A stretch of DNA of 64,000 bases from Arthrobacter sp. SDTb3-6 (GTDB lineage: Bacteria; Actinomycetota; Actinomycetes; Actinomycetales; Micrococcaceae): contig NZ_JAAMFN010000011.1 of assembly GCF_013376095.1 (NCBI RefSeq), forward strand, positions 1-64,000. Reading direction: 5' to 3'. The translations under genes and the position numbers were made by a program. Below are positions 1 to 64,000 of this stretch, one piece after another. The notes under the pieces are model-generated. The model ran no database searches, was not told where the DNA came from, and worked only from the letters and a program-made list of their open reading frames with translations. Positions within the stretch are counted from its first letter, which is position 1. Each line of letters opens with the position of its first letter.

Positions 1-468
1 GGCCGGATCCCGGGCGATCCCCAAGTCAATGATGCCCGTCCGCAGGGCCTCCGGCTGGTCCTCCGTGAGAATCTCATGAAGTTGCAGCTCGGCATCCGGG
101 TACAACGCCGTAAATGCCTTGATCGCCGGCGGCATGACTCCGTAGATGGCGGAGCGGGTGAAGCCGATCCGAAGACGCCCACGCTTCCCCTCAGCGAGGC
201 CCTGCAGCCGGTCGACCAGGTCCTCGAAGTCGGACAGTAGTCGTTCCGCCTCGTCCCTGAGCAGCATCCCGGCCTCCGTGAGCCGGTACGGGCGCGCGTC
301 GCGTTCGAAAAGCCCCACGCCCAGGCGGCGTTCGAGCAGTCGAAGCTGCTGGCTGAGCGCGGGCTGCGCGATATTCAGCTTCTCGGCGGCCTGACTGATC
401 GTCGGGCTGCGGACAACCGCCAGGAAAGTCTCAAGATTGGCAAAGCTAACACGTGTGGGCATGGTCAT
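1..468 (-). CDS. LysR-family transcriptional regulator (3' part beyond window)
   Basis: The minus-strand frame opens with ATG at 468 (or an in-frame ATG at 462) and stays open to the left edge, so the C-terminal part is missing. The first 60 residues form a LysR winged helix-turn-helix: FANLETFLAVV, then ISQAAEKLNIAQPALSQQL and a LFERDARPYRLTEAG wing. The segment GRLRIGFTRSAIYGVMP begins the periplasmic-binding-like co-inducer domain. The gene is divergent from the LysR gene at 646, with 177 bases between the starts, so the two may share a control region. Its targets are probably left of the window or in the decarboxylase operon to the right; this is inference. Confidence 0.88.
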   Translation of the reverse strand, partial: MTMPTRVSFANLETFLAVVRSPTISQAAEKLNIAQPALSQQLRLLERRLGVGLFERDARPYRLTEAGMLLRDEAERLLSDFEDLVDRLQGLAEGKRGRLRIGFTRSAIYGVMPPAIKAFTALYPDAELQLHEILTEDQPEALRTGIIDLGIARDPA

Positions 469-507
469 TGTCCTTACTTTCCGACACTTTCCACTGTATA
501 TCTGTGT

Positions 508-531
508 CCGTAACCGTAACCGTAACCGTGA
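508..531. repeat. Tandem hexanucleotide CCGTAA x3 plus CCGTGA
   Basis: Three perfect consecutive copies of CCGTAA are followed by CCGTGA, between two divergent LysR genes. It may be a regulator-binding array or simple slippage sequence; the sequence alone does not decide. Confidence 0.6.
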
Positions 532-645
532 GCCTGCGCCGGGCACCGCGGACACGGGGAACAAGTGGGACAACGGCCCAGCCCCATGACGGCGTGGTTT
601 GCCCCATAGTATTTGATGAAGCCCTACACCCGAGGACAGGACCTG

Positions 646-1578
646 ATGGACCTCAAGCAGCTTCTGGCGATCGTGACGGTATCCGAGACCCGCAGCGTGA
701 CCCGCGCGGCGGAAATCCTCCACCTGGTCCAGCCCGCCGTCACCCGGCAGATCCGCCTCCTCGAGCAGGAGCTGGGCGTCACACTGTTCGAACGCAATCG
801 GCACGGCATGCAGCCGACCGACGCCGGCGAGGCAATGGTAAAACACGCCCGCAGGGTCCTTCACGACGTGGCGCGCGCCAAGGCAGAGGTCGGTCCAAGC
901 CTCGGATCTGTCCGTGGACTGGTGGCAATGGGCCTGTTGCCGAGCACCACGGAGCTTTTGGCCGTCCCGCTCGTCGAGGCGGTCGCGGCCCAATATCCCG
1001 GCATCAAGTTGCGGCTGCGGGTGGGCTATTCGGGAGACCTGCAACAGCACCTTGACCGTGGTGAAGTCGATGCAGCACTGCTTTATGAAGCCCAGGGCGG
1101 CCCAACGCTAAATACCCGCCCGCTGCTTTCAGAAAAACTCTGGGCCGTCGCCGCCAAGGGTTCGGGTCTGGCCACCCGGGACTCGGTCCCGCTGGCCGAG
1201 CTCACCCGTCATGCATTGGCCCTGCCGGCCACCGGCCAAGGCATCCGCACGCTCCTCAACCTCGCGGCTGCCGCTGAAAACCTGGAACTGGAGCCCGCCG
1301 TCGAAACGGACTCCATGGATGTTCAAAAGCGCCTCGCCATGTCCGGCGGCTTCTGGTCAGCACTCCCTGCATGCTGCCTGGTCTCCGACCTGGCAGAGGG
1401 CCGGGTCGAAGCAGCCCCTCTGGAAGCGCCCGTCATCGAGCGTTCCATCATCCTTGTCACTGCCCGGGACGCCCTCACTCGACAGGCTGTCAAGGCGGTA
1501 AGTGACATAGTGGCCGCCCTCGCCAGCGACCTCGTGAAGGCCGGGGACTGGCCCTCGGGACGCCTGCCCTCCGCATAG
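646..1578 (+). CDS. LysR-family transcriptional regulator
   Basis: A full-length LysR protein of 310 residues from ATG 646 (MDLKQLLAIV), the start that places the helix-turn-helix at the usual distance from the N-terminus. An upstream in-frame TTG/ATG at 613/616 would add an atypical tail. The helix-turn-helix reads SVTRAAEILHLVQPAVTRQI, followed by the LFERNRHGMQPTDAG wing; residues from about 90 form the effector-binding domain (GLVAMGLLPSTTELLAVPLV). A TPP decarboxylase / aldehyde dehydrogenase / permease cluster follows in the same direction, and a candidate inverted repeat lies just upstream of it. The gene is the obvious candidate regulator of that cluster and, as LysR proteins commonly do, of itself. 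Confidence 0.9.
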   Translation: MDLKQLLAIVTVSETRSVTRAAEILHLVQPAVTRQIRLLEQELGVTLFERNRHGMQPTDAGEAMVKHARRVLHDVARAKAEVGPSLGSVRGLVAMGLLPSTTELLAVPLVEAVAAQYPGIKLRLRVGYSGDLQQHLDRGEVDAALLYEAQGGPTLNTRPLLSEKLWAVAAKGSGLATRDSVPLAELTRHALALPATGQGIRTLLNLAAAAENLELEPAVETDSMDVQKRLAMSGGFWSALPACCLVSDLAEGRVEAAPLEAPVIERSIILVTARDALTRQAVKAVSDIVAALASDLVKAGDWPSGRLPSA

Positions 1579-1645
1579 CGACAGCCACATAACCACTGCA
1601 TCGATTCCCCGCGGCCATTCCGTGCCTTGATAGTGATATCAGTAA

Positions 1646-1680
1646 ATACTATTTGATTTGATGTGAAATCAATTCAAATA
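1646..1680 (+). promoter_or_regulatory. Candidate LysR operator upstream of the decarboxylase operon
   Basis: An imperfect inverted repeat, ATTTGATTTG (1651-1660) and CAATTCAAAT (1670-1679) with a 9-base spacer, lies 35 bases upstream of the GTG start at 1714. The half-site context TACTATTTGAT resembles TAGTATTTGAT (608-618) just upstream of the LysR start at 646. Shared half-sites would fit one LysR protein controlling both promoters; binding is inferred. Confidence 0.45.
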
Positions 1681-1713
1681 ATAGATGACATGCATCACAT
1701 CAAAGGAGAGACA

Positions 1714-2250
1714 GTGCCCACCGTAGAAACACCCATTTGGCAGCACGACGTCTGGGACGCCCTACGTGCCAGTGGCGTCCAGCAAGTTGCCTACGTGCCC
1801 GACGCCGGCCACAGCCACGCCATCCGCGAGGCGATCGCCACCCCGGACATCACCGACATCGTCCTGACGACGGAGGAGGAAGGAGTCGGCGTCGTTGCCG
1901 GGGCGTGGCTTGGCGGTCAGCGCGCAGCCCTGCTGATGCAAAGCAGCGGCGTCGGAAACTGCATCAACATGTTCTCCCTCCTGGATTCCTGCCGCTTCCC
2001 GTTCCTGACGCTGGTCACCATGCGCGGCGAATACGCAGAGTTCAACCCGTGGCAGGGGCCCATGGGCCGGGCCACCGAAGAGGCCCTCCAACTCATGGGA
2101 ATCACCGTCCTGCGGGTCGACACCCCGGACGACGTTGCCGAGACGGTTTCGGCAGCCGCTGATGCGGCATTCCTGGCTGGAGAGCGCGTTGCCGTGCTCA
2201 TCGGCCAGCGGCTCATTGGACGCAAGATCTGGAAGAAGGACAACAAGTGA
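1714..2250 (+). CDS. TPP-dependent 2-oxo acid decarboxylase, alpha (PYR-domain) subunit, ComD-like
   Basis: A 178-residue protein resembling the N-terminal half of sulfopyruvate/phosphonopyruvate decarboxylases, which in several lineages is a separate alpha subunit. It carries the PYR-domain pattern with the TTEEEGVG segment (the Glu that activates TPP in this family) and SSGVGNCINMFSLLDSCRFPFLTLVTMRG. The GTG at 1714 is chosen because AAAGGAGAG sits 3 bases before it; the frame is open upstream to 1663 but without a ribosome site. The stop overlaps the GTG of the beta subunit, as expected for a stoichiometric complex. The likely reaction is non-oxidative decarboxylation of a 2-oxo acid to an aldehyde, which the next gene would oxidise. 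The substrate cannot be read from sequence. Confidence 0.85.
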   Translation: MPTVETPIWQHDVWDALRASGVQQVAYVPDAGHSHAIREAIATPDITDIVLTTEEEGVGVVAGAWLGGQRAALLMQSSGVGNCINMFSLLDSCRFPFLTLVTMRGEYAEFNPWQGPMGRATEEALQLMGITVLRVDTPDDVAETVSAAADAAFLAGERVAVLIGQRLIGRKIWKKDNK

Positions 2251-2840
2251 ATACCGCATCCAGCAAGCTCGACCGCCGGGAACTCGTGGCGGCGCTCCTG
2301 GCCGCCGTGCCTGAGGCGCTCGTCGTCACGGGCCTCGGCTCCCCCACCTATGACGTCCATGCAACCGCCCCGGACCGCGCGGGCATCTTCCACCTCTGGG
2401 GTGCCATGGGAGGGGCAGTCCCCCTGGGTCTCGGACTCGCCCTGGCCCAGCCGGAGAAGCAGGTCATCGTCATCACCGGAGACGGCGAAATGCTCATGGG
2501 CATCGGATCCCTCGGCACCGTCGCAGCCAGCAGACCCGCCAATCTGAGCATCGTGGTGTTGGATAATGGCCATTTTGGGGAGACCGGCATGCAGCAAAGC
2601 CATACCTCCCTCGGCGCCAACCTGGCCGAGATCGCCTCCGGATTTGGCATCGGCGTGGTCCTGCGCATCAACGAACCGGACGACGTCGACGACCTCGCCA
2701 AACACATACGGTGCCAGTCCGGGCCAGTGTTCGCCCATGCCGTCATCGCCACGGGCGAGCAGCCGCGCGCCATGCCCGGGCGTGACGGGGCTGCCGCAAA
2801 GAATTCTTTCCGCGCCCACCTCGGCTTGGCACCGCTGTGA
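2247..2840 (+). CDS. TPP-dependent 2-oxo acid decarboxylase, beta (PP-domain) subunit, ComE-like
   Basis: This 197-residue protein is the C-terminal, cofactor-binding half of the split decarboxylase. The TPP/Mg2+ motif runs from GDGEMLMGIGSLG to the asparagine of VVLDNGHFGETG. The FHLWGAMGGAVPLGLGLALA segment is typical of ComE-like subunits. It starts at a GTG overlapping the alpha-subunit stop and overlaps the aldehyde dehydrogenase start in turn, so the three genes form a tightly coupled operon. Sulfopyruvate, phosphonopyruvate and other 3-substituted 2-oxo acids are known substrates in this family; none can be preferred here. Confidence 0.86.
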   Translation: MNTASSKLDRRELVAALLAAVPEALVVTGLGSPTYDVHATAPDRAGIFHLWGAMGGAVPLGLGLALAQPEKQVIVITGDGEMLMGIGSLGTVAASRPANLSIVVLDNGHFGETGMQQSHTSLGANLAEIASGFGIGVVLRINEPDDVDDLAKHIRCQSGPVFAHAVIATGEQPRAMPGRDGAAAKNSFRAHLGLAPL

Positions 2841-4354
2841 GGCTTTCCCAGTCGTCCGCCACGACCAATGATGCAGCCTTCGAACTTGTTTCCTACCCGA
2901 TGCACATTGACGGCCGCCCACATACGACGGGGACGTGGTTTGATTCCGAGAATCCGTGGACGGGCCAGGCCTGGGCCAGGATCGCGCGTGGCGATGAGGC
3001 CGACGTCGACCTTGCCGCGACCGCCGCCCACCGGGCCTTCACCACCGGTCCTTGGGCGGGCATGACGCCCACCGAGCGCGGGAAGGTCTTGGTGAGCGCA
3101 GCCGATGCCCTGGCCGCCCAAGCCGGACGGCTCGCCGAAATTGAGGTGCGTGACAATGGCAAGCTGCTAGCCGAGATGCGCGGCCAAATGGACTACATTC
3201 CCGAGTGGTTCCGCTACTACGGCGGTCTGGCGGACAAGGTCGAAGGTTCGGTCCTGCCACTGGACAAGAAGGGTTACTTCGCCTTCACCCGCAAGCAGCC
3301 GGTCGGGGTGGTGGGAATTATCACGCCCTGGAACTCGCCGCTGCTGCTGCTGGCCTGGAAGCTGGCCCCCGCCCTGGCGGCCGGCTGCACGGTCGTCATC
3401 AAGCCCTCTGAATTCACCTCGGCCTCCACCGTGGAATTTGTCCGGATTCTTGAGGAGGCGGGTGTACCGGCGGGCGTCGTGAACGTCGTGACCGGTTTCG
3501 GACACGACGTCGGGGCCCGGCTCGTTGACCACCCCTTGGTGCGCAAGATCGGTTTCACCGGATCGGATGCAACCGGCAGGCTCATCGGGGCCCAGGCCGC
3601 GGCCGGGCTGAAGCGGTGCACCCTGGAACTTGGGGGCAAATCGCCCAACATCGTCTTTGCCGACGCCGACCTTGACGCTGCCGTCAACGGTGTCGTTTCC
3701 GGGATATTCGCCGCCACCGGCCAGACCTGCATTGCAGGGTCCAGGCTGCTGGTCGAGGAATCCATCCACGACGATTTCGTGGACAGGCTTGTACGCCTCG
3801 CCCGCCGGGCACGCATCGGCGACCCCATGTCGCCCGGGACGCAAGTGGGACCGGTGACGACCAGGCAGCAATTGGCGAAGATCCTGGGGCACATCGACCA
3901 GGCGGTCGCGGCGGGGGCGACGACGGCGCTTGGCGGCCAGGTGCCGAATACGCCGCCCAGCGGCGGCTGGTTTGTGGAACCAACCATTTTCACGGATGTG
4001 ATACCTGAGATGGACATCGCGCAGGAGGAAGTTTTCGGACCCGTCCTGGCCGTGATCCCGTTCCGTGACGAGTCCGAGGCAGTTCGCCTGGCCAACAGTA
4101 CGCGGTTCGGGCTTGGTGCCGGCATTTGGACGAGCAACATCGAGCGGGCCTTCCGCATGAGCGAGGCCGTGGACAGCGGCATGGTGTGGGTCAATGCCTA
4201 CCGAACGGTCAGCTTCATGGCACCCTTCGGCGGCATGAAGGACTCCGGCGTCGGCCGGGAAAATGGCAGCGAGGCCATCAGCGACTATCTCGAGACCAAA
4301 ACCGTGTGGATCAACACCGGGGCCCCGAACCGGGATCCCTTCGTCCTGGGCTGA
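2837..4354 (+). CDS. NAD(P)+-dependent aldehyde dehydrogenase
   Basis: A 505-residue aldehyde dehydrogenase of usual length. The nucleotide-binding segment IITPWNSPLLLLAWKLAPALAAGCTVVIKPSE, the general base E264 in LELGGKSPN and the catalytic C298 in GQTCIAG are all present, as is the EVFGPVLAV motif. The GTG start overlaps the stop of the decarboxylase beta subunit, so it is co-translated and probably oxidises the aldehyde made by that enzyme. It could act with or without CoA. With the permease downstream, the set looks like import, decarboxylation and oxidation of one small organic acid. Confidence 0.9.
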   Translation: MRLSQSSATTNDAAFELVSYPMHIDGRPHTTGTWFDSENPWTGQAWARIARGDEADVDLAATAAHRAFTTGPWAGMTPTERGKVLVSAADALAAQAGRLAEIEVRDNGKLLAEMRGQMDYIPEWFRYYGGLADKVEGSVLPLDKKGYFAFTRKQPVGVVGIITPWNSPLLLLAWKLAPALAAGCTVVIKPSEFTSASTVEFVRILEEAGVPAGVVNVVTGFGHDVGARLVDHPLVRKIGFTGSDATGRLIGAQAAAGLKRCTLELGGKSPNIVFADADLDAAVNGVVSGIFAATGQTCIAGSRLLVEESIHDDFVDRLVRLARRARIGDPMSPGTQVGPVTTRQQLAKILGHIDQAVAAGATTALGGQVPNTPPSGGWFVEPTIFTDVIPEMDIAQEEVFGPVLAVIPFRDESEAVRLANSTRFGLGAGIWTSNIERAFRMSEAVDSGMVWVNAYRTVSFMAPFGGMKDSGVGRENGSEAISDYLETKTVWINTGAPNRDPFVLG

Positions 4355-4428
4355 AGACCCGTCAAATGCCAGCGGCCGGCAGCCTGTCCGGCGCGCCGGC
4401 CGCTCCCTTCAAAAGATTGGTGAAAAAC

Positions 4429-5784
4429 ATGGCTCTCCCACTCATGCCCCCGCGGCGGCGAGTTGTTTCAAACGTCATCAAGGGCTCCATTGGCAATCTG
4501 GTCGAATGGTACGACTGGTTCGTCTACGCCTCCTTCAGCCTCTACTTTGCCAGCGTCTTCTTCCCGAAGGGTGACGCGACGGTACAGCTGCTTTCCACGA
4601 CGGCGGTGTTCGCCGTCGGATTCCTGATGCGGCCCCTGGGCAGCTGGATACTCGGGCTATACACGGACCGGCGGGGTCGCCGGGCCGGGCTCACCCTGTC
4701 CGTGACCCTTATGAGCGTCGGCTCGCTGATTGTCGCTCTCATTCCCGGCTACGACGTGATCGGACTTGGCGCCCCGGCCCTGCTGTTGGCCGCCCGCCTG
4801 CTCCAAGGACTCTCCGTTGGCGGTGAGTACGGCTCAAGTGCCACCTACCTGTCGGAGATTGCGACGCCGGGACGCCGCGGCTTCTACTCCAGTTTCCAGT
4901 ACTCCTCGATCATCGTCGGCCAACTGCTGGCCCTGCTCACACTGATCGGCCTGCAGTCGGCGCTCACCGCCGAGCAGCTGCATGCCTGGGGGTGGCGCGT
5001 CCCGTTTTTGGTCGGCGCTGTCCTCGGCCTCGTCGTCCTGTGGTTGCGCCGTTCCATGGACGAGTCGGCCCACTTCCAGGCCGGCCGGACACGACCTCCG
5101 GAGGGCGAGGCGACCGGGTTGCGGGCGCTCATCCGGAACCACCCGCGCCAGCTGGTTGCCGTCATGCTCCTGACCGCCGGCGGCACCATCGCGTTTTACA
5201 CATTCACCACCTACGCACTGAAATACATGGTCAACACCGCCGGAATCTCCAAACCCGACGCCGCGATGATCAACTTCTTCGCCCTCCTGGTGTTCCTCTT
5301 CATGCAACCGGCCATGGGTGCGCTCTCGGACCGGATCGGCAGGCGTCGCGCGCTGCTGGCCTTCGCCATTGGAGCCGTGCTGTTCACCGTCCCCATCTTG
5401 GCGGCAATGGGCCACACACGAAACCCCTGGGCAGCCTTTCTGCTCATGGTGGCCGCCTTGGCGATCCTCAGCGGGTACACCGCCTGCGGCGCCATCGTCA
5501 AAGCGGAAATGTTCCCCACCCATGTCCGAGCTGTCGGCGTCGGCCTGCCCTACGCAATTGTCGGCGCAGTCCTGGGCGGGACCACGGAATCAGTGGCCCT
5601 GGGGCTTAAGGCCGCCGGCCATGAAGGCCTCTTCGGCTGGTACGTGACCGGTTTCGCGGCACTGACGCTCATCGCCCTGATCATGATGAAGGGATCCTTC
5701 ACGCGCAACACCATCGACGTGGAACCGGACGACGGCGGTTCCCAACGCGGCATCAGCGTCTCCGACGGCGCACGAACGGACTAA
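4429..5784 (+). CDS. MFS transporter, metabolite:H+ symporter (MHS) family
   Basis: A 451-residue membrane protein with twelve predicted hydrophobic segments. It carries the MHS signature near the N-terminus (GNLVEWYDWFVYASFSLYFA), the DRRGRRAGL loop 2-3 motif and RLLQGLSVGGEYGSSATYLSEIA. ATG 4429 is preferred; an in-frame GTG at 4420 is possible and the frame is open far upstream. Family members import dicarboxylates, citrate, proline or aromatic acids with protons. It lies 74 bases after the aldehyde dehydrogenase and ends before a strong terminator, so it closes the decarboxylase operon and probably imports its substrate. It is a close paralogue of the next gene. Confidence 0.88.
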   Translation: MALPLMPPRRRVVSNVIKGSIGNLVEWYDWFVYASFSLYFASVFFPKGDATVQLLSTTAVFAVGFLMRPLGSWILGLYTDRRGRRAGLTLSVTLMSVGSLIVALIPGYDVIGLGAPALLLAARLLQGLSVGGEYGSSATYLSEIATPGRRGFYSSFQYSSIIVGQLLALLTLIGLQSALTAEQLHAWGWRVPFLVGAVLGLVVLWLRRSMDESAHFQAGRTRPPEGEATGLRALIRNHPRQLVAVMLLTAGGTIAFYTFTTYALKYMVNTAGISKPDAAMINFFALLVFLFMQPAMGALSDRIGRRRALLAFAIGAVLFTVPILAAMGHTRNPWAAFLLMVAALAILSGYTACGAIVKAEMFPTHVRAVGVGLPYAIVGAVLGGTTESVALGLKAAGHEGLFGWYVTGFAALTLIALIMMKGSFTRNTIDVEPDDGGSQRGISVSDGARTD

Positions 5785-5799
5785 CCCCGCGCACTCCAC

Positions 5800-5837
5800 G
5801 GAAGGCCGGTTGGAACTGAGGTTCCAGCCGGCCTTCC
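5800..5837 (+). terminator. Strong hairpin between the two MHS permease genes
   Basis: Arms 5800-5816 and 5821-5837 pair over 17 positions with one mismatch around a 4-base loop. The hairpin starts 16 bases after the first permease stop. No long T-run follows, which is common in high-GC actinobacteria. Confidence 0.75.
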
Positions 5838-5990
5838 GCGCGTTCGCATCTGGTCCATCCGTGTGGTTGGGCTCCCTGCGCCCACCCATTCTTAAGCGGC
5901 GGTTAAGAAACGAGCGGATCGCTGGCAGCGGGGATGTGACCCGTGCCACTGTGTTCCCATACCCAGTGACACACCACACAGGAGATTCCC

Positions 5991-7379
5991 ATGAGCACCA
6001 CAGCAGCAACAGGCACCCACCCAACCAGGAGGGTGGTCAGCAATGTCATTAAGGGCTGCCTCGGCAACCTGATCGAATGGTTCGACTGGTTCGTCTATGC
6101 TTCCTTCAGCATCTACTTTGCCAAGTCCTTCTTCCCGGCCGAAAGCCTGACCGCACAGCTGCTGGCCGCGGCCTCGATCTTTGCAGTCGGGTTCCTCATG
6201 CGGCCCTTGGGCGGCTGGATATTGGGCATGTACGCTGACCGCTTCGGTCGGCGCAATGCACTCGCCGTCTCGGTACTGCTGATGGGCGCCGGTTCCCTCA
6301 CCATCGCACTGACCCCGTCCTACACCGCCATCGGAGTCGCCGCACCAATTCTTCTACTGGTTGCCCGGCTCCTTCAGGGTCTGAGCGTTGGCGGTGAGTT
6401 TGGCTCCAGCGCCACCTACCTCTCCGAAATCGCAACCCCCGGCCGCCGCGGCTTCTACTCCAGCTTCCAGTACGTCTCCATCATCATGGGCCAGCTCCTG
6501 GCGCTGCTCCTCATGATCGTGCTGCAAAACCTCCTCAGCGACGCGCAGATGTATGCCTGGGGCTGGCGGGTCCCGTTCGTCGTCGGCGCCCTTGCAGGAT
6601 TTGCCGTCATGCTGCTCCGGCGCGGCATGGACGAATCCGCCCACTATGAAAAGGAAAAAGCCGCCCAAGCCGACGGCCGCAAGACCACAGGCCTGCGCGC
6701 GCTGTCCAAATACCCGAAGCAGCTGGCTGCCGTCTTCGGTCTGGCCCTCGGCGGCACCGTCGCCTTCTACGTCTTCACCAGTTACATGCAGAAATACATG
6801 GTCAACACCTCCGGCATTTCCAAGGAAGACGCCGCCGTCATCAGCTTCGTGGCACTGTTCATCTTCATGTGCCTCCAGCCCGTTGCCGGCGCCCTGTCAG
6901 ATAAGATCGGCCGCCGCAAGGTCATGCTGTTCTTCTCCATCGGCGGCACCATCGCCACCGTCCCGCTTCTGACGGCCCTGTCCCACACCAACAACGTGTT
7001 CCTCGCGTTCGGCCTGATGATGACCGGACTGGTCTTCGTCACCGGCTACACCTCATTGAGCGCCATCATCAAGGCCGAAATGTTCCCCACCGGGGTCAGG
7101 GCCCTCGGTGTCGGCCTGCCCCACGCCATCGTCGCGGCGCTGTTTGGTGGAACTGCTGAGCCCGTGGCCCTGGCCCTCAAACAGGCCGGAGTTGAATCGA
7201 TGTTCTTCTGGTACGTCACCGGCTGCATCGCCGTGACGCTGATCGCCGCGCTGATGGTCACGGAGCCCTCGAAGAACTCAAAGCTGGAAGGACTGCAGGC
7301 CCAGCCCCTGCCGGAACCTGTGGCTCACGAAGCTGGTGACGGTGGAGCGGCCGCGGACAAGGCACCCGCAGCGGTTTAG
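5991..7379 (+). CDS. MFS transporter, metabolite:H+ symporter (MHS) family, second paralogue
   Basis: A 462-residue permease that repeats the previous one almost segment by segment: RRVVSNVIKG, GNLIEWFDWFVYASFSIYFA, DRFGRRNAL, RLLQGLSVGGEFGSS and KAEMFPTGVRALGVGLP. It has an extra hydrophilic C-terminal tail of about 30 residues rich in Ala, Glu and Pro. A CAGGAG ribosome site lies 7 bases before ATG 5991. It has its own promoter region after the terminator and is followed by a two-component system and a solute-binding protein. It may therefore be induced through that sensor, unlike its twin. The substrate is probably a small carboxylic acid. Confidence 0.88.
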   Translation: MSTTAATGTHPTRRVVSNVIKGCLGNLIEWFDWFVYASFSIYFAKSFFPAESLTAQLLAAASIFAVGFLMRPLGGWILGMYADRFGRRNALAVSVLLMGAGSLTIALTPSYTAIGVAAPILLLVARLLQGLSVGGEFGSSATYLSEIATPGRRGFYSSFQYVSIIMGQLLALLLMIVLQNLLSDAQMYAWGWRVPFVVGALAGFAVMLLRRGMDESAHYEKEKAAQADGRKTTGLRALSKYPKQLAAVFGLALGGTVAFYVFTSYMQKYMVNTSGISKEDAAVISFVALFIFMCLQPVAGALSDKIGRRKVMLFFSIGGTIATVPLLTALSHTNNVFLAFGLMMTGLVFVTGYTSLSAIIKAEMFPTGVRALGVGLPHAIVAALFGGTAEPVALALKQAGVESMFFWYVTGCIAVTLIAALMVTEPSKNSKLEGLQAQPLPEPVAHEAGDGGAAADKAPAAV

Positions 7380-7490
7380 CAGTGGGGCAGGCACCCGCCC
7401 AGGGCGCTAGAGTTACCCCAAAGACGGTCGGTGGGCGGCATCATTGACGATGCCGCTCACCGGTGTCGGAACAAAGAAGGAAAGCAGTAC

Positions 7491-8150
7491 ATGCGCATAG
7501 GGATTGTCGAAGACGACGACGGCGTGGCTGACGCGCTCAAGGACGGACTTGCGGTCCACCGGATCCCGTCGTTCAGGATGTCCCGTGGCTCCGAGCTCCT
7601 GATGCGCCATGCCCAATTCGATGCCGTCATCCTCGACCTGGGTCTGCCGGATGCGGACGGGATCGACATCCTTCGACAGTTGCGCCAAGTGAGCCTCGTC
7701 CCGGTCGTGGTGCTCACGGCCCGTGACGATGAGCGCTCACTTATCCGTGCCCTGCGGTCCGGCGCCGACGACTATCTCGTCAAGCCCCCTCGCATGGTCG
7801 AGCTGCTTGCCAGGCTGGAGGCCGTGGCCCGACGCGCCGCCAGGTCGCCCGGGGCACCCCCCGTCAAAGACACCTTCAACGACATCACCGTGGACTTCGC
7901 CTCCCGGACCGTTTGGGTTGCCGATGAGGAAATTGTGCTCACCACCAAGGAATTCGAGCTGCTAGCCGCACTCGTCACGGACCCGGGAACAGCCGTCAGC
8001 CGAGAACAGCTCATGGACAAAGTTTGGGGAGACGCGTTCCTGGCCGTCTCCCGCACCCTGGACGTCCACATGAACGCCCTGCGTGGCAAGTTGGGCCGGC
8101 CCGGCCTGATCGAGACCATCCGCGGCTTCGGCTACAGATGGACGCGTTGA
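7491..8150 (+). CDS. OmpR/PhoB-type response regulator, TctD-like
   Basis: A 219-residue two-domain regulator. The receiver has the acidic pair EDDD at 7-10, the phosphoacceptor D49 in AVILDLGLPDADG and the conserved Lys in DDYLVKPP. The C-terminal winged helix reads TVDFASRTVWVADEEIVLTTKEFELLAAL through IRGFGYRWTR. The ATG at 7491 follows AAGAAGGAAAG; the frame is open upstream without support. The sensor kinase begins 3 bases after its stop and a TAXI binding protein follows. This order resembles tricarboxylate-sensing TctDE systems, suggesting control of the carboxylate permease just upstream or of this cluster itself. Confidence 0.9.
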   Translation: MRIGIVEDDDGVADALKDGLAVHRIPSFRMSRGSELLMRHAQFDAVILDLGLPDADGIDILRQLRQVSLVPVVVLTARDDERSLIRALRSGADDYLVKPPRMVELLARLEAVARRAARSPGAPPVKDTFNDITVDFASRTVWVADEEIVLTTKEFELLAALVTDPGTAVSREQLMDKVWGDAFLAVSRTLDVHMNALRGKLGRPGLIETIRGFGYRWTR

Positions 8151-8153
8151 CGC

Positions 8154-9605
8154 ATGCGCGCCCGGCTGTTGCTGGTCCTTGCCATCCTGGCCGCCGTCAC
8201 GGCGGCCGGCTTCGCTGTCCCCCTGTCCCTGGTCACCTCCGAGTCCCGAACCCGCGAATTTGTGCTCAGCCGTGACGCTGATGTCCAGCGGCTCGCTGGG
8301 CTTGCCGAGGAATACGTCACCACAGGCAAGGCCGGGACACTTCCGGCGGAAATGGAAGCGTATACGGCACTTTATGGCGAGCCCCTGCTTGTGACCTCAA
8401 CCCTGGGCATCAAACCTCTGTCCACCGGCCTGGCCAGCAACGCCCTCGGCGTTCGCGAGTCGCTGGCCCGCGCGATCCGCAACCAACCGGCCCCGGTCCC
8501 GGCAGCCCTGACTCCCTGGTCTCCGCCCACCGTCCTGTTCGCCCAGCCCATCGGCAGTGACGTCCAAGTGTCCGGTGCCATCATTCTGGCCGCTTCAACC
8601 GAGGGTGCCAGGGCCGACATTGAACGCGCGTGGCTCCTGGCGCTGGCCGCGGTGGCGGCGGCACTGCTCATCTTTGGAGTCATCGCCCACGCCGTCAGCC
8701 GTTGGGTGCTCCGCCCTTTGGGCCGGCTCCGCCTGCGCGTGCGGGAGCTGGCCGCCGGATTGCCATTCATCCCTGTCCGCCCGGGCCGGCCGCAGCCATC
8801 CCCACGGGCCGGCGGGCCGCCCGAACTGCGCGAGCTGGCCGGCTCCTTCGATGCGATGGCCAGTGCCGTCACCGCGTCAACGGCGGCCCAGCAGCGCTTG
8901 GTGGCTGACACCGCACACCAGTTGCGCAACCCCCTGGCGGCTTTGCAGCTGCGCCTGGACACACTCGAAGGCCAAGTGGATGCAGCCAACCGCCCAAGAG
9001 TGCAGCGCGCCGGCGCCGAGGCTGAACGCCTGAACGCGATCCTGCGCGACCTGCTGGCCCTTGCCCGGGCTGAAACACCCCGTCCCCCAGTAAACGAAAG
9101 CTGCGATGCCTGGTCCATGGCCGCCGAACGGGTCAACTTCTGGTCAGTGGCGGCCCTGGAAGCAGGCACCCCACTGACCTTGGTCAAGTCCGACACCACA
9201 CACCGGGTCTTGGCACAGGAGCATCTCGTGCAGCAGTTACTGGACGTTTTGCTGGACAATGCCTGCAAGTATGCTCCGGGCGAGAAGGTAGTAGTCAGCG
9301 TCACCGCAGGACGGCGCAACACCGTGGTTGTGACGGTTGCCGATTCCGGTCCGGGCGTTCCCGCCTCAGACTTGGGGCGCCTGAGTGAAAGGTTCTTCCG
9401 CGGCGGCATTTCAGCCGACCGCGGTGCCTCGAATCCGCCTGGCACCGGCTTGGGACTGGCCATAGGCACGGCGCTGGCGGAAAACATGGGCGGGACCCTT
9501 CACCTCTCGCCGACGCCCGGGGGCGGATTGACGGCAGCAGTGGAACTTCCGGGTCTCCCCAACCCTGCAAACCCGGAATCGGTGCAGGAAGGAAGCGTAT
9601 CGTGA
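8154..9605 (+). CDS. Sensor histidine kinase, TctE-like
   Basis: A 483-residue membrane kinase. Transmembrane segments at about 4-26 and 161-183 enclose an extracytoplasmic sensor domain; a HAMP-like linker follows. The phosphoacceptor is H255 in DTAHQLRNPLAAL. The ATP-binding boxes are LLDNACKYAPG (N), DSGPGVP (G1), RFFRGG (F) and GTGLGLAIG (G2). It is translated with the response regulator and overlaps the next gene by four bases. The physical link to an exported TAXI binding protein suggests that the binding protein delivers a ligand to the sensor, as proposed for some TctE systems; this is inference. Confidence 0.9.
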   Translation: MRARLLLVLAILAAVTAAGFAVPLSLVTSESRTREFVLSRDADVQRLAGLAEEYVTTGKAGTLPAEMEAYTALYGEPLLVTSTLGIKPLSTGLASNALGVRESLARAIRNQPAPVPAALTPWSPPTVLFAQPIGSDVQVSGAIILAASTEGARADIERAWLLALAAVAAALLIFGVIAHAVSRWVLRPLGRLRLRVRELAAGLPFIPVRPGRPQPSPRAGGPPELRELAGSFDAMASAVTASTAAQQRLVADTAHQLRNPLAALQLRLDTLEGQVDAANRPRVQRAGAEAERLNAILRDLLALARAETPRPPVNESCDAWSMAAERVNFWSVAALEAGTPLTLVKSDTTHRVLAQEHLVQQLLDVLLDNACKYAPGEKVVVSVTAGRRNTVVVTVADSGPGVPASDLGRLSERFFRGGISADRGASNPPGTGLGLAIGTALAENMGGTLHLSPTPGGGLTAAVELPGLPNPANPESVQEGSVS

Positions 9606-10543
9606 CACCACACCATTTCACCGGCCGCCCACCGACCCGCCGTGCGCTCCTGGCCGCTGCAGGCGCCGCAATGGCTGCAGCCTTGGCCGGTTGCGACCGG
9701 CAGGAACCGGCCAAAATAGCGATGGCCGGCGGACAAGCAGGTGGCTTCTTTGCCCAATTTACCCAGCTCCTTGCCACCGCAGCGGCATCCGAACCTGCAT
9801 TCAGGATCGCGCCCCTGGAGACGCCCGGAACCCTCCAAAACCTTCAGCTCATGCGGGCGGGCCGCGCAGGGATTGGGCTGGTCCTGGCCGACGCGCTTGG
9901 CACGGACGTGGCAGGCCTGGCCGCCATCGGGCGCGTCTACCAAACCTATTGGCAACTCGCCGTTCCCCTCGGCTCGCCCATAAAATCCGTTGCCGACCTG
10001 GCTGGGCGCACCGTCAGCTTGGGGCCGGCACAGTCCGGAACACGCTTCACGGCACTGCGCATTCTGGCGGCCGCCGGTGTGGGCACCAGCGATTTCACCG
10101 AAAGCCCTATCGGGATCGGCGACACTGGATCCGCCTTGGTCAAGGGTGCCGTGGACGCTGCCCTGTTCGCCGGCGGGGTTCCCCTGCCAATAGTGGCAGG
10201 TCCGGCCGGCAACAGGATCCGTCTTATCGACCTGGGCGTCGAAGCCCTCCGGCTCCAACAAGAGTACGGGCCCGTTTACCAGTCCACCCGCATCCCGGCG
10301 GGTGTCTACGGCAATTCCGGGGAGACCCGGACGGTGGGTGTCGCCAGCCTGCTGTTGGCCCGGGCCGACCTGGCTGATGGGGTCGCTGGATCTTTGGTGG
10401 ACATTTTGGTTTCACGGTCCGCGGACCTGGTGCCGCCGGAAACGCTGGGGACGCAGTTTTTGGACCCGCGCGCGCTCATTACCACTGCCGGGGTCCCCCT
10501 GCATCCAGGGGCTGCTGCCGCCTACCGCCGGTGGCACGGCTAA
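9602..10543 (+). CDS. TAXI-type (TRAP) solute-binding lipoprotein
   Basis: A 313-residue extracytoplasmic binding protein. The N-terminus has a twin-arginine-like RR followed by an Ala-rich hydrophobic stretch and the lipobox LAGC, which predicts a lipoprotein. The mature part matches TAXI-family binding proteins (MAGGQAGGFF, LQLMRAGRAGIGLVLADAL, LGPAQSGTRFTALRIL, VKGAVDAALFAGG). No TRAP membrane subunits lie nearby, so it is an orphan. It overlaps the sensor kinase gene (GTG start within ATCGTGA), which argues for a role in signal detection rather than transport. Confidence 0.85.
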   Translation: MTPHHFTGRPPTRRALLAAAGAAMAAALAGCDRQEPAKIAMAGGQAGGFFAQFTQLLATAAASEPAFRIAPLETPGTLQNLQLMRAGRAGIGLVLADALGTDVAGLAAIGRVYQTYWQLAVPLGSPIKSVADLAGRTVSLGPAQSGTRFTALRILAAAGVGTSDFTESPIGIGDTGSALVKGAVDAALFAGGVPLPIVAGPAGNRIRLIDLGVEALRLQQEYGPVYQSTRIPAGVYGNSGETRTVGVASLLLARADLADGVAGSLVDILVSRSADLVPPETLGTQFLDPRALITTAGVPLHPGAAAAYRRWHG

Positions 10544-10562
10544 GACGCCGCAAGGGGGCGTC
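10544..10562. terminator. Short hairpin shared by convergent genes
   Basis: GACGCC (10544-10549) pairs with GGCGTC (10557-10562) between, and overlapping, the stops of the TAXI gene and the GntR gene. It could end transcription from both sides, but the stem is short. Confidence 0.45.
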
Positions 10563-11250
10563 AGGCGGGGGTGCGCTGGCCTTCTCCTTGGATCCGCGCG
10601 TCAAAGTTGTCCGCCAGCAGTTCGCCCGCATGGGTGAGGTGATCTTCCATGGCCCGGCGGGCCGCGTTGGCATCTCCAGCGGAAAGGGCGTCCAGGACCT
10701 TTCCATGGTCTTCCACGGTGGCCTGCTGCCACCCCGGGATGGAAGCATAAAACATCCGGGGGACGTACCGCACCGTCAGCCCGAGCACCCAAAGGATCTT
10801 ACGGGAGTCTGCCAGGTGGTTGATGATCCGGTGAAAGGCGTGGTTCTTTTCCTCCAGAAGCCCGGTGTCGTTCCGCGCGGCGGCCGCCATGAGTTCATGG
10901 TGGAGCGCGGAGAGTTCCGCCAGATCGCCGGGGCCGACGCGGCCGGCAGCGCGTCCGGCCAACTCGCCGCCCAAGAGCGCCTGTGCCCGGAACAGGTCCC
11001 GAATGTCCCCTCCGGTCAGCGGCGCCACTTGGAAGCCGCGGCGGGGAACCAATTCCAGAAACCCTTCCACGCGCAGCAGTTGCAACGCCTCCCGGGCCGG
11101 CGTGGTGGAAATGCCCAGTCGCTCGCCGATCGTTTCCGGGCGCACTTGCGTTCCTGGCCGCAACTCCCCGGACATGATCAGCGCCCGTGTGTAGGCGGCC
11201 GCCTCGTCGCTGAGTTGCGGGCGCCGCCCTCCTTGCTGAGTTTCCGTCAT
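10561..11250 (-). CDS. GntR-family regulator, FadR/FCD subfamily
   Basis: A 229-residue regulator. The GntR winged helix occupies about residues 12-75 (YTRALIMSGELRPGTQVRPE, then IGERLGISTTPAREALQLLRVEGFLELVPRRGFQV). The all-helical FCD ligand domain follows, with the metal-site histidines in LHHELM and HAFHRIINH. It is read in the same direction as the CoA-transferase/lyase/hydratase genes behind it, with 36 bases before it, so it may be the last gene of that operon. It probably responds to an acid or CoA ester of that pathway. The repeated CAATATATTATGT sites at 13938 and 14034 are its most likely operators. Confidence 0.88.
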   Translation of the reverse strand: MTETQQGGRRPQLSDEAAAYTRALIMSGELRPGTQVRPETIGERLGISTTPAREALQLLRVEGFLELVPRRGFQVAPLTGGDIRDLFRAQALLGGELAGRAAGRVGPGDLAELSALHHELMAAAARNDTGLLEEKNHAFHRIINHLADSRKILWVLGLTVRYVPRMFYASIPGWQQATVEDHGKVLDALSAGDANAARRAMEDHLTHAGELLADNFDARIQGEGQRTPA

Positions 11251-11286
11251 GGTCCGCCCATTATTCCTTCCGCCGAAGTTCCCAGC

Positions 11287-12453
11287 TTAGCGAACAGACG
11301 GCTCCCCATCTGCGGCATCGACGGCAAGCTCCGCCAAAACCTTCTCGGTGTGTTCGCCCAACGCGGGGACCGGCCCCATGCGCACCCCTGTCTCGCGTGA
11401 TGTGACGGGTGGGAGGAGGCTTCGCAGGGGCCCCACGGGCGAGTCGACGTCGCGCCAGCGGTCTCGATCCTGCAGCTGCGGGTGTTTTGCCAGTTCTTCC
11501 ATGTTCCGCATTTGTGCATTGGCGATGCCTGCCCCGTCAAGCCGGGCCAGGGCATCGGCCACCGGGATTGTTCCGAGCACGGCGTCAATGGTGGCGTGGA
11601 GGTCGTCCCGGTTGGCGACCCGCAGCGTGTTGGTGCGAAAACGTGCGTCCGCAGCCAGATCGGCCTGTCCCAGGACCACCTCGCAGAAGTTGGTCCACTC
11701 ACGTTCGTTTTGGATGCTGAAGAACACCGTCCCGTCGGTGGCCGCGAAGGGGCCGTAGGGTGCGATGGTGGCGTGTTGGGCGCCCGTGCGGGGTTGCTGC
11801 TTGCCGCCGTACTGGGCGTAGAAATATGGCTGTCCCATCCATTCGGCCAACGCTTCGAGCATGGAAATTTCCAGCACGTCGCCGCGTCCGGTCCCCCGCC
11901 GCTGATAAAGGGCAGTGAGAACGCCGGAGTAGGCATAGCTGCCCGAGCAGATGTCGGCGATGGAAATGCCCACCTTGGCAGGTTCAGCCGGTGTGCCAGT
12001 GACGCTGAGCAGCCCCGCCTCACACTGCACCAAGAGGTCGTAGGCTTTCTTACTTTCATAGCTGCCGCCCCGCCCATAGCCGGAAATGGACACGTGGATC
12101 AGTCGAGGGTTCAGCGCGAGGGCCTCGTCCGGCCCCAGACCCATCCGCTCGATGGCACCAGGGGCCAGGTTCTGAACGAGGATGTCAGCCTTGGCTACCA
12201 GCGCCTTGAGGGCGGCGATCCCGTCCTCTGACTTCAAGTCCAGGACAACTGATTCCTTCCCCCGGTTCAACCAGACGAAATAGCTGGCCATGCCGTGGAC
12301 ACTTTCATCATATCCACGGGCAAAATCACCCGTGTCCCGTTCGATCTTGATCACCCGTGCGCCCAGGTCCGCCAGCTGGCGCGTGGCAAACGGTGCGGCA
12401 ACGGCCTGCTCCAGCGAGACAACGGTCAGGCCCTCCAGCGGCAACATGCTCAT
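11287..12453 (-). CDS. Family III (CaiB/BaiF) CoA-transferase
   Basis: A 388-residue CoA-transferase that would activate a carboxylic acid with CoA from succinyl-CoA or acetyl-CoA. Family segments are LEGLTVVSLEQAVAAPFATRQLADLGARVIKIE, NRGKESVVLDLKS, LVQNLAPGAIERMGLG and VSISGYGRGGSY. At the position of the catalytic Asp (normally in GxGQxVDV) it reads GRGDVLEISM, so a Glu replaces Asp; the transferases at 22149 and 43566 keep Asp. The next gene (CitE-like) overlaps its start by four bases. The setting suggests formation of itaconyl-, mesaconyl- or a related CoA ester for hydration and cleavage by the next two enzymes. Confidence 0.87.
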   Translation of the reverse strand: MSMLPLEGLTVVSLEQAVAAPFATRQLADLGARVIKIERDTGDFARGYDESVHGMASYFVWLNRGKESVVLDLKSEDGIAALKALVAKADILVQNLAPGAIERMGLGPDEALALNPRLIHVSISGYGRGGSYESKKAYDLLVQCEAGLLSVTGTPAEPAKVGISIADICSGSYAYSGVLTALYQRRGTGRGDVLEISMLEALAEWMGQPYFYAQYGGKQQPRTGAQHATIAPYGPFAATDGTVFFSIQNEREWTNFCEVVLGQADLAADARFRTNTLRVANRDDLHATIDAVLGTIPVADALARLDGAGIANAQMRNMEELAKHPQLQDRDRWRDVDSPVGPLRSLLPPVTSRETGVRMGPVPALGEHTEKVLAELAVDAADGEPSVR

Positions 12454-13346
12454 GACTCGTCCTTCCCGCTGCGGGTGGCCTCAGCCGTGGCTGCGATGCG
12501 CCGGGCACGTTCCACGACCGGACGGTCGATCATCTCGCCGTTGACCTGTGCTGCGCCGGCGTCGACGACGGCCAGCACCTCGGCGGCCCAGGCGATCTCG
12601 GCCCGGCTGGGCGCAAACGCCGTCTGGACGGCGGCGAGCTGGGCGGGGTGGATGCACAACTTTCCGCCAAAGCCCAGAACGCGGGCCAACTCCGCACCGG
12701 TGGCAACCTGCGCCAGGTCCTTGATGGCGGTTGAGGGCGAGTCCAACGGGGCAGCAATGCCGGCTGCACGGGAAGCGACGACGAGCGCGCCGCGGGCGTA
12801 TTCCAGCGCCCGGGGATCGTCGGTGGCACCAATGTCCAGTGCATAGTCCACGGCACCGAAAGCCAGCCGGGCGACGCCCGGGGTGCGCGCGAGCTCCAGG
12901 GCGTTGACCACACCGAGCGCCGATTCCACCAAGGGCACGACGCCTGTCCCCACCCCCACGGCTGCCGTCACCATGGCGATATGGCCGGGGTGTTCGGCCT
13001 TGGGCAGCACGATGCCGCGCAGCCCATGGCCCGGCGTGCTTGCGAGTTCGCCCAGCGCGGCCAGGTCCGCGGCAAACCAGTCGCTGCCGGGGGCATTGAC
13101 GCGCACCAGCGCTCGGAGCCGGCCGTCGGCTGCCGCTGAGAGTGCCGCGACGGCATTGCGCCGGGCCTCTACTTTGTCGCCGGGCGCGACCGCGTCTTCC
13201 AGGTCAATGATGACGGCGTCGGCAGCCGTGGCACAGGCCTTGGCGAAACGCTCGGGGCGGTCGCCGGGGACGAACAAAACGGTGACAAACGCTGCCAAGT
13301 CCACCTCCGGCGTCGTCCGCGGGTCAACGGCGGCGAGGGCACTCAT
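12450..13346 (-). CDS. HpcH/HpaI-type CoA ester lyase (CitE-like, malyl/citramalyl-CoA lyase family)
   Basis: A 298-residue lyase of the CitE/MclA type that cleaves a beta-hydroxyacyl-CoA such as citramalyl- or malyl-CoA to an acyl-CoA and a 2-oxo acid. The metal and substrate residues are visible: IIDLEDAVAPGDK, ALVRVNAPGSDWF, PLVESALGVVNA and LAFGAVDYALDIGA. It lies between a CoA-transferase and a MaoC hydratase with four-base overlaps on both sides. That is the gene set of itaconate and mesaconate catabolism (transferase, hydratase, citramalyl-CoA lyase). The substrate assignment is from context, not from residues. Confidence 0.87.
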   Translation of the reverse strand: MSALAAVDPRTTPEVDLAAFVTVLFVPGDRPERFAKACATAADAVIIDLEDAVAPGDKVEARRNAVAALSAAADGRLRALVRVNAPGSDWFAADLAALGELASTPGHGLRGIVLPKAEHPGHIAMVTAAVGVGTGVVPLVESALGVVNALELARTPGVARLAFGAVDYALDIGATDDPRALEYARGALVVASRAAGIAAPLDSPSTAIKDLAQVATGAELARVLGFGGKLCIHPAQLAAVQTAFAPSRAEIAWAAEVLAVVDAGAAQVNGEMIDRPVVERARRIAATAEATRSGKDES

Positions 13347-13900
13347 GCCTGGACCTCAACGGCCGGCAGCGAGGACTCGTCGGGGCGGGATGAGGCGGTG
13401 CTGGGCAGGTGTCCCTGGCGGTAGACCATGAACGTGCGCCGGTAGCTGATCACGATGGCACCATCCTGGTTGAAGCCCTCAGTGGCGACGGTGACAAGGC
13501 CCAGGTGCGGGCGTGACGCCGAGCCGCGGACGGAGAGGACCTTGGAACGGGAGTAGATGGTGTCGCCCTCATAGACCGGGTGCGGCATGCGGACCTCGTC
13601 CCAGCCCATGTTGGCAAAGACATTCATGGACAGGTCAATCGTGGACTGGCCCGTGACGAGCGCAAGGGTGAAAGTGGAGTTGACCAGCGGCAGGCCGAAT
13701 TCGGTCGACTTGGCGAAGTTGGCGTCGACGTGTGTCTTGGCCACATTCTGCGTCATAAGCGTGAACTGCTGATTGTCGGCTTGGGTCACCGTCTTGCCGA
13801 ACGGGTGGTAATAAATGTCGCCGACGGCAAAGTCCTCAAAGAGCCGGCCTGTCCACCCCTGGACGATCCGTGAATCCTTGACTTCAGTGCTGCGTGCCAT
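13343..13900 (-). CDS. MaoC-family (R)-hydratase, itaconyl/mesaconyl-CoA hydratase-like
   Basis: A 185-residue single hot-dog-fold hydratase. It matches the MaoC group associated with CitE lyases: GRLFEDFAVGDIYYHPFGKTVTQAD, then THVDANFAKSTEFGLPLVNSTFTLALVTG, and NQDGAIVISYRRTFMVYR. Asp in ADN and His in THVD are candidates for the catalytic pair. It would add water to an unsaturated CoA thioester to give the hydroxyacyl-CoA cut by the CitE-like lyase downstream. It is the first gene of the leftward operon and is divergent from the acyl-CoA dehydrogenase gene, which could supply its unsaturated substrate. Confidence 0.87.
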   Translation of the reverse strand: MARSTEVKDSRIVQGWTGRLFEDFAVGDIYYHPFGKTVTQADNQQFTLMTQNVAKTHVDANFAKSTEFGLPLVNSTFTLALVTGQSTIDLSMNVFANMGWDEVRMPHPVYEGDTIYSRSKVLSVRGSASRPHLGLVTVATEGFNQDGAIVISYRRTFMVYRQGHLPSTASSRPDESSLPAVEVQA

Positions 13901-13937
13901 CTTGTTCCTTCCGACGCGGGATCATCTTCGAATCCAT

Positions 13938-14046
13938 CAATATATTATGTTCTCCAGAGAATCTTTCCATAAATGCCTGTGATGTCAAGGGTAGTAGGGG
14001 CTATGATTCACAAACATCCCTCTTGCCGCTTTCCAATATATTATGT
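13938..14046. promoter_or_regulatory. Divergent control region with two identical 13-bp sites
   Basis: CAATATATTATGT occurs at 13938-13950 and again, identically, at 14034-14046, 96 bases apart, in the AT-rich region between divergent maoC and acyl-CoA dehydrogenase genes. Each site contains the palindrome AATATATT. One copy sits near each start, as expected for a regulator acting on both promoters. The GntR protein encoded at 10561-11250 is the likely ligand-responsive factor. Confidence 0.6.
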
Positions 14047-14102
14047 AGAGTGACGTCAGAACAGTCCGCCGGACATCGGCCCGGCCCTACAAGGAAGTAG
14101 CC

Positions 14103-15290
14103 ATGGGCCCCCAAACCACAGACGTGAGCGCGACCGCCAAGCCCACCACCGAGGAGCTGCGCCAGACAGTACGCGACCTCTGCAAGGGATTTGGCGATGA
14201 GTACTGGCGCGAATCAGACCAGCAACGCAGCTACCCCCAGGAATTTGTGAACACCCTGACCAACTCAGGGCTGCTGGCAGCACTCATCCCCACGGAGTAC
14301 GGCGGGCTGGGCTACGGCCTGACCGAGGCGAGCATCATCATGGAGGAAATCAACCGCTCCGGCGGGCACTCCGCCGCCTGCCACGCGCAGATGTACACCA
14401 TGGGCGCCCTGCTCCGCCACGGCAGCGAGGCGCAGAAAGACGCGTACCTGCCCGAAATCGCGGCCGGACGGCTACGCCTTCAGGCGTTTTCCATCACGGA
14501 GGACAAGGCCGGCTCGGACACCACAAGCATTGAAACAGCAGCGGTCCGCGACGGTGACGACTTCGTCATCACCGGGCACAAGAGCTGGACCAGTCGCATC
14601 GATGAATCAGACCTGGCCTTCGTCCTCGCCCGCACCTCCCCGAAGGGCGCCGAACGCACCCGCGGCCTGACCCTGTTCCTGGTCGACCTGCGCCAGGTGC
14701 GCGCCCAGCAGCCGGAAACCCTGAACGTGGTGAAGGTGCGGACCATGTTCAACTACGCCACCAACCAAGTCCACTACCATGGCATGCGGGTGCCGGCCTC
14801 AGCCGTCATTGGCCAGGTAGACAACGGCTTCCGCTACGTGCTCGACGGCTGGAACGCCGAGCGGATCCTGCTCGCCTCCGAGGCCGTGGGCGATGGCTAC
14901 TGGTTTACGCAGCGCGCCACGGACTGGGCCAACAGCCGCGAGGTCTTTGGCCGCAAAATCGGCTCCAACCAGGGCGTCCAGTTCCCGATCGTCGACGCGT
15001 ACATGAAGATCCGCGCCGCGGACATGATGCGCTTCGAGGCCGCCCGGCTCTTCGACGCCGGCGAGCCCTGCGGCGCCGAGGCGAACATGGCCAAGCACCT
15101 CAGCTCCGAGGCCAGCTGGGACGCCGCCAATGCGGCACTGAACACCTACGGAGGCTACGGCTTTGTGGACCAATACGACATTGAACGCAAGTTCCGCGAA
15201 ACCCGCATGTACCAGGTTGCACCGGTAAACAACAACATGATCAAGGCCTTCATCGGCACCAAGGTCCTCGGCCTGCCCCGGTCATACTGA
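14103..15290 (+). CDS. Acyl-CoA dehydrogenase (FAD-dependent)
   Basis: A 395-residue flavoprotein with the three acyl-CoA dehydrogenase domains. AFSITEDKAGSDT is the FAD/substrate signature, YVLDGWNAERILLASEAVG begins the C-terminal domain and YGGYGFVDQYDIERKFRE precedes the usual active-site loop. That loop lacks the common E-G-T glutamate (it reads QVAPVNNN). E253, in NAERI, sits where isovaleryl-CoA dehydrogenase carries its base, so a branched short-chain substrate is likely. A methylsuccinyl-CoA-like or isovaleryl-like ester would be desaturated for the MaoC hydratase across the shared promoter. This is inference. Confidence 0.88.
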   Translation: MGPQTTDVSATAKPTTEELRQTVRDLCKGFGDEYWRESDQQRSYPQEFVNTLTNSGLLAALIPTEYGGLGYGLTEASIIMEEINRSGGHSAACHAQMYTMGALLRHGSEAQKDAYLPEIAAGRLRLQAFSITEDKAGSDTTSIETAAVRDGDDFVITGHKSWTSRIDESDLAFVLARTSPKGAERTRGLTLFLVDLRQVRAQQPETLNVVKVRTMFNYATNQVHYHGMRVPASAVIGQVDNGFRYVLDGWNAERILLASEAVGDGYWFTQRATDWANSREVFGRKIGSNQGVQFPIVDAYMKIRAADMMRFEAARLFDAGEPCGAEANMAKHLSSEASWDAANAALNTYGGYGFVDQYDIERKFRETRMYQVAPVNNNMIKAFIGTKVLGLPRSY

Positions 15291-15292
15291 CC

Positions 15293-16075
15293 ATGACGAC
15301 CTCCAGCACTACCACCGCAGACGACGGCTCCACCATTGCCTTCAGCGTCGACGGTGTCGGACCTGCGCTGCTACTGCCGTCCGGCCAGGGCACGGACCGG
15401 CGGTGGTGGGACCGTGTTGTTCCGTCGCTGGCGGGGCGCCACACGGTCATCCGCGCCGACTACATCGGCACGGGCGCCAGCATTGCCGCACCAAAGGCGG
15501 AGTACTCCACCCGCCGGTTTGCCGGCGACGCCATTGCCGTCCTGGATGCCCTGGGCATTGCGGCGGCTCATGTGTACGGCACGTCGATGGGCGGCAAAGT
15601 GGCACAGTGGATCGCGCTGGACCATCCGGAGCGGGTCATCAAACTGGTGCTCGGCTGCACCTCTACCGGAGGGCCGCCCGCCGTCCTGATGGACCCTGCC
15701 ACGGCCGAACAATTCGGACAATCGGGGCCGGAAGGAAACCGCGCCCGACTGCCCCTGATGTACACGGACAACTGGCTTGCCTCCCATGAACCGAACGCCG
15801 CGGTGGTTGCGGCCCCGGCCACCCAGCTTGCCCGGATCGGACACCGACGCGCGAGCAAAACGCATGACACGTCCGCCCTCGCAGCCAGTATTACGGCACC
15901 CACGCTGGTGCTCCACGGAACGGACGACGCCGTCGTGCCGACCGCCAACGGGCACCTGCTGGCCGACCTGATCCCCGGCGCCACCGTCCGCGTGTTCGAC
16001 GGTGCCCGGCATGCATACTTCGAGGAGCAAATCGACGAGGCTTCAGCAGAAGTACTGTCATTTCTGGCCGGGTAG
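15293..16075 (+). CDS. Alpha/beta-hydrolase
   Basis: A 260-residue alpha/beta-hydrolase of the lactonase/esterase type. The nucleophile elbow is GTSMGG, the acid is the Asp in LHGTDDAVVPTANG and the base His lies in GARHAYFEEQ near the C-terminus. It starts two bases after the acyl-CoA dehydrogenase stop, so the two are co-transcribed. It could act as a thioesterase, a lactonase, or an esterase that frees the pathway's acid. No signal peptide is visible, so it acts in the cytoplasm. Confidence 0.86.
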   Translation: MTTSSTTTADDGSTIAFSVDGVGPALLLPSGQGTDRRWWDRVVPSLAGRHTVIRADYIGTGASIAAPKAEYSTRRFAGDAIAVLDALGIAAAHVYGTSMGGKVAQWIALDHPERVIKLVLGCTSTGGPPAVLMDPATAEQFGQSGPEGNRARLPLMYTDNWLASHEPNAAVVAAPATQLARIGHRRASKTHDTSALAASITAPTLVLHGTDDAVVPTANGHLLADLIPGATVRVFDGARHAYFEEQIDEASAEVLSFLAG

Positions 16076-16499
16076 CTGGTAGCCAGCTCCACCCGCGAGA
16101 TCGTATGCGGGCCACGGCCCGTCGACCATGGCAACTATGGGCCCGAATACTCACCACCAAACTGAGAAGGTGCCGCCCGACCAGGGCCGCTTGATGTTCA
16201 AGACCCGGCTGACCGTAAATTCTCACGTCGTCATGAATCCAGAGCACCATGTACAAGTGCAAGAAGAAACAGCCGACGGCGACCACGGAGGAACGGCCAA
16301 GGCAAAACGGCTAAGTCAGCCACGGGACGACCAGCAGGGTGCATGCAAAGTCATTCCACGCGAACACATCGGAGCACCGCTGGAACAGGACAAACGTCAA
16401 ATTGCCTCTGACCCGCGAGTTTACGGTACCCGAGGCTTCCTTCGGCATAGACGCCCGACGCGGTCATCGCGGAACGACATGGCTGGGAATGGCGTTCGA
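16076..16499. other. Intergenic region without a recognisable gene
   Basis: The region lies between convergent genes. A plus-strand frame from 16128 runs on to 16622, into the next gene's antisense, and resembles no family I know; it lacks a ribosome site. I see no clear terminator. Confidence 0.5.
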
Positions 16500-17762
16500 T
16501 TAACTAATCTGTATTTGCACTGTCGCTCCAGCCAGAGCGTCGAACGGAGGCGCCGAACCGAGATTCACAAAACCCGCGTCTGCAAGGTCCTGCAGCTCAC
16601 TGCCGGAAAGGTTCAACACTGAGCTGAGCACTCCAGCTGTGTTCTGCCCCAACTCCGGAGCGGGTTCAACCGATGGGCTTGCTGAACCGCTTTCCCCAAA
16701 GGCAAGCGGGCTGCGCGGCGCCAAAATAAATCCCAGTCCCCTCTGCTCGATGGTCGAAAACATCGGATTCTTCTCCGAGCACCGATAATCCTCGGTGACG
16801 AGCTGCCTAAAGTCACGATAGACGCCATACATCGCTCCGGCCTTCGCCAGACCAGATTCGACGTCGAACAAGCTGCGGGCAGCAAACCACGGTTCGATAA
16901 TCGCCGCGATCTCTTCCCGGGCCGCATAGCGTCCGCCGTCGGTGCCCAAATCAACGCCGAGCCGAGCGGCCATGGCGTCGAGCTCCGTGCCTGCACCACT
17001 CGCCGTTGCAATTGCAGCCCATTGGCGTAGGGTCATGGCGGCAATCATGACGCGCCGTCCATCGGCGGTCTCGAAGTCACAGCCAAAGGCACCATAGATG
17101 TAGTTACCCTCAGGCTCGCGGGAGTGGTTGTTGACCTGGACGTCGGCAACGTATCCCAGATTGGCGACGACCGAGAGCATGACATCGGAGAGTGCCAAAC
17201 TGACCTTCTGACTCTCCCCTGTTATTCCTCGCGCGCGATCAGCGGCCAGGACGGCCATGCCCAGATAAAGGCCCGCCGCTATATCCCAGGCAGGGAGCAC
17301 GTGATTCACGGGCGCGGTCCCAACTCCGGTGGCCGTTGGAAATCCGCTGGGAGGATTGACGGTGTAGTCGACCGCCGGCGTGCCGTCGAAGTTCCCCGTG
17401 AGCTCCACGAAGACAAGGTCGTCGCGCTCCGCGCGCAGCCGCTCATAGTCCATCCAGCCGCGGGCAGGTAAATTGGTTACAAGAATGCCGGCGTCGCGAA
17501 TGATCGCTGTGGCCAGGGCTTGCCCTTCCTCCGACTTCAGGTCCAAGGAAACGGAGCGTTTAGACTTGTTTAGACTGGCCCAGTAGATGCTCTTTCCCGA
17601 GGGTGCCAGCGGCCAGCGCCCGAAGTCGACGTTACCGGCGATCGGGTCGATGCGAATCACGTCGGCACCGAGTTGGGCCAGGTTCAATCCGGCAAATGGC
17701 GCAGCGATAAAGGCGGATATCTCGACGACGCGCAGTCCGGCGAGCGGTCCCAGCGGGCTCAA
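16500..17762 (-). CDS. mct: Family III CoA-transferase, 2-methylfumaryl-CoA (mesaconyl-CoA C1-C4) isomerase-like
   Basis: This 420-residue family III protein resembles 2-methylfumaryl-CoA isomerases (Mct), which move CoA intramolecularly from C1 to C4 of mesaconate. Supporting segments are GLRVVEISAFIAAPFAGLNLAQLGADVIRID, SLNKSKRSVSLDLKS, VTNLPARGWMDYERLR, VDYTVNPPSGFPTATG and VNHVLPAWDIAAGLYLG. At the usual catalytic-Asp position it reads GESQKVSLALSD, with Ser instead. The start is the TTG at 17762, which overlaps the stop of the enoyl-CoA hydratase gene (TTGA); the open frame extends further but only over that gene. With the hydratase at 19489 and the lyase at 21280 it would convert mesaconyl-C1-CoA to citramalyl-CoA precursors. 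Confidence 0.75.
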   Translation of the reverse strand: MSPLGPLAGLRVVEISAFIAAPFAGLNLAQLGADVIRIDPIAGNVDFGRWPLAPSGKSIYWASLNKSKRSVSLDLKSEEGQALATAIIRDAGILVTNLPARGWMDYERLRAERDDLVFVELTGNFDGTPAVDYTVNPPSGFPTATGVGTAPVNHVLPAWDIAAGLYLGMAVLAADRARGITGESQKVSLALSDVMLSVVANLGYVADVQVNNHSREPEGNYIYGAFGCDFETADGRRVMIAAMTLRQWAAIATASGAGTELDAMAARLGVDLGTDGGRYAAREEIAAIIEPWFAARSLFDVESGLAKAGAMYGVYRDFRQLVTEDYRCSEKNPMFSTIEQRGLGFILAPRSPLAFGESGSASPSVEPAPELGQNTAGVLSSVLNLSGSELQDLADAGFVNLGSAPPFDALAGATVQIQIS

Positions 17763-18583
17763 CGAGCACCCTCGGCCGATGCCGTGGCCGAACCCTGGAT
17801 TGCTTGTCTGAAGTTCGGCTCCTCTTTGGCCCGGAATGCACGGACCCCCTCTGTGCAATCGAACGAGCTGAAGGCTTCGTCGCTCCATTGGAAGGACACC
17901 TCCCGCAACGTCACCCAGTCGTCGACGTGGCTCCGGTCGATGAGGTCCTTTGCCGCAGCGAGCCCAAGTGCCGGCCCACGACCCATCTCGGTGGCCAGCC
18001 GCAGGGCGGCAACCAGCGCGGTGCCTTGAGGCACAAGTTCATCAACCAATCCCATTTGTTCGGCCTGCCGGGCGTCGACTGATTCGGCGGTAAAAATCAT
18101 CCTCTTCGCACGGCCGGGTCCGATTCGCCGACTCAGTCTGACGGGACCTCCACTGCTGGGAAACACGCCCAGACGAATCTCTGGCAGTGCCAGCTTGGCT
18201 GTCTCATCGGCCACGATCACGTCGCAGCAGAGGGCAATTTCCAGTCCGCCACCGTAGGCGAGTCCGTTCAGCGCAGCAACAGTCGGCTTGGGAAGTTGCT
18301 CCAACCGGCTGAAAACCTCGTTCTGGAAACGCAGCTTTCCAGGCACAACGCGTCCGCTCTGCATGAATTCATCGAACTCGTCGATATCCGAACCAGCGCA
18401 GAATGCCTTCTCTCCGGCCCCCGTCAGGACAATGGCGTGTACCTGATGATCGTCGGCGGCGGCCTTGAGATGTTCGTTCAGGTCTGCTGTCAATGGGAGG
18501 GAAACGAGGTTCAGCGGAAGATTGACCAGTTCGATCACGGCAACGCCGTCCTCAACGCGGTAAGTCGTGGTTCCTAAGGGCAT
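17759..18583 (-). CDS. Enoyl-CoA hydratase/isomerase (crotonase family)
   Basis: A 274-residue crotonase-fold protein. The oxyanion-hole segments are GEKAFCAGSDIDEF and LNGLAYGGGLEIALCCDVIVA; the catalytic-glutamate region reads LPEIRLGVFPSSGG. The ATG at 18583 is preferred because GGAG lies 8 bases before it; the frame is open to 18637. It is the first gene of a leftward two-gene operon and faces the GntR regulator across a shared operator region. It probably hydrates or isomerises an unsaturated CoA ester of the same pathway as the mesaconyl-CoA genes around it. Confidence 0.87.
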   Translation of the reverse strand: MPLGTTTYRVEDGVAVIELVNLPLNLVSLPLTADLNEHLKAAADDHQVHAIVLTGAGEKAFCAGSDIDEFDEFMQSGRVVPGKLRFQNEVFSRLEQLPKPTVAALNGLAYGGGLEIALCCDVIVADETAKLALPEIRLGVFPSSGGPVRLSRRIGPGRAKRMIFTAESVDARQAEQMGLVDELVPQGTALVAALRLATEMGRGPALGLAAAKDLIDRSHVDDWVTLREVSFQWSDEAFSSFDCTEGVRAFRAKEEPNFRQAIQGSATASAEGAR

Positions 18584-18651
18584 TGGATGCTCCAATCTTT
18601 GCACTGCCGGGGCGCTTGTGCGCGGGGACACAATCACATTATCCTATTTCT

Positions 18652-18688
18652 GGATCCAAAAACCAGAACTGATTTGGTTTTGGGATCC
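18652..18688. promoter_or_regulatory. Inverted-repeat operator between divergent hydratase and GntR genes
   Basis: GGATCCAAAAACCAG (18652-18666) and TTGGTTTTGGGATCC (18674-18688) form a near-perfect inverted repeat around a 7-base spacer. The same half-site occurs at 21088-21101, upstream of the CitE-like gene. The adjacent GntR product is the likely binder, which would couple both transcription units and its own gene. Confidence 0.68.
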
Positions 18689-18729
18689 GAGAGTCCCGAA
18701 AGGAGCCCCCGTCGCCTAAACTGAAGAAT

Positions 18730-19437
18730 ATGACAGCCTTGGATACACGCCCGCTAGTGGAGCGAATAACCGACGAACTCCGCGCACAGGTCATCGACGG
18801 CAGGCTCAAGCCGGGATCGCGGCTGCGACAGGAGGAGATTGCGGCGGAACTCGGGGTGAGCCGCACTCCCCTGCGCGAGGCCTTCCGCCGACTTCAGGGC
18901 GAGGGTTGGTTTGCCAACCATGCGCGTCAGGGAATCGTCGTCAACGAGATGACGATCGACGAGATCACGGACATCGCGGTGGCCCGAATGATGCTCGAGC
19001 CCGTTTCGGCGGGGCTGGCGGCACGCGTCCACGACGATGCGGCTGCCGGGCGTTTGCGCGACATGACGTTGGCGCAAATCGATCCGATGGACACACACGC
19101 CTTCTTCGATTCCAACAGGGATTTCCACTTTGAAATCTCGGGGATCGGACCGCATGCCAAGGAGACCGACCTGGGCCGAACGATTCGTCGGCACTGGGAA
19201 CTGTTTTCTCGGTACCGCTTGTACTATTGGCGCAGCACGGTCCATGTCAACCGTTCGGAGGCTGCCCACCTGGACATCACTGCGGCATGGCTCGAACGGG
19301 ACTCCGAAACCGTTGAGCGGCTGGTCGCCCGGCACAACTGGCTGGCGATCAAGGACCAGATAGAAGTCCTGCACCCTGAGGCCGAGCTCGATTCGCAGCT
19401 GCTGGCTATGTGCGAAAAATACGGCATCGGCGTCTGA
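18730..19437 (+). CDS. GntR-family regulator, FCD subfamily
   Basis: A 235-residue regulator. The winged helix covers residues 6-75 (ITDELRAQVIDGRLKPGSRLRQE, EIAAELGVSRTPLREAFRRLQGEGW, NHARQGIVVNEM). The FCD domain contains the metal-binding pattern DSNRDFHFEI and AWLERDSETVERLVARHNW. It stands divergent to the enoyl-CoA hydratase/Mct-like operon, and hydratase, lyase and CoA-transferase genes lie downstream. TTTTGGATCC-type palindromes in two promoters of the cluster are its probable operators. The inducer is probably an acid or CoA ester of the mesaconate type. Confidence 0.88.
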   Translation: MTALDTRPLVERITDELRAQVIDGRLKPGSRLRQEEIAAELGVSRTPLREAFRRLQGEGWFANHARQGIVVNEMTIDEITDIAVARMMLEPVSAGLAARVHDDAAAGRLRDMTLAQIDPMDTHAFFDSNRDFHFEISGIGPHAKETDLGRTIRRHWELFSRYRLYYWRSTVHVNRSEAAHLDITAAWLERDSETVERLVARHNWLAIKDQIEVLHPEAELDSQLLAMCEKYGIGV

Positions 19438-19488
19438 CTTCCGCGCCGGGGTCGGGCCTCAATCCATCACGACCGCGAAGGAGCGGGC

Positions 19489-20400
19489 ATGACAACAAAA
19501 CATAGCACCGAAGCCACCGAACCGGCTACAGCCAACGAATATGCGATCACCCCACAGCTTTCCGGGTGGTCACCCAAACCGTTGACGCGGAACCAGTGGT
19601 TAGACCCTTGGCCGCTCGGTGCACTTGCTGCCACGCTCGGGATCGAACCGCCGGCGTCCACAAACGTCCCGCCACTGTGGCACTGGCTTTATTTCCTGGA
19701 CTGGACCCCGGCAGCAGAGCTTGGGAACGACGGGCACCCGACGGCCGGAGATTTCCTGCCACCGCTTCGCCTACGAACGCGAATGTTCGCCGGCGGACGT
19801 TATAAGCAGCTCAAACCGCTGCGGACCGGCATGGACACCGAACGCTCGGCCACGGTGATCCGGACACAGGTGAAGAACGGGCGCTCCGGGGAGATGCTTT
19901 TTGTTGTACTTCGCCACGAGTTTCATCAGCTGGGTGAACTGTGCGTAGTGGAAGAGCAGGATATTGTGTACCGCTCGGGACCAGTCCACCGCGGATCACC
20001 GCCCGCCGCGATCACCCCCGCAGGGCCTGCCGGCGGCGTTGCGGGGGTGGCGCCAGCGGCCAGCGCGTTTACCCCTGAAGCGACGACACTGTTCCGCTTC
20101 AGCGCGCTGACCGGCAACGCACATCGCATCCACTACGACGCGGACTACGCACGTGAGAAGGAGCGCTATGAGCGGCTGGTCATCCATGGGCCACTGCAGA
20201 TCCTGCTGATGATGCGCGAGGGTCTGTCGGGTCGCGCACCCTCCTCGCTCGCGTCTGCCAACTACCGACTGCTCCGACCTGCCCACCTGGGCGATGAGCT
20301 GTCGCTGAGTTCCAGAGACACGCCCACGGGGGTCGATGTCCAACTCTTCGCCGCAGGGCGGCGGCCGGCAAGCGCGACGGCGTCACTTACGTTCCGCTGA
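19489..20400 (+). CDS. HTD2/MaoC-like hydratase, mesaconyl-C4-CoA hydratase-like
   Basis: A 303-residue double hot-dog protein with an FAS1-like N-terminal dehydratase domain (about 10-150) and a MaoC-like C-terminal domain. The C-terminal signature TLFRFSALTGNAHRIHYDADYAREKERYERLVIHGPL gives the catalytic His and nearby residues. This architecture is that of mesaconyl-C4-CoA hydratase (Meh) and of fungal HTD2. WLYFLDWTPAAELGNDGHP in the N-terminal half fits the family. It lies between the GntR gene and a CitE-like lyase, in a cluster that also encodes an Mct-like isomerase. Hydration of mesaconyl-C4-CoA to citramalyl-CoA is the most coherent role. Confidence 0.8.
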   Translation: MTTKHSTEATEPATANEYAITPQLSGWSPKPLTRNQWLDPWPLGALAATLGIEPPASTNVPPLWHWLYFLDWTPAAELGNDGHPTAGDFLPPLRLRTRMFAGGRYKQLKPLRTGMDTERSATVIRTQVKNGRSGEMLFVVLRHEFHQLGELCVVEEQDIVYRSGPVHRGSPPAAITPAGPAGGVAGVAPAASAFTPEATTLFRFSALTGNAHRIHYDADYAREKERYERLVIHGPLQILLMMREGLSGRAPSSLASANYRLLRPAHLGDELSLSSRDTPTGVDVQLFAAGRRPASATASLTFR

Positions 20401-20471
20401 TCGGCTCACCATCCGGCACGACGGCGGGACCTCTCGTCCGCCTGTCTGTGAGCAATGTGTTGCGGAGCGGC

Positions 20472-21005
20472 TCAGTAACGCGCGTGGAGCTCACGGTGTG
20501 CCGCCGCGCGCGGAACATAGCGGATGGCCGTCGCGCCGACACGTTCGACCTCGGCGTCTGTCAGCGGCCTCCTGACTTTCGCCGGCACCCCGGCCACCAG
20601 CGAACGAGGTGGAACGACCGTACCCTCCAGCACGACCGCGCCAGCCGCCACAAGTGACCCCGCGCCAATCACTGCGCCATTCATCACCGTGGCACCCATG
20701 CCGATCAAACTACCGTCCTCGACCGTACAGCCGTGCACCACCGCCCCGTGCCCCACGCTGACTCCCGCCCCAAGGGTGCACGGAAACCCGGGGTCGGCGT
20801 GAACTACAACGTTGTCCTGCAGGTTGCTACCCTCGCCCACTTCAATCCTAGCTGTGTCGGCGCGCACGGTCGCGCCATAAAACACGCTCGCCCCCTCGCC
20901 AAAATGGGCGTCTCCGATGATCGACGCGGTTGGTGCCACGAAAACGGATGCCGGAGTGACGGGGGACTTTCCAGAGAACTCATAGGTGGGTGACATGCCA
21001 GCCAT
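20472..21005 (-). CDS. Gamma-class carbonic anhydrase-like hexapeptide-repeat protein
   Basis: A 177-residue left-handed beta-helix protein with hexapeptide repeats throughout. Three histidines in the gamma-carbonic-anhydrase pattern are present (H69 in VVVHADPG, H86 and H91 in VGHGAVVHG), so a zinc or iron site is likely. Proteins of this group (PaaY-, CaiE- and YrdA-like) often accompany CoA-ester pathways, and some act as thioesterases. It is read opposite to its neighbours, convergent with the hydratase gene and divergent from the CitE-like gene. A second possible ATG lies three codons inside. Whether it hydrates CO2 or spares CoA cannot be told here. Confidence 0.82.
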   Translation of the reverse strand: MAGMSPTYEFSGKSPVTPASVFVAPTASIIGDAHFGEGASVFYGATVRADTARIEVGEGSNLQDNVVVHADPGFPCTLGAGVSVGHGAVVHGCTVEDGSLIGMGATVMNGAVIGAGSLVAAGAVVLEGTVVPPRSLVAGVPAKVRRPLTDAEVERVGATAIRYVPRAAAHRELHARY

Positions 21006-21087
21006 ATTAGTTGCTTAAAGGCAGCTGGAAAGAACTTCATGCCCCGGGGTTGTGCCTCACGTCACTCTCAGTTACGCTATCAATGGA

Positions 21088-21101
21088 TTTTGGATCCAAA
21101 A
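21088..21101. promoter_or_regulatory. Palindromic operator upstream of the CitE/CoA-transferase operon
   Basis: TTTTGGATCCAAAA is a perfect 14-bp palindrome followed by GCCAG, like the left arm of the repeat at 18652. It lies 179 bases upstream of the lyase start at 21280 and 83 bases upstream of the divergent carbonic-anhydrase-like gene. It probably binds the GntR product encoded at 18730. Confidence 0.65.
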
Positions 21102-21279
21102 GCCAGTTTGGTAACGATATGACGCATTGGCACCGAACGGGAGACAGCACCACCAAAGCCTGGCCCCACTCAAGACGTGGGCCACATAGCTGTCAGCACC
21201 GCCCTTCCTCTGGCCGCACTGCTCGAACCGAACGCCCCCACACGGCCAATTCATGCGGCCCACGATTTGAAAGGACCCC

Positions 21280-22152
21280 ATGTCCACCCCCATCAGCACC
21301 CTGCTCTTCTGTCCCGCAACTGCGCCGGACAAAGTCGCAAAGATCCCCTCGACCGGCGCCGACTCCGCGGCGATCGACCTTGAGGACGCCGTCAACACGA
21401 CCCACAAAGTGGCGGCACGAGCCATCGCGCTCGAGAGCATCACTTCTTCCGCGTTTCGGAATTTCCCCGTATTCGTTCGCATCAACGACACCAGCACGGG
21501 CCTCACTGAGGACGATATTGCCGGTGTTGTGCATCCGCACCTGGACGGGATTGTCCTCTCCAAGGCGTCGTCTCCAGCGGATATCGACCTGGCTGATGCC
21601 GCGCTGGCCCGGGCTGAACGTGCCGCCGGCATCCCGATCGGCAGCATCGGCATTATCCCGCTGCTCGAAACCGCAGCCGGCGTGCACCGCGCCGTCGACA
21701 TCCTGTCTGCGTCGTCCCGCGTACGGACGGCCATCTTCGGATTCGTCGACTACATGCTCGACGTAGGGATCCACTCGATCGACCACACTCCCGACGCCGA
21801 TGAGCTACTCTACGCACGCTCCGCCGTCGTTATGGCGTGCCGCGTCGCCGGAATCCAACCGCCGCTGGACGGACCCTTCCTGGGCATCCGCACCCCGGAA
21901 GCGTTGCTCGCGCAGTGCCGACAGGCTCGCCGCATGGGCTATGCGGGAAAGATGCTCATCCACCCGTCCCAGGTGGGGCCCGCCAGAGAGGGGTTCGCGC
22001 CGGACCCGGAGGAGGTCGAGCAGGCCAAGAACATTGTCCGAGCCTTCACAGAAGCCGACCGGCTGGGCAAGGCAGCCATAGTCGTCGATGGCAGACTCGT
22101 CGACTACCCAGTAGTTGCACGCGCGCGCCGCATCCTGGAGGGAGCCCTGTGA
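21280..22152 (+). CDS. HpcH/HpaI-type CoA ester lyase (CitE-like), second copy
   Basis: A 290-residue lyase of the CitE/citramalyl-CoA lyase type. Key segments are FCPATAPDKVAKI, AAIDLEDAVNTTHK, VFVRINDTSTGL, IPLLETAAGVHRA and IFGFVDYMLDVGIHS, which provide the metal-binding acids and the substrate arginine. The ribosome site AAAGGA lies 5 bases before ATG 21280. The stop overlaps the GTG of the CoA-transferase gene. It is distinct from the lyase at 12450 in sequence though the same family. It would cleave citramalyl-CoA (to acetyl-CoA and pyruvate) or a related ester. Confidence 0.87.
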   Translation: MSTPISTLLFCPATAPDKVAKIPSTGADSAAIDLEDAVNTTHKVAARAIALESITSSAFRNFPVFVRINDTSTGLTEDDIAGVVHPHLDGIVLSKASSPADIDLADAALARAERAAGIPIGSIGIIPLLETAAGVHRAVDILSASSRVRTAIFGFVDYMLDVGIHSIDHTPDADELLYARSAVVMACRVAGIQPPLDGPFLGIRTPEALLAQCRQARRMGYAGKMLIHPSQVGPAREGFAPDPEEVEQAKNIVRAFTEADRLGKAAIVVDGRLVDYPVVARARRILEGAL

Positions 22153-23342
22153 ACGCCAGCGCATTCGCCGGAATAAGGGTCCTGGACGCGGCGTCCCTGG
22201 TGGCTGGCCCGATGATGGCCACATACCTCGCCGAATACGGGGCAGACGTCATCAAGGTTGAACAGCCCGGAACTGGCGATCCAATTCGACAATGGGGTGC
22301 CAACAAGGACGGCGTCAACCTGATGTGGAAGAGCTTGGGCCGCAACAAGCGCACCGTCTCGCTCAACCTGCGCGTTGAGGAGGGCCAAGGCATATTCCGA
22401 CACCTCGTGGCCGACGCCGACGTCGTGGTCCTCAACACCCGTCCCAGCACACTCAAGCGCTGGGGACTGACGTGGGAGGAGCTTTCCGCGATCCAGCCGG
22501 GGCTCATCATGGTCCACGTGACCGGCTACGGCGGAACCGGCCCCTACAGCGACAAGCCCGGCTTCGGCACCATAAGCGAGGCCATGAGCGGGTTCTCCCA
22601 CCTCACGGGAGAACCCGACGGGCCGCCAACGTTGCCCGGCTTCATGCTGGCCGACTGTGTCGCCGCCGTGCACGGGGCGTTTGCGATCAGCGCCGCGCTG
22701 CTGCACCGTGAGCGCACCGGCGAGGGGCAGCTGATCGACCTGAGCCTGCTCGAGCCGCTGGCCCGCTTCGCCGAACAAGCCACCCTGGTTTACGACCAGC
22801 TCGGGGAAATCCCGGCTCGTGTGGGCAACAAGTGGTCCATCAGCGTCCCCCGCAATACCTACAAGACTTCAGACAACCAGTGGCTGGCCGTCTCGGGCAG
22901 CGCACAAACGATCGCCTTGCGTGTCTACGACGCCATCGGCAGGCCCGAGCTGCGCGAGGACCCCGAGTACGCCGATCCGCTGCGACGCATCGCCAACCGC
23001 GATGTCGTGGACCAGCTCATCGCCGACTGGATCGGTGCCCGCCCGCTGCAGACTGTGCTGGACGAGTTCGATGCCAGCGGTGTTGCCTCGGGCCCGGTCT
23101 ACAACGCGAAGCAGCTCATGAACGACCCGCACGTCATGGCCCGCGGCACGTTCCTGAGTGTGGCGGACGAGGAACTCAACTCCGTCCGGGTCCAGGCCCC
23201 CGTCGCACGGATGTCGCGTACGCCCGGTGTCGTGCGTCATTTGGGACGCTCGGTCGGCGCCGACAACGAGGAGATCCTTTGCGGTCTGCTCGGCTTAACC
23301 GAAGTCGAAATGTCGGACCTGCGTGAACGTCATGTTATCTGA
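22149..23342 (+). CDS. Family III (CaiB/BaiF) CoA-transferase
   Basis: A 397-residue CoA-transferase from GTG 22149, which overlaps the lyase stop; the longer open frame to 21837 only shadows the lyase gene. Family motifs are FAGIRVLDAASLVAGPMMATYLAEYGADVIKVEQPGTGD, NKRTVSLNLRVEEGQ and MVHVTGYGGTGPYSDKPGFG. The catalytic Asp is present in GEGQLIDLSLLEPL. It would load the pathway's dicarboxylate with CoA, the step before hydration (19489) and cleavage (21280). Itaconate, mesaconate or citramalate are the natural candidates. Confidence 0.88.
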   Translation: MNASAFAGIRVLDAASLVAGPMMATYLAEYGADVIKVEQPGTGDPIRQWGANKDGVNLMWKSLGRNKRTVSLNLRVEEGQGIFRHLVADADVVVLNTRPSTLKRWGLTWEELSAIQPGLIMVHVTGYGGTGPYSDKPGFGTISEAMSGFSHLTGEPDGPPTLPGFMLADCVAAVHGAFAISAALLHRERTGEGQLIDLSLLEPLARFAEQATLVYDQLGEIPARVGNKWSISVPRNTYKTSDNQWLAVSGSAQTIALRVYDAIGRPELREDPEYADPLRRIANRDVVDQLIADWIGARPLQTVLDEFDASGVASGPVYNAKQLMNDPHVMARGTFLSVADEELNSVRVQAPVARMSRTPGVVRHLGRSVGADNEEILCGLLGLTEVEMSDLRERHVI

Positions 23343-24044
23343 AGACAACCATCATCGGGCGGCAATGGCGCCGCCCCTAGCGAGGAGAACATGATGGACC
23401 TGTCAAATTTTCCAATTGCTTGTTCAACCAGCCAGCCTCGTCGTGGTTTTCGTGATCATTTTTGCGTATTCGCAGTCTCTGCCCGAACGGAGGTGGACGA
23501 GTCGTGCCGGCGCCAAGGGCCGCCGAAAGCGATGCAAACAATTCGCGTTGCGAGAGCCTGTTCCGTGTCCAATTGTGGAACTCCAAGATCTCCTGCCCTG
23601 GCCCGCGCGCCTCCACGCCCGCTGACGCCAGGGAGGCTGGTGACCACCAACTATTCGCTGATAAAGCCGCCCGGTATGCGTACGAACATCTGGAGTTCTA
23701 CCGCCGTATCCGTGATAACCAGGGCATGAAGTTGCTGACGGCCGACGTCTGCATGCGCATAGGATCCGCTGCTCTCATGCAAGATTTGCCGTCCCAACTA
23801 ACGATGAGTACGTCGCCGAGCGAAACGTCCGAGGGAGCCTCTTGCTCCAGGTTGCCCCGGCGGTATTTTGCATCCACGAACTAGATACGGCTCTGCACTT
23901 GGATGGTTTTGCTGGAACATACCGAAAGGCTTTTCTAGTAATTACAAAATATGTTGCAAGTTTTCATGTCAGCTGTCACAAACGTTCGCCGTGATCACGG
24001 GCGCTTCCCCGAGATGGCGAGCGCCTACTACAAACAAATTCCCC
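23343..24044. other. Region with decayed or non-coding sequence
   Basis: CGAGGAGAAC precedes ATG ATG GAC at 23391-23399 and looks like a genuine ribosome site, but all frames are short and change after about 110 codons or fewer. A frame at 23462-23884 contains ADKAARYAYEHLEFYRRIRD, which could be a remnant of a coding sequence. I cannot assign it to a family. A frameshifted fourth gene of the upstream operon is possible. Confidence 0.4.
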
Positions 24045-24053
24045 AAAGGAGGT
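24045..24053 (+). promoter_or_regulatory. Consensus Shine-Dalgarno AAAGGAGGT
   Basis: AAAGGAGGT lies 4 bases before ATG 24058. It is the closest match to the anti-Shine-Dalgarno sequence that I noticed among gene starts in the window and fixes the start of the permease gene. Confidence 0.85.
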
Positions 24054-24057
24054 AACA

Positions 24058-25431
24058 ATGTCTTCACCCCACGTATTGTCGGAACTCGAGGCCAGCCCAT
24101 TCCGACGGACCCATCGCTTCATTCTGATTGTCATCAGTGCCATATTCTTCTTCGATCTCGCAGACCTGAACACCTTTGCCTATGCCGCGCCCGTGCTCAA
24201 GGTTGGTTATCATTACACGATAGGTGACATTGCGGGTGTCACTTCCGCATCCTTCCTCGCCATGGCAATTGGATCCATCGCCGCGGGTTGGTTCGCCAAC
24301 CTTGTTGGTCGCCGCAAAGGCCTCATAGTCTCCGTGGCCTTGTTCTCGGTCGGTTCGCTAGCCAACGCCACAGTTACGCAGGTCTGGGAAATGGGCCTCA
24401 CGCGATTCCTCACAGGGCTTGGCCTAGGCGCCATGACTGCCATCGCACTAACTTACGTCGCCGAGGTCGCGCCTGCGGCCTCCCGAGGACGGATGCAGTC
24501 AATTTCATTCGCCACGGGAATGGTCGGCATCCCTGTCGCCGCATTTGTCGCGCGATTCCTAGTTGGCCTGCCAGGCGAGAGCTGGCGCGGAATCTTCGTT
24601 TTCGGCGCCCTCGGCATACTCCTGATTCCCTTCCTCATGCGGCTACCAGAGTCCCCTAGGTGGCTGCTACTGCGCGGACAAACCGAACGGGCGTTGGAGT
24701 CGACATCGTCAATCATCGGTCGCGAACTAAGTGCTGGACACGTTTCACTGGAGCCCTTTCACGCCTCCAGTGTGGGCAATGGCTCATTGGCCACCTATGT
24801 GAGTCTTTTCCGCAATGGCTTGGCTCGCCGGACCATCGGACTTCTCCTTGCATGGGTTCTGCTGTTCGCCGGGTTCTACGGCTTCTCCTCGTGGGTCCCG
24901 ACGCTGCTGTCCTCCAATGGTCACTCGGTCACCAAAAGCTTACTCTTCACGTCCATCATGTCGATCGGCAGTTTCCCCGGCGCCCTCTTCTCAGCCGTGC
25001 TGATTGACCGTTTCTCCCGCCGCAAGCTGCTGGGGATCTTCTGCCTCTTGGTTGCCTGCTGCGGAGTCTTTTACGGACTTGCCCGCAACGATGTATCCAT
25101 TATGCTTCTTGGACTTGCGGTGACCTTCTTCAGTCAGACTACTATGGCCATACTCTTCGCCTACACCCCGGAACAGTTCCCCACCCGCCAGCGGATGGCC
25201 GGCACGGCACTCTCCAACGCATTCGGCCGCCTGAGCAACGTCGCTTTCCCGCTCATAGTAGCTATGGTCTTCGGTGCCGCCGGCTATGTTCCTGTGTTCT
25301 TCATGGTTTCAGCAGCCTGGGTAGCCGGAGCCATTGCCGTCTTCGCCTTCGGTGCGAGCAGGACCGGGAAGTCCATCGACGCAGAACAAGCCGCCCCTAC
25401 TGTCTCCTCGGCATCCCCTTCCCATTCCTGA
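24058..25431 (+). CDS. MFS transporter, probable carboxylate/H+ symporter
   Basis: A 457-residue twelve-helix MFS permease. LVGRRKGLIVSVALFSVGS carries the loop 2-3 signature, RFLTGLGLGAMTAIALTYVAEVAPAASRGRMQS the helix 4-5 region, LPESPRWLLLRGQ the sugar-porter/AAHS-type central-loop motif, and DRFSRRKLLG the loop 8-9 motif. The N-terminus (FFFDLADLNTFAYAAPVL) resembles AAHS and related acid permeases. It lies at the end of the mesaconyl-CoA-type cluster and probably imports its substrate. It has its own strong ribosome site after 700 bases without a clear gene. Confidence 0.87.
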   Translation: MSSPHVLSELEASPFRRTHRFILIVISAIFFFDLADLNTFAYAAPVLKVGYHYTIGDIAGVTSASFLAMAIGSIAAGWFANLVGRRKGLIVSVALFSVGSLANATVTQVWEMGLTRFLTGLGLGAMTAIALTYVAEVAPAASRGRMQSISFATGMVGIPVAAFVARFLVGLPGESWRGIFVFGALGILLIPFLMRLPESPRWLLLRGQTERALESTSSIIGRELSAGHVSLEPFHASSVGNGSLATYVSLFRNGLARRTIGLLLAWVLLFAGFYGFSSWVPTLLSSNGHSVTKSLLFTSIMSIGSFPGALFSAVLIDRFSRRKLLGIFCLLVACCGVFYGLARNDVSIMLLGLAVTFFSQTTMAILFAYTPEQFPTRQRMAGTALSNAFGRLSNVAFPLIVAMVFGAAGYVPVFFMVSAAWVAGAIAVFAFGASRTGKSIDAEQAAPTVSSASPSHS

Positions 25432-25638
25432 TTGAGCACCAGGTAGAACCTGACATGGAACCAGGAAAATAAAAAATGCATGAGCATGGCTTCAACTATG
25501 CCGAAATGCTTCCCCTGGGCCCTCAACTGGCGCCGTTCCGGCTATTGACACGCGAGGGGTGGGTATCCCGCCCAAGCCCCAGGACTCTGGACACGCTCAG
25601 GTGACTGCAGACTCAGTTCGGTGAATCTTAGGGCTTTT

Positions 25639-25667
25639 GGACGCCGGAGCGCGGCACTCCGGCGTCC
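25639..25667 (+). terminator. Perfect 11-bp stem hairpin downstream of the permease
   Basis: GGACGCCGGAG (25639-25649) pairs perfectly with CTCCGGCGTCC (25657-25667) around a 7-base loop, about 210 bases after the permease stop. No T-run follows. Confidence 0.6.
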
Positions 25668-26408
25668 ATTCTCGATATAATTGATGCAAGGTCATGTATC
25701 CCACTGGGTGCGAAGATCCTCTACATCTCGCGGTTCGCGCCCCTTGAAATCGGCAAATCGGCACGGTGAGCTTGCATCTATTAAATCGCCATGTCTAGAG
25801 CCCTGAGCCCTGTGGAGGCGCAACATCCCCAGAGGCCACAGTCAGCACTCCGGGGACGACGGTCTACGAGGGGTTCCGTGATGTCTAGAATTTCCTCAAA
25901 ATGACTCATCTGACCCAACTGATTCTTGTCGGCTACTACTTAAGATTATTCGACTGCAACTTTAAACTGACCGGTGGCTATTATAAAGGCTATTATAAAG
26001 AGTTCTCCATAATAGCCACCGTCGGTTGCGACCCAGGACGGGTGAACACTCAAATTTTGTGCCAGGTAATTCGTCGTCAGCACGGACACCACGTGGCGGG
26101 TCGCGCAGATGGAACGGGTGTAACCGAGATCCACGAGTTTGCCATCCACAACGGATCCACGAATCTTCCCGCGGCGCTACTCCCCCGAATTGTCATCATG
26201 GCCGGCAGGTATTGGTGCGTGGTCCAGCCGCGCTCAGGCGACGGGTGTCTGGACTCCTGAGTCCCGAGCTTTTACATACGAACAACCAGTGTGTTTTGTG
26301 AAACACCGGTGATCATCCCGGTAAGACTTGATCAAGCCATAAGCAACTAGAATTTCCATGGACTTTTCTGGAGATTTGACACCAGGCCCAAAGCTGTTCT
26401 CCGACTGA
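25668..26408. other. AT-richer region without a recognisable gene
   Basis: No frame in this stretch resembles a known protein. The base composition is visibly richer in A and T than the flanking operons around 25680-26060. The notable content is the repeat structure at 25972-26021. Confidence 0.5.
25972..26021. repeat. Inverted repeat enclosing a direct repeat
   Basis: CGGTGGCTATTAT (25972-25984) and ATAATAGCCACCG (26009-26021) are perfect inverted copies. Inside, GGCTATTATAAA occurs twice in tandem (25977-25988 and 25989-26000). The arrangement resembles a recombinase crossover site or a protein-binding array more than a terminator, as no T-run follows. Confidence 0.7.
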
Positions 26409-26603
26409 AGCACGTCAGTACGACCGGTAACTGACGGCACCCTGTCCGTGCTATCGCCCGGGAAGCCGATAGGTCCGCTTCAAGCCGGGGGCCAGACCGG
26501 GCTGGCCGAGATGAACCGGCAGGTCGCCGAAAACCTCGACACCATCATCGGCACCCTCGAGGTCGACGCCCTCCAGTCCGACGGGACAGCCGATGCCCGC
26601 TGA
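26409..26603 (+). pseudogene. C-terminal remnant of a tyrosine recombinase (TnpB-like)
   Basis: The frame is open from a stop at 26406 and ends with GLAEMNRQVAENLDTIIGTLE followed by a short tail. This is the kind of C-terminus seen on large tyrosine recombinases of Tn554-like transposons. Its stop overlaps the start of the DUF6262-like gene (ATGCCCGCTGA), the usual order of such elements. The catalytic domain is absent, so this is the scar of a lost element. Assignment rests on tail similarity and gene order. Confidence 0.6.
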
Positions 26604-26835
26604 AAACTCCGGGCACCTGGCCGCCAGCGCCCGCCGCCGCCACGAACTGGCCCGATCCAAAACGATCCGAACCCTACGGAAACTCGACAAGTCCGGCGCC
26701 CCTGCCTCATTCGAAGCCGTCGCCCGCCACGTCGGGGTAACTCGGGTCTTCCTCTACACCCAACCCGATCTCCGCGCAGAAATCGAAATGCTCCGCGACG
26801 CCACGGGGCGGGCACCCGCCCCGTTATCTTTTTGA
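26593..26835 (+). pseudogene. DUF6262-like (TnpC-type) transposon accessory protein, truncated
   Basis: An 80-residue product: HLAASARRRHELARSKTIRT, then FEAVARHVGVTRVFLYTQPD and LRAEIEMLRDATGRAPA. The helix-turn-helix-like VARHVGVTRVFLY and the YTQPDLRAEIE segment are typical of the small third protein that follows two tyrosine recombinases in Tn554-like elements. Those proteins usually continue with a coiled coil of 40-60 residues, missing here. The frame ends inside a GC-rich hairpin near the edge of the IS1380-like element. The overlap with the recombinase tail supports translational coupling in the ancestor. Confidence 0.65.
26803..26833 (+). terminator. Rho-independent-type hairpin over the end of the DUF6262-like gene
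   Basis: ACGGGGCGGG (26803-26812) pairs perfectly with CCCGCCCCGT (26815-26824) and is followed by TATCTTTTT. It looks like an intrinsic terminator but lies inside the 3' end of the reading frame. The loop would be only two bases, so the inner pairs probably open. Confidence 0.55.
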
Positions 26836-27101
26836 TAGTCCCTAAAAAGAGGATCATGGGGACTGTCGGCCGGCCAGCCTCGGCATGGTGTCTTGCCCCT
26901 GTCTAGCCTCGAACTTTCATGAGGCGGGGTTTCTGGCGGATCAGGGCTGACCGTCTGCCTGGTGGTTCCTATTGTGGCATTTGGGTGTGACATTCTGGCC
27001 GCTGACCTGTGGGGCGGTTGTCGGTGACGGGTTCCACGCCGGTCACGGTGGTGCTGGTTCTTGGCTTTCTGGTGAGTGTCGGATGGTCGGCTGCTTGCCG
27101 T

Positions 27102-28461
27102 TTATGGTGGGCTGAGCGCGGCGATCCGTTTCACTCCCTGAAGCAGCAGTTGGACCTCTGGTGCCGTGGAGGCCAGGTGCAGGGTGGTTTGGCGGGCGTG
27201 CGTGGCGAGTTTCCCGCCGATTTCAAAGAGCCTGGCCCGGAGCTTCTTCGGCTCCCAGCGTCTGGCTTTGGTGTCTTTGAACCCGATCATCTGGGTCCAG
27301 GCCATGATTTCCGTGGCCATCATGACGACATGGCACCACAGCTCGTTGGCGGTGAAGGACTTAAACGGCAGGTTCGCGAAACCGGTGTCCTTGGCGTTGC
27401 GGATACGGTCCTCGCACCGGGCCCGGAGGCGGTGGCGGACTTCCAGGTCGGCCAGCTGACCCTTTTCCTGGTTCGTGGCGATCGCCGTGTACCGGTGCCC
27501 GTCGATATCGGTGATCCGCAACTGCGCACCCACGTGCGGGACTTCCTTCCGCACGATGATGCGCATCCCCTTTGGCCACGAGGACAGATCGAGTATCCCG
27601 GTGATGTCGGCCACCCAGGCGCCGTCCCGTTCGGTGCCGTCACTGTCATAGGCCCGGGACCAGCCGTTCTTCGGGATCAGCGGCAGCATCTTCGCGACGG
27701 CATCGGTGATCGTGAACCCGACGGAGTAGGAGAAGTTGCGCCCCTTTGCGGTGAGCCAGTCCAGGAACCCATGCGTGCCACCGGCGGAGTCCGTGCGGAT
27801 CATGATCTTCCGCCCTGGCCGCCACCCGGCCGGCAACTACTTCAGGGAGTCTTTCACCACCTGGATGTGATCGGCGATGGTGTTGGAGCCGGCGTTGCCG
27901 GGCCGCAACAACGTCACCAAGGGCTCCCCGGTGCCCAACTGGCCATGGTCAAGGTAGGAACACAAGGGGTGGAAGCCGAAGCCCTTCTTCCACGTCGGGC
28001 GGGCGTCATCCTTTTCCGAATGGGAATTCACCAACGAAGCGTCAAGGTCAATGATCAGGGGCTTGTCCTTGCTGGCACCGTGCAGGGGCGAGTCTTCCCC
28101 GGCCTGCTCCCACACATGCGCCCTGGCCGCGGCCCGGGCCTTGTTGATCGCCACCAACGCCCTCTCCGGCCGCACGGTGGCCAGGACCTTGAACAGGCGG
28201 CTGATCGTGGGATCCGAGGCGTTCAAACCATAAACTTCGGGCTGGTTGCGGAGCCGGTCAATGTCCGAGACGAAGTCCCCGCCCGTGGCCAGCGACAGCG
28301 CAAGATCGGTGAGGATCTTGCCCGGATTGTGGATGGCGAACGGCTTGCGCCACGGCCCCAACCCCTCGGACAACCCAGCCGTGAGCCCGGATGCCTTCAG
28401 CATCTCCGTCAGGACGATCCCGCCGCCCTGGGACACGACACCATCACCAGTGCCATCAACT
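27102..28461 (-). pseudogene. IS1380-family transposase, nonsense-mutated and split
   Basis: The two halves are open frames 27837-28461 and 27102-27836 on the minus strand, separated by a single in-frame TAG at 27837-27839 (DSLK-stop-LPAGWRPGRK). Family relatives typically have Gln there, so one C-to-T change explains it. DDE-transposase segments are LIIDLDASLVNSHSEKDD, GNAGSNTIADHI, MIRTDSAGGTHGFLDWL and CEDRIRNAKDTG. The N-terminal codons lie beyond the IS21-like insertion at 38259-38303, where the frame reads RPTGFYPSV before VRVDGTGDGVVSQ. The codon at the expected start is ATA. The element is therefore very probably inactive. Confidence 0.82.
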
Positions 28462-28617
28462 TGGCAAATACGGCCTGATGGTACGGGCAGTCCGGGTAGG
28501 TGGTACCGCTGATTTCGGCGACCCGGTACCGACCAGGAACCGCGGAACTCGGTTTCTGGCCAGCACCAGGGTTGACCGCCGCCGGGAGTGCGCTGGTGCG
28601 TTGCCGGAGTGTGGCGG

Positions 28618-28873
28618 TTATTCCCAGTGGTCGGTGGCGTCGCGGGCTTCTTGGGCATGCAGCCGGCGCATGTCGACGTCGCCGAGGTTGATCGTGCGGG
28701 CCCGGCTTGCGAGCCGGTTCACGATGGAATCGGCGGCGACTTTCTCCGGCAGGCTTTCGATCCAGTATCTTGGTCCGGATTGACTGGCGATCATGGTGGG
28801 CAGCCGCTGGTCCCTGTTGACCAGGACGGTGAATAGGTCGTTGGCTGCGGTCTCATCGATGCCGATGGTGAGG
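28618..28873 (-). pseudogene. istB: istB, 3' part (beyond the RIT insertion)
   Basis: The frame encodes FLTIGIDETAANDLFTVLVN, then QRLPTMIASQSGPRYWIES, VADSIVNRLASRARTINLGD and DMRR, and stops at 28618. This is the C-terminal third of an IstB ATPase: sensor region plus the SIVNRL helix. Joined at AAGTCGTC to the part at 32271-32782 it restores LLIIDDFLTIG, the Walker B region. Confidence 0.88.
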
Positions 28874-28973
28874 AAGTCGTCTCATGTGAAGCAAAAGATT
28901 ATGCGAAGTTCATGTCGTCTGGCCCAGGCTGTCAGCCTCGGTGGTGTCGGTCGCTTCGCATAATTCTTGGTCG

Positions 28974-29969
28974 TTAGAGCAGATTGCGCAGCCATGTGTG
29001 CAGGTCTGCTCGTTGCTCCTTCCCGTAGGGGCTGTGGGGAACTATGTTTTGTTCGGCTGCTTCGATGGCGCGGCGTTTGGTTTCGGTGCTTGCCCGGGCG
29101 TAGATTTCCGTGGTGGTGACACTCTCGTGTCCAAGGAAATCGCGGATGTAGACCAGGTTCACACCGGCGTCGAGGAGATGCATGGCTTTCGAATGCCGCA
29201 TGATGTGGGGATGCGAACTCGAGGGAACTTCCGCAGGGTGGGCGCAGTGGGCGGCGGCGACGCTCTTTTGCAGCACATATGCGACACCGGCCCTGCCAAG
29301 CCGGTTTCCGCTATGGTTCACGAACAGCGGATCCGTCAGCTCTCCGTTGGGACGAACTGAAGCGATGTAGCGCACCAACATTTCACCGACTTGGTTGGAG
29401 AGAGGAATCACGCGTGCTTTCCTCCCCTTCCCGACGACTTTGGCAGTGTGGGGGCGTGAAAGCGTTAGGTCACCGACCGCCAAGCCGCATAGCTCACTGA
29501 CTCTGGCGCCCGAGTCGTAGAGCAGGGACACGATCGTTAGGTCCCGCAAGTTGGCGGATGCGGTGCCGACGACGAGTTGCACGGCTCGTACGCTGAGAAA
29601 TTCGATCTCCTCGGTTTTTGGTGTCTTCACGGATGGTATCTCGAGGAGACGGCGACAAATCTCGATGTGTTCGGGAGCCTCAGCCTGCACGAACTTTGCA
29701 AATGATCTGATGGCGGCGATGCGTGCGTTTGAGGTGGAAGCGGCGCATTGGCGTTCCTCGCGAAGCCAACCACTGAATCGGCCGATATGGTCAGGGTCGA
29801 GGTGTGCCATGGTGACCTTGTCTGGTGGCACAGCTTCGCTGCTGTCCATCCACTTGAGCAGCAGCACAAACCCATCACGGTATGAGGCGATGGTGTGGGC
29901 GCTGAGCCCTCGTCTTTTCGGCAGGTAGTCGATGAGGAAGGACTGCAGCAGCGACTGAAACTCCCTCAT
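28974..29969 (-). CDS. ritC: Tyrosine recombinase, third of the RIT trio (RitC)
   Basis: A 331-residue tyrosine recombinase. A SAM-like core-binding domain occupies about residues 1-100 and the catalytic domain follows: Arg in DSGARVSELCGL, Lys in VVGKGRKARVIPL, HIMRH, then LGHESVTTTEIYARAS with the nucleophile Tyr. All catalytic residues are present, so it should be active. Its ATG overlaps the RitB stop (ATGA). RIT recombinases are thought to act together on the terminal repeats; the division of labour is not known. Confidence 0.9.
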   Translation of the reverse strand: MREFQSLLQSFLIDYLPKRRGLSAHTIASYRDGFVLLLKWMDSSEAVPPDKVTMAHLDPDHIGRFSGWLREERQCAASTSNARIAAIRSFAKFVQAEAPEHIEICRRLLEIPSVKTPKTEEIEFLSVRAVQLVVGTASANLRDLTIVSLLYDSGARVSELCGLAVGDLTLSRPHTAKVVGKGRKARVIPLSNQVGEMLVRYIASVRPNGELTDPLFVNHSGNRLGRAGVAYVLQKSVAAAHCAHPAEVPSSSHPHIMRHSKAMHLLDAGVNLVYIRDFLGHESVTTTEIYARASTETKRRAIEAAEQNIVPHSPYGKEQRADLHTWLRNLL

Positions 29970-30913
29970 GACGCACCACCGAACACGCGTTGTGACACTG
30001 GCTCTTGCGCGTCAATGATCCGCAGCAACGTGTCCTGGGTGAACCTGAGGTAATACTCGGTGCTGGTGATGTCGGCATGGCCCATGTAGGTGGCGAGAAG
30101 GGGCAGTGCGACATAGACATCCATCCTGCTGTCGACCATCTTTTCAAGCGCGTGAACCGCATACGAATGCCTGAGATCATGAGGGCGAATGGGCTTGCCC
30201 TTGTCTGTGAGAACGCCGGCCCGGGCGAAAACGCTGCGGAGCGCGACACCCGCGTGGTTGCCTTTGGGGACATTGCCGCGCGCCGTTGGCATCAACGGTG
30301 ACGTGCCACTGGCACCGGAGAGGCCGCACCGATCCAAATAACCCGCGGCGTACTCCCACAGTGATGCCGACATCGGGAGCAGCCTGGTCCTGTCACCCTT
30401 GGCATGTCTGATCAGGATCGTGCCCGCACTGATGTCCAGGTCAGACACTGCCAGCGCGCAGGCTTCACCGATGCGGATGCCACAACACCACAGCAGCCGC
30501 AGCAGCAATCGACGCGCCTCGGATACGGTGCGGTCCGCAGTGGCCAGGATGTGGGCCATCTCGGGTGCGGTCACGATCCTCGGCACAAAATCGGTCGTGC
30601 CGCGTACGAGCCCCGCGGGCGGAATCGCCGGCGTGTAGCCCTTGCTCGCAAGCCACAGACAGAACTGACGCAAAATCGCGATGCGTTTGCACTGGTTCGA
30701 TACCGCTTCGCCTGGTTTCCTGCCGGTCAGTTTTTCCATGGCAACCCGGGAAACAATGCCGGAGTCGACCGGGTAGTCGGCGATGAATCGTGCGATCTCC
30801 CGCAGCACGTATTGGTAGCCCGTGGCGATGGAGTAGCCCAGCGAGCGTTTGTAGCGCACATAGCCGGTGAACAGTTCGCCGTGCGGGCCTGGGAAGACGA
30901 TGATGTCATCCAC
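29966..30913 (-). CDS. ritB: Tyrosine recombinase, second of the RIT trio (RitB)
   Basis: A 315-residue recombinase from GTG 30913 (MDDIIVFPGPHGE), just inside the RitA 3' end; a longer frame to 30949 overlaps RitA more and adds an unlikely Cys-rich start. Catalytic residues: Arg in CCGIRIGEACAL, Lys in RHAKGDRTRLLPM, HDLRH, and MGHADITSTEYYLRF with the Tyr nucleophile. It is coupled by overlap to RitA and RitC, indicating fixed stoichiometry. Confidence 0.9.
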   Translation of the reverse strand: MDDIIVFPGPHGELFTGYVRYKRSLGYSIATGYQYVLREIARFIADYPVDSGIVSRVAMEKLTGRKPGEAVSNQCKRIAILRQFCLWLASKGYTPAIPPAGLVRGTTDFVPRIVTAPEMAHILATADRTVSEARRLLLRLLWCCGIRIGEACALAVSDLDISAGTILIRHAKGDRTRLLPMSASLWEYAAGYLDRCGLSGASGTSPLMPTARGNVPKGNHAGVALRSVFARAGVLTDKGKPIRPHDLRHSYAVHALEKMVDSRMDVYVALPLLATYMGHADITSTEYYLRFTQDTLLRIIDAQEPVSQRVFGGAS

Positions 30914-32141
30914 GGGGCACCTCCAACGACAGAACACGCAGCCTTTCAACGTCGATGGCCATGTACTTGCGCGTGGTGTTGGCGTTCGAATGCCCCAATA
31001 TTCCCGAAATCACCGGGTACCCAGTGTGCCCCGAGAGCATGTTGGTTGCTGCCGAGTGGCGCAGCGAATGCATCCCGTGATGCTTACCCATGGTGTTCAC
31101 GGATGCCCGCACGTAGGCACCGGTGGCGACGTAGTGGAACGCGTTCACGGCGTCCTCGAAGCTGTCATGGGGTGCACGATGGTGCAAAAATACGTGCTCA
31201 TTTGGGTTCTTGGGTCGCTCGTTGCGCAGGTAGTCGGCCAGGGCAAGCATCACTTCCTCCGGCAGGGGCAGCCTGACAGGGTTACCGGTCTTGGCCTGCG
31301 TGAACCGGACCTCGCGGGCACGCCAATCCAGACTCCCCAAACGCAACGCTCTAATATCGCCCGCGCGCATCCCGAGGACAGATGCCAGGAGCAGCATTGC
31401 CCGATCACGTCTGGGGCACCCCGCTCCCGTTGCAGCGACCATCGCGGCAACCTCAGTGACTGCGTATGCCGACGGCAACGCAGCATGCTTATGCCCTGGA
31501 ATGACCGGCATCGCAGCCGCGACGGCCGGACTACACAATTCCTCGCCGGCCGCCCACGCCGTGAATGCGCGGATGGCATAAAGGATCCCGGCCCGTGACT
31601 GCGCGGTCATCCAGGAACACGCTTCGAGGTGGGCGGTGACATCCTCCATGGAGAGATCAGTAAAATCATTGATCCTCAACCCGACCATGAACTTTCTGAT
31701 CAGGCAGCTCTGGCCACGGATTGAGGAACGTGCAAGGCTGCGCTGCTCAAGAACGGACACATATGCGTCAAAGACGTGCCGAAATCGATCAGGTACATCC
31801 TCAGACAGTGCCCTCGAATAAGGCGGCAGACACCCGTCATTGTCCAGGGAAAGTAGGGTCCGCACCTGCCTGAGCATCTTGCGATTGACACGGGAAAGAA
31901 CATTCCCGTTCAGCCCCATGTCCACGATGAACTGCTCTTCCTGCTCCCTATCGAAGCATTTGATGTCTCGCTCGGAGCACCATCGCCTGGCCTTGTTCCA
32001 CGAACTTTTGTAATGCTGGATCGTACCGGGCATGTACCCGAGTTCAGCGAGCATCTGGCCTGCCTGAGAAGCCAGCTCGTCAATGTTCTTACTCATACCA
32101 TTGCCTCCAAATGTCAAGGGATTGACATCATGCCAAGGCAA
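30906..32141 (-). CDS. ritA: Tyrosine recombinase, first of the RIT trio (RitA)
   Basis: A 411-residue recombinase, the longest of the three as is usual for RitA. The N-terminal region (QAGQMLAELGYMPGTIQHYKSSWNKARRW) is a core-binding domain with an added head. The catalytic domain shows Arg in VLGMRAGDIRAL, Lys in TQAKTGNPVRLPL, HSLRH and LGHSNANTTRKYMAID with the Tyr. It starts close to the right inverted repeat, so the promoter probably lies within the terminal region and could be controlled by recombinase binding. Confidence 0.9.
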   Translation of the reverse strand: MPWHDVNPLTFGGNGMSKNIDELASQAGQMLAELGYMPGTIQHYKSSWNKARRWCSERDIKCFDREQEEQFIVDMGLNGNVLSRVNRKMLRQVRTLLSLDNDGCLPPYSRALSEDVPDRFRHVFDAYVSVLEQRSLARSSIRGQSCLIRKFMVGLRINDFTDLSMEDVTAHLEACSWMTAQSRAGILYAIRAFTAWAAGEELCSPAVAAAMPVIPGHKHAALPSAYAVTEVAAMVAATGAGCPRRDRAMLLLASVLGMRAGDIRALRLGSLDWRAREVRFTQAKTGNPVRLPLPEEVMLALADYLRNERPKNPNEHVFLHHRAPHDSFEDAVNAFHYVATGAYVRASVNTMGKHHGMHSLRHSAATNMLSGHTGYPVISGILGHSNANTTRKYMAIDVERLRVLSLEVPRG

Positions 32142-32250
32142 ACTGCGGAGGATAAGGGTGTGAGTTATGCGAAGTTAAACTCGCTGCCGGAACACAGGCG
32201 ACGGGCCAGACCAAGCGAACTTCGCATAATCTTTTGCTTCACATGAGATG

Positions 32251-32274
32251 ACTTATGCGAAGCTTCGCATAAGT
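32251..32274. repeat. Perfect 24-bp palindrome at the right RIT boundary
   Basis: The 24 bases from 32251 to 32274 read the same on both strands and are built from two head-to-head copies of ACTTATGCGAAG. The core TTATGCGAAG is also the repeated motif of both RIT ends. It lies between the right terminal repeat and the flanking istB sequence and is absent at the left end. Confidence 0.85.
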
Positions 32275-32782
32275 CGTCGATGATGAGCAGGTCAACGTCG
32301 CTGAGCTTGTTGAGCAGGTTTTGGTGGGCGATCCTGTCGCCGCGGGCGATGACCAGTTCCAGTGCCAGCTCGTCCATCCGGGTGTAGTGGACCGAGTGCT
32401 CCGCATGGCACGCGGCGATCCCTATCGCGCAGGCGATGTAGGTTTTCCCGGCGCCCGTGGGGGAAATCAGCAGCAGGTTCGTCGGGTCCGCCCGCCAGTC
32501 ATGGGCGGCGTAGCGTTGCATTCGCACCGAGGAGACCCCGCGCGCGGGCAGGTACCGTATCTCTTCGATCGAGGCGTGCGGGATGGGGAACCGGGCCTTG
32601 CCTATGAGCTTGTCGATGCGGTTTGAGCGCCGGACCTCCAGGGCTTCATCCACTGCGGTGAGGAAGAGCTCCTCCGGGGTTTTGAGGTCGTTGCCATCGT
32701 CCTTGAGCAGTTCCTCGAGTTGGAGGGCGACCTGGGTGATGCGCAGCGCCCGGAATTTCTCGTAATCAACACTGGTGAACAT
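32271..32782 (-). pseudogene. istB: istB, 5' part (IS21 transposition helper ATPase)
   Basis: The N-terminal two thirds of IstB from ATG 32782: FRALRITQVALQLEELLKD, then SIEEIRYLPARG, the Walker A motif SPTGAGKTYIACAIG and LLIIDDL at the break. After the break the frame runs into RIT sequence and ends at 32165. The six bases between this start and the istA stop show the usual coupled istA-istB order. Confidence 0.9.
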
Positions 32783-32788
32783 ACCCTG

Positions 32789-33361
32789 CTACCGGCCTTC
32801 CTGGTAGTAGTCTGCGCCGCGGACATACACGTCGCTGCGTTCCGCTGTGTCGGTTGCGGCCGGTGCCTTCTTCGTGTTCGGGGCCGCCGGCAGTGGCGGC
32901 GCCGCTTGTTGGCTGTCACTGTTCATCGAGGCCATCAGCCGCTTGAGCGTGGTGTAGGTCGGATAGCCGTGCTGGTTCAGGATCTGCTGGCACGTCGCTT
33001 CCAGGCGTTGCCTGTTGTTCTTGCCCAGGCCCTCCAGGATGTTCTGGCAGTCCAAAAAGGCCTGAGCCTGGATTTTTGGCCGGTCAAGGACCATCTCGAT
33101 CACCTTGATCGTGGCGGGGCCGAAGCTTCGGGCGCGGTCAAGGAACCATTTCCGGGACCAGAGGCCGTGCACGTCCTGATGCTGCTTGGGCACGTGTTCG
33201 ACCATGGTTGAGTACTGGCCCTTGCGCCCGTGCTTGCGCGGATGCTCACAAGCCACAGCGTCGCCGTCAAAGATGGTTACCTTCACGCCGGTCAGCCGGA
33301 CCTTCAAGATCCGACCCGTCAGCTTGTAGGGCACCGAGTAGTGCTGGTAATCGGCGGTGAC
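32789..33361 (-). pseudogene. istA: istA, 3' part (IS21 transposase C-terminal region)
   Basis: In frame this part reads VTADYQHYSVPYKLTGRI, then KVTIFDGDAVACEHPR, HVPKQHQD and FLDRARSFGPATIKVIEMVL, the beta-barrel and C-terminal region of IstA. It joins in frame to the part at 37108-38124 (KVGRNYH followed by VTADYQ). The codons from 33362 upward belong to the inserted recombinase element. Confidence 0.88.
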
Positions 33362-33411
33362 ATGTTCTCTGAACTCGAATGAGTCATATATATCATCGCG
33401 AATCGCCGGCG

Positions 33412-35871
33412 TCAGCCAGCGGGCTGGTGGCCGATGGTCGGGATGCCGAGGGCGACGGATGTGTTGGTGCGCCGTTGTACTTGGGCCAGTTTGTCTTCGG
33501 CGCCGGCGAGACTGACTTCGAGGCCTTCGACTTCACCGAGCCAGCCTTGCTCATGGGCTTCGACGACGCGGGCTTTGAGGTTGTCGCGGATCTCGAGTAG
33601 GCGGGTCTGCTGGTTCGGATCGGGCCAGAGCAGGGAGCAGCGGATGCAGGCGTGTTCGTGGATGCAGTTGCTGCCGAACGCGCGGCCGCAGGTCCCGACG
33701 GATACCTTGCGGCGTTGGAAATGGCCAAGGAATTGCTGCCACTCGTCGTCGGTGGGCTCGCGGTATTCCTCGCTCGGTCGCAGGGTGCGGCGCCGGGCGA
33801 TAAACGCCCGGTGGGCGGTGATCGTTTCCTCTGGATAGACGGCCTTGTATCCCATGGTGACGCCGATGTCCTGGTGACCGGCGATGACCTGCGCGATGTG
33901 CGGCGGAAGCCCGTTCATGATTGCATCGGTGATGAAGATCCTGCGGAAATCATGCGGGGTGAACCGGAGCGGCTGCCCGTCATCAGGGCCTGTCAGGCCG
34001 GTGCGTGCCAGCGCTTCGTCGAGCAGGGTGGAGACAAATCGTGCGGTGATGGCGCGGTGTTCGCCGTTGACGAGGTGTTGGAACAGGAGCGGGGCAGGTC
34101 GGCGCCAAACCAGTTCGTGCTCGTCTCTCGCGCTGACCAGGGGGATGGTGCCCTCGGGTTTGCGGTGGCGGCTGATGATCGTGGAAAGCACCTCGGCCAG
34201 TTCGGGGCTGACCACCAGCAACCGTTCGGTGTCGGTTTTAGATGGGGCGATCTGCAAGAGCGGAACGAGTTCCCCACTGTCCGGCAGCCGGTATTGGATC
34301 AGGCTGTGGTGGCTGATCTCAAGCAGTTCCTCGATGCGGACGCCGGTGTGCCGCAGCACCTCGATGACCGCCCACGCCCAAAATGCATGGTCTTCATCGC
34401 GGTTGAGCAGGGTTTTTTTGGCGGTGTCCGGGTTGGTGACCCAGACGTTGGCCTGCGTGCCGTGCGGACGTTTAATCCTGGTCATGGTGATGCCGTCGGA
34501 GGTGAACGGTTCGCCGGGCGCGGCGCGTAGCCCGGCGGCGAGGAGCGCCGCCGTTTGACGGCGCCATGTGTTAGTGGAGTTGGTCAATACGGGCATTACC
34601 GGCAATCGGGAGCGGGTGCGGCTGTCCATGCGCGCCTTGCGGTGCCGCACCATTTTCCGGCGTGACAGATCGTCCTGGCTGATAGGACACGGTGCCACCC
34701 ATGGGGCCCATCGACTGGGGTCTTCCAGTGCCCACTGGGACAGGTCGAGGTAGAACGCCCGGACCGCTGCCAGAATATCCAGGTGCGACAGTCGCTCGGT
34801 CTCGATCTGGATTTCCTTGCCGTCGCGGACAATGGTGCGGGTTTTGGTGCTTAGTCGTCGCTTCCACGCGCCGGCAATATTGCGGGGTAGGTTCAACGAT
34901 TCGATGCCCTGGTGGTGGCGTTCCAGGTCGGCCCAGAAGCAGCGGACCAGCGCGTAGGCCAGCGACAGCAGTGTGGAGTAGTCGACGGACGGCTGCCGCT
35001 CACGTAGGTAGTCGACGAGCAGTTCGCGTATTGGGGTGCAGGCAATGTTGTAGCGGTCGACGAGTTGTTCGACGGTGCGTTGCCCGATGCTGTGGATCTG
35101 TTTGAGGCTCGGTACGTCTGCTGTAATGATCCCGGCTTGCCGCAGGACGCGGATGCTCGCCCCGGCCGAGGGTGCTTTGCCGCGAAGCTCCTTCTCCAGG
35201 TCGATGACCTCGAGGACATCACCGACGGTGATGTCCTCGACCGTGCCGCCTTTTGCGGCGACGATCACGGCGCAACGAAACAGGACGTGCTTGCCCACGT
35301 CGGTGCCGACTGTCTCGTCACGGTCGCAGTGGTCTCCCAACCGGGCGAATCCTTCACCGTCGCGGGTACGGGTCAGGTGACGGACCAGCTTGCGTTTCTT
35401 TCCTCCGGTCAGCAGCCACCGCAAGGACGGGCGAACCACATCGAGTCCGACGGCGATCAGGAAGGAACTGGTCATCACCTCCAGCCGGGAGGGCGAGTAG
35501 TCGCCGTGCTCACGTAGCCACCGGGCGGGCAGCTCGGCCCAGTCGTCGCCCGCCGCGTCCGCTCCGCTGGCCAGCCATCGTTCCTGCCAGGTGTCGCCCG
35601 GGTGCTCTGACAACCAGTCCAGGAGCATCAACAATCCGCGAAGGCCCAGCAGTCGCATCGATTTCGATACCGGGGCACACAGCGCTTCCGACGCCTGTTG
35701 ATCCAAGGTCTGCCTGTCGACGCCGGTGGCCGGCCACCGATCGACGGTGGGCCTCGGGGGAAACCGTGCCCGCCATGCGGCCACGTCCCTGGTGTCATCC
35801 GACTGTGGTGGCCAGTCGCCGTTGGTGTCTTTGCTTTGTTCTGCCGGGGCCATAACGGCGCTGATGCTCAT
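33412..35871 (-). CDS. Large tyrosine recombinase, TnpB-like
   Basis: An 819-residue recombinase. The catalytic domain lies at about 500-720: Arg in RHTGVRIEELLEI, Lys in IAPSKTDTERLLVV, HDFRR, and AGHQDIGVTMGYKAVY with the Tyr. A long N-terminal extension of about 480 residues and a C-terminal Cys/His cluster (CGRAFGSNCIHEHACIRC) match the TnpB type of Tn554-like transposons. Two residues of the classic RHR triad read as HDFRR, consistent with that group. The gene starts four bases inside the end of the upstream recombinase gene. It should be active. Confidence 0.87.
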   Translation of the reverse strand: MSISAVMAPAEQSKDTNGDWPPQSDDTRDVAAWRARFPPRPTVDRWPATGVDRQTLDQQASEALCAPVSKSMRLLGLRGLLMLLDWLSEHPGDTWQERWLASGADAAGDDWAELPARWLREHGDYSPSRLEVMTSSFLIAVGLDVVRPSLRWLLTGGKKRKLVRHLTRTRDGEGFARLGDHCDRDETVGTDVGKHVLFRCAVIVAAKGGTVEDITVGDVLEVIDLEKELRGKAPSAGASIRVLRQAGIITADVPSLKQIHSIGQRTVEQLVDRYNIACTPIRELLVDYLRERQPSVDYSTLLSLAYALVRCFWADLERHHQGIESLNLPRNIAGAWKRRLSTKTRTIVRDGKEIQIETERLSHLDILAAVRAFYLDLSQWALEDPSRWAPWVAPCPISQDDLSRRKMVRHRKARMDSRTRSRLPVMPVLTNSTNTWRRQTAALLAAGLRAAPGEPFTSDGITMTRIKRPHGTQANVWVTNPDTAKKTLLNRDEDHAFWAWAVIEVLRHTGVRIEELLEISHHSLIQYRLPDSGELVPLLQIAPSKTDTERLLVVSPELAEVLSTIISRHRKPEGTIPLVSARDEHELVWRRPAPLLFQHLVNGEHRAITARFVSTLLDEALARTGLTGPDDGQPLRFTPHDFRRIFITDAIMNGLPPHIAQVIAGHQDIGVTMGYKAVYPEETITAHRAFIARRRTLRPSEEYREPTDDEWQQFLGHFQRRKVSVGTCGRAFGSNCIHEHACIRCSLLWPDPNQQTRLLEIRDNLKARVVEAHEQGWLGEVEGLEVSLAGAEDKLAQVQRRTNTSVALGIPTIGHQPAG

Positions 35872-37031
35872 GGTGTGGCCTTTCCAAAGAGCACGGCGAG
35901 GGTTTCTGGCGAGTAGCCCGGCGCCGGCGGCGGCGGCTGTTCGACGCGGTCACGGGCGGAGTGGTGCGCCAACACGCGGGCGATCACGTCCTCTTTTCGC
36001 GGCGTGATGTAAATCTGGGTGGTTGTCAGCCGGGCATGGCCAAGGACGTATTGCACGTCTGTGAGCGGCATCGAGGGGTCCTCGGCCATCCGGTAGGCAG
36101 CGGTGTGCCGAAGCGCGTGTAGCGTTGCTTCTTGGCCGGCCGCCTGGCCGGCACGCTCAAACATGCGATGTGCGGCGTGGTAGGTCAACGGCCGCGCCGG
36201 CCGGTCCAGCGTCCACCACAACGGCTGCAGGGGGCCCTGCCCGATCGCATCTTTCATCTCGACCTGGTACAAACGTAGCCACACAAACGCGTCTGGTGAC
36301 GCCGGCAATTCCTGCACTTCCCGGGTTCCCTTGCGCACCACCGTTATCAGTTGCCTTCCGGGGTCCACGCCTCCCTGAGTGGCCGATAACAACTCCGAGG
36401 CGCGCGCACCGGTAGACACGTAGAAGGCCACCATGGCGCGGTCCCTGTTCGAGCGCAACTTCGCGAAGATGTCGTCGAAAACCCGATCAGGGATGCTCCG
36501 TGGAATCCGGCGCTGCGGCTTGGGCCGGTACAAGCCCGACTTTTCCAGCCGGTAGGGATCCATAGGATTGTGATGGGCGTTCGCCCGTCCGGCGCGTCGG
36601 GACCGAGCAAGCGGGAACGGATTGACCAACGGGCCCGATCCGACATCGCGGTGGAAATCGTAGAAGCCCCGCAGCACCGTCTCGCTGTGGAGCCGGGCTG
36701 AAATTGAATACCCGCGGCCCTCCCGGGCCACCACTGCCAGCCAGCGGCAGAAATCCCGCGCCTCGATCCGGGTCGCCCGATCCCAGGCCACGCCAATCGC
36801 CCACAAGAAACGGAACCAGCGTAGTAGATCCATGCCATACGAGCGGACGGTTGCCTCGCTGCGCCCGGCCGCCAGCAGATCAGCGAAAAACGCCTCGACG
36901 GCATGGACTGTTCCGCCGTCCGCGCCCACCAGCCGATACGGCTCCCACCGCGACCCGGTTGCCTCCAGCGAACCGCCCGCAGGCACACGCAGATATTCCA
37001 ACTCCCTGGAACAATCAGATTCTTCGACCAT
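35868..37031 (-). CDS. Tyrosine recombinase, TnpA-like
   Basis: A tyrosine recombinase of 387 residues from ATG 37031 (MVEESDCSRELEYLRV); the frame is open to 37082 with TTG and ATG alternatives, none with a clear ribosome site. Catalytic residues: Arg in VSTGARASELLSA, Lys in VVRKGTREVQELP, HALRH and LGHARLTTTQIYITP with the Tyr. The core-binding domain lies at about 50-170. It overlaps the large recombinase gene by four bases, the A-B order of Tn554-like elements. Confidence 0.87.
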   Translation of the reverse strand: MVEESDCSRELEYLRVPAGGSLEATGSRWEPYRLVGADGGTVHAVEAFFADLLAAGRSEATVRSYGMDLLRWFRFLWAIGVAWDRATRIEARDFCRWLAVVAREGRGYSISARLHSETVLRGFYDFHRDVGSGPLVNPFPLARSRRAGRANAHHNPMDPYRLEKSGLYRPKPQRRIPRSIPDRVFDDIFAKLRSNRDRAMVAFYVSTGARASELLSATQGGVDPGRQLITVVRKGTREVQELPASPDAFVWLRLYQVEMKDAIGQGPLQPLWWTLDRPARPLTYHAAHRMFERAGQAAGQEATLHALRHTAAYRMAEDPSMPLTDVQYVLGHARLTTTQIYITPRKEDVIARVLAHHSARDRVEQPPPPAPGYSPETLAVLFGKATP

Positions 37032-37107
37032 GATCCAAGACGCTATGTCCCCAGCTGACCCGTCCCTCTGCGACATGCCCAAACCCGGCAGGCTGTTCAG
37101 TCAACAG

Positions 37108-38124
37108 GTGGTAATTCCGCCCGACTTTCAGCTGCTTCCATTCCACGGATTCAAACCGTTCCGCCGGCAAGGGCTGCAGCAGCGGCGCTTCCTCTTCGGT
37201 GAACTGCTCGGCCCTGGTCGTGCCATCCACCCGCCTGATCTGGCCGTTGATCTCATCGACCCGCTCCTCGATGGCCGTGTTCAATTCCGCCAGAGTGCTC
37301 CAGAGTTCCTCGGCCAGGTACCCGATGACCCGCTTGTTGGCGACGTTGACCGCAGATTCTGCGGCCGCCTTGTCGCGGGGCCGGTTCGATCTGGCCGGCA
37401 CGATCGCCGTGCCGTAGTGGTCGGCCAGTTGCTGGTACTTGGCGTTGACGACCCGGGTGCTATCGCCCTTGCTGTGCCGGTTGGTGGCGGTCGCAGCATT
37501 GTCTGGCACCACGATCGGGGTGACGCCGCCATAGAACTCAAAAGCCTGAACGTGGGCGCTGTTCCATGCCTCCTGCTTCATATCGGTAAACGCCGTGCAA
37601 AAGACCATGCCCGAATACGGCAGCACCGCCACGAACAGGTACGCCTTGGTCACCTCGCCGGTCACGGCGTCGATGAGAGGCAGTGTGTCCCCGGCCCAAT
37701 CCACCAACATCGCCCGGCCAGGTTCGTGGTGCAAAGTGGCCACGACCTCGTGAACCGCCGCGTAGTCGTTGAACAACTGACAGAACTGCGTATAGCCGTA
37801 CTTCCTTCCCTGCACCGCAGGCGCCTGGACGTACCGGTGCCAGGCCTGCTGCAGGGTGTAATGCCGGTTGAATTTCATCGAATTCACAATCCCGGCGAAG
37901 TCCGGCTGCACGAAGCCGGCCGAGACGTTCTTCCTGCCATCAGGGAACAGCTCCGCCAGTTCATCCCGGCTCATCGAGCCCGCCTGTGCCGCCGTGATTC
38001 CACGGGCCTTGACAGTCTTACTCACCAGGGAAACCTCCCGGCGTGAACAACCCACCATCTGAACAATCTCGCGGTAGCTTCGGCGCTCCAACACCAACGC
38101 CATGATCGCGCTGTAATCAGCCAT
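37108..38124 (-). pseudogene. istA: istA, 5' part (IS21 transposase)
   Basis: From ATG 38124, behind GGAGAGGG, the frame encodes the helix-turn-helix (SYREIVQMVGCSRREVSLVSKT) and most of the DDE domain. The first acid lies in AMLVDWAGDTLPL, the second in TPIVVPDNAATA, and the Glu region in SNRPRDKAAAESAVN. The last native codons are VGRNYH. The frame runs past the insertion point to 37015 in element sequence. A normal gene apart from the insertion. Confidence 0.9.
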
Positions 38125-38323
38125 CAAGGGCCCTCTCCATCAACGCGGCGTCACCGAATGTGCCGCCGGTATTCCAAGAGGACCACAGCGGTACCGCCTA
38201 GCCGAAACGAGCGGTACCATCTACCCGGACTGGCGGTACCCTGAAGCCGTATTTGCCACAACTCGAACAGAAGGGTAAAAACCGGTAGGGCGTATCCGGT
38301 TAGCTCAGGTGTAAGTTGGGTCC

Positions 38324-38608
38324 ATGGCACGTCCGGACTTTCCTCGGTCGATCCTGGAGTTCCAGGCAAGGTTCGGTGACGAGTCGTCCTGCTTGAAATA
38401 CTTGTTTGCCTGCCGATGGCCGGAAGGCTTCGTTTGCCCACAATGCCAGGGGCGAAAGGGCTGGCCCCTTGCAACGCGGATTCTTTGGGAATGTGCTGAC
38501 TGCCACCGCCAGACTTCACTCACGGCCGGGACAGTGTTGCACAAGACCCATCTGCCGCTCCAGAACTGGTTTTGGGCGGCTTACCTGTTTAGACGAGGCT
38601 TTTGGTAG
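38324..38608 (+). pseudogene. IS1595-like transposase, N-terminal fragment
   Basis: A 94-residue fragment. The N-terminal zinc-ribbon of this transposase group is clear: FVCPQCQGRKGW, then LWECADCHRQTSLTAGTVLHKTHLPLQNWFWAAYL. Family members continue for about 200 further residues with the DDE domain, absent here. The break falls after WAAYL (about 38588), where unrelated sequence begins. It probably truncated, or was truncated together with, the IS1380-like element to its left. Confidence 0.82.
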
Positions 38609-38941
38609 CACGTGTGGGTTGATCGGGTGTGTAATCTCGCTACATCGTGGACAGTGAATCTCACCTCTTCGTGGACACCGGGTCTCACTACTTTGTACAC
38701 AGCTACCGGCACCGTGGCGCCGGCAGCTGTGCACGTGGCTATCGAGTGGCCATCACGTCGGGTTGTTCTTCTTGGCGTTGAGCAAATTGCTCCTCGTGGT
38801 GCTCTCGCTCCGGTCCCACTGTTTTGTCGAGTACGCCACCTGAACGCCTCGAACGGAATGCGAAGCAACATAGCGGCCCCGAACGTTCAGGGCGGGATGT
38901 CCTGAACGAAACCGGTCAGCGCGCCGGGTGGTCATGAGTCT
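38609..38941. other. Mosaic of insertion-sequence debris without an intact gene
   Basis: Two near copies of GTGGACA-N-G-N-N-TCTCAC occur near 38650 and 38673, suggestive of the end of another insertion sequence. A hairpin, CGTTCAGG (38884-38891) and CCTGAACG (38901-38908), lies just past the 3' end of the transketolase gene and could end its transcript. The stretch TTGGTAGC at 38602-38628 is similar to 47078-47104. Confidence 0.45.
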
Positions 38942-39976
38942 CTACGATGTGAGTGGAATGGACATGACTTCAGAATTTGCATTCAAGCTTCGATCAGGAA
39001 ATCTTGAGCGAAAGCATTGCCCGATATCCTCCGCCAGCAGGGGGCCAGTGAGGCGGAACGCTTCCAGAAGGTCCTTCGGCGAGCCACTTTCGCCGAAGCG
39101 GTCTCTCATGCCAAAGCGGTCGATGGGAATCGGAAAACGTAGGGTGGCTAGTTCTGCAATGACTGAACCGAGGCCGCCGGTGATCTGGGCTTCTTCGATG
39201 GTGGCGGCGTATCCGGTCTTCCTAATGCTGCTGAGAACAGTTTCCTCATCAAGCGGTTTGATAGTCGGGACGTGCACCACCTCGGCTTGCAACCCGAGTT
39301 TCGCCAATATGTCGGCGGCAAGAAGACCTTGGTAAGTCATGGTTCCGGTCGTGATTATCGAAACGTCGGTGCCCGGACGCAGCACGTATGCTTTTCCGAT
39401 TTCAAACGGGGACTCAGTTGTGGTGAAAACTGGGGTTGCATCTCGGGCGAGGCGCAAGTATCCGGGGGCAGGCTCTGCGGCTAGTGCTCGTGTGGCCTTT
39501 TCGGCCTCGATGCTGTCGGCAGGGGCGATGAGCCGGGTATTTGGCAGAACCCGCATAAGGGCGATGTCTTCAAGCATCTGATGCGTTGCCCCGTCTGGAC
39601 CGACGTTGATTCCGGCGTGGGATCCTACGATGGTCACGGGCTGGTCATTTAGGGCCGCGGTTGTTTTGAACTGCTCCCAGTTGCGGCCGGGGCTGAAGGC
39701 GGCATAGCTGGAGGTGAATGGAATTTTCCCCGCGCGGGCCATCCCGCTGGCGACGGTGACCAGATTTTGCTCGGCGACGCCCACTTGTATGAACCGGCGT
39801 GGAAATCGATCTTTGAAAAGATGCATTTGTGTGCTGTCAGTGAGATCAGCGCATAAGGCGACTACACGTTCGTCCGCTTCGCCGGCCGCGAGAAGTCCCC
39901 TGCCGAACCCGGCGCGGATGGGTTCCGAAATGACATCATCGGTAAGGGCCCTGGGGTCCAAGTGAAAACCGGTCAT
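38942..39976 (-). CDS. Transketolase, C-terminal subunit (split type)
   Basis: A 344-residue protein holding the pyrimidine-binding and C-terminal domains of transketolase: FGRGLLAAGEADERVVALCADLTDSTQMHLFKDRFP, VGVAEQNLVTVASGMARAGKIPF, SSYAAFSPGRNWEQFK and AGINVGPDGATHQMLEDIALMR. The Glu of VGVAEQN is the TPP-activating residue. The final part (SIRKTGYAATIEEAQITGGLGSV) is the C-terminal domain. Together with the next gene it forms a two-subunit transketolase. Such split enzymes often work on special substrates (for example apulose 4-phosphate); the substrate here is unknown. Confidence 0.87.
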   Translation of the reverse strand: MTGFHLDPRALTDDVISEPIRAGFGRGLLAAGEADERVVALCADLTDSTQMHLFKDRFPRRFIQVGVAEQNLVTVASGMARAGKIPFTSSYAAFSPGRNWEQFKTTAALNDQPVTIVGSHAGINVGPDGATHQMLEDIALMRVLPNTRLIAPADSIEAEKATRALAAEPAPGYLRLARDATPVFTTTESPFEIGKAYVLRPGTDVSIITTGTMTYQGLLAADILAKLGLQAEVVHVPTIKPLDEETVLSSIRKTGYAATIEEAQITGGLGSVIAELATLRFPIPIDRFGMRDRFGESGSPKDLLEAFRLTGPLLAEDIGQCFRSRFPDRSLNANSEVMSIPLTS

Positions 39977-40827
39977 GAGGCAGTTACTCCTTCGAGTGCG
40001 AGTAAGGCGGTATCGGCTTGTTCCGATGTGGGAGGCATCCCGTGCCAGCGGTGGTTGTACTCCATGAAAGGGACGCCTTTCCCTGGAACGGTGTTGGCGA
40101 TGATCATGGTGGGTTTTGTAGTGACTGCTTTGCCCAGGTCAATGGCGTCGATAATGCTACGAACGTTGTTCCCATCAATTTCTAATACGTGCCAGTCGAA
40201 AGCTCTCCATTTGGCATGCAGGTCCCCAAGAGGCATTACATCTTCGGTGGACCCGTCAATCTGGATGTTGTTGCGGTCGATGAAAGCGATCAGGTTGCCC
40301 AGAGCATACTTGCCCGCGAACATTGCTGCCTCCCAAACGTTGCCTTCGTTGATCTCGCCGTCGCCCATGATTGCGTAAACCCAGCGTTGGTTGATCTGGT
40401 CGATCTCCTGTAGGACGTAGGCATAGCCAGCGGCTTGCGATAACCCAGATCCCAGCGGGCCGCTCGTACTCTCCAGCCCCGCTAGCGCGCGGCGTTCCGG
40501 GTGGCCCTGTAGGCGTGAGCCCAGTTGCCGCAGGGTCTTTAGTTCTTCGACCGGAAAGTACCCGGAACGAGCCATGGCTGCGTAAAGTACTGGTGCGGTG
40601 TGCCCGTTGCTGAGGTAGAACACATCCCGTTTTTCCCAGTCCGGGTTCTTGGGATCGTGAAGCATGCTGTGGAAATATAGAACGGTTAGCAGTTCTGCCA
40701 TTCCTAAGGGTCCGGCACTGTGTCCGCTCTTTGCAGCAGCCAGCATGGAGATGATGTCCTTGCGAATCGTGGTTGCCATCCGCCTGAGATCCTCGTCATC
40801 TCGGATAAGGCTTTTCCGTGTGATCAT
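39973..40827 (-). CDS. Transketolase, N-terminal (TPP-binding) subunit
   Basis: A 284-residue protein from ATG 40827 (MITRKSLIRDDED), which follows AAAGGAACACATC; the frame is open to 40962. It has the transketolase N-terminal domain: RKDIISMLAAAKSGHSAGPLGMAELLTVLYF, STSGPLGSGLSQAAGYAYVL and the TPP motif GDGEINEGNVWEAAMFAGKY ending in IDRNNIQIDG. Its stop overlaps the C-terminal subunit start by four bases. It would transfer a two-carbon unit between sugars. Confidence 0.87.
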   Translation of the reverse strand: MITRKSLIRDDEDLRRMATTIRKDIISMLAAAKSGHSAGPLGMAELLTVLYFHSMLHDPKNPDWEKRDVFYLSNGHTAPVLYAAMARSGYFPVEELKTLRQLGSRLQGHPERRALAGLESTSGPLGSGLSQAAGYAYVLQEIDQINQRWVYAIMGDGEINEGNVWEAAMFAGKYALGNLIAFIDRNNIQIDGSTEDVMPLGDLHAKWRAFDWHVLEIDGNNVRSIIDAIDLGKAVTTKPTMIIANTVPGKGVPFMEYNHRWHGMPPTSEQADTALLALEGVTAS

Positions 40828-41507
40828 GATGTGTTCCTTTACCTTGAATCTGTTCAAAAAATTTGAATTGCTCGGTTCTACTTCGTGGATAAGTCGAGGT
40901 TTGGCGCCGCGTTGTGGCGCACCCTCCGAATGTCCCGCTGCTGACTGAAAGAACTGCATCATTTTTTACCGGCCCCAGATAAGGAACGGGTACTGGCGGT
41001 TTCCCATTTCCGTGCACTCATGAGTTCGCGCGGGTGACGCGGGTACTTAGGCTCCGCTCATGGTAGGCGAGGTCCGGGAAGCCTCTATCACCCGAGACTA
41101 TGCGCCACCAAGGACCATGGAAATGAGATGGCGTCACAGGCCATCGCCAAAAGTTCAAGATCATTCCGATACTTGCGTCATTGGACCGAATATTTTGGCT
41201 GGGCCGACTCTGGCGTCGCCGGACTATCCGACACAAAGTCATCAACTTCCCCGCCCGCATCTCTTCCAGCGCCCCGTTCATCAACTACATCGCTCCTAAC
41301 CATGGCAGATCCCTTGAGCGGGATTCGTCACCGTCCCTGGTCACCTCGACTAGCAGATCCATCAACCCAGCCCAGGATTCGCAACCCGAAAACTAAAAGC
41401 TGGAACAGAACGAGCAGCGAGGCCGGTCACCGAATTCCGCCCAAATTCCCACATTCAACAGAATTGAGAATTCACCAGTGTCCCACCTTGGATCTGTGGA
41501 TGACAGC
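40828..41507. other. Long intergenic region upstream of the transketolase operon
   Basis: No frame here resembles a known protein. It holds the transketolase promoter; ACTCATGAGT (41016-41025) is a 10-bp palindrome 189 bases before the start and is related to the CTCATA/TATGAG dyads at 45229 and 45494. The rest shows nothing I can name. Confidence 0.45.
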
Positions 41508-42380
<873 letters not shown>

Positions 42381-42561
42381 TTATTACTCCTTCGTTCTGA
42401 CACTGTGCATTGGACGAGCAATGCCGACGTCGTTGCCTGAGGCGCATAGTGCGGTGAGTGTTTTGTGGTTGAGGTTTCAAATAGAACGGTGACTTGGGTG
42501 GCTGCCTTAAGTAGTTTCAGTCCCGGCACGGCGGTGGTGACACGGAATTGGGGGTGCATGG

Positions 42562-43569
42562 TTAGACCACTCGAGCGCTGCAGGCGGTGCCGTCTGAAGT
42601 CATTTTTGCGGTGGGGATGACCCATGCGAAGGCCGCCGCGTTGGATCGGGCACCCTGTGCCGCCTTGGATCGGTTGGGTTCACCTAATTCCGCGAGGAGC
42701 TTCTCGGACAAAACCACCAATCCGGCGAACCTCTCTGTGGTCAGCCAGCCGGGGCGGGTCGCAAACAGAATGTCCTCACTCGACGTGTTTCCGCTGGCTC
42801 CAGGGGCGAAGGGGCACCCGCCAAGGCCTCCCAGCGCGCCGTCGACCATATCGGCACCGGCCTGGATGGCGGCAAGGGTGTTGGCGACGCCGAGCCCCCA
42901 GGTGTCGTGCCCGTGATAGACGATCCGGCGAGCCGGTGATTCCTCGCGGATGCGGGTGATCAACCCGGCAACTTGGGCGGGGATGGCCTGGCCTAGAGTG
43001 TCGCACAAGACGATGTCAGCCGTTCCCTCGGCACGGGCATCGTTAGCGATGGAGAGGACGCGTTCCTCGGGGACCATGCCTTCGAAGGGACACGTAAACG
43101 AGGTCGCGATGCACAGCTGGATCGTCCCGTTGACGGCCTTGGCATATTTCACCGCTTCGGGCAGCGCAGCAAGGCTTTCATCCGTGGTGCGGCCGATATT
43201 CGCTTTGTTGTGCGAGTCTGATGCCGAGAGGCAGTACTGAAAATTCCGGGCACCGGCCGCCGCAGCCTTGGCAACGTGCCCGGGGGTGGCCACCCAGATC
43301 CAGCACTTTTCCAGTTCCCCGGGGGTGAGCGCCTGAACCACCTCCAGAGTATTGGCCATGGGCGGGACAAGATCTGGTCGGGCCATGGAGCCCAATTCAA
43401 TGTCTGTCACGCCCAGGTGCAGAAGCTCCCGAACTGTCTCCAGCTTCTGTTCCGTCGAGAGCAGCTTTCCCGTGAGCTGCAGCCCGTCGCGCAGGGTGAC
43501 GTCTCTAAGAATTGTCTGGCCACGATCCGCAGCTGGGGCGAAATCGTGCCGGGCTGGTCGATGGTTCAT
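42562..43569 (-). CDS. Hydroxymethylglutaryl-CoA lyase-like protein (DRE-TIM metallolyase)
   Basis: A 335-residue DRE-TIM lyase with VTLRDGLQLTGKLL at the N-terminal strand, YHGHDTWGLGVANTLAAIQAG for the metal histidines, and the family signature DGALGGLGGCPFAPGASGN with the catalytic Cys. The length and motifs fit HMG-CoA lyases, which cleave a 3-hydroxy-3-methylglutaryl-type CoA ester into acetyl-CoA and a keto acid. The CoA-transferase gene overlaps its start by four bases. Transferase plus lyase without a hydratase suggests that the imported acid already carries a tertiary hydroxyl group. This is inference. Confidence 0.87.
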   Translation of the reverse strand: MNHRPARHDFAPAADRGQTILRDVTLRDGLQLTGKLLSTEQKLETVRELLHLGVTDIELGSMARPDLVPPMANTLEVVQALTPGELEKCWIWVATPGHVAKAAAAGARNFQYCLSASDSHNKANIGRTTDESLAALPEAVKYAKAVNGTIQLCIATSFTCPFEGMVPEERVLSIANDARAEGTADIVLCDTLGQAIPAQVAGLITRIREESPARRIVYHGHDTWGLGVANTLAAIQAGADMVDGALGGLGGCPFAPGASGNTSSEDILFATRPGWLTTERFAGLVVLSEKLLAELGEPNRSKAAQGARSNAAAFAWVIPTAKMTSDGTACSARVV

Positions 43570-44822
43570 GGCTGGAGTGCCTCCTCGCGGCCAGATGCCG
43601 CATTAATCTCTTCGTCGTCCATTTCAAGGAGTCCGGAGAGAATTTCTACCGTGTTTTCGCCCAGATCGGGGCCCAGGCTGCGGATGGGCAGCGATTGGCC
43701 GCCGATGACCGGAACAATTCCGGGGAACCCGACACCGGTCAGTATCTCCTCGCCGGTGGAAACGTCAAATTTCTGAATCATGTTCCGGGCAGCGTATTGG
43801 CTGTCCGTGCTGATATCCGCCGCCGTGAATATGGGCCCGGCAGGAACACCGGCGGCATCAAGTGCAGCCAGCGCGTCTGCGGAGTCAAGGCCGGCGGCCC
43901 ACGCACCGATGGAGTGGTCAAGTTCCTCGCGTCGGGCCCAGCGGTCGGCATTGCTCTGCAGTGTCGGGTCAGCTGCCAGATCAGGGCGCCCAATGGTGAC
44001 CATGTAACGCTGGAAGATAGAGTCCCCGTTGCCGGCCACGACGATGCTCGAGCCGTCCCTGCAGAAATAAGCGTTCGATGGGGCAATCCCTTCCATGCGG
44101 CCGCCCACGCGCTGCCTTTCCACGCCATAGGCCTGGTAGTCCGGGATAAGTGATTCCATCATGGAGAACATGGCTTCATTGAGTGCCACATCAATGATCC
44201 GCTCCTGAAGTGGTATGACGCTGCCCGCCTCACGGCGGCCGGCCTCGCGCTGATAAAGGCTCATCATCGCCCCGAAGGCGGCATACAATCCGGCGATGGA
44301 GTCGCCGATTGATACGCCCACCCGGACCGGAGGACGGTCCGAGTCACCCACCAGGTTGCGGAATCCCCCGTAGGCCTCGGCGACGGCGGCAAACCCCGGA
44401 CGCGCCGACAGCGGACCGGTCTGCCCAAAGGCAGAGATGCGGGTGATGATCAGTTCCGGGTTGGCTTCATTGAGCGCGTTCGGGCCGAGACCCCATTTCT
44501 CTAGCGTCCCCGGACGAAAATTTTCCAAAAGAATGTCCGACTTGGCGACTAACTTCAGTACCGCCTGCCTCCCCGCTTCAGTGCGAAGATCCAACACCAC
44601 AGACTTCTTATTGCGGTTGATCGTGCGGTACAACATGGACGTGTCGCCCTTGTGCAGGCGCCAGTTTCGCAGCTCATCACCAGTCCCTGGCCGCTCCACC
44701 TTGATCACCTCGGCACCGAAATCAGCGAGCATCCGACCAGCGGTGGGTGCGGCAATGTAGTTTCCCAGCTCAAGGACGCGAACACCTTCAAGCGGAGCAA
44801 CACGATTCCGTATCAAAATCAT
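43566..44822 (-). CDS. Family III (CaiB/BaiF) CoA-transferase
   Basis: A 418-residue CoA-transferase taken from ATG 44822; a longer frame to 44864 exists, and AAGAAGG immediately before 44822 also suits the TTG at 44816. Motifs: LEGVRVLELGNYIAAPTAGRMLADFGAEVIKVE, NKKSVVLDLRTEAG, LLENFRPGTLEKWGLGP and ISAFGQTGPLS. The catalytic Asp is kept in ERIIDVALNEAMF. It is the first gene of a leftward pair with the HMG-CoA-lyase-like gene and would make the CoA ester that the lyase cleaves. Confidence 0.87.
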   Translation of the reverse strand: MILIRNRVAPLEGVRVLELGNYIAAPTAGRMLADFGAEVIKVERPGTGDELRNWRLHKGDTSMLYRTINRNKKSVVLDLRTEAGRQAVLKLVAKSDILLENFRPGTLEKWGLGPNALNEANPELIITRISAFGQTGPLSARPGFAAVAEAYGGFRNLVGDSDRPPVRVGVSIGDSIAGLYAAFGAMMSLYQREAGRREAGSVIPLQERIIDVALNEAMFSMMESLIPDYQAYGVERQRVGGRMEGIAPSNAYFCRDGSSIVVAGNGDSIFQRYMVTIGRPDLAADPTLQSNADRWARREELDHSIGAWAAGLDSADALAALDAAGVPAGPIFTAADISTDSQYAARNMIQKFDVSTGEEILTGVGFPGIVPVIGGQSLPIRSLGPDLGENTVEILSGLLEMDDEEINAASGREEALQP

Positions 44823-45604
44823 CCTTCTTTCGTACCTTAGTTCTTGGTGGTGGCATTCGGGCAAAACCTCAGCCCCATGGACAGGATCACCAGGATCGAC
44901 AGATCCCGTACCTCAAAATCCGATCACCTGCCACGGCTTTGCCGCACAGTGATGGCAGGAGCCAGGACGTGTTGTTTGGGGCGGGAACCCGAATACCGCC
45001 TCAACACCAACCTCCAAGGGCAGGACGCTGGGCTCCACTCCGATATGCGTGAGGACGGGAGACAGGCGTCTTGCTGCGGCAATTTTCGAGAGCGCGATTA
45101 GCCCTAACGCAGCGGTGACCGCGGAAGCTAAAGCGGTAGAGGCGGCGACGACTGACATATCGAGGATCCCATCGGTTGACTTCTACGGTGAAGGACGGAA
45201 TGCGGGTGGTGCAATGAACTATCCAGAACTCATAATATGAGATGAAACCCATATTGTAAATGGGTCCACGAAACCGGCTCAGGGGTGGCCGCCTCACTGG
45301 CTTCACACGCAACCGCTCGCACCGCTTGGGACAACCGTCCAAGCCCCCTCCCCCGTCGCCTGTTTTTCCGAAAGTCAGGTACAGCCTTGGCGGACGGCCG
45401 CAACCATGCCGAAGTCGCCCATCCGAAGGACCAACCCTCAAGTCTTGACTTTTGGCCGCGATGGTCCGCAAAATAGTGTAGAGAAAATCACAATATGAGT
45501 TTCAGCTCATAAAGTGGATCCCGGACACGTCCGCCCTGCGCCGACACGACCCAGTCCTCGAAGCCGTGAATGGGAGTGTCCCCGACCCTCGACCAAGGAA
45601 TCTA
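44823..45604. other. Long divergent promoter region, no gene seen
   Basis: About 780 bases separate the leftward CoA-transferase gene and the rightward permease gene. Open frames inside it match nothing I know. The right half is AT-richer and holds the dyads listed separately. Confidence 0.5.
45229..45511. promoter_or_regulatory. Paired dyad operators CTCATA / TATGAG
   Basis: CTCATAATATGAG (45229-45241) is a perfect inverted repeat. The same half-sites recur in the opposite order, TATGAG and CTCATA, at 45494-45499 and 45506-45511. CCCATATTGTAAATGGG (45248-45264) adds a third dyad next to the first. They lie between divergent CoA-transferase and permease genes and probably bind one dimeric regulator. 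No regulator gene is present in this cluster. Confidence 0.6.
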
Positions 45605-46975
45605 ATGACTGCCTCCAAACCCACGGAACTTACCTCGCGAAATGGCCTACCCGCCCAAATGGATCGGCTACCCATCGGCCGCCTGCACCGGAAAGTTGTC
45701 ATCGCCGTCGGCCTCGGACTCTTCTTTGACATGTACGAAGTTTTTCTATCCGGCTCCATGGGCGCAGCACTGAAAGATTTCTCTGTTTCAGGACTGCAGC
45801 TGAAGTTGTTGCTGGCATCAGCTTTCGTCGGAATGTTCTTTGGAGCAGCCTTCCTGGGCAGTCTGGCTGACCGGTTTGGTCGCCGGAAGGCCTTCCTGTT
45901 CAATTTGCTCTGGTATTCAGCTTGGTCCCTCATCGGAGCATTTTCACCCAATGTGTGGTTTCTCGTCATCGCACGCTTCATGGCCGGCATCGGAGTCGGA
46001 GCGGAATATCCAGTGGCCGACGCATACCTCTCAGACACCATGCCCAAAGACAAGCGCGGACGAATGGCTTCATGGGCCTATACCTGCTCCTACGTCGCCA
46101 TCCCCGTCGTCGGATTCATGGCATTGTGGCTCAATCAATCCCGACCGATGGACATTTCCGGATGGCGTTGGCTGATGGCATTCGGTGCACTCGGGGCCCT
46201 AGTCGTCCTATTTCTGCGCCGAGGGCTCCCCGAATCCCCGCGGTGGCTGCTCACGAAGGGCCGGTCGAAAGAAGCGCAAACCGCCCTCGAGGCCTTCGCC
46301 GCGGGCTCAGGAGTCGAAGTCACCCAAATCTGCGACGACCCCTCCCCCACCAACACACAGACAAAATCGAGCCTGGAAATTCTCCGCAAAGCTCCTTACA
46401 ACAAGCGTCTGGCGATGCTGGCGATCTTCCATGTATTTCAGACCTTCGGCTACTACGGATTTGGCACCCTCGCCGCCCTTGTTCTAGTTGCACGAGGGTA
46501 CAGTGTTACATCCTCGCTGCTCTTCGTTGCGCTCTCGTTCCTCGGATACCCCATCGGCTCGCTCCTTTCGACGCCTCTGATCATTCGCTTCGAGCGCAAA
46601 TACCTCCTCATGGGATCACTCATCGCCCTAGCCGCCTCCGGACTAGCATTCGCAACATCAACGGCCCCCCTAGCCATCATTGCCTTCGGATTCATCACCA
46701 CCCTGATCAGCAACATCTTCTCCAACGTCTACCACATCTACCAAGCCGAAATCTTCCCGACCGCTGTACGAGCAACGGCAGTCGGATGGACCTACTCCCT
46801 ATCACGTCTCTCCAGCGGCGCACTACCCTTCATTCTGCTGCCCATTCTGGATGCATTCGGAGCCCTGCCCATGTTCAGCATGGTCGGAGGGGCTCTGCTA
46901 ATCATCTGCATCACCATAGGACTACTCGGCCCCAAAACCACACGACGAAGCGTTGACGACATCAACCCAGCCTGA
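45605..46975 (+). CDS. MFS transporter, AAHS/metabolite:H+ symporter type
   Basis: A 456-residue permease from ATG 45605, with AAGGA 6 bases upstream; the frame is open to 45566 without support. Twelve hydrophobic segments, LADRFGRRKAF after helix 2, RFMAGIGVGAEYPVADAYLSD around helix 4, LPESPRWLLTKGR in the central loop and YQAEIFPTAVRATAVG near helix 11. The MFS group includes sugar-acid and aromatic-acid symporters. It is divergent from the CoA-transferase/lyase operon and shares its candidate operators, so it probably imports that pathway's acid. Confidence 0.87.
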   Translation: MTASKPTELTSRNGLPAQMDRLPIGRLHRKVVIAVGLGLFFDMYEVFLSGSMGAALKDFSVSGLQLKLLLASAFVGMFFGAAFLGSLADRFGRRKAFLFNLLWYSAWSLIGAFSPNVWFLVIARFMAGIGVGAEYPVADAYLSDTMPKDKRGRMASWAYTCSYVAIPVVGFMALWLNQSRPMDISGWRWLMAFGALGALVVLFLRRGLPESPRWLLTKGRSKEAQTALEAFAAGSGVEVTQICDDPSPTNTQTKSSLEILRKAPYNKRLAMLAIFHVFQTFGYYGFGTLAALVLVARGYSVTSSLLFVALSFLGYPIGSLLSTPLIIRFERKYLLMGSLIALAASGLAFATSTAPLAIIAFGFITTLISNIFSNVYHIYQAEIFPTAVRATAVGWTYSLSRLSSGALPFILLPILDAFGALPMFSMVGGALLIICITIGLLGPKTTRRSVDDINPA

Positions 46976-47189
46976 CCCCCACCAGTCCCAAACCCCCATG
47001 TCAATGCTCCTCGAAGCAGCCGCCCAAAAACTGGCGCATAGCCTCGGGTGGTAGCGGGGGTCTGCGTTGACGGCGCCTTGGTAGCGCGTGTGTGCCGATC
47101 CGGTAGTTGACGATGTGATCGCTTAGAACTTCGTTGACGGCATCAATCACAAATGGCCACTCTTCGAAGCATCGTGCAACAATTTCCCC

Positions 47190-47699
47190 ATGACAGCGCG
47201 ACTCTACGACCTTTCATCCTCATGGACGTTCCCCAACAGCCAGCAGGAGGTCTGGAAAGTCATCGCCGATCCGGACATGGCCTGGCCGGACTGGTGGCCG
47301 GGGTGCACCTACGCCAAGCCGCTGGAGCGATCGCCACACTCCGGCACGTCCAATGAAGACCTGCTCTTGGCAACGACAGCCACGTTGAAATTCAAGGCGT
47401 CGCTGGGCTACACGCTGTCGGTGTCGTACCACCCAACCGTTGTCGACAGCCCGCGTGAAGTCGTCTTTGACGCGGGCGGTGACTTGGAAGGCGAAGGTCG
47501 CGTGGTCCTCTCAACCATCGACAACGGCCACACCCGGATGGACATTGAATGGCGGGTGCGCCCCACCAGCCGCTGGATGACAATCCTCAGCCCCGTCGCA
47601 GCACCCGCATTCACGTATGCCCATGCCGCCCTGATGCGCCGCGGCGAGGCGGGCCTCAAAGCGTATTTGGCTAAGCGGAACGAAAACAACAGCGAGTAG
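47190..47699 (+). CDS. SRPBCC-fold (polyketide cyclase/START-like) protein
   Basis: A 169-residue protein with the helix-grip pattern of SRPBCC proteins: YDLSSSWTFPNSQQEVWKVIADPDMAWPDWWPGCTYAK near the N-terminus, alternating beta strands, and the long C-terminal helix HAALMRRGEAGLKAYLAKRN. Such proteins bind small hydrophobic ligands, and some act as cyclases or dehydratases. No neighbour defines a role. The gene stands alone behind a region of insertion debris. Confidence 0.78.
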   Translation: MTARLYDLSSSWTFPNSQQEVWKVIADPDMAWPDWWPGCTYAKPLERSPHSGTSNEDLLLATTATLKFKASLGYTLSVSYHPTVVDSPREVVFDAGGDLEGEGRVVLSTIDNGHTRMDIEWRVRPTSRWMTILSPVAAPAFTYAHAALMRRGEAGLKAYLAKRNENNSE

Positions 47700-47965
47700 A
47701 GCTGCCCAAAAACTCTGGCCAGCCGCATCGAGCAGACTTAGCATGAATTACACAGCGATGTTCGACAACCGCTGAAGGCAAGTCGATGGGTCTCACGCAT
47801 GAATCTCTGCCAGCACCACCCAGTGAAGTCCGTCGCCAAAACAAGCACTCCGGCGGCCGCCACGCAGAACTCATTGGCGCATGCCCCAAACCCGGCGCCC
47901 CACCGGCCAAGCGCTCTTATGATCAAGATGGCGGCCGGGCGCGGCGTCGAACCAAAGGCCCTGCG

Positions 47966-48442
47966 GTGAGTAGCTGGAAGATCCGCCACGAGGCCCGGAA
48001 AGCCAATCGCGGGCTGGACCTTGGACCCAACCCAAGCCTGCACGCCCTCCAGTCCTGGATCGAAGCAAAATGTGGCCGTCCCATCATCGTCATGGAACTC
48101 GCCACCCTGCGCGGAGACGACCTCTGCGGATGGTGGGTTCTCTACGAAGGAATCAACGTCGTCGTCCATGCCCTTGTCCGCTCAACATGGCACCTGCAGC
48201 AAATCATCCTCCACGAATTCGCTCACCTGATTCTGGGCCACCAGTTCACCGCGACATCCCTTGAACTGATGCACCTGCCCGGCTTCCCGGAACCGCCGCT
48301 CATGACGCTGGGCCGCAGCAGCTATGTCGACGACGCCGAAGCCACCGCAGAATACCTGGCAGACCTCCTGACAGCCCGCATCGCACGCCACACGCCGGAT
48401 GCCACCGGCGACCCTGCCGGCTTCGACCAGGTCTTTGGCTAA
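47966..48442 (+). CDS. ImmA/IrrE-like metallopeptidase
   Basis: A 158-residue protein from GTG 47966, behind AAAGG; an in-frame ATG at 47786 would add 60 basic, low-complexity residues and is less likely. The zinc motif HEFAHLILGHQ (HEXXH) is clear, and SSWKIRHEARKANRGLDLG resembles the N-terminal region of ImmA/IrrE-type peptidases of actinobacteria. Many of these cleave repressors and are encoded beside DNA-binding proteins. Here the partner is a membrane protein whose ATG overlaps its stop, a pairing common in actinobacterial genomes. Confidence 0.8.
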   Translation: MSSWKIRHEARKANRGLDLGPNPSLHALQSWIEAKCGRPIIVMELATLRGDDLCGWWVLYEGINVVVHALVRSTWHLQQIILHEFAHLILGHQFTATSLELMHLPGFPEPPLMTLGRSSYVDDAEATAEYLADLLTARIARHTPDATGDPAGFDQVFG

Positions 48443-49410
48443 TGGAGTACGTGCCGGCCGCGATGCTGTGGCTGCTCACCCTCGTCCGGATCCCCACCGC
48501 CCGGGACAAGGAACGCGCCTCCGTCCTGCGCGCCACGTTCTTCGCCGCCCTCGCCTGCACCCTGTTCATCCCCGCCGTCTACAACTCGGCAGATCCGCTC
48601 CTCGGCGGCCGCAACCACATCGGCCTGGTCCTGGTCATCGCCATCATGGCCAGTTTCTGGCAATTCCACACCGCCACGGTGCTGGCCGCCGTAAGTAACC
48701 AAGGACGACGGCGGCGCCACCTCGTGCGCGGCCGTGTGGCCATCGCCGTGGCCGGCACATGCGTCGTCGCCGGCTTCTCCGCCAGCCACGTGGACGTAAC
48801 TAACCAGAACCTGCCGCTGGCCTACGGCAACCAACCAGGCATGCAGTTGTTCCTGTGGATGGGCTCGGCGTTCATCATCTGGGTCTGCGCCGACGCGGCG
48901 CTGACGTGCCTGCGGTTCCTCCCCCGGATGAAGAGCGGAACGTTCAAGTCGGGATTCGGCTGCTTCGGCGCCGGCTGCGCCTTCATGGCCCTGGCGCTGG
49001 GAAACCGGCTGACACTCGGCATGCTCGAGGAATCCCCCGGTCATAGCAGCCCCTTGCTCGGTGCGCTGAACTGGTCGTTCACCATCTTTGAAACGCTGGC
49101 CGTGCTTCTCGTCAGCATCGGACTGATGCTGCCGCGTTTCCGCGAATCGCCGGAACTCCTGCGGCGCAATCTCCGCTCACGCTGGCTCTTGGTTCTGCTG
49201 ACACCGGTGTGGCGTCACAGCAGCACGGAGCGAAAATACCTGCTCCGCAACCGCTGGACACCCCTTCTCGACCCGGTCACGGGCCACACAACGGCGCATC
49301 TGCACCGCCGTGTAATCGAGATCCGCGACTGCCAGCTGCGCGGCATGACGCTCCTGCCCCGCGACCGCGTCCTCGTCAACCGAGCCGAACAGCTCCTCCA
49401 AGGGCACTGA
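48442..49410 (+). CDS. Polytopic membrane protein, MAB_1171c-like
   Basis: A 322-residue protein with about seven hydrophobic segments in the first 240 residues (for example ATFFAALACTLFIPAVY, HIGLVLVIAIMASFW, RVAIAVAGTCVVAGFSA, MQLFLWMGSAFIIWVCADAAL) and a cytoplasmic C-terminal tail rich in Arg and Leu. The length and the pairing with an HEXXH peptidase gene recall the MAB_1171c family of actinobacteria. Its function is unknown; a peptidase-linked sensor or regulator of gene expression is plausible. It starts at the last base of the peptidase stop. Confidence 0.68.
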   Translation: MEYVPAAMLWLLTLVRIPTARDKERASVLRATFFAALACTLFIPAVYNSADPLLGGRNHIGLVLVIAIMASFWQFHTATVLAAVSNQGRRRRHLVRGRVAIAVAGTCVVAGFSASHVDVTNQNLPLAYGNQPGMQLFLWMGSAFIIWVCADAALTCLRFLPRMKSGTFKSGFGCFGAGCAFMALALGNRLTLGMLEESPGHSSPLLGALNWSFTIFETLAVLLVSIGLMLPRFRESPELLRRNLRSRWLLVLLTPVWRHSSTERKYLLRNRWTPLLDPVTGHTTAHLHRRVIEIRDCQLRGMTLLPRDRVLVNRAEQLLQGH

Positions 49411-49508
49411 AGCAGCATCAGCAGACCTTGGTCATGTAGTTAGCGCGCCTCCCCACCATGAACATGTGTTGCCGGCATCAGCCAGCCGCACCGCCATGTG
49501 GAGGCATC

Positions 49509-50567
49509 ATGGAAAAGCTCAGCATCAAAACCCCTGACGACTTCATCGCCCTAATGGGCCATAGCCTGGGCTTTTGGCCGCAGGAAAGCCTGGTCTGCGT
49601 TATCTTGGACCGGCGCCGCATCGGATCCACCCTCAGGGTCGACCTCCCGTCGCCAGGCGCTGACACTGCCCATTTCGTCGAGCAGATCCTGCGCTACGTC
49701 GCCACTGACAGGGAGGCAACCGCCGTCGTGTTCGGCATCTTTACCCACGCATCCGTGAACCCTGGGGACATTCGTCCGCACGAGGACGTCATGGAAGAGC
49801 TGACGGGCAGGCTAAGCCAACAAGGCGTCATCGTCCGTGACGGTTGGCTCGTTGGGGAAACGACGTTCACCAACTACCTGCGCATGGGCGACGACGCCGC
49901 ACCCAGCCATCCGCTGGAGCGGATCCTCTCCAGCGAACTCAACGCCGAACTCGTCTTCCGCGGATCCAGCATTGAACCATCCCCCGGATTCCACATCCCT
50001 GTCATGGCCCGCCCGGCCCTCAGCACCGAAGTCATGCGGCACTGCTTCCGAATCGAGGCGATGACCCCGAGGGCTGCCACTGAACGGGCTAGGACACTCT
50101 GGAACAAAATGCTCGACGGCGGTGGCGAGCCTACCGACGACGAAGCCGCGGAGCTCATCGCGAACCTCAAGTTCATTAGCGTCCGGGACCGACTCCTCGC
50201 CGACATCCCCGGCATCGAGGACAGCATGCGCGACCTACTCCTGGGCCAGACCAAGCAAAGCCCCCATTGGAAGCGCGTCGACCGCGCCTCCGAAGTGCTG
50301 CTGCAGCTCTACATGCGCACCGACGGCGCCGACGCCGCACCCGTGCTGACGAGCCTGGGCGTCATCCAATGGTGGGAAGGCCACGGAAGCAAAGCCCACC
50401 AATGCTTCCAACGCGCCCTTGAAGCGGACCCCGATTACCGACTCGCTCAGCTCACTGACCACCTCGTCCGCGACGGCATCCTCTCCGACTGGGCCACCGA
50501 CAAACAAACCGCCTACCAGCCGCCACACACCCGCGGACCCGAAATCGGTGGCATGGGGATGGCGTAG
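49509..50567 (+). CDS. DUF4192-domain protein
   Basis: A 352-residue protein from ATG 49509 (MEKLSIKTPDDFIALMGHSLGFWPQESLVCVILD), the usual start of DUF4192 proteins; the open frame to 49458 is an unlikely extension. The N-terminal half has the DUF4192 pattern (RVDLP, EQILRYVATDREATAVVFGIF, GWLVGETTFTNYL), and the C-terminal part is helical, with LTSLGVIQWWEGHGSKAHQCFQRALEADPDYRLA reading like a TPR unit. DUF4192 is common in actinobacterial plasmids and chromosomes and has no known function. Confidence 0.8.
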   Translation: MEKLSIKTPDDFIALMGHSLGFWPQESLVCVILDRRRIGSTLRVDLPSPGADTAHFVEQILRYVATDREATAVVFGIFTHASVNPGDIRPHEDVMEELTGRLSQQGVIVRDGWLVGETTFTNYLRMGDDAAPSHPLERILSSELNAELVFRGSSIEPSPGFHIPVMARPALSTEVMRHCFRIEAMTPRAATERARTLWNKMLDGGGEPTDDEAAELIANLKFISVRDRLLADIPGIEDSMRDLLLGQTKQSPHWKRVDRASEVLLQLYMRTDGADAAPVLTSLGVIQWWEGHGSKAHQCFQRALEADPDYRLAQLTDHLVRDGILSDWATDKQTAYQPPHTRGPEIGGMGMA

Positions 50568-51088
50568 AGCCCGAGAGTCAGCATCAGAGCCTTCAATGGC
50601 AATCAGGAACTCGACATGGTCATCCTTTTGCTCCAAGAGTTGATGAATCAGGCCCGATTCCAGGCGCTTTCCGCTGCTGCGGACAGTCACGTCGCGCACT
50701 GTCGTGCGAGGATGCTATCCGAGATAGCGTGAGCCAGGCTCGCAACAGGGCAGCCAGGTGGTTCCCCGAAGCCTCCAATGACCTCAGTTTGCTGGAAGGT
50801 TTACCTTTCGCTGCGGGCGCTGAGCAACCGCACACCGTCGAGCAGCAGCCGGCGCATGGCGTCGAATCCCTGCCGGTATGACACTATGACTCCGTCTGCT
50901 CGATCGCGCCGGTTTCAATGGTCTCCAGCATGCCGATGATCCTCATAGTCCAAAGATTGAAGTGTCTCGCCAACGTTCGTTACCGAACGCCCCGACTTCT
51001 CAATTCGAGGCGTTCCAACCGATGCAGCCCAGCAAGCCAAAGCTCGCTTCTCTTTAGACTTCTTGCGGTGCAGCTACGCCTCGGGCTC
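50568..51088. other. Intergenic region, possible short remnant
   Basis: A minus-strand frame from 50699 begins RDVTVRSSGKRLESGLIHQL and continues with EFLIAIEGSDADSRAL, which reads like protein, but then runs antisense into the DUF4192 gene. It may be a remnant. Nothing else here is recognisable. Confidence 0.35.
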
Positions 51089-51715
51089 TCATCCCCGCAG
51101 GGTTGCGGCCTGTTTCGCCAGTTCGGTGAGCCGCGGCCAGTCTTGGCTGTCTATTGCGTCTCGGGGTGTGAGCCAGCTCCCGCCGACGCAGGAGACGTTG
51201 GGTAGTTTGAGGTAGTCGGGTGCTGTTCGGAGGCTGATGCCCCCGGTTGGGCAGAATTGCACGTGGAGCATTGGCGCCGCGATCGCGGCCAGGTAGTCGG
51301 GGCCTCCCGCGGGTCCGGCCGGGAAGAATTTCATGGTTTCCAGTCCCTGGTCCATGACTGCCATGGCTTCCCCAACGGTTGCGACGCCGGGCAGGATCGG
51401 GACGTCCAGGGTGAGCATGTGGTTGAGCAGGGCAGGAGTGGTGCCGGGGCTGACCAGGAACTGTGCTCCGGCTGCCAGGGCTGCGTCTGCCTGGGCGGGG
51501 GTGAGGATAGTGCCGGCACCAATCAGGATGTCGGGCACCTCGCGGGCGATGAGCTCGAGAGAGGTGAGGGCGCTGCCCGTGCGCAGGGTGAGTTCAATGA
51601 TGCGGACCCCGCCGTCAGCTAGGGCCCGAGCGATGGAGACTGCGTGTTGAGGATCATCGATGGTTACCACCGGGATGACGGGGGAAATCTGCAGAATATT
51701 GGTGATGTCAGCCAT
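51089..51715 (-). CDS. eda: 2-dehydro-3-deoxy-phosphogluconate (KDPG) aldolase
   Basis: A 208-residue class I aldolase splitting KDPG to pyruvate and glyceraldehyde 3-phosphate. The Schiff-base Lys is K129 in GLETMKFFPAG; the phosphate and substrate sites are SPVIPVVTI, IIELTLRTG (E41, R45), GAGTILTPAQAD and FCPTGGISL. It is the last gene of the leftward hexuronate operon; its ATG overlaps the end of the uxuB-like gene. Together with the manD-, kdgK- and uxuB-like genes it completes the classic pathway. Confidence 0.9.
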   Translation of the reverse strand: MADITNILQISPVIPVVTIDDPQHAVSIARALADGGVRIIELTLRTGSALTSLELIAREVPDILIGAGTILTPAQADAALAAGAQFLVSPGTTPALLNHMLTLDVPILPGVATVGEAMAVMDQGLETMKFFPAGPAGGPDYLAAIAAPMLHVQFCPTGGISLRTAPDYLKLPNVSCVGGSWLTPRDAIDSQDWPRLTELAKQAATLRG

Positions 51716-53174
51716 GGTTAATCTCGTTTCTCAGGCCTTCCAGCCCATGGGTGTCGATGATGGAGTACCAGTGAGTGAGGAGGGCTGTAAACACCGGCTG
51801 GGTTGCGAGCTGTTCGTCAAAAATAGTCCGGCATCCCAGCAGTGCAGGGATCACCGTGGTGGCGGTGCGGTTTGCGGGAAGGATCTCGTGAAGTGTGGTG
51901 GCGAGAGGGTCATCCAGCTGTGGGGCGGGGGTGGATGCCACGTGTTGCATCCAGGCGGCGACTGCCAGGGCCGCCCATCGGGGCTCGCGGCCTGCGGCGA
52001 GATTGTCCCGGACGGTGCTGAGGAGCCGCGGGCCTATTTTCTGTGATCCGTCGCTGCCCACCTTGGCCGTGGTGTGGCCCAAGGCCGGGTTCGCGAAGCG
52101 GCTCAGGATCTGGGCGCAGTACGCGTCGGCGTCTAGTTGGTCGGGGGTAGAGATGGTTGTCAGGACCTCTTCGGCCATCATGCGTCGACAGGCGGCCAGG
52201 AAAGCATCTTCGGCCACCGATTCGCTGATGGTGGCCTTGCCTGCGGCCATCCCGAGGTAGGCGAGCATGGAGTGGCTGGCGTTGAGGAGCTGCAGCTTCG
52301 CAGCTTCCCAAGGGGCAACGTCCTGGGTGAACACCGCTCCGGCGTCTTCCCAGCGGGGCCGACGGGCGGCGAAGTGGTCCTCGATGACCCATTGAAGGAA
52401 CGGTTCGGCCACCACGGCGCCTTCGTCCCGGAGGCCGAGCTCATCTTCGACGGCGTCCAGGTCGGCCGGAGTGGTGGCCGGAACCATTCGGTCAACCATG
52501 GTGTTCGGGAAGGTGACATTGGCTTCAATCCAGCGGCACAGTGGATCGGCCTCTGGGCGGGGCAGCGCCGCGGCGAACTCTTGGACCAGCCTGTGGGTCA
52601 GTTCGCCGTTGGCGGGCAGGTTGTCGCAGGAAAGCACAGTGACTGGTCCCGCGTCGCGGGCCGACCGCCGCTGCAGCCCCCTTACTGTCTGTCCGATGGC
52701 GGTTTGGGGTGGTTGGCCGGTAAGGTCCGCCTCGATCTGCGTGTCCGTGGTGTCAAGGCCGCCGGTGCGGGGGTTGATCCGGTATCCCTTTTCGGTGATC
52801 GTGAGGGTGACAAGGGCCGTGGTCGAGGCGCTGATGCGCTCCACCACTGCGTCGGGGTCGTCCGTGCCGGAGATGGCTTCGGTGATGCTGGAGACGACGC
52901 GGAGGGGTGCCGCTCCGGCTCCCCGTTCGGATACGGTGAAGAGTCCGTCCTGGGGTGCGAGCTGCCGTGCTACGGTGCGGGAGCGTTGGGTGACGCCGGC
53001 GATGCCCCAGCTGTGGTCACCACTTTTCAACATGGCGTTTTCGGTGAACACTGCCGTGTGCGCGCGGGCGAAGGCCCCGAGGCCGAGATGCACAATCCCG
53101 ATTCGCAGATTGTCCCGCGAGAACGCCGGGGACTTTCCGGACGCTGCCAGGGTGGTGTTGTTTAGGCGTGTGAT
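51708..53174 (-). CDS. uxuB: Mannitol dehydrogenase-family oxidoreductase, fructuronate reductase-like (apparent ATC start)
   Basis: A polyol/mannonate dehydrogenase of about 488 residues that would interconvert D-fructuronate and D-mannonate with NAD(H). Segments: NLRIGIVHLGLGAFARAHTAVF (Rossmann strand), VTLTITEKGYRIN, DNLPANGELTHRLVQEFA, FPNTMVDRMVPATT and KLQLLNASHSMLAYLG, where Lys and Asn-His are family catalytic residues. The first canonical start, GTG 53093, would cut off the nucleotide-binding strand. In frame upstream the sequence reads [12 protein letters not shown] preceded by ATC at 53172-53174, with AAGGAG 7 bases before it. The gene overlaps the kinase gene end. Confidence 0.82.
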   Translation of the reverse strand: MTRLNNTTLAASGKSPAFSRDNLRIGIVHLGLGAFARAHTAVFTENAMLKSGDHSWGIAGVTQRSRTVARQLAPQDGLFTVSERGAGAAPLRVVSSITEAISGTDDPDAVVERISASTTALVTLTITEKGYRINPRTGGLDTTDTQIEADLTGQPPQTAIGQTVRGLQRRSARDAGPVTVLSCDNLPANGELTHRLVQEFAAALPRPEADPLCRWIEANVTFPNTMVDRMVPATTPADLDAVEDELGLRDEGAVVAEPFLQWVIEDHFAARRPRWEDAGAVFTQDVAPWEAAKLQLLNASHSMLAYLGMAAGKATISESVAEDAFLAACRRMMAEEVLTTISTPDQLDADAYCAQILSRFANPALGHTTAKVGSDGSQKIGPRLLSTVRDNLAAGREPRWAALAVAAWMQHVASTPAPQLDDPLATTLHEILPANRTATTVIPALLGCRTIFDEQLATQPVFTALLTHWYSIIDTHGLEGLRNEINHG

Positions 53175-54139
53175 GGCAGTTCTCCTTCGTGCGCAGATTG
53201 CGCGTGCGCGGTAGTCTGCTCGAAGGTGGGAACCAGGCCTGTGCCGCCCTTGCCTCCGACGACGAGGGAGGCGGCGGCGGCCCCGTATCTGGCAGCGTCG
53301 GGGAGGCTGTTCCCCAGTACGAGCCGCGCCGTCATCGTGCCGACGAAGGCATCACCGGCTCCGGTCTGGTCCACAACGGCGGGCGCGGGGATTGAGTCGA
53401 TCCAGGACGAGCCGGTGTCGGTCTCCAGCTGGATGCCGTCGGCCCCGCAGGTGACGGCCACGTTTGCCGCACCCAGGGAGCGGAGTTTCGCTGCTGCCTC
53501 AGCGGGCGCAGCACACCCGAGAAGTGCCGAGGTTTCGCCCGGAAACGATGGCGTGACCAGGAAGGCGTTCGGGGCGAGTTCTTCCAGCGCGGCGGCGGCA
53601 TCCTGGGGGCTGGTGAGCCGGGGACGGAAATTGGGATCGTAGACGAAGCGGCCGGAGACCCGGGCCGCTTTCATTACGGCGGCACGCGAGCTTAGGGAGA
53701 TGGCGCAGGCGATTCCTCCGGCCACGACTGCCCCGGCCGTGGAGAATACGGCCGGATCGACGTCGTCCGGGCAGAGTGTGGACCCTACGCTGCCGCTGCG
53801 GGCGTAGGAGAACTCGCGCTGGCCGTCCGGGTCGCAGTGCACCAGGTAGACGCCTTGCTGCCCTGACCGGAATTTGAGCAGCCCGGTCGCTATTCCCAGT
53901 TCCGCAACGCGGCGGGCAATTGCCTGTCCTAGGTCGTCATCAGTGAGTACGGCCAGCAATCCGACGTGAGCGCCGGCCGCGGCGGCGGATGCGGCCACGT
54001 TCAGGGCGTCCCCGGAGATCCCCAGCTGGGCTGGGATGCCGTGGCCAAACGGGACGTCGGTGGCCACTTCGAGGAGTATTTCGCCCATCACGACGACGTC
54101 GAAATCCTGTGGTGTTGAGGGTTCAGCCAGGGTGTTCAC
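53162..54139 (-). CDS. kdgK: PfkB-family carbohydrate kinase, 2-keto-3-deoxygluconate kinase-like
   Basis: A 325-residue ribokinase-fold enzyme. The N-terminal substrate segment is [17 protein letters not shown]; the second PfkB signature is [15 protein letters not shown], with the catalytic Asp. From its place between manD- and uxuB-like genes and eda it should phosphorylate 2-keto-3-deoxygluconate to KDPG. The GTG start overlaps the ManD-like stop by four bases. Other PfkB sugars cannot be excluded from motifs alone; the operon decides. Confidence 0.86.
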
Positions 54140-55347
54140 CAGTCGTGCACCGTTCCGTCGAGCCGGCGGTTGATGGGCAGGTATTTGGGTTCAAACGGGT
54201 ACGCGGCCGCCGCTTCCTCGTTGAATTCCACGCCCAGGCCCGCGGCGTTCCCGGGATGCATGTAGCCGTCGGTGAACGTGTAGCTTGTTTTGAAGAGCTC
54301 GCCGGCGGGGTCGCGGTGGCCCATGTATTCCTGGACGCCGAAGTTGGGGATACTCATATCCACGTGCAGGGCTGCGGCGAATGAGACTGGGGAGAGGTCA
54401 CCCGCCCCGTGGGAGCCGGACCGAACGCCATAGAGGTCCGCGAGGGAGAAGATCCGGCGCAGGTGGGTGATGCCGCCGGCATGCGAGACGGAGGTGCGGA
54501 TGTAATCGATCAGGCGTTCGGTGATCAACTGCTGACAATCCCAGATCGAGTTGAACACCTCGCCAACCGCGATCGGGGTAGTGGTGTGCTGCCTGATGAG
54601 CCGAAATGCCGACTGGTCTTCGGCCGGTGTCGGATCCTCGATCCAGAACGGCCGGTAGGGCTCCAGCGAGGCACCCAGCCTTCCGGCTTCAATGGGCGTC
54701 AGGCGGTGGTGCACATCGTGGAGCACGTGCACGCCGTAGCCGAACTCCTCCCGCACATGGGCCATCATTTTCGGCGCGAAGTCCAGGTAGGCCGTCGTCT
54801 CCCAGAGATCTTCCTGCGGGATGTTGCCGCTTGCCGGTTCATAGAGTCTGCCGTCCACCGGGGCAATCCCATAGGTCTTCTCCAGCCCCGGGACCGATGC
54901 CTGGGCCCGGATCGCCTTGTATCCCAAGTCAAGATGGCGTTGAAAATCGATGCTGAGGTCCTCCAGCGTGGAGCCACTGGCGTGCCCATAGACCATCACA
55001 CCATCACGGGCGGCACCACCCAAGAGCTCATAGACCGGCATGCCGGCGGCTTTGCCCTTGATGTCCCACAGCGCGACATCGATCGCGGCGATCGCCGTCA
55101 TGGTCACCGGGCCGCGGCGCCAGTACGCTCCCTTGTAGAAGTACTGCCATGTGTCCTCTATCCGGCGGGCATCGCGGCCAATCAGCAGCGGACACAGATG
55201 CTCGGTCAGGTAAGCGGCAACTGCGAGTTCGCGGCCATTGAGGGTGGCGTCGCCGATGCCAGTCAGCCCGTCCTCGGTTTCAATGACAAGCGTGACGTAA
55301 TTTCGCCCTGGCGAGGAGACGACTACCCTAGCGTCGGTGATCTTCAC
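54136..55347 (-). CDS. manD: Enolase-superfamily D-mannonate dehydratase (ManD-like)
   Basis: A 403-residue enolase-superfamily protein of the ManD/RspA group. Metal ligands are Asp in [10 protein letters not shown], Glu in [11 protein letters not shown] and Glu in [13 protein letters not shown]; the region [20 protein letters not shown] supplies the active-site His. [11 protein letters not shown] and [28 protein letters not shown] are typical of ManD. It would dehydrate D-mannonate to 2-keto-3-deoxygluconate, the substrate of the next kinase. Members vary from high-efficiency mannonate dehydratases to weak gluconate dehydratases; the full uronate operon favours the former. Confidence 0.87.
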
Positions 55348-55359
55348 TGCGTGGTCCTT

Positions 55360-56742
55360 CTACTTTCGGGAGGTGTGGCTGGAGTTGATGCCGGTCCCAG
55401 CCGAGGTGGCGGGGTGGACGGTCCACTCTGCATATTCCTTGCCTTCGCGCAGGCCGGGGGCCGTTTCGGGCAGCAGGATCAAGCAGACGACACTGACCAG
55501 GATCAGGGCTGAAACGTAGATTGCCACTCCTGTGATGGATCCTCCGCCGGCGATGAGGAGGGCTGTAGCGATGACGGTGAATGGCCCGCTGGCGATCATA
55601 GCCCCGAACTGCCAGACGATAGAGACGCCGGTGTACCGTCCTCGGACGGGGAAGAGCTCCGGGTAGTAGGAGGCTTGGGGGGCATATGTCCCTGCGTGGC
55701 CCAGAGCCAGCCCCGCTACGAGGATCGCGACGATGGGGAGGGTGTCACCGTTGGCGATGGCGGTGAAGGCAGGCCAAATAAGAATGAGGTTGAGGATTGC
55801 GGCGCCGAGGAAGACTTTCTTGCGGCCGATCCGATCCGTGAGGTGGCCCCAGACAGGAAGCATGATGAGTTCGGCAACGATGGCGATGATGATGGCCTCG
55901 AGCACGAAGGATGAGTCGTTGCCCAGGTTCTTGGAATAGGCGACGAGGAAGACCGTGTAGAACGGGAACACGGCGGCCTCGACGAATTTGGACCCCATGC
56001 CCAGGAACACTTCTCGGCGGTTCTTTGTCAGGATCGTCTTCACGGGAGCCTGCTGGGCGGCGCTGTTTTCCTTGACGGCCTTAAACGTCTCCGATTCGTC
56101 AACGCGCAGCCGGATGTACAGCCCGATAGCGACGACAACGATACTGAGTAGGAACGGTACGCGCCAACCCCACTGCAGGAACTGTTCCTGGGAAAGCTGG
56201 GTGGTCAGAATGGCAAAGAGTGCCGATGGCACCAGGTAGGCGGCAGGTGAGCCCATCTGGACAAAGCTGGAGATGAAGCCCCGGCGGTTCGGAGGTGAGG
56301 CCTCCGCTGTCAACAAGACGGCACCGCCTTGTTCGCCGCCAACCCCAAACCCCTGGATCAGGCGCACAAAAACCAAGATGACCGCCGCCCAGAGCCCGAT
56401 CGTTTGGTAGGTCGGCATGAGGCCAATGGCGAAGGTTCCTAGGCCAGTTATGAGGAGGGTGAACACGAGGGCTTTCTTGCGGCCAATTTTGTCGCCGATG
56501 TGACCCCAGACGATGCCTCCAAGCGGGCGGGCAAAGAACCCCACAGCGTAGGTCGAAAAAGCGGCGAGGGTTCCCAGTAGTGGGTCAATTTCCGGGAAGA
56601 AAATCTTGTTGAAGACCAAGGCCGAGGCAGTTCCGTAGATGAAGAAATCATAGTACTCGGCCATCGTTCCAATGAAGGAGGCGGCCACAGTTCGGCGCAC
56701 CATCTTCATATCATAGGACGGGAGGGTAGTGCTCTTAGCCAT
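55360..56742 (-). CDS. MFS transporter, MHS family, probable hexuronate/sugar-acid symporter
   Basis: A 460-residue twelve-helix permease: FIGTMAEYYDFFIYGTASALVFNKIFFPE is the MHS N-terminal signature, HIGDKIGRKKALVFTLL the loop 2-3 motif, RLIQGFGVGGEQGGAVLL the helix 4 region and DRIGRKKVFLG the loop 8-9 motif. It is the first gene of the leftward uronate operon, 12 bases before the ManD-like gene, and faces the GntR gene. It probably imports a hexuronate or aldonate. It differs clearly from the twin MHS permeases at 4429 and 5991. Confidence 0.87.
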   Translation of the reverse strand: MAKSTTLPSYDMKMVRRTVAASFIGTMAEYYDFFIYGTASALVFNKIFFPEIDPLLGTLAAFSTYAVGFFARPLGGIVWGHIGDKIGRKKALVFTLLITGLGTFAIGLMPTYQTIGLWAAVILVFVRLIQGFGVGGEQGGAVLLTAEASPPNRRGFISSFVQMGSPAAYLVPSALFAILTTQLSQEQFLQWGWRVPFLLSIVVVAIGLYIRLRVDESETFKAVKENSAAQQAPVKTILTKNRREVFLGMGSKFVEAAVFPFYTVFLVAYSKNLGNDSSFVLEAIIIAIVAELIMLPVWGHLTDRIGRKKVFLGAAILNLILIWPAFTAIANGDTLPIVAILVAGLALGHAGTYAPQASYYPELFPVRGRYTGVSIVWQFGAMIASGPFTVIATALLIAGGGSITGVAIYVSALILVSVVCLILLPETAPGLREGKEYAEWTVHPATSAGTGINSSHTSRK

Positions 56743-56852
56743 CAGTTGCTCCTTTGCAGGCGATGAATCAGGGAAGATGAAAAGTTCGGCAATCTGGGTC
56801 TGCGCTTGCCGTATGAATGCCCTTGCAGAGCGGCAGTCAGCGGCGTGTAATG

Positions 56853-56874
56853 ACTACCATACAAGCACTACCAT
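56853..56874. promoter_or_regulatory. Repeated ACTACCAT sites before the uronate operon
   Basis: ACTACCAT occurs at 56853-56860 and 56867-56874, 14 bases apart, between the divergent permease and GntR genes. The inverted form TTAGTATGG appears at the GntR start (56902-56910). They are candidate operators for the GntR product. Confidence 0.55.
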
Positions 56875-56906
56875 TCTAGTTTGTCAATGGTGGGTACACT
56901 GTTAGT

Positions 56907-57638
56907 ATGGCAACCAAAAATCCTTCAACGCCAGCCGCTACCCGGCTTTCAGTGCGTGACCAGACGCTGGAAACCCTGCGCCGACGCATCATTTCGCTCG
57001 AGCTGGCACCCGGCGAGCCGTTGTCTGAAAACGAACTGGCCCAGGAGCTCGGAGTCAGCCGGACACCGGTGAGGGAAAGCCTGATTCTGCTCCGCGAGGA
57101 AGGCCTCGTCCACGTCTTTCCCCAGATCGGTTCCTTCGTCTCACTCGTGGATCTGGGCAGGGTCTTTGAAGCCCAGTTCATCCGGGAAGCCATCGAATGC
57201 GCATCGCTGGCGGACGCGGCACCCGATGCCGCCGGCATCGCCGGGCTGCGGCAGATACTCAAGAATCAATGGGATGCCGAGTCCGCCGGCAACATCGAGG
57301 AATTCTTCCGCCTGGATGAGGACTTCCACCATGAGCTGCTTCGCCTGGCCGAACATGAAACCGCTTGGAACACCGTGAACTCAGCCAAGGCCCACCTGGA
57401 CCGCGCGCGGCGCCTAAGCCTCATAGACACCAGGCCCGTGTTAACGCTGATTGAACAACATACGGCAATTGTGGACGCGCTGGAGGCCAATGATCCTCAA
57501 GGCGCCGACATTTCCCTGCGAATCCACCTCCGAGACGTTTTCGAAGATATCAAGCGCATCCAAGCGACCAGTCCCGGTCTCTTCTCTGACGGAACCGTGC
57601 CTCGACCAACCCGCCGGACCATTGCCAGACTAACCTGA
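56907..57638 (+). CDS. GntR-family regulator, FCD subfamily (UxuR/ExuR-like)
   Basis: A 243-residue regulator. The winged helix spans about 12-85 (QTLETLRRRIISLELAPGEPLSENELAQELGVSRTPVRESLILLREEGLVHVFPQIGSFV). The FCD domain carries the metal ligands in RLDEDFHHELL, EQHTAIVDAL and RIHLRDV. It is divergent from the hexuronate operon, with candidate sites between, and resembles UxuR/ExuR in arrangement. It is expected to repress the operon until a uronate or aldonate binds. Confidence 0.89.
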   Translation: MATKNPSTPAATRLSVRDQTLETLRRRIISLELAPGEPLSENELAQELGVSRTPVRESLILLREEGLVHVFPQIGSFVSLVDLGRVFEAQFIREAIECASLADAAPDAAGIAGLRQILKNQWDAESAGNIEEFFRLDEDFHHELLRLAEHETAWNTVNSAKAHLDRARRLSLIDTRPVLTLIEQHTAIVDALEANDPQGADISLRIHLRDVFEDIKRIQATSPGLFSDGTVPRPTRRTIARLT

Positions 57639-58382
57639 GCAGAGACCAACCGGACGTGATCGAGGACTGCCGCTCCGGCCGCTTCGAGTTGCAACCATCC
57701 GCGTCTGAAATGCGACACCCCAGGTGACAGCCGCCGCCACAGGGCCGGGAACACATCACCCCCACCGTCCAAACACCCACGCAGCCGGTGGCTGGTTCAT
57801 AGTCCCGTACGAGCGGCACACCAAGAGCGGAAACGTAACGCTGATCGGAGTGGTTCGCGGACAGCGCGGCCCCCGACGTGCTCGCCGATGGACTGTATGC
57901 GGCCCAGCTGTTGGGCGACCGCGTGGCCCCGAACGCAGAAACCCCAGAAACATCCAGCAGGGGAAAGACCGTTCGCTAGCTGAGTCCACGGCGTTCGGCC
58001 ATCAGGTCGTCAAGCAGGTAGTCAATGCGATGGCTAAGTGTCCCAACTTGTTGGTTCAGGAGTCAACTCCACCGAAATCGAAGGGCTGCAACCCGCCATC
58101 CAATGACCGGCAACACGAACAAGAAATCCATTGCCGCATGAAGACCTCATGCGGCACTCCCCTTACGTCACCACCACCGTCTTCCATTCCACATTTCATG
58201 TACCCACCACTGCCGCCCAGTCACCATCTGTAAGCCAGCCCTCACAGCAGATTCATCCCAATCCGCCATGCCGCTGCCGCAACCAAAAAAGCCTTCACAC
58301 GTCTGGCATCCAAGGCCCTGCCCGCGGCGGGAATTGTCGCGGGCAGTCATGGAGTTTCCGGCCCCAAACACCATGAGTATGC
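57639..58382. other. Intergenic region without a recognisable gene
   Basis: The longest plus-strand frame here (57724-58233) has an odd, Pro/Arg-rich composition and no ribosome site. The segment around 57880 could encode LADGLYAAQLLGDRVAPNAE, which might be a scrap of a lost gene. It probably marks the junction between the uronate operon and the mobilisation genes. Confidence 0.4.
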
Positions 58383-58940
58383 ATGTCTACGCAGAAGTGT
58401 CGGGAATGCCTGGCCGCCTTTGAATCGGGCAGGCCAACCCAGTTGTACTGTTCGCCGTCGTGCTCCAGGGCCAGCCGCGACCGGCGGCGGGCCGAGAAGC
58501 GCCGCGCCACCAGCCGTGCAACACGGCAAACCCTGGTCGCCGTCGAACGCGCCAATGCCCAGGAAAGGCTCCTGCAGGCAGAAACCGACTACCAGCGCCG
58601 GCTCCGGCGAGAAACGACGTCGGCGGAGGACAGGTTCCACCACGCCGTCCTGGAACGCGACAAGACCATCGACCAGCAGCTCACCCAGCTGCGGCACCTT
58701 GCCGCGGTCAATCTGGACCTCTGCGGGGAACTGGCCGAGGCGAAGGCACAAACCACCGAGCTGCGCCTGGAAATCGCCCGGGTCCTCCACAGCCAGCGGG
58801 GCGACGCGCAGGACCTCATGCGGCTCGCGGCACGCCTGCTGCAGCTCTCGGACCACCTCGGCATCCCCCTCGACCGGCCCACCGCGGAAATCTACCGCCG
58901 CCGCGGCTGGCCCACCAGCATGCCGGCGCGTGCGCGATGA
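58383..58940 (+). CDS. Zinc-ribbon/coiled-coil protein coupled to the relaxase
   Basis: A 185-residue protein of unknown family. The N-terminus has a four-Cys cluster, CRECLAAFESGRPTQLYCSPSC, then a basic stretch (RRRAEKRRATSRATRQ) and a long predicted coiled coil (about 50-140) rich in Arg, Glu and Leu. The stop overlaps the relaxase ATG (ATGA), so the two are made together. A DNA-binding accessory factor of the relaxosome is the natural guess. The ATG at 58383 is the second of two ATGs (58374 lies in another frame) and fits the Cys-rich start. Confidence 0.72.
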   Translation: MSTQKCRECLAAFESGRPTQLYCSPSCSRASRDRRRAEKRRATSRATRQTLVAVERANAQERLLQAETDYQRRLRRETTSAEDRFHHAVLERDKTIDQQLTQLRHLAAVNLDLCGELAEAKAQTTELRLEIARVLHSQRGDAQDLMRLAARLLQLSDHLGIPLDRPTAEIYRRRGWPTSMPARAR

Positions 58941-61900
58941 CCGTCTCCATCGCCCGCCTCACCGCGCACGCAGGCGTGAAGTATTTGTTGAAGACCACCA
59001 TGCGCGACGACGTCCCCCTCACCCCGGGCGACGCCACCGGCTACTACATGAAGGCCGGCACTCCCCCGGGCCGCTGGCTCGGGAAGGGGCTCGACGGCAT
59101 CAGCCGCCATCCCCTGGACCAGGTGACCAACGCCGACGCCACCTCCATCTTCAGTAACGCCGAGCACCCGGACACCCACCAGCCACTCGGCCGCCCCCAC
59201 GGCCAAACCACCGTCGCCCACCGCAACGGCGAGGAAACCAAGCGCGCCGCCGTCGCCGGCTTCGACCTGACCTTCAGCGTCCCCAAATCCGTATCCGTGC
59301 TCTGGGCCCTCGCCCCCAAGAACATCCAAAAGCTCATCCTCGAATCCCACCACGAAGCCGTCAACGAAGTCCTTGCCTGGCTCGAAACCCAAGCCATCCA
59401 CACACGAACCGGCCGCGGCGGTGCCGCCCACGTCGGGGCCAAGGGCGCAGTCGCCGCAGCCTTCGACCATTGGGAATCCCGCGCCCGCGACCCCCAACTC
59501 CACACACACGTGGTCATCGCCAACCGGGTCCAGCGCGCCACGGACGGCGCCTGGTCCAGCCTGGATTCACGCACCCTCTACAAGGCCACCATCTCCGCCA
59601 GCGTGCACTACAACGGCCTGCTCTTCGACCGCCTCCAGGAACGCCTCGGCGCAGTCCCCGGCTTCCGCCCACCCGCCATCCGCGAACGCAACCCGCGCCA
59701 CGAGCTGGTCGGCGTCGACGACCAGCTGATTCAGGAATTCTCCAGCCGCTCCCACCTCATCAACGCGGAAACGGACCGGCTCATCCAGGCCTGGGAGAAA
59801 ACCCACGGCAGCCGGCCGTCCAGGACCACCGTGACCAAGTTCCGCCAGCAGGCCACACTGTCCACCCGCCAGGCCAAGGACAAGGACCCCACACCCCTCA
59901 GCGACCTTGCCGCAGGGTGGCGGGTCCGCGCCCAACAGCTTGGCTTCGAAGCGGCCACCGTGATTCGCCAGACCATCAACCGCTCCCACGAACGCCCCGT
60001 TACCGCCGCCGACCTCACCGGGCCATGGGTCGCCGCCGCAGCTGCCGCCGCACGCGAGGAGGTGGCAGGGCGCCGCGCCACCTGGAACCGGTGGAACTTG
60101 CTGGCCGAGGCGGAACGGGTCTGCGCCGACATCCGCTGTGCCACCGCAGCCGACCGCCGCACCTGGATCGATTCGGTCGCTACCGCGGCCGAGTCCCAAT
60201 GCGTCGCGCTCAACCCCTACCGCTACACGGTCCCCGTGGACGCCGGCAGCGACGTCGCCTTCGCCGGCCACTCCGTCTTCGAATTCCCCGGCGCCCGCCT
60301 CTACACCGACGCCGGCATCCTCGCCAATGAGCAGCTGGTCATGAACACCAGGAACGACGACGGCGGCCCCGCCATCGCGCCCCACCTCGCCGACACGTTC
60401 CTCACCCATGCGGGGCAGGCCCCGGACCGGACGGAGCTGGCGCCGGACCAACTCGCCGCCGTTCACGAGGTGCTGTCCAGCGGCAGGTACCTCGACGCCG
60501 TCGTCGGCCCGGCAGGCTCGGGCAAGACGACCACCATGGCTGCCATCCGCGACGGTTGGGAACAGGCCTATGGTGCGGGAAGCGTCGTCGGACTTGCCCC
60601 GGCAGCAGCAAGCGCTGACGTGCTGGGCCGGAAGCTGGGGCTGGTGGCTGAGAATGTGTCCAAGTGGCTGTATGAGTCTGTCGGGCAGGGCGCTGCGGGG
60701 CGTGCGGAGCGGTTCCGCGACCTTGAAGCGTCCCGTCCGGGGACATTTTGGCAGCGGCTGCGACGGTCGCAGCGGATGGCCGACTTGGCGCTGCGACAGG
60801 AGCAGTGGAGTTTTAGGCTCAATCAGCTAGTAATTGTGGACGAGGCGTCAATGGTTTCCACGGCGCAACTGGCGGCCCTGGTGCACCAGGCTCGGGATGC
60901 CGGGGCCAAGATCGTGATGGTTGGCGATCCTGCCCAGTTGGACGCGATCGATGCTGGCGGGATCCTAGGTTGGCTGGACCGGCAGGGCAAGGCGATCGAG
61001 CTTACGAGTGTGCGGCGATTCCTCCGCGAGTGGGAGGGGCCGGCGTCGCTGCTGTTGCGGGCGGGCGACTTCACGGCGGTGCAGCAGTATGAGGCGCATG
61101 GACGCCTCCGCCACGGCGACTATACGGAGATGATTGACCAAGCGTACGGGCGGTGGATCGAGGACATCCATGCCGGCCGCGCGTCCATTCTGATTGCACC
61201 GGACAACGACACCGTCACGGTCCTCAACGAGCGTGCCCATGCGGAGCTGGTGGACCGGGGCCTGGTCGACGCCCGGCGGGCGGTGCGCCTGAGTGACGGG
61301 CTCAGCGCCGGCTGCGGGGATACGGTGATCGCCCGCAAGAACGACCGGCGGCTTACCGACGATTCCGGGGACTTCATCCGCAACGGCACCCTGATCAAAC
61401 TCACCGATAGGCCGGGCCATGACGGGTCAATCACTGGCACGCGCCTTGACACGGGCGAGCGCATCAAGCTTACGAGTGAGTACCTCGCCGAGTCCGTGGA
61501 ATTGGGGTATGCGACGACGGCGCACCGCTCCCAGGGAATCACCGTCGACACCAGCCACACCCTCCTCACGCAAGGGTGCCTCACCAGGGAGCTCTTCTAT
61601 GTAGGCATGACCCGTGGCAGGGAAGCCAACACTGCGTACATCTGCGAAACCGATCCCGCCCCCGACGAGGAACTGCACGAAATCGATACAACCACGTGGC
61701 TGGAAATCATCGGCGAAGTCCTTGCCGCCCAAGGTGCCGAGCGGACAGCGCACGAAGTGGGAGATGAGGAAAGGGAGAGCGCCAACTCCCTTCATCAGCT
61801 TGCCGCCGAGTACGACTACCTCGCCCAGATCGCCGCAGCCGAGAACCTGCGTTCCGCCGTCGAACGCCTGCAGCCAGGTTTGGCGGCAGAACTTGAGGGC

Positions 61901-62488
61901 TCGCCGTCATGGGGTGCAAGTGTCGCCGCCTGGCGACGCGCCACTGCAGCCGAGCCCCGCGTGGCAACCGCCACGCTGGAACAAGCCATCCGGCGCCCCG
62001 GAGACGCGAAGGACCTGATGGCCGTCATCCACGCCCGCCTCCGACCAACCGGTGGGAACAACTCCCCCGGCATCGACGGATGGCTTTGTGAGACTGTCCC
62101 CGGCGAGCGCGCCGACCTGGTGGCCATGATCGAGCAAGTACGTGAGCTTGCAAACCGCAGGATCCAACAGCTGAGGTTGACGGCACTCTCTGGCACAGAA
62201 CCTTGGGTCCAGCAAGTGACAGCGACACTCCCGGAATCCACTCCCACCGCGGAGCGCAATCACTTGGTGGAGAGCATCGCCGTCTACAGGGACCGCTGGC
62301 TGATCGGCGATGCCCAAGACCCATTGGGCCCTCCCCCGGCCGACTACGAATGGGACCGCGGCCGGGACCGCCAGAAACTCGAAGCCCAAATCACGCTGCT
62401 CCAGAACGGCACCCCGGATGGGGACGGTCCGACAACCCCAACAGTTTCAATTGAAACCGGCCTTACCAATGTCGGATGGGAAATTTAG
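58937..62488 (+). CDS. MobF-family conjugative relaxase-helicase (TraA/TrwC-like)
   Basis: A 1183-residue relaxase from ATG 58937. The relaxase domain (about 1-300) has candidate nicking tyrosines at Y16 and Y36/Y37, the FDLTFSVPKSVSVLWAL motif and the three-His metal site H178, H189 and H191 (DHWESRARDPQLHTHVV). The helicase part has Walker A VVGPAGSGKTT (about 521-531), Walker B VIVDEASMV, GDPAQLDAIDAGG and YATTAHRSQGITVD, typical of RecD-like SF1 helicases. It nicks the origin of transfer and unwinds the strand for conjugation. No coupling protein or type IV secretion gene is in the window. A small membrane-protein gene follows. Confidence 0.92.
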   Translation: MTVSIARLTAHAGVKYLLKTTMRDDVPLTPGDATGYYMKAGTPPGRWLGKGLDGISRHPLDQVTNADATSIFSNAEHPDTHQPLGRPHGQTTVAHRNGEETKRAAVAGFDLTFSVPKSVSVLWALAPKNIQKLILESHHEAVNEVLAWLETQAIHTRTGRGGAAHVGAKGAVAAAFDHWESRARDPQLHTHVVIANRVQRATDGAWSSLDSRTLYKATISASVHYNGLLFDRLQERLGAVPGFRPPAIRERNPRHELVGVDDQLIQEFSSRSHLINAETDRLIQAWEKTHGSRPSRTTVTKFRQQATLSTRQAKDKDPTPLSDLAAGWRVRAQQLGFEAATVIRQTINRSHERPVTAADLTGPWVAAAAAAAREEVAGRRATWNRWNLLAEAERVCADIRCATAADRRTWIDSVATAAESQCVALNPYRYTVPVDAGSDVAFAGHSVFEFPGARLYTDAGILANEQLVMNTRNDDGGPAIAPHLADTFLTHAGQAPDRTELAPDQLAAVHEVLSSGRYLDAVVGPAGSGKTTTMAAIRDGWEQAYGAGSVVGLAPAAASADVLGRKLGLVAENVSKWLYESVGQGAAGRAERFRDLEASRPGTFWQRLRRSQRMADLALRQEQWSFRLNQLVIVDEASMVSTAQLAALVHQARDAGAKIVMVGDPAQLDAIDAGGILGWLDRQGKAIELTSVRRFLREWEGPASLLLRAGDFTAVQQYEAHGRLRHGDYTEMIDQAYGRWIEDIHAGRASILIAPDNDTVTVLNERAHAELVDRGLVDARRAVRLSDGLSAGCGDTVIARKNDRRLTDDSGDFIRNGTLIKLTDRPGHDGSITGTRLDTGERIKLTSEYLAESVELGYATTAHRSQGITVDTSHTLLTQGCLTRELFYVGMTRGREANTAYICETDPAPDEELHEIDTTTWLEIIGEVLAAQGAERTAHEVGDEERESANSLHQLAAEYDYLAQIAAAENLRSAVERLQPGLAAELEGSPSWGASVAAWRRATAAEPRVATATLEQAIRRPGDAKDLMAVIHARLRPTGGNNSPGIDGWLCETVPGERADLVAMIEQVRELANRRIQQLRLTALSGTEPWVQQVTATLPESTPTAERNHLVESIAVYRDRWLIGDAQDPLGPPPADYEWDRGRDRQKLEAQITLLQNGTPDGDGPTTPTVSIETGLTNVGWEI

Positions 62489-62510
62489 AATGAAGGCGGA
62501 GGGAAAGCCC

Positions 62511-63053
62511 GTGGACACCAACCCAATGGTCAAACCGCACATCGCCACCACCCCCATGGTGGTGATGACAACCATCGCTGCCGTCATCCTCGTTTGCGTT
62601 GCAGCCATTATCGTTTTGGCGTGGCCTCCGAAAATCGGGGCCTGGATTGCCCTGGCCGTCGTAGTCATCGCCGCCGCCCTCCTAACACGTCGATGGACTA
62701 CCCTCATCCACAAGAAAACCGAATGGCAGCGTTTCTCCGACAGGCAATGGGAGTACTTGACCCGAACACAAAGTGAAAACAGCACAACGGCGGTGATAAC
62801 AGTCCTCGGATTCCAAGAAGTCCAGCCGACCGGTTCATGGGCAACGATCCGATGGGAGAAATTCGGATACGTTCAGACCGCCTGGATCGAGCCGTGCATG
62901 TTTTCCATCTGGCCCGATACAGTCCTGCTGATCCGCCCAGATCCAAACCAAATACATGTCGGCGCGCCTTGGCCGGCCACCTACCACGTCAGCTCGAGCG
63001 CTTGCCTGGCCATCGCACCAGCCCGTCTAGCCGCGGCCAGGGCGACTAATTGA
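62511..63053 (+). CDS. Small membrane protein downstream of the relaxase
   Basis: A 180-residue protein from GTG 62511, with GGAGGG 7 bases before it; ATGs at 62490 and 62469 are alternatives. Two hydrophobic segments lie near the N-terminus (MVVMTTIAAVILVCVAAIIVLAW and GAWIALAVVVIAAALLT), followed by a soluble domain with a WATIRWEKFGYVQTAWIEP segment. I do not recognise the family. Its place right after the relaxase suggests a role in conjugation or surface exclusion; this is only context. Confidence 0.66.
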   Translation: MDTNPMVKPHIATTPMVVMTTIAAVILVCVAAIIVLAWPPKIGAWIALAVVVIAAALLTRRWTTLIHKKTEWQRFSDRQWEYLTRTQSENSTTAVITVLGFQEVQPTGSWATIRWEKFGYVQTAWIEPCMFSIWPDTVLLIRPDPNQIHVGAPWPATYHVSSSACLAIAPARLAAARATN

Positions 63054-63128
63054 AACAGCGCCAGTCGGATGCCAAGGCTCGACTTGGCTCAACTGTCTCC
63101 TGCCATGGCGCCTCCCTGGTCCAGAAAC

Positions 63129-64000
63129 TTAAATATTTTCAAAGAAGTCTAAATCGAGTTTTTTGACCGTGATCGTCTGTTCCGCTTGCACGCCGACACC
63201 GTACTGAACCATGAGTTCCGCAAGTCGTTGGCCATCGATGAGAAGCAGCGTTTTGTGAACCACTTCCTTAGGAACCAGCAATGCGTCTGAGGTAAACGAC
63301 GACGTGGTGATAAAGATGCCCTTTGTTGCTCGGTGCTGGTCGAGAGCTCCGCTGAACCCACGAACTTCACGCCCACCAACTTTGTTTTCGACACCGTAGC
63401 GTTTGGCCTGGAGATACACGCGGTCCAGCCCTAGGGCATCCTGCCAGACAATTCCATCAATCCCCTTATCGGCGGCCGTCAGGCGCGCTGTGGCTTCGTT
63501 CGTGCGGTTGGCGCCGTAGCCCAACTGGACAACGAAGATCCTTATTAACCGTTCGAAGGCGTCTGGAGATAAATGGGCCAGATAGCTATATACCTCCGCA
63601 ACAAGGCTTCTATTAAGTGCGGCCAACGCGGCATCAAGTGCGTCGGTTGGCGTCTCAGCGGCAGCGTCTTCGTCAGTGGGTACGGAAGGTCCGGAGGCCT
63701 CGGCCGATCTACCCGATCTGTTCATGAACTCGAGATATGACGGATATTCACGCAGCATCGCCGCCGTGACGGGCAATCCTTTTGCAGCGAGTACCTGCCC
63801 CTCGTCGCTTACCCGATAGATTCCCCGCGACGGGCGCGAGACGAGTCCCGCATTATAGGAGTGCGTCAAGGCCCACAGTAGCCGGTTGTACCAACGTTCC
63901 TGCCCTGAGGGAATCTGCTCGACTCTCTCTTCAGGGGTCAAATCAACTCGGCCCAAGACGCCCGAGCGAATCGATCTCAGCGTGTGATCCTGACCATCTT
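63129..64000 (-). CDS. Mrr-family restriction endonuclease (5' part beyond window)
   Basis: The minus-strand frame stops at 63129 and stays open to the right edge. The N-terminal Mrr domain is visible in part (DHTLRSIRSGVLGRVDLTPEER, then PSGQERWYNRLLWALTHSYNAGLVSRPSRGIYRVSDEG). The catalytic domain reads FVVQLGYGANRTNEATARLTAADKGIDGIVWQDALGLDRVYLQAKRYG, giving the PD-(D/E)xK acid in GIDGIV and the QAK lysine. GFSGALDQHRATKGIFITTSSFT completes the fold. Mrr enzymes cut methylated DNA. The first canonical start inside the window would lose part of the domain, so the true start is outside. Confidence 0.86.
   Translation of the reverse strand, partial: DGQDHTLRSIRSGVLGRVDLTPEERVEQIPSGQERWYNRLLWALTHSYNAGLVSRPSRGIYRVSDEGQVLAAKGLPVTAAMLREYPSYLEFMNRSGRSAEASGPSVPTDEDAAAETPTDALDAALAALNRSLVAEVYSYLAHLSPDAFERLIRIFVVQLGYGANRTNEATARLTAADKGIDGIVWQDALGLDRVYLQAKRYGVENKVGGREVRGFSGALDQHRATKGIFITTSSFTSDALLVPKEVVHKTLLLIDGQRLAELMVQYGVGVQAEQTITVKKLDLDFFENI

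What the first reader, a model, noticed from the sequence alone, without database searches (positions are those of the whole stretch)
26880..38320. Three-level nest of transposable elements with readable insertion history
An IS1380-like element is split by an IS21-like element, shown by the 5-bp duplication CAACT at 28457-28461 and 38259-38263 and by the restored transposase frame (YPSVRVDGTGDGVVSQ) across the join. That element is in turn split twice: a RIT element in istB and a two-recombinase element in istA. Each excision restores a coding frame. The order of events can be read directly, which is rare.
Basis: partly seen in the sequence, partly recalled or inferred. Interest (0 to 1): 0.85.

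Follow-up and report, generated by a model that had tools for sequence, protein, structure and literature searches.

The report
Jumping genes that target other jumping genes
A soil bacterium carries a transposon split by two smaller mobile elements, and comparison with relatives suggests that both small elements do not land at random but tend to aim at highly conserved, often catalytic, parts of genes, most of the identified ones belonging to other transposons.

Summary
The nest is real. An IS21-family element (28462-38258, duplication CAACT) splits a decayed IS1380 transposase; its istB holds a RIT (28882-32272) and its istA a Tn554-related two-recombinase element (33365-37104). Relatives with empty sites confirm both joins. 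That the order "can be read directly" is only partly supported: nesting shows containment, and both inner elements look site-specific. In Arthrobacter dokdonellae an identical two-recombinase element (3743/3743 columns) sits at the same base of istA in two IS21 backbones 84-88% identical. Five of six close RIT copies (window included) interrupt istB at its Walker B codons, in both orientations, one in an IstB only 31% related; the sixth, a fragment, does not abut istB. More widely, 18 of 51 RIT insertions viewed got a target, 16 in genes of other mobile elements; of 18 two-recombinase elements with both ends found, 12 lie in transposase genes. RIT target specificity is listed as not tested in PMC10214605. 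Best reading: two kinds of tyrosine-recombinase transposon whose attachment sites are conserved-motif codons, mostly of other transposons. The circle mechanism is inferred, not shown.

The parts
26904..28456 (-). 3' part of a decayed IS1380-family transposase gene (in-frame TAG at 27837-27839)
   Evidence: Pfam DDE_Tnp_1_4 on both pieces; 80% to the IS1380-family copy of A. dokdonellae
28457..28461 (.). target duplication CAACT, left copy
28462..38258 (-). IS21-family element, interrupted twice
   Evidence: inverted repeat, ends and duplication, IstB_IS21 and rve
28618..28881 (-). istB, from Walker B to the stop codon
28876..28881 (-). 6-bp core (GACGAC in istB sense: Asp-Asp codons), copy on the istB 3' side
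28882..32272 (-). RIT element, with its 20-bp palindrome at the istB 5' side
   Evidence: empty sites in L072, L073, L087, L089, L090
30906..32141 (-). first RIT gene, tyrosine recombinase of 411 aa (called RitC in my scripts; by its extra N-terminal part probably RitA of the literature)
   Evidence: Phage_integrase, R-H-R-H-Y motifs
29966..30949 (-). second RIT gene (RitB), tyrosine recombinase of 327 aa
28974..29969 (-). third RIT gene, tyrosine recombinase of 331 aa (called RitA in my scripts; probably RitC of the literature)
32247..32252 (.). inverted inner core GATGAC, possibly a fossil of an earlier target
   Evidence: equals the core of the L090-type istB
32253..32272 (.). 20-bp perfect palindrome TTATGCGAAGCTTCGCATAA
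32273..32278 (-). 6-bp core, copy on the istB 5' side
32273..32782 (-). istB, start codon to Walker B
   Evidence: IstB_IS21
32789..33364 (-). istA, C-terminal part to the stop codon
   Evidence: Mu-transpos_C_2 below its cut-off; alignment to uninterrupted IstA
33365..37104 (-). Tn554-related two-recombinase element, ends TTGACTGAACT / AGTTCAGAGAA, 6-bp flank exchange
33412..35871 (-). long tyrosine recombinase, 819 aa
   Evidence: Phage_integrase, motifs
35868..37082 (-). short tyrosine recombinase, 404 aa
37105..38124 (-). istA, N-terminal part with the DDE domain; its last 6 bases (37105-37110) are the foreign footprint
   Evidence: rve
38259..38263 (.). target duplication CAACT, right copy
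38264..38287 (-). 5' part of the IS1380 transposase gene (homology ends here)

Best explanation
A three-level nest built by two site-specific tyrosine-recombinase transposons that use conserved-motif codons of transposition genes as integration sites. (1) Shown: an IS21 copy inserted into an IS1380 transposase gene with a 5-bp duplication. (2) Shown by structure, inferred as event: a RIT integrated into istB at the Asp-Asp codons of Walker B. (3) Likewise a Tn554-related element integrated into istA at the codons of the RNYH-V motif. (4) Inferred for the RIT: a circular form with its ends joined as end, core, 20-bp palindrome, inverted core, end recombines one of its two 6-bp cores with the Asp-Asp/Glu codons of the target. 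This would explain why RITs are found in both orientations while the palindrome lies on the istB 5' side in the 3 of 3 cases where both sides are held, and why the inner inverted core can differ from the outer ones. (5) Inferred for the two-recombinase element: Tn554/SE-type integration with a 6-bp spacer, one side native and one brought from the donor. Aiming at motifs that transposases can hardly change would give such elements many mobile targets and disable the host transposon. Order of events is mostly open.
For: Nest. Two-recombinase element: identical (3743/3743) in two IS21 backbones 84-88% identical, flanks identical for only 9 and 41 bases; same istA motif in a Streptomyces plasmid whose IstA is about 28% related, with partial evidence in L167 and L185. 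18 loci with both ends: istA 9, IS110 2, Tn3 1, NlpC/P60 2, LGFP 1, DUF6262-like 1 (below cut-off), unassigned 2. RIT: istB split at profile positions 161-166 in L099 and L114 and at the matching codons in the window; one junction each in L100 and L075. RIT 85% but istA 69% DNA identity between window and Cryobacterium luteum, opposite orientation, so separate insertions. Further RITs: istA 4 (L103, L198, L204, L207), rve transposase 2 (L118, L208), group II intron RT 2 (L196, L209, both splitting RVT_1 at about 119-126), IS630-type 2 (G096), tyrosine recombinase 1 (L077), YhcG nuclease 1 (L084), amidoligase 1 (L113).
Against: 33 of 51 RIT insertions had no assigned target (contig ends, no terminal repeat found by my script, or no family recognised), so the share in mobile genes may be biased. 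The close RIT fragment L076 (third gene 88% over 80 aa) does not abut istB. In L075 the core reads GATGCC, not Asp-Asp/Glu codons. 6 of 18 two-recombinase elements are not in recognised transposase genes. Window, L072 and L073 are close kin, so the 9 in istA are not 9 independent events. Both kinds of element sit in transposon-rich DNA, which raises the chance of hitting such genes; I ran no random-position control. Several targets rest on one side by profile and the other by eye (L084, L096, L103, L113, L169, L198, L207); for L198 the N-side piece gave no Pfam family. No circle, excision or integration was observed. Window, L072 and L073 share one foreign 6-mer, which the donor-left-flank rule of SEs does not predict for successive jumps between these copies.
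Confidence: 0.75

Rival explanations
1. Plain nesting: three unrelated elements inserted one into another at random in a transposon-rich region; the depth of nesting is the order of insertion.
For: Containment and restored frames; the window has a TrwC-type relaxase gene and an IS1595-type remnant, so hits on transposons are not surprising.
Against: The same istA base is hit in IS21 backbones 84-88% identical and istB is hit at Walker B in five RIT copies.
Confidence: 0.1
2. Composite inheritance: the elements entered an ancestral IS21 once, and IS21 with its passengers has since moved as one unit; nesting depth is then opposite to the order of events at this locus.
For: A. dokdonellae has a 99.7% identical IS21 with the same two-recombinase element at another locus with another duplication; the foreign 6-mer is shared by all three copies.
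Against: Two-recombinase copies of window and L073 differ more (1.9%) than the backbones (0.27%), p = 2e-10; the RIT is missing from both A. dokdonellae copies; RITs occur in opposite orientation in other IS21s. No second IS21 of this type was found in the genome to help in trans (draft assembly of 144 contigs).
Confidence: 0.2
3. Gene conversion or homologous recombination between IS21 copies spread the two-recombinase element, not site-specific insertion.
For: Same base, same orientation, same foreign 6-mer in L072 and L073, both in one strain.
Against: Exchange would have to end within 9 bases of the element on one side and 41 on the other; it cannot explain the same motif being hit in an IstA about 28% related.
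Confidence: 0.13

Closest known systems
RIT (recombinase in trio) elements (PMC3414803, abstract and the section on recombinase combinations read; PMC2864759, one passage read; Ricker 2013, recalled only)
   Same: Three consecutive, overlapping tyrosine recombinase genes; about 3.4 kb; inverted ends and a palindrome. Insertions in a Tn6049-like transposase gene, radC and an IS66 tnpA were reported.
   Different: The parts read describe no target rule; here close copies interrupt Walker B codons of istB in both orientations. PMC10214605 Table 1 lists RIT target specificity as not tested (passage).
Tn554-related actinobacterial transposons (Famint36/41 of PMC3414803)
   Same: One abnormally long and one normal tyrosine recombinase, no TnpC; the plasmid pRHL2 of Rhodococcus RHA1 in its Table 2 holds L093 here (55% and 66% aa).
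   Different: Target genes are not described in the section read; here L093 and eight others lie in istA.
Tn554 and strand-biased circularizing elements (PMC10214605, passages read)
   Same: Large plus ordinary recombinase, target specificity, 6-bp footprint next to the element.
   Different: Those insert at a few genomic sites (Tn554 in radC, recalled); no TnpC-like gene inside this element.
IS21 family
   Same: istA, istB, TG..CA ends with long inverted repeats, 5-6 bp duplication.
   Different: Both genes are interrupted, so this copy should not move by itself.
IS1380 family
   Same: DDE_Tnp_1_4 transposase.
   Different: Interrupted, with a nonsense codon; ends not settled.

Membership tests
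RIT element | three adjacent overlapping tyrosine recombinase genes | tested here: met
   overlaps of 4 and 44 bp in the called ORFs; R-H-R-H-Y motifs in all three
RIT element | gene types RitA, RitB, RitC in order | tested here: inconclusive
   lengths 411, 327, 331 aa in transcription order; NCBIfam has no Rit model among the hits; the extra N-terminal part of the first gene fits RitA as described in PMC8138268 (passage)
RIT element | inverted ends, palindrome, about 3.5 kb | tested here: met
   (52 nt, 90%)
RIT element | mobility | tested here: inconclusive
   empty sites and opposite orientations in relatives; no movement observed
Tn554-related actinobacterial transposon | one long (over 600 aa) and one normal tyrosine recombinase in tandem | tested here: met
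   819 and 404 aa
Tn554-related actinobacterial transposon | third gene tnpC (absent in the Famint36/41 type) | tested here: not met
   only 47 and 22 bases remain outside the two genes; as described for Famint36/41
Tn554-related actinobacterial transposon | 6-bp flank exchange, no long target duplication | tested here: met
IS21 family | istA and istB, terminal repeats, short duplication | tested here: met
IS21 family | intact transposition genes | tested here: not met
   both interrupted
IS1380 family | DDE_Tnp_1_4 transposase | tested here: met
IS1380 family | terminal repeats and target duplication | tested here: inconclusive
   homology to a relative runs 26904-28456 and 38264-38287; no duplication recognised

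The most novel reading that the evidence does not exclude
RIT elements and the long/short-recombinase Tn554-like elements form a class of homing-like transposons: each lineage has an attachment site made of the codons of a hardly changeable motif (Walker B, DDE acidic residues, PQGG of reverse transcriptase, H-x-x-R-H of recombinases, KTD of IS110), mostly in other mobile elements. They are thus hyperparasites that switch off and ride on transposons, and RITs integrate through a circle with a palindromic joint that allows either orientation.
Probability: 0.53. Interest if true: 0.82.

Novelty: new variant of a known kind. Interest (0 to 1): 0.63.

Why it matters
The elements belong to described kinds, but a target rule for them did not appear in what I could search (listed titles and abstract starts; the RIT survey of 2013 was not seen). 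If the rule holds, it says where RITs insert, gives a test system for how three tyrosine recombinases act together, and shows natural recombinases that recognise codons for key residues in proteins as different as AAA+ ATPases, DDE transposases, reverse transcriptases and recombinases. It would also mean that nested mobile elements cannot be dated by nesting depth alone.

Tried and rejected
Searched the own genome by DNA for further copies of the IS21, RIT and two-recombinase element: none beyond the window, so no local helper copy was found; a second, distant RIT was found by protein at G000:C96, next to an istA piece. The idea that the targets are only istA/istB was rejected: other relatives use IS110, Tn3, IS630-type, group II RT and recombinase genes and some non-mobile genes. 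Spread by gene conversion in A. dokdonellae was judged unlikely. Choosing the target frame by open length alone misled in GC-rich loci; I used profile hits, Pfam and likeness instead. The terminal-repeat script found nothing usable for many RIT loci, which stay unassigned; five short RIT contigs (L124, L129, L130, L131, L134) were not examined at all. My script labels RitA and RitC were given by position and are probably swapped against the literature. Structure prediction was not used; the PDB search served only to place IstB.
Full report
What was claimed.

Checking the nest. The IS21 copy runs 28462-38258 between TGGCAAATACGG and CCGTATTTGCCA, with CAACT on both sides and a 70-nt inverted repeat. 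Pfam finds DDE_Tnp_1_4 on both pieces of the IS1380 gene tested, IstB_IS21 on the istB start, rve on the istA start and Phage_integrase on all five recombinases. Joining the IS1380 halves restores one frame and aligns over 1583 columns at 80% with an IS1380-family copy of A. dokdonellae that has an open frame; the window copy carries a TAG at 27837-27839. The search tool places the window's host in the same genus as G182, and G182 contig C2 has the length and match position of A. dokdonellae plasmid pDCT5.

Empty and filled relatives. IS21 copies without either inner element occur in G202 (L087) and G192 (L089); L090 (G143) lacks both within its aligned part, and L088 (G098) lacks the two-recombinase element in the part held. 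A. dokdonellae has two copies with the two-recombinase element and without the RIT: chromosomal L073, duplication CTCAGC, equal to the window at 2599 of 2606 backbone bases (the last 50 bases, disturbed by an insert in L073, left out); and plasmid L072, duplication CCACG, 84-88%. The two-recombinase elements of L072 and L073 are identical over 3743 columns, while the flanks agree for only 9 bases on one side and 41 on the other. So the element most likely entered the same base of two different IS21s. Between window and L073 the element differs at 72 of 3743 positions but the backbone at 7 of 2606 (p = 2e-10), which favours separate insertion there too; the shared foreign 6-mer CACCTG (istA sense) speaks the other way and is not resolved.

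The two-recombinase element. Its ends, TTGACTGAACT and AGTTCAGAGAA, recur in relatives, so insertion sites could be read: of 46 loci scanned, 18 showed both ends; the other 28 are mostly more distant or cut off. In istA: window, L072, L073, L091, L093, L095, L096, L098, L169 (9 of 18). Profile hits lie on both sides in the window's kin, L091, L095 and L098, and on one side in L096 and L169; L093 rests on likeness to L169. In IS110 transposase, both after KTD: L078 and L079; Tn3 transposase: L097; NlpC/P60: L172 (Pfam) and L170 (by likeness); LGFP: L094; DUF6262-like below cut-off: L092. L168 and L174 are unassigned. Window, L072, L073 and L091 share one istA motif although the Streptomyces IstA is about 28% related; L167 and L185 show one side or a fragment of the same arrangement. 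Next to the element lie 6 bases that belong to the target on one side and are foreign on the other; in L078 and L079 the foreign 6-mer GACGTG still codes Asp-Val, as if carried from another IS110 (inference). This resembles the 6-bp footprint of Tn554 and SEs described in PMC10214605 (passages).

The RIT. The closest RITs (by the third gene, 28974-29969) were found in Cryobacterium luteum (87%), Pseudarthrobacter sulfonivorans (81%) and a Brevibacterium MAG (73%), and as remnants in G115 and G094. In the first three and G115 the junction lies in istB; with the window that is 5 of 6 close copies, while the G094 fragment L076 does not abut istB. Walker B is met on both sides in window, L099 and L114 (profile positions 161-166), on one side in L100 and L075. 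The IstB of the Brevibacterium case is 31% related to the window's. RITs of C. luteum, Brevibacterium and G115 are inverted relative to window and Pseudarthrobacter. IstB was placed against the solved IS5376 IstB by sequence. Around the insertion there is a 6-bp core of two codons, GAC GAC (window, L099), GAT GAA (L114) or GAC GAA (L100); L075 reads GATGCC. In window, L099 and L114 a 20-bp palindrome (one with mismatches in L114) plus an inverted core lie on the istB 5' side, whichever way the RIT points. A circular joint of end, core, palindrome, inverted core, end that recombines one core with the target gives exactly this; that is inference. In the window the inner core is GATGAC while the outer ones are GACGAC; GATGAC is what the L090-type istB has.

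More distant RITs. Of 51 RIT insertions looked at (window 1; 41 in the loci; 6 plasmid ones; 2 in G096; 1 on a viral contig), I could assign a target to 18: istB 5, istA 4 (own genome L198, L103, L204, L207), rve transposase 2 (L118, L208), group II intron reverse transcriptase 2 (L196, L209; both split RVT_1 at about 119-126), IS630-type 2 (G096; only HTH_32 found by Pfam, the VLCMDE motif recognised from memory), tyrosine recombinase 1 (L077, Phage_integrase split at 133/134), YhcG nuclease 1 (L084), amidoligase 1 (L113). Both sides are supported by profiles in L099, L114, L204, L118, L196, L209, L077 and, with HTH domains on one side, L208; in L103, L207, L084 and L113 one side is by profile; in L198 the C-side is by profile and the N-side piece gave no Pfam family. 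Sixteen of the 18 are genes of other mobile elements. The other 33 are unassigned and count neither way. The neighbourhoods are transposon-rich and I ran no random-position control, so the share in mobile genes alone is weak evidence; the repeated use of the same codons is the stronger part.

Gene names. In transcription order the RIT genes code for 411, 327 and 331 aa. My scripts called the last one RitA and the first RitC; by the two core-binding domains given for RitA in PMC8138268 (passage) the literature names are probably the reverse. NCBIfam did not decide it. No conclusion depends on it.

Order of events. Shown: containment. Suggested: the RIT may be the latest, since the nearest known IS21 backbone has the two-recombinase element and no RIT; precise loss there is not excluded. 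Not settled: whether the two-recombinase element was in istA before this IS21 copy entered IS1380.

What is known. PMC3414803 (abstract and section on recombinase combinations read) defines both element kinds and mentions RITs in a Tn6049-like transposase gene and in radC; PMC2864759 (one passage) a RIT in an IS66 tnpA; PMC10214605 lists RIT target specificity as not tested; passages of PMC8138268 were read. The rows listed by searches showed, by title and abstract start, no paper on RIT or Tn554-like targeting of IS21 or of catalytic motifs; Ricker 2013 was not seen and may contain part of this.

Recounting led to these changes: gene labels, 5 of 6 close RITs instead of five of five, the L075 core, one-sided evidence named, istB and istA end coordinates. 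Confidence was lowered slightly, from 0.78 to 0.75, because of the L075 core and the one-sided cases.

Verdict.

Noticed in passing
window 26593-26835: A DUF6262-like (TnpC-type) ORF below the Pfam cut-off, perhaps a remnant of another Tn554-like element just outside the IS1380 piece.
   Followed up: no
window 38324-38608: Truncated IS1595-type transposase (Zn_ribbon_IS1595) right of the nest.
   Followed up: partly
window 58460-62488: TrwC-type relaxase with helicase domain, so the window may lie on a mobilizable plasmid.
   Followed up: partly
L198 (G000:C96) 2481-5955: A second, distant RIT in the same genome, next to an istA piece at the catalytic-Glu motif, with its own palindrome TTATCCCGAATTCGGGATAA.
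   Followed up: partly
L086 (G056:C70) 9343-10713: One open frame fuses IstA to the C-terminal end of a RIT third-gene recombinase, as if a deletion joined an IS21 and a RIT.
   Followed up: no
L113 (Succinimonas amylolytica) 1073-6492: An IS21 (istA, istB) lies inside a RIT, between its first and second gene: the reverse nesting.
   Followed up: no
G096:C37 end and C42 start: Two contigs break at the window RIT's exact 20-bp palindrome, each next to an IS630-like transposase piece, although the best match to the window's first RIT gene in that genome is only 32% identical.
   Followed up: partly
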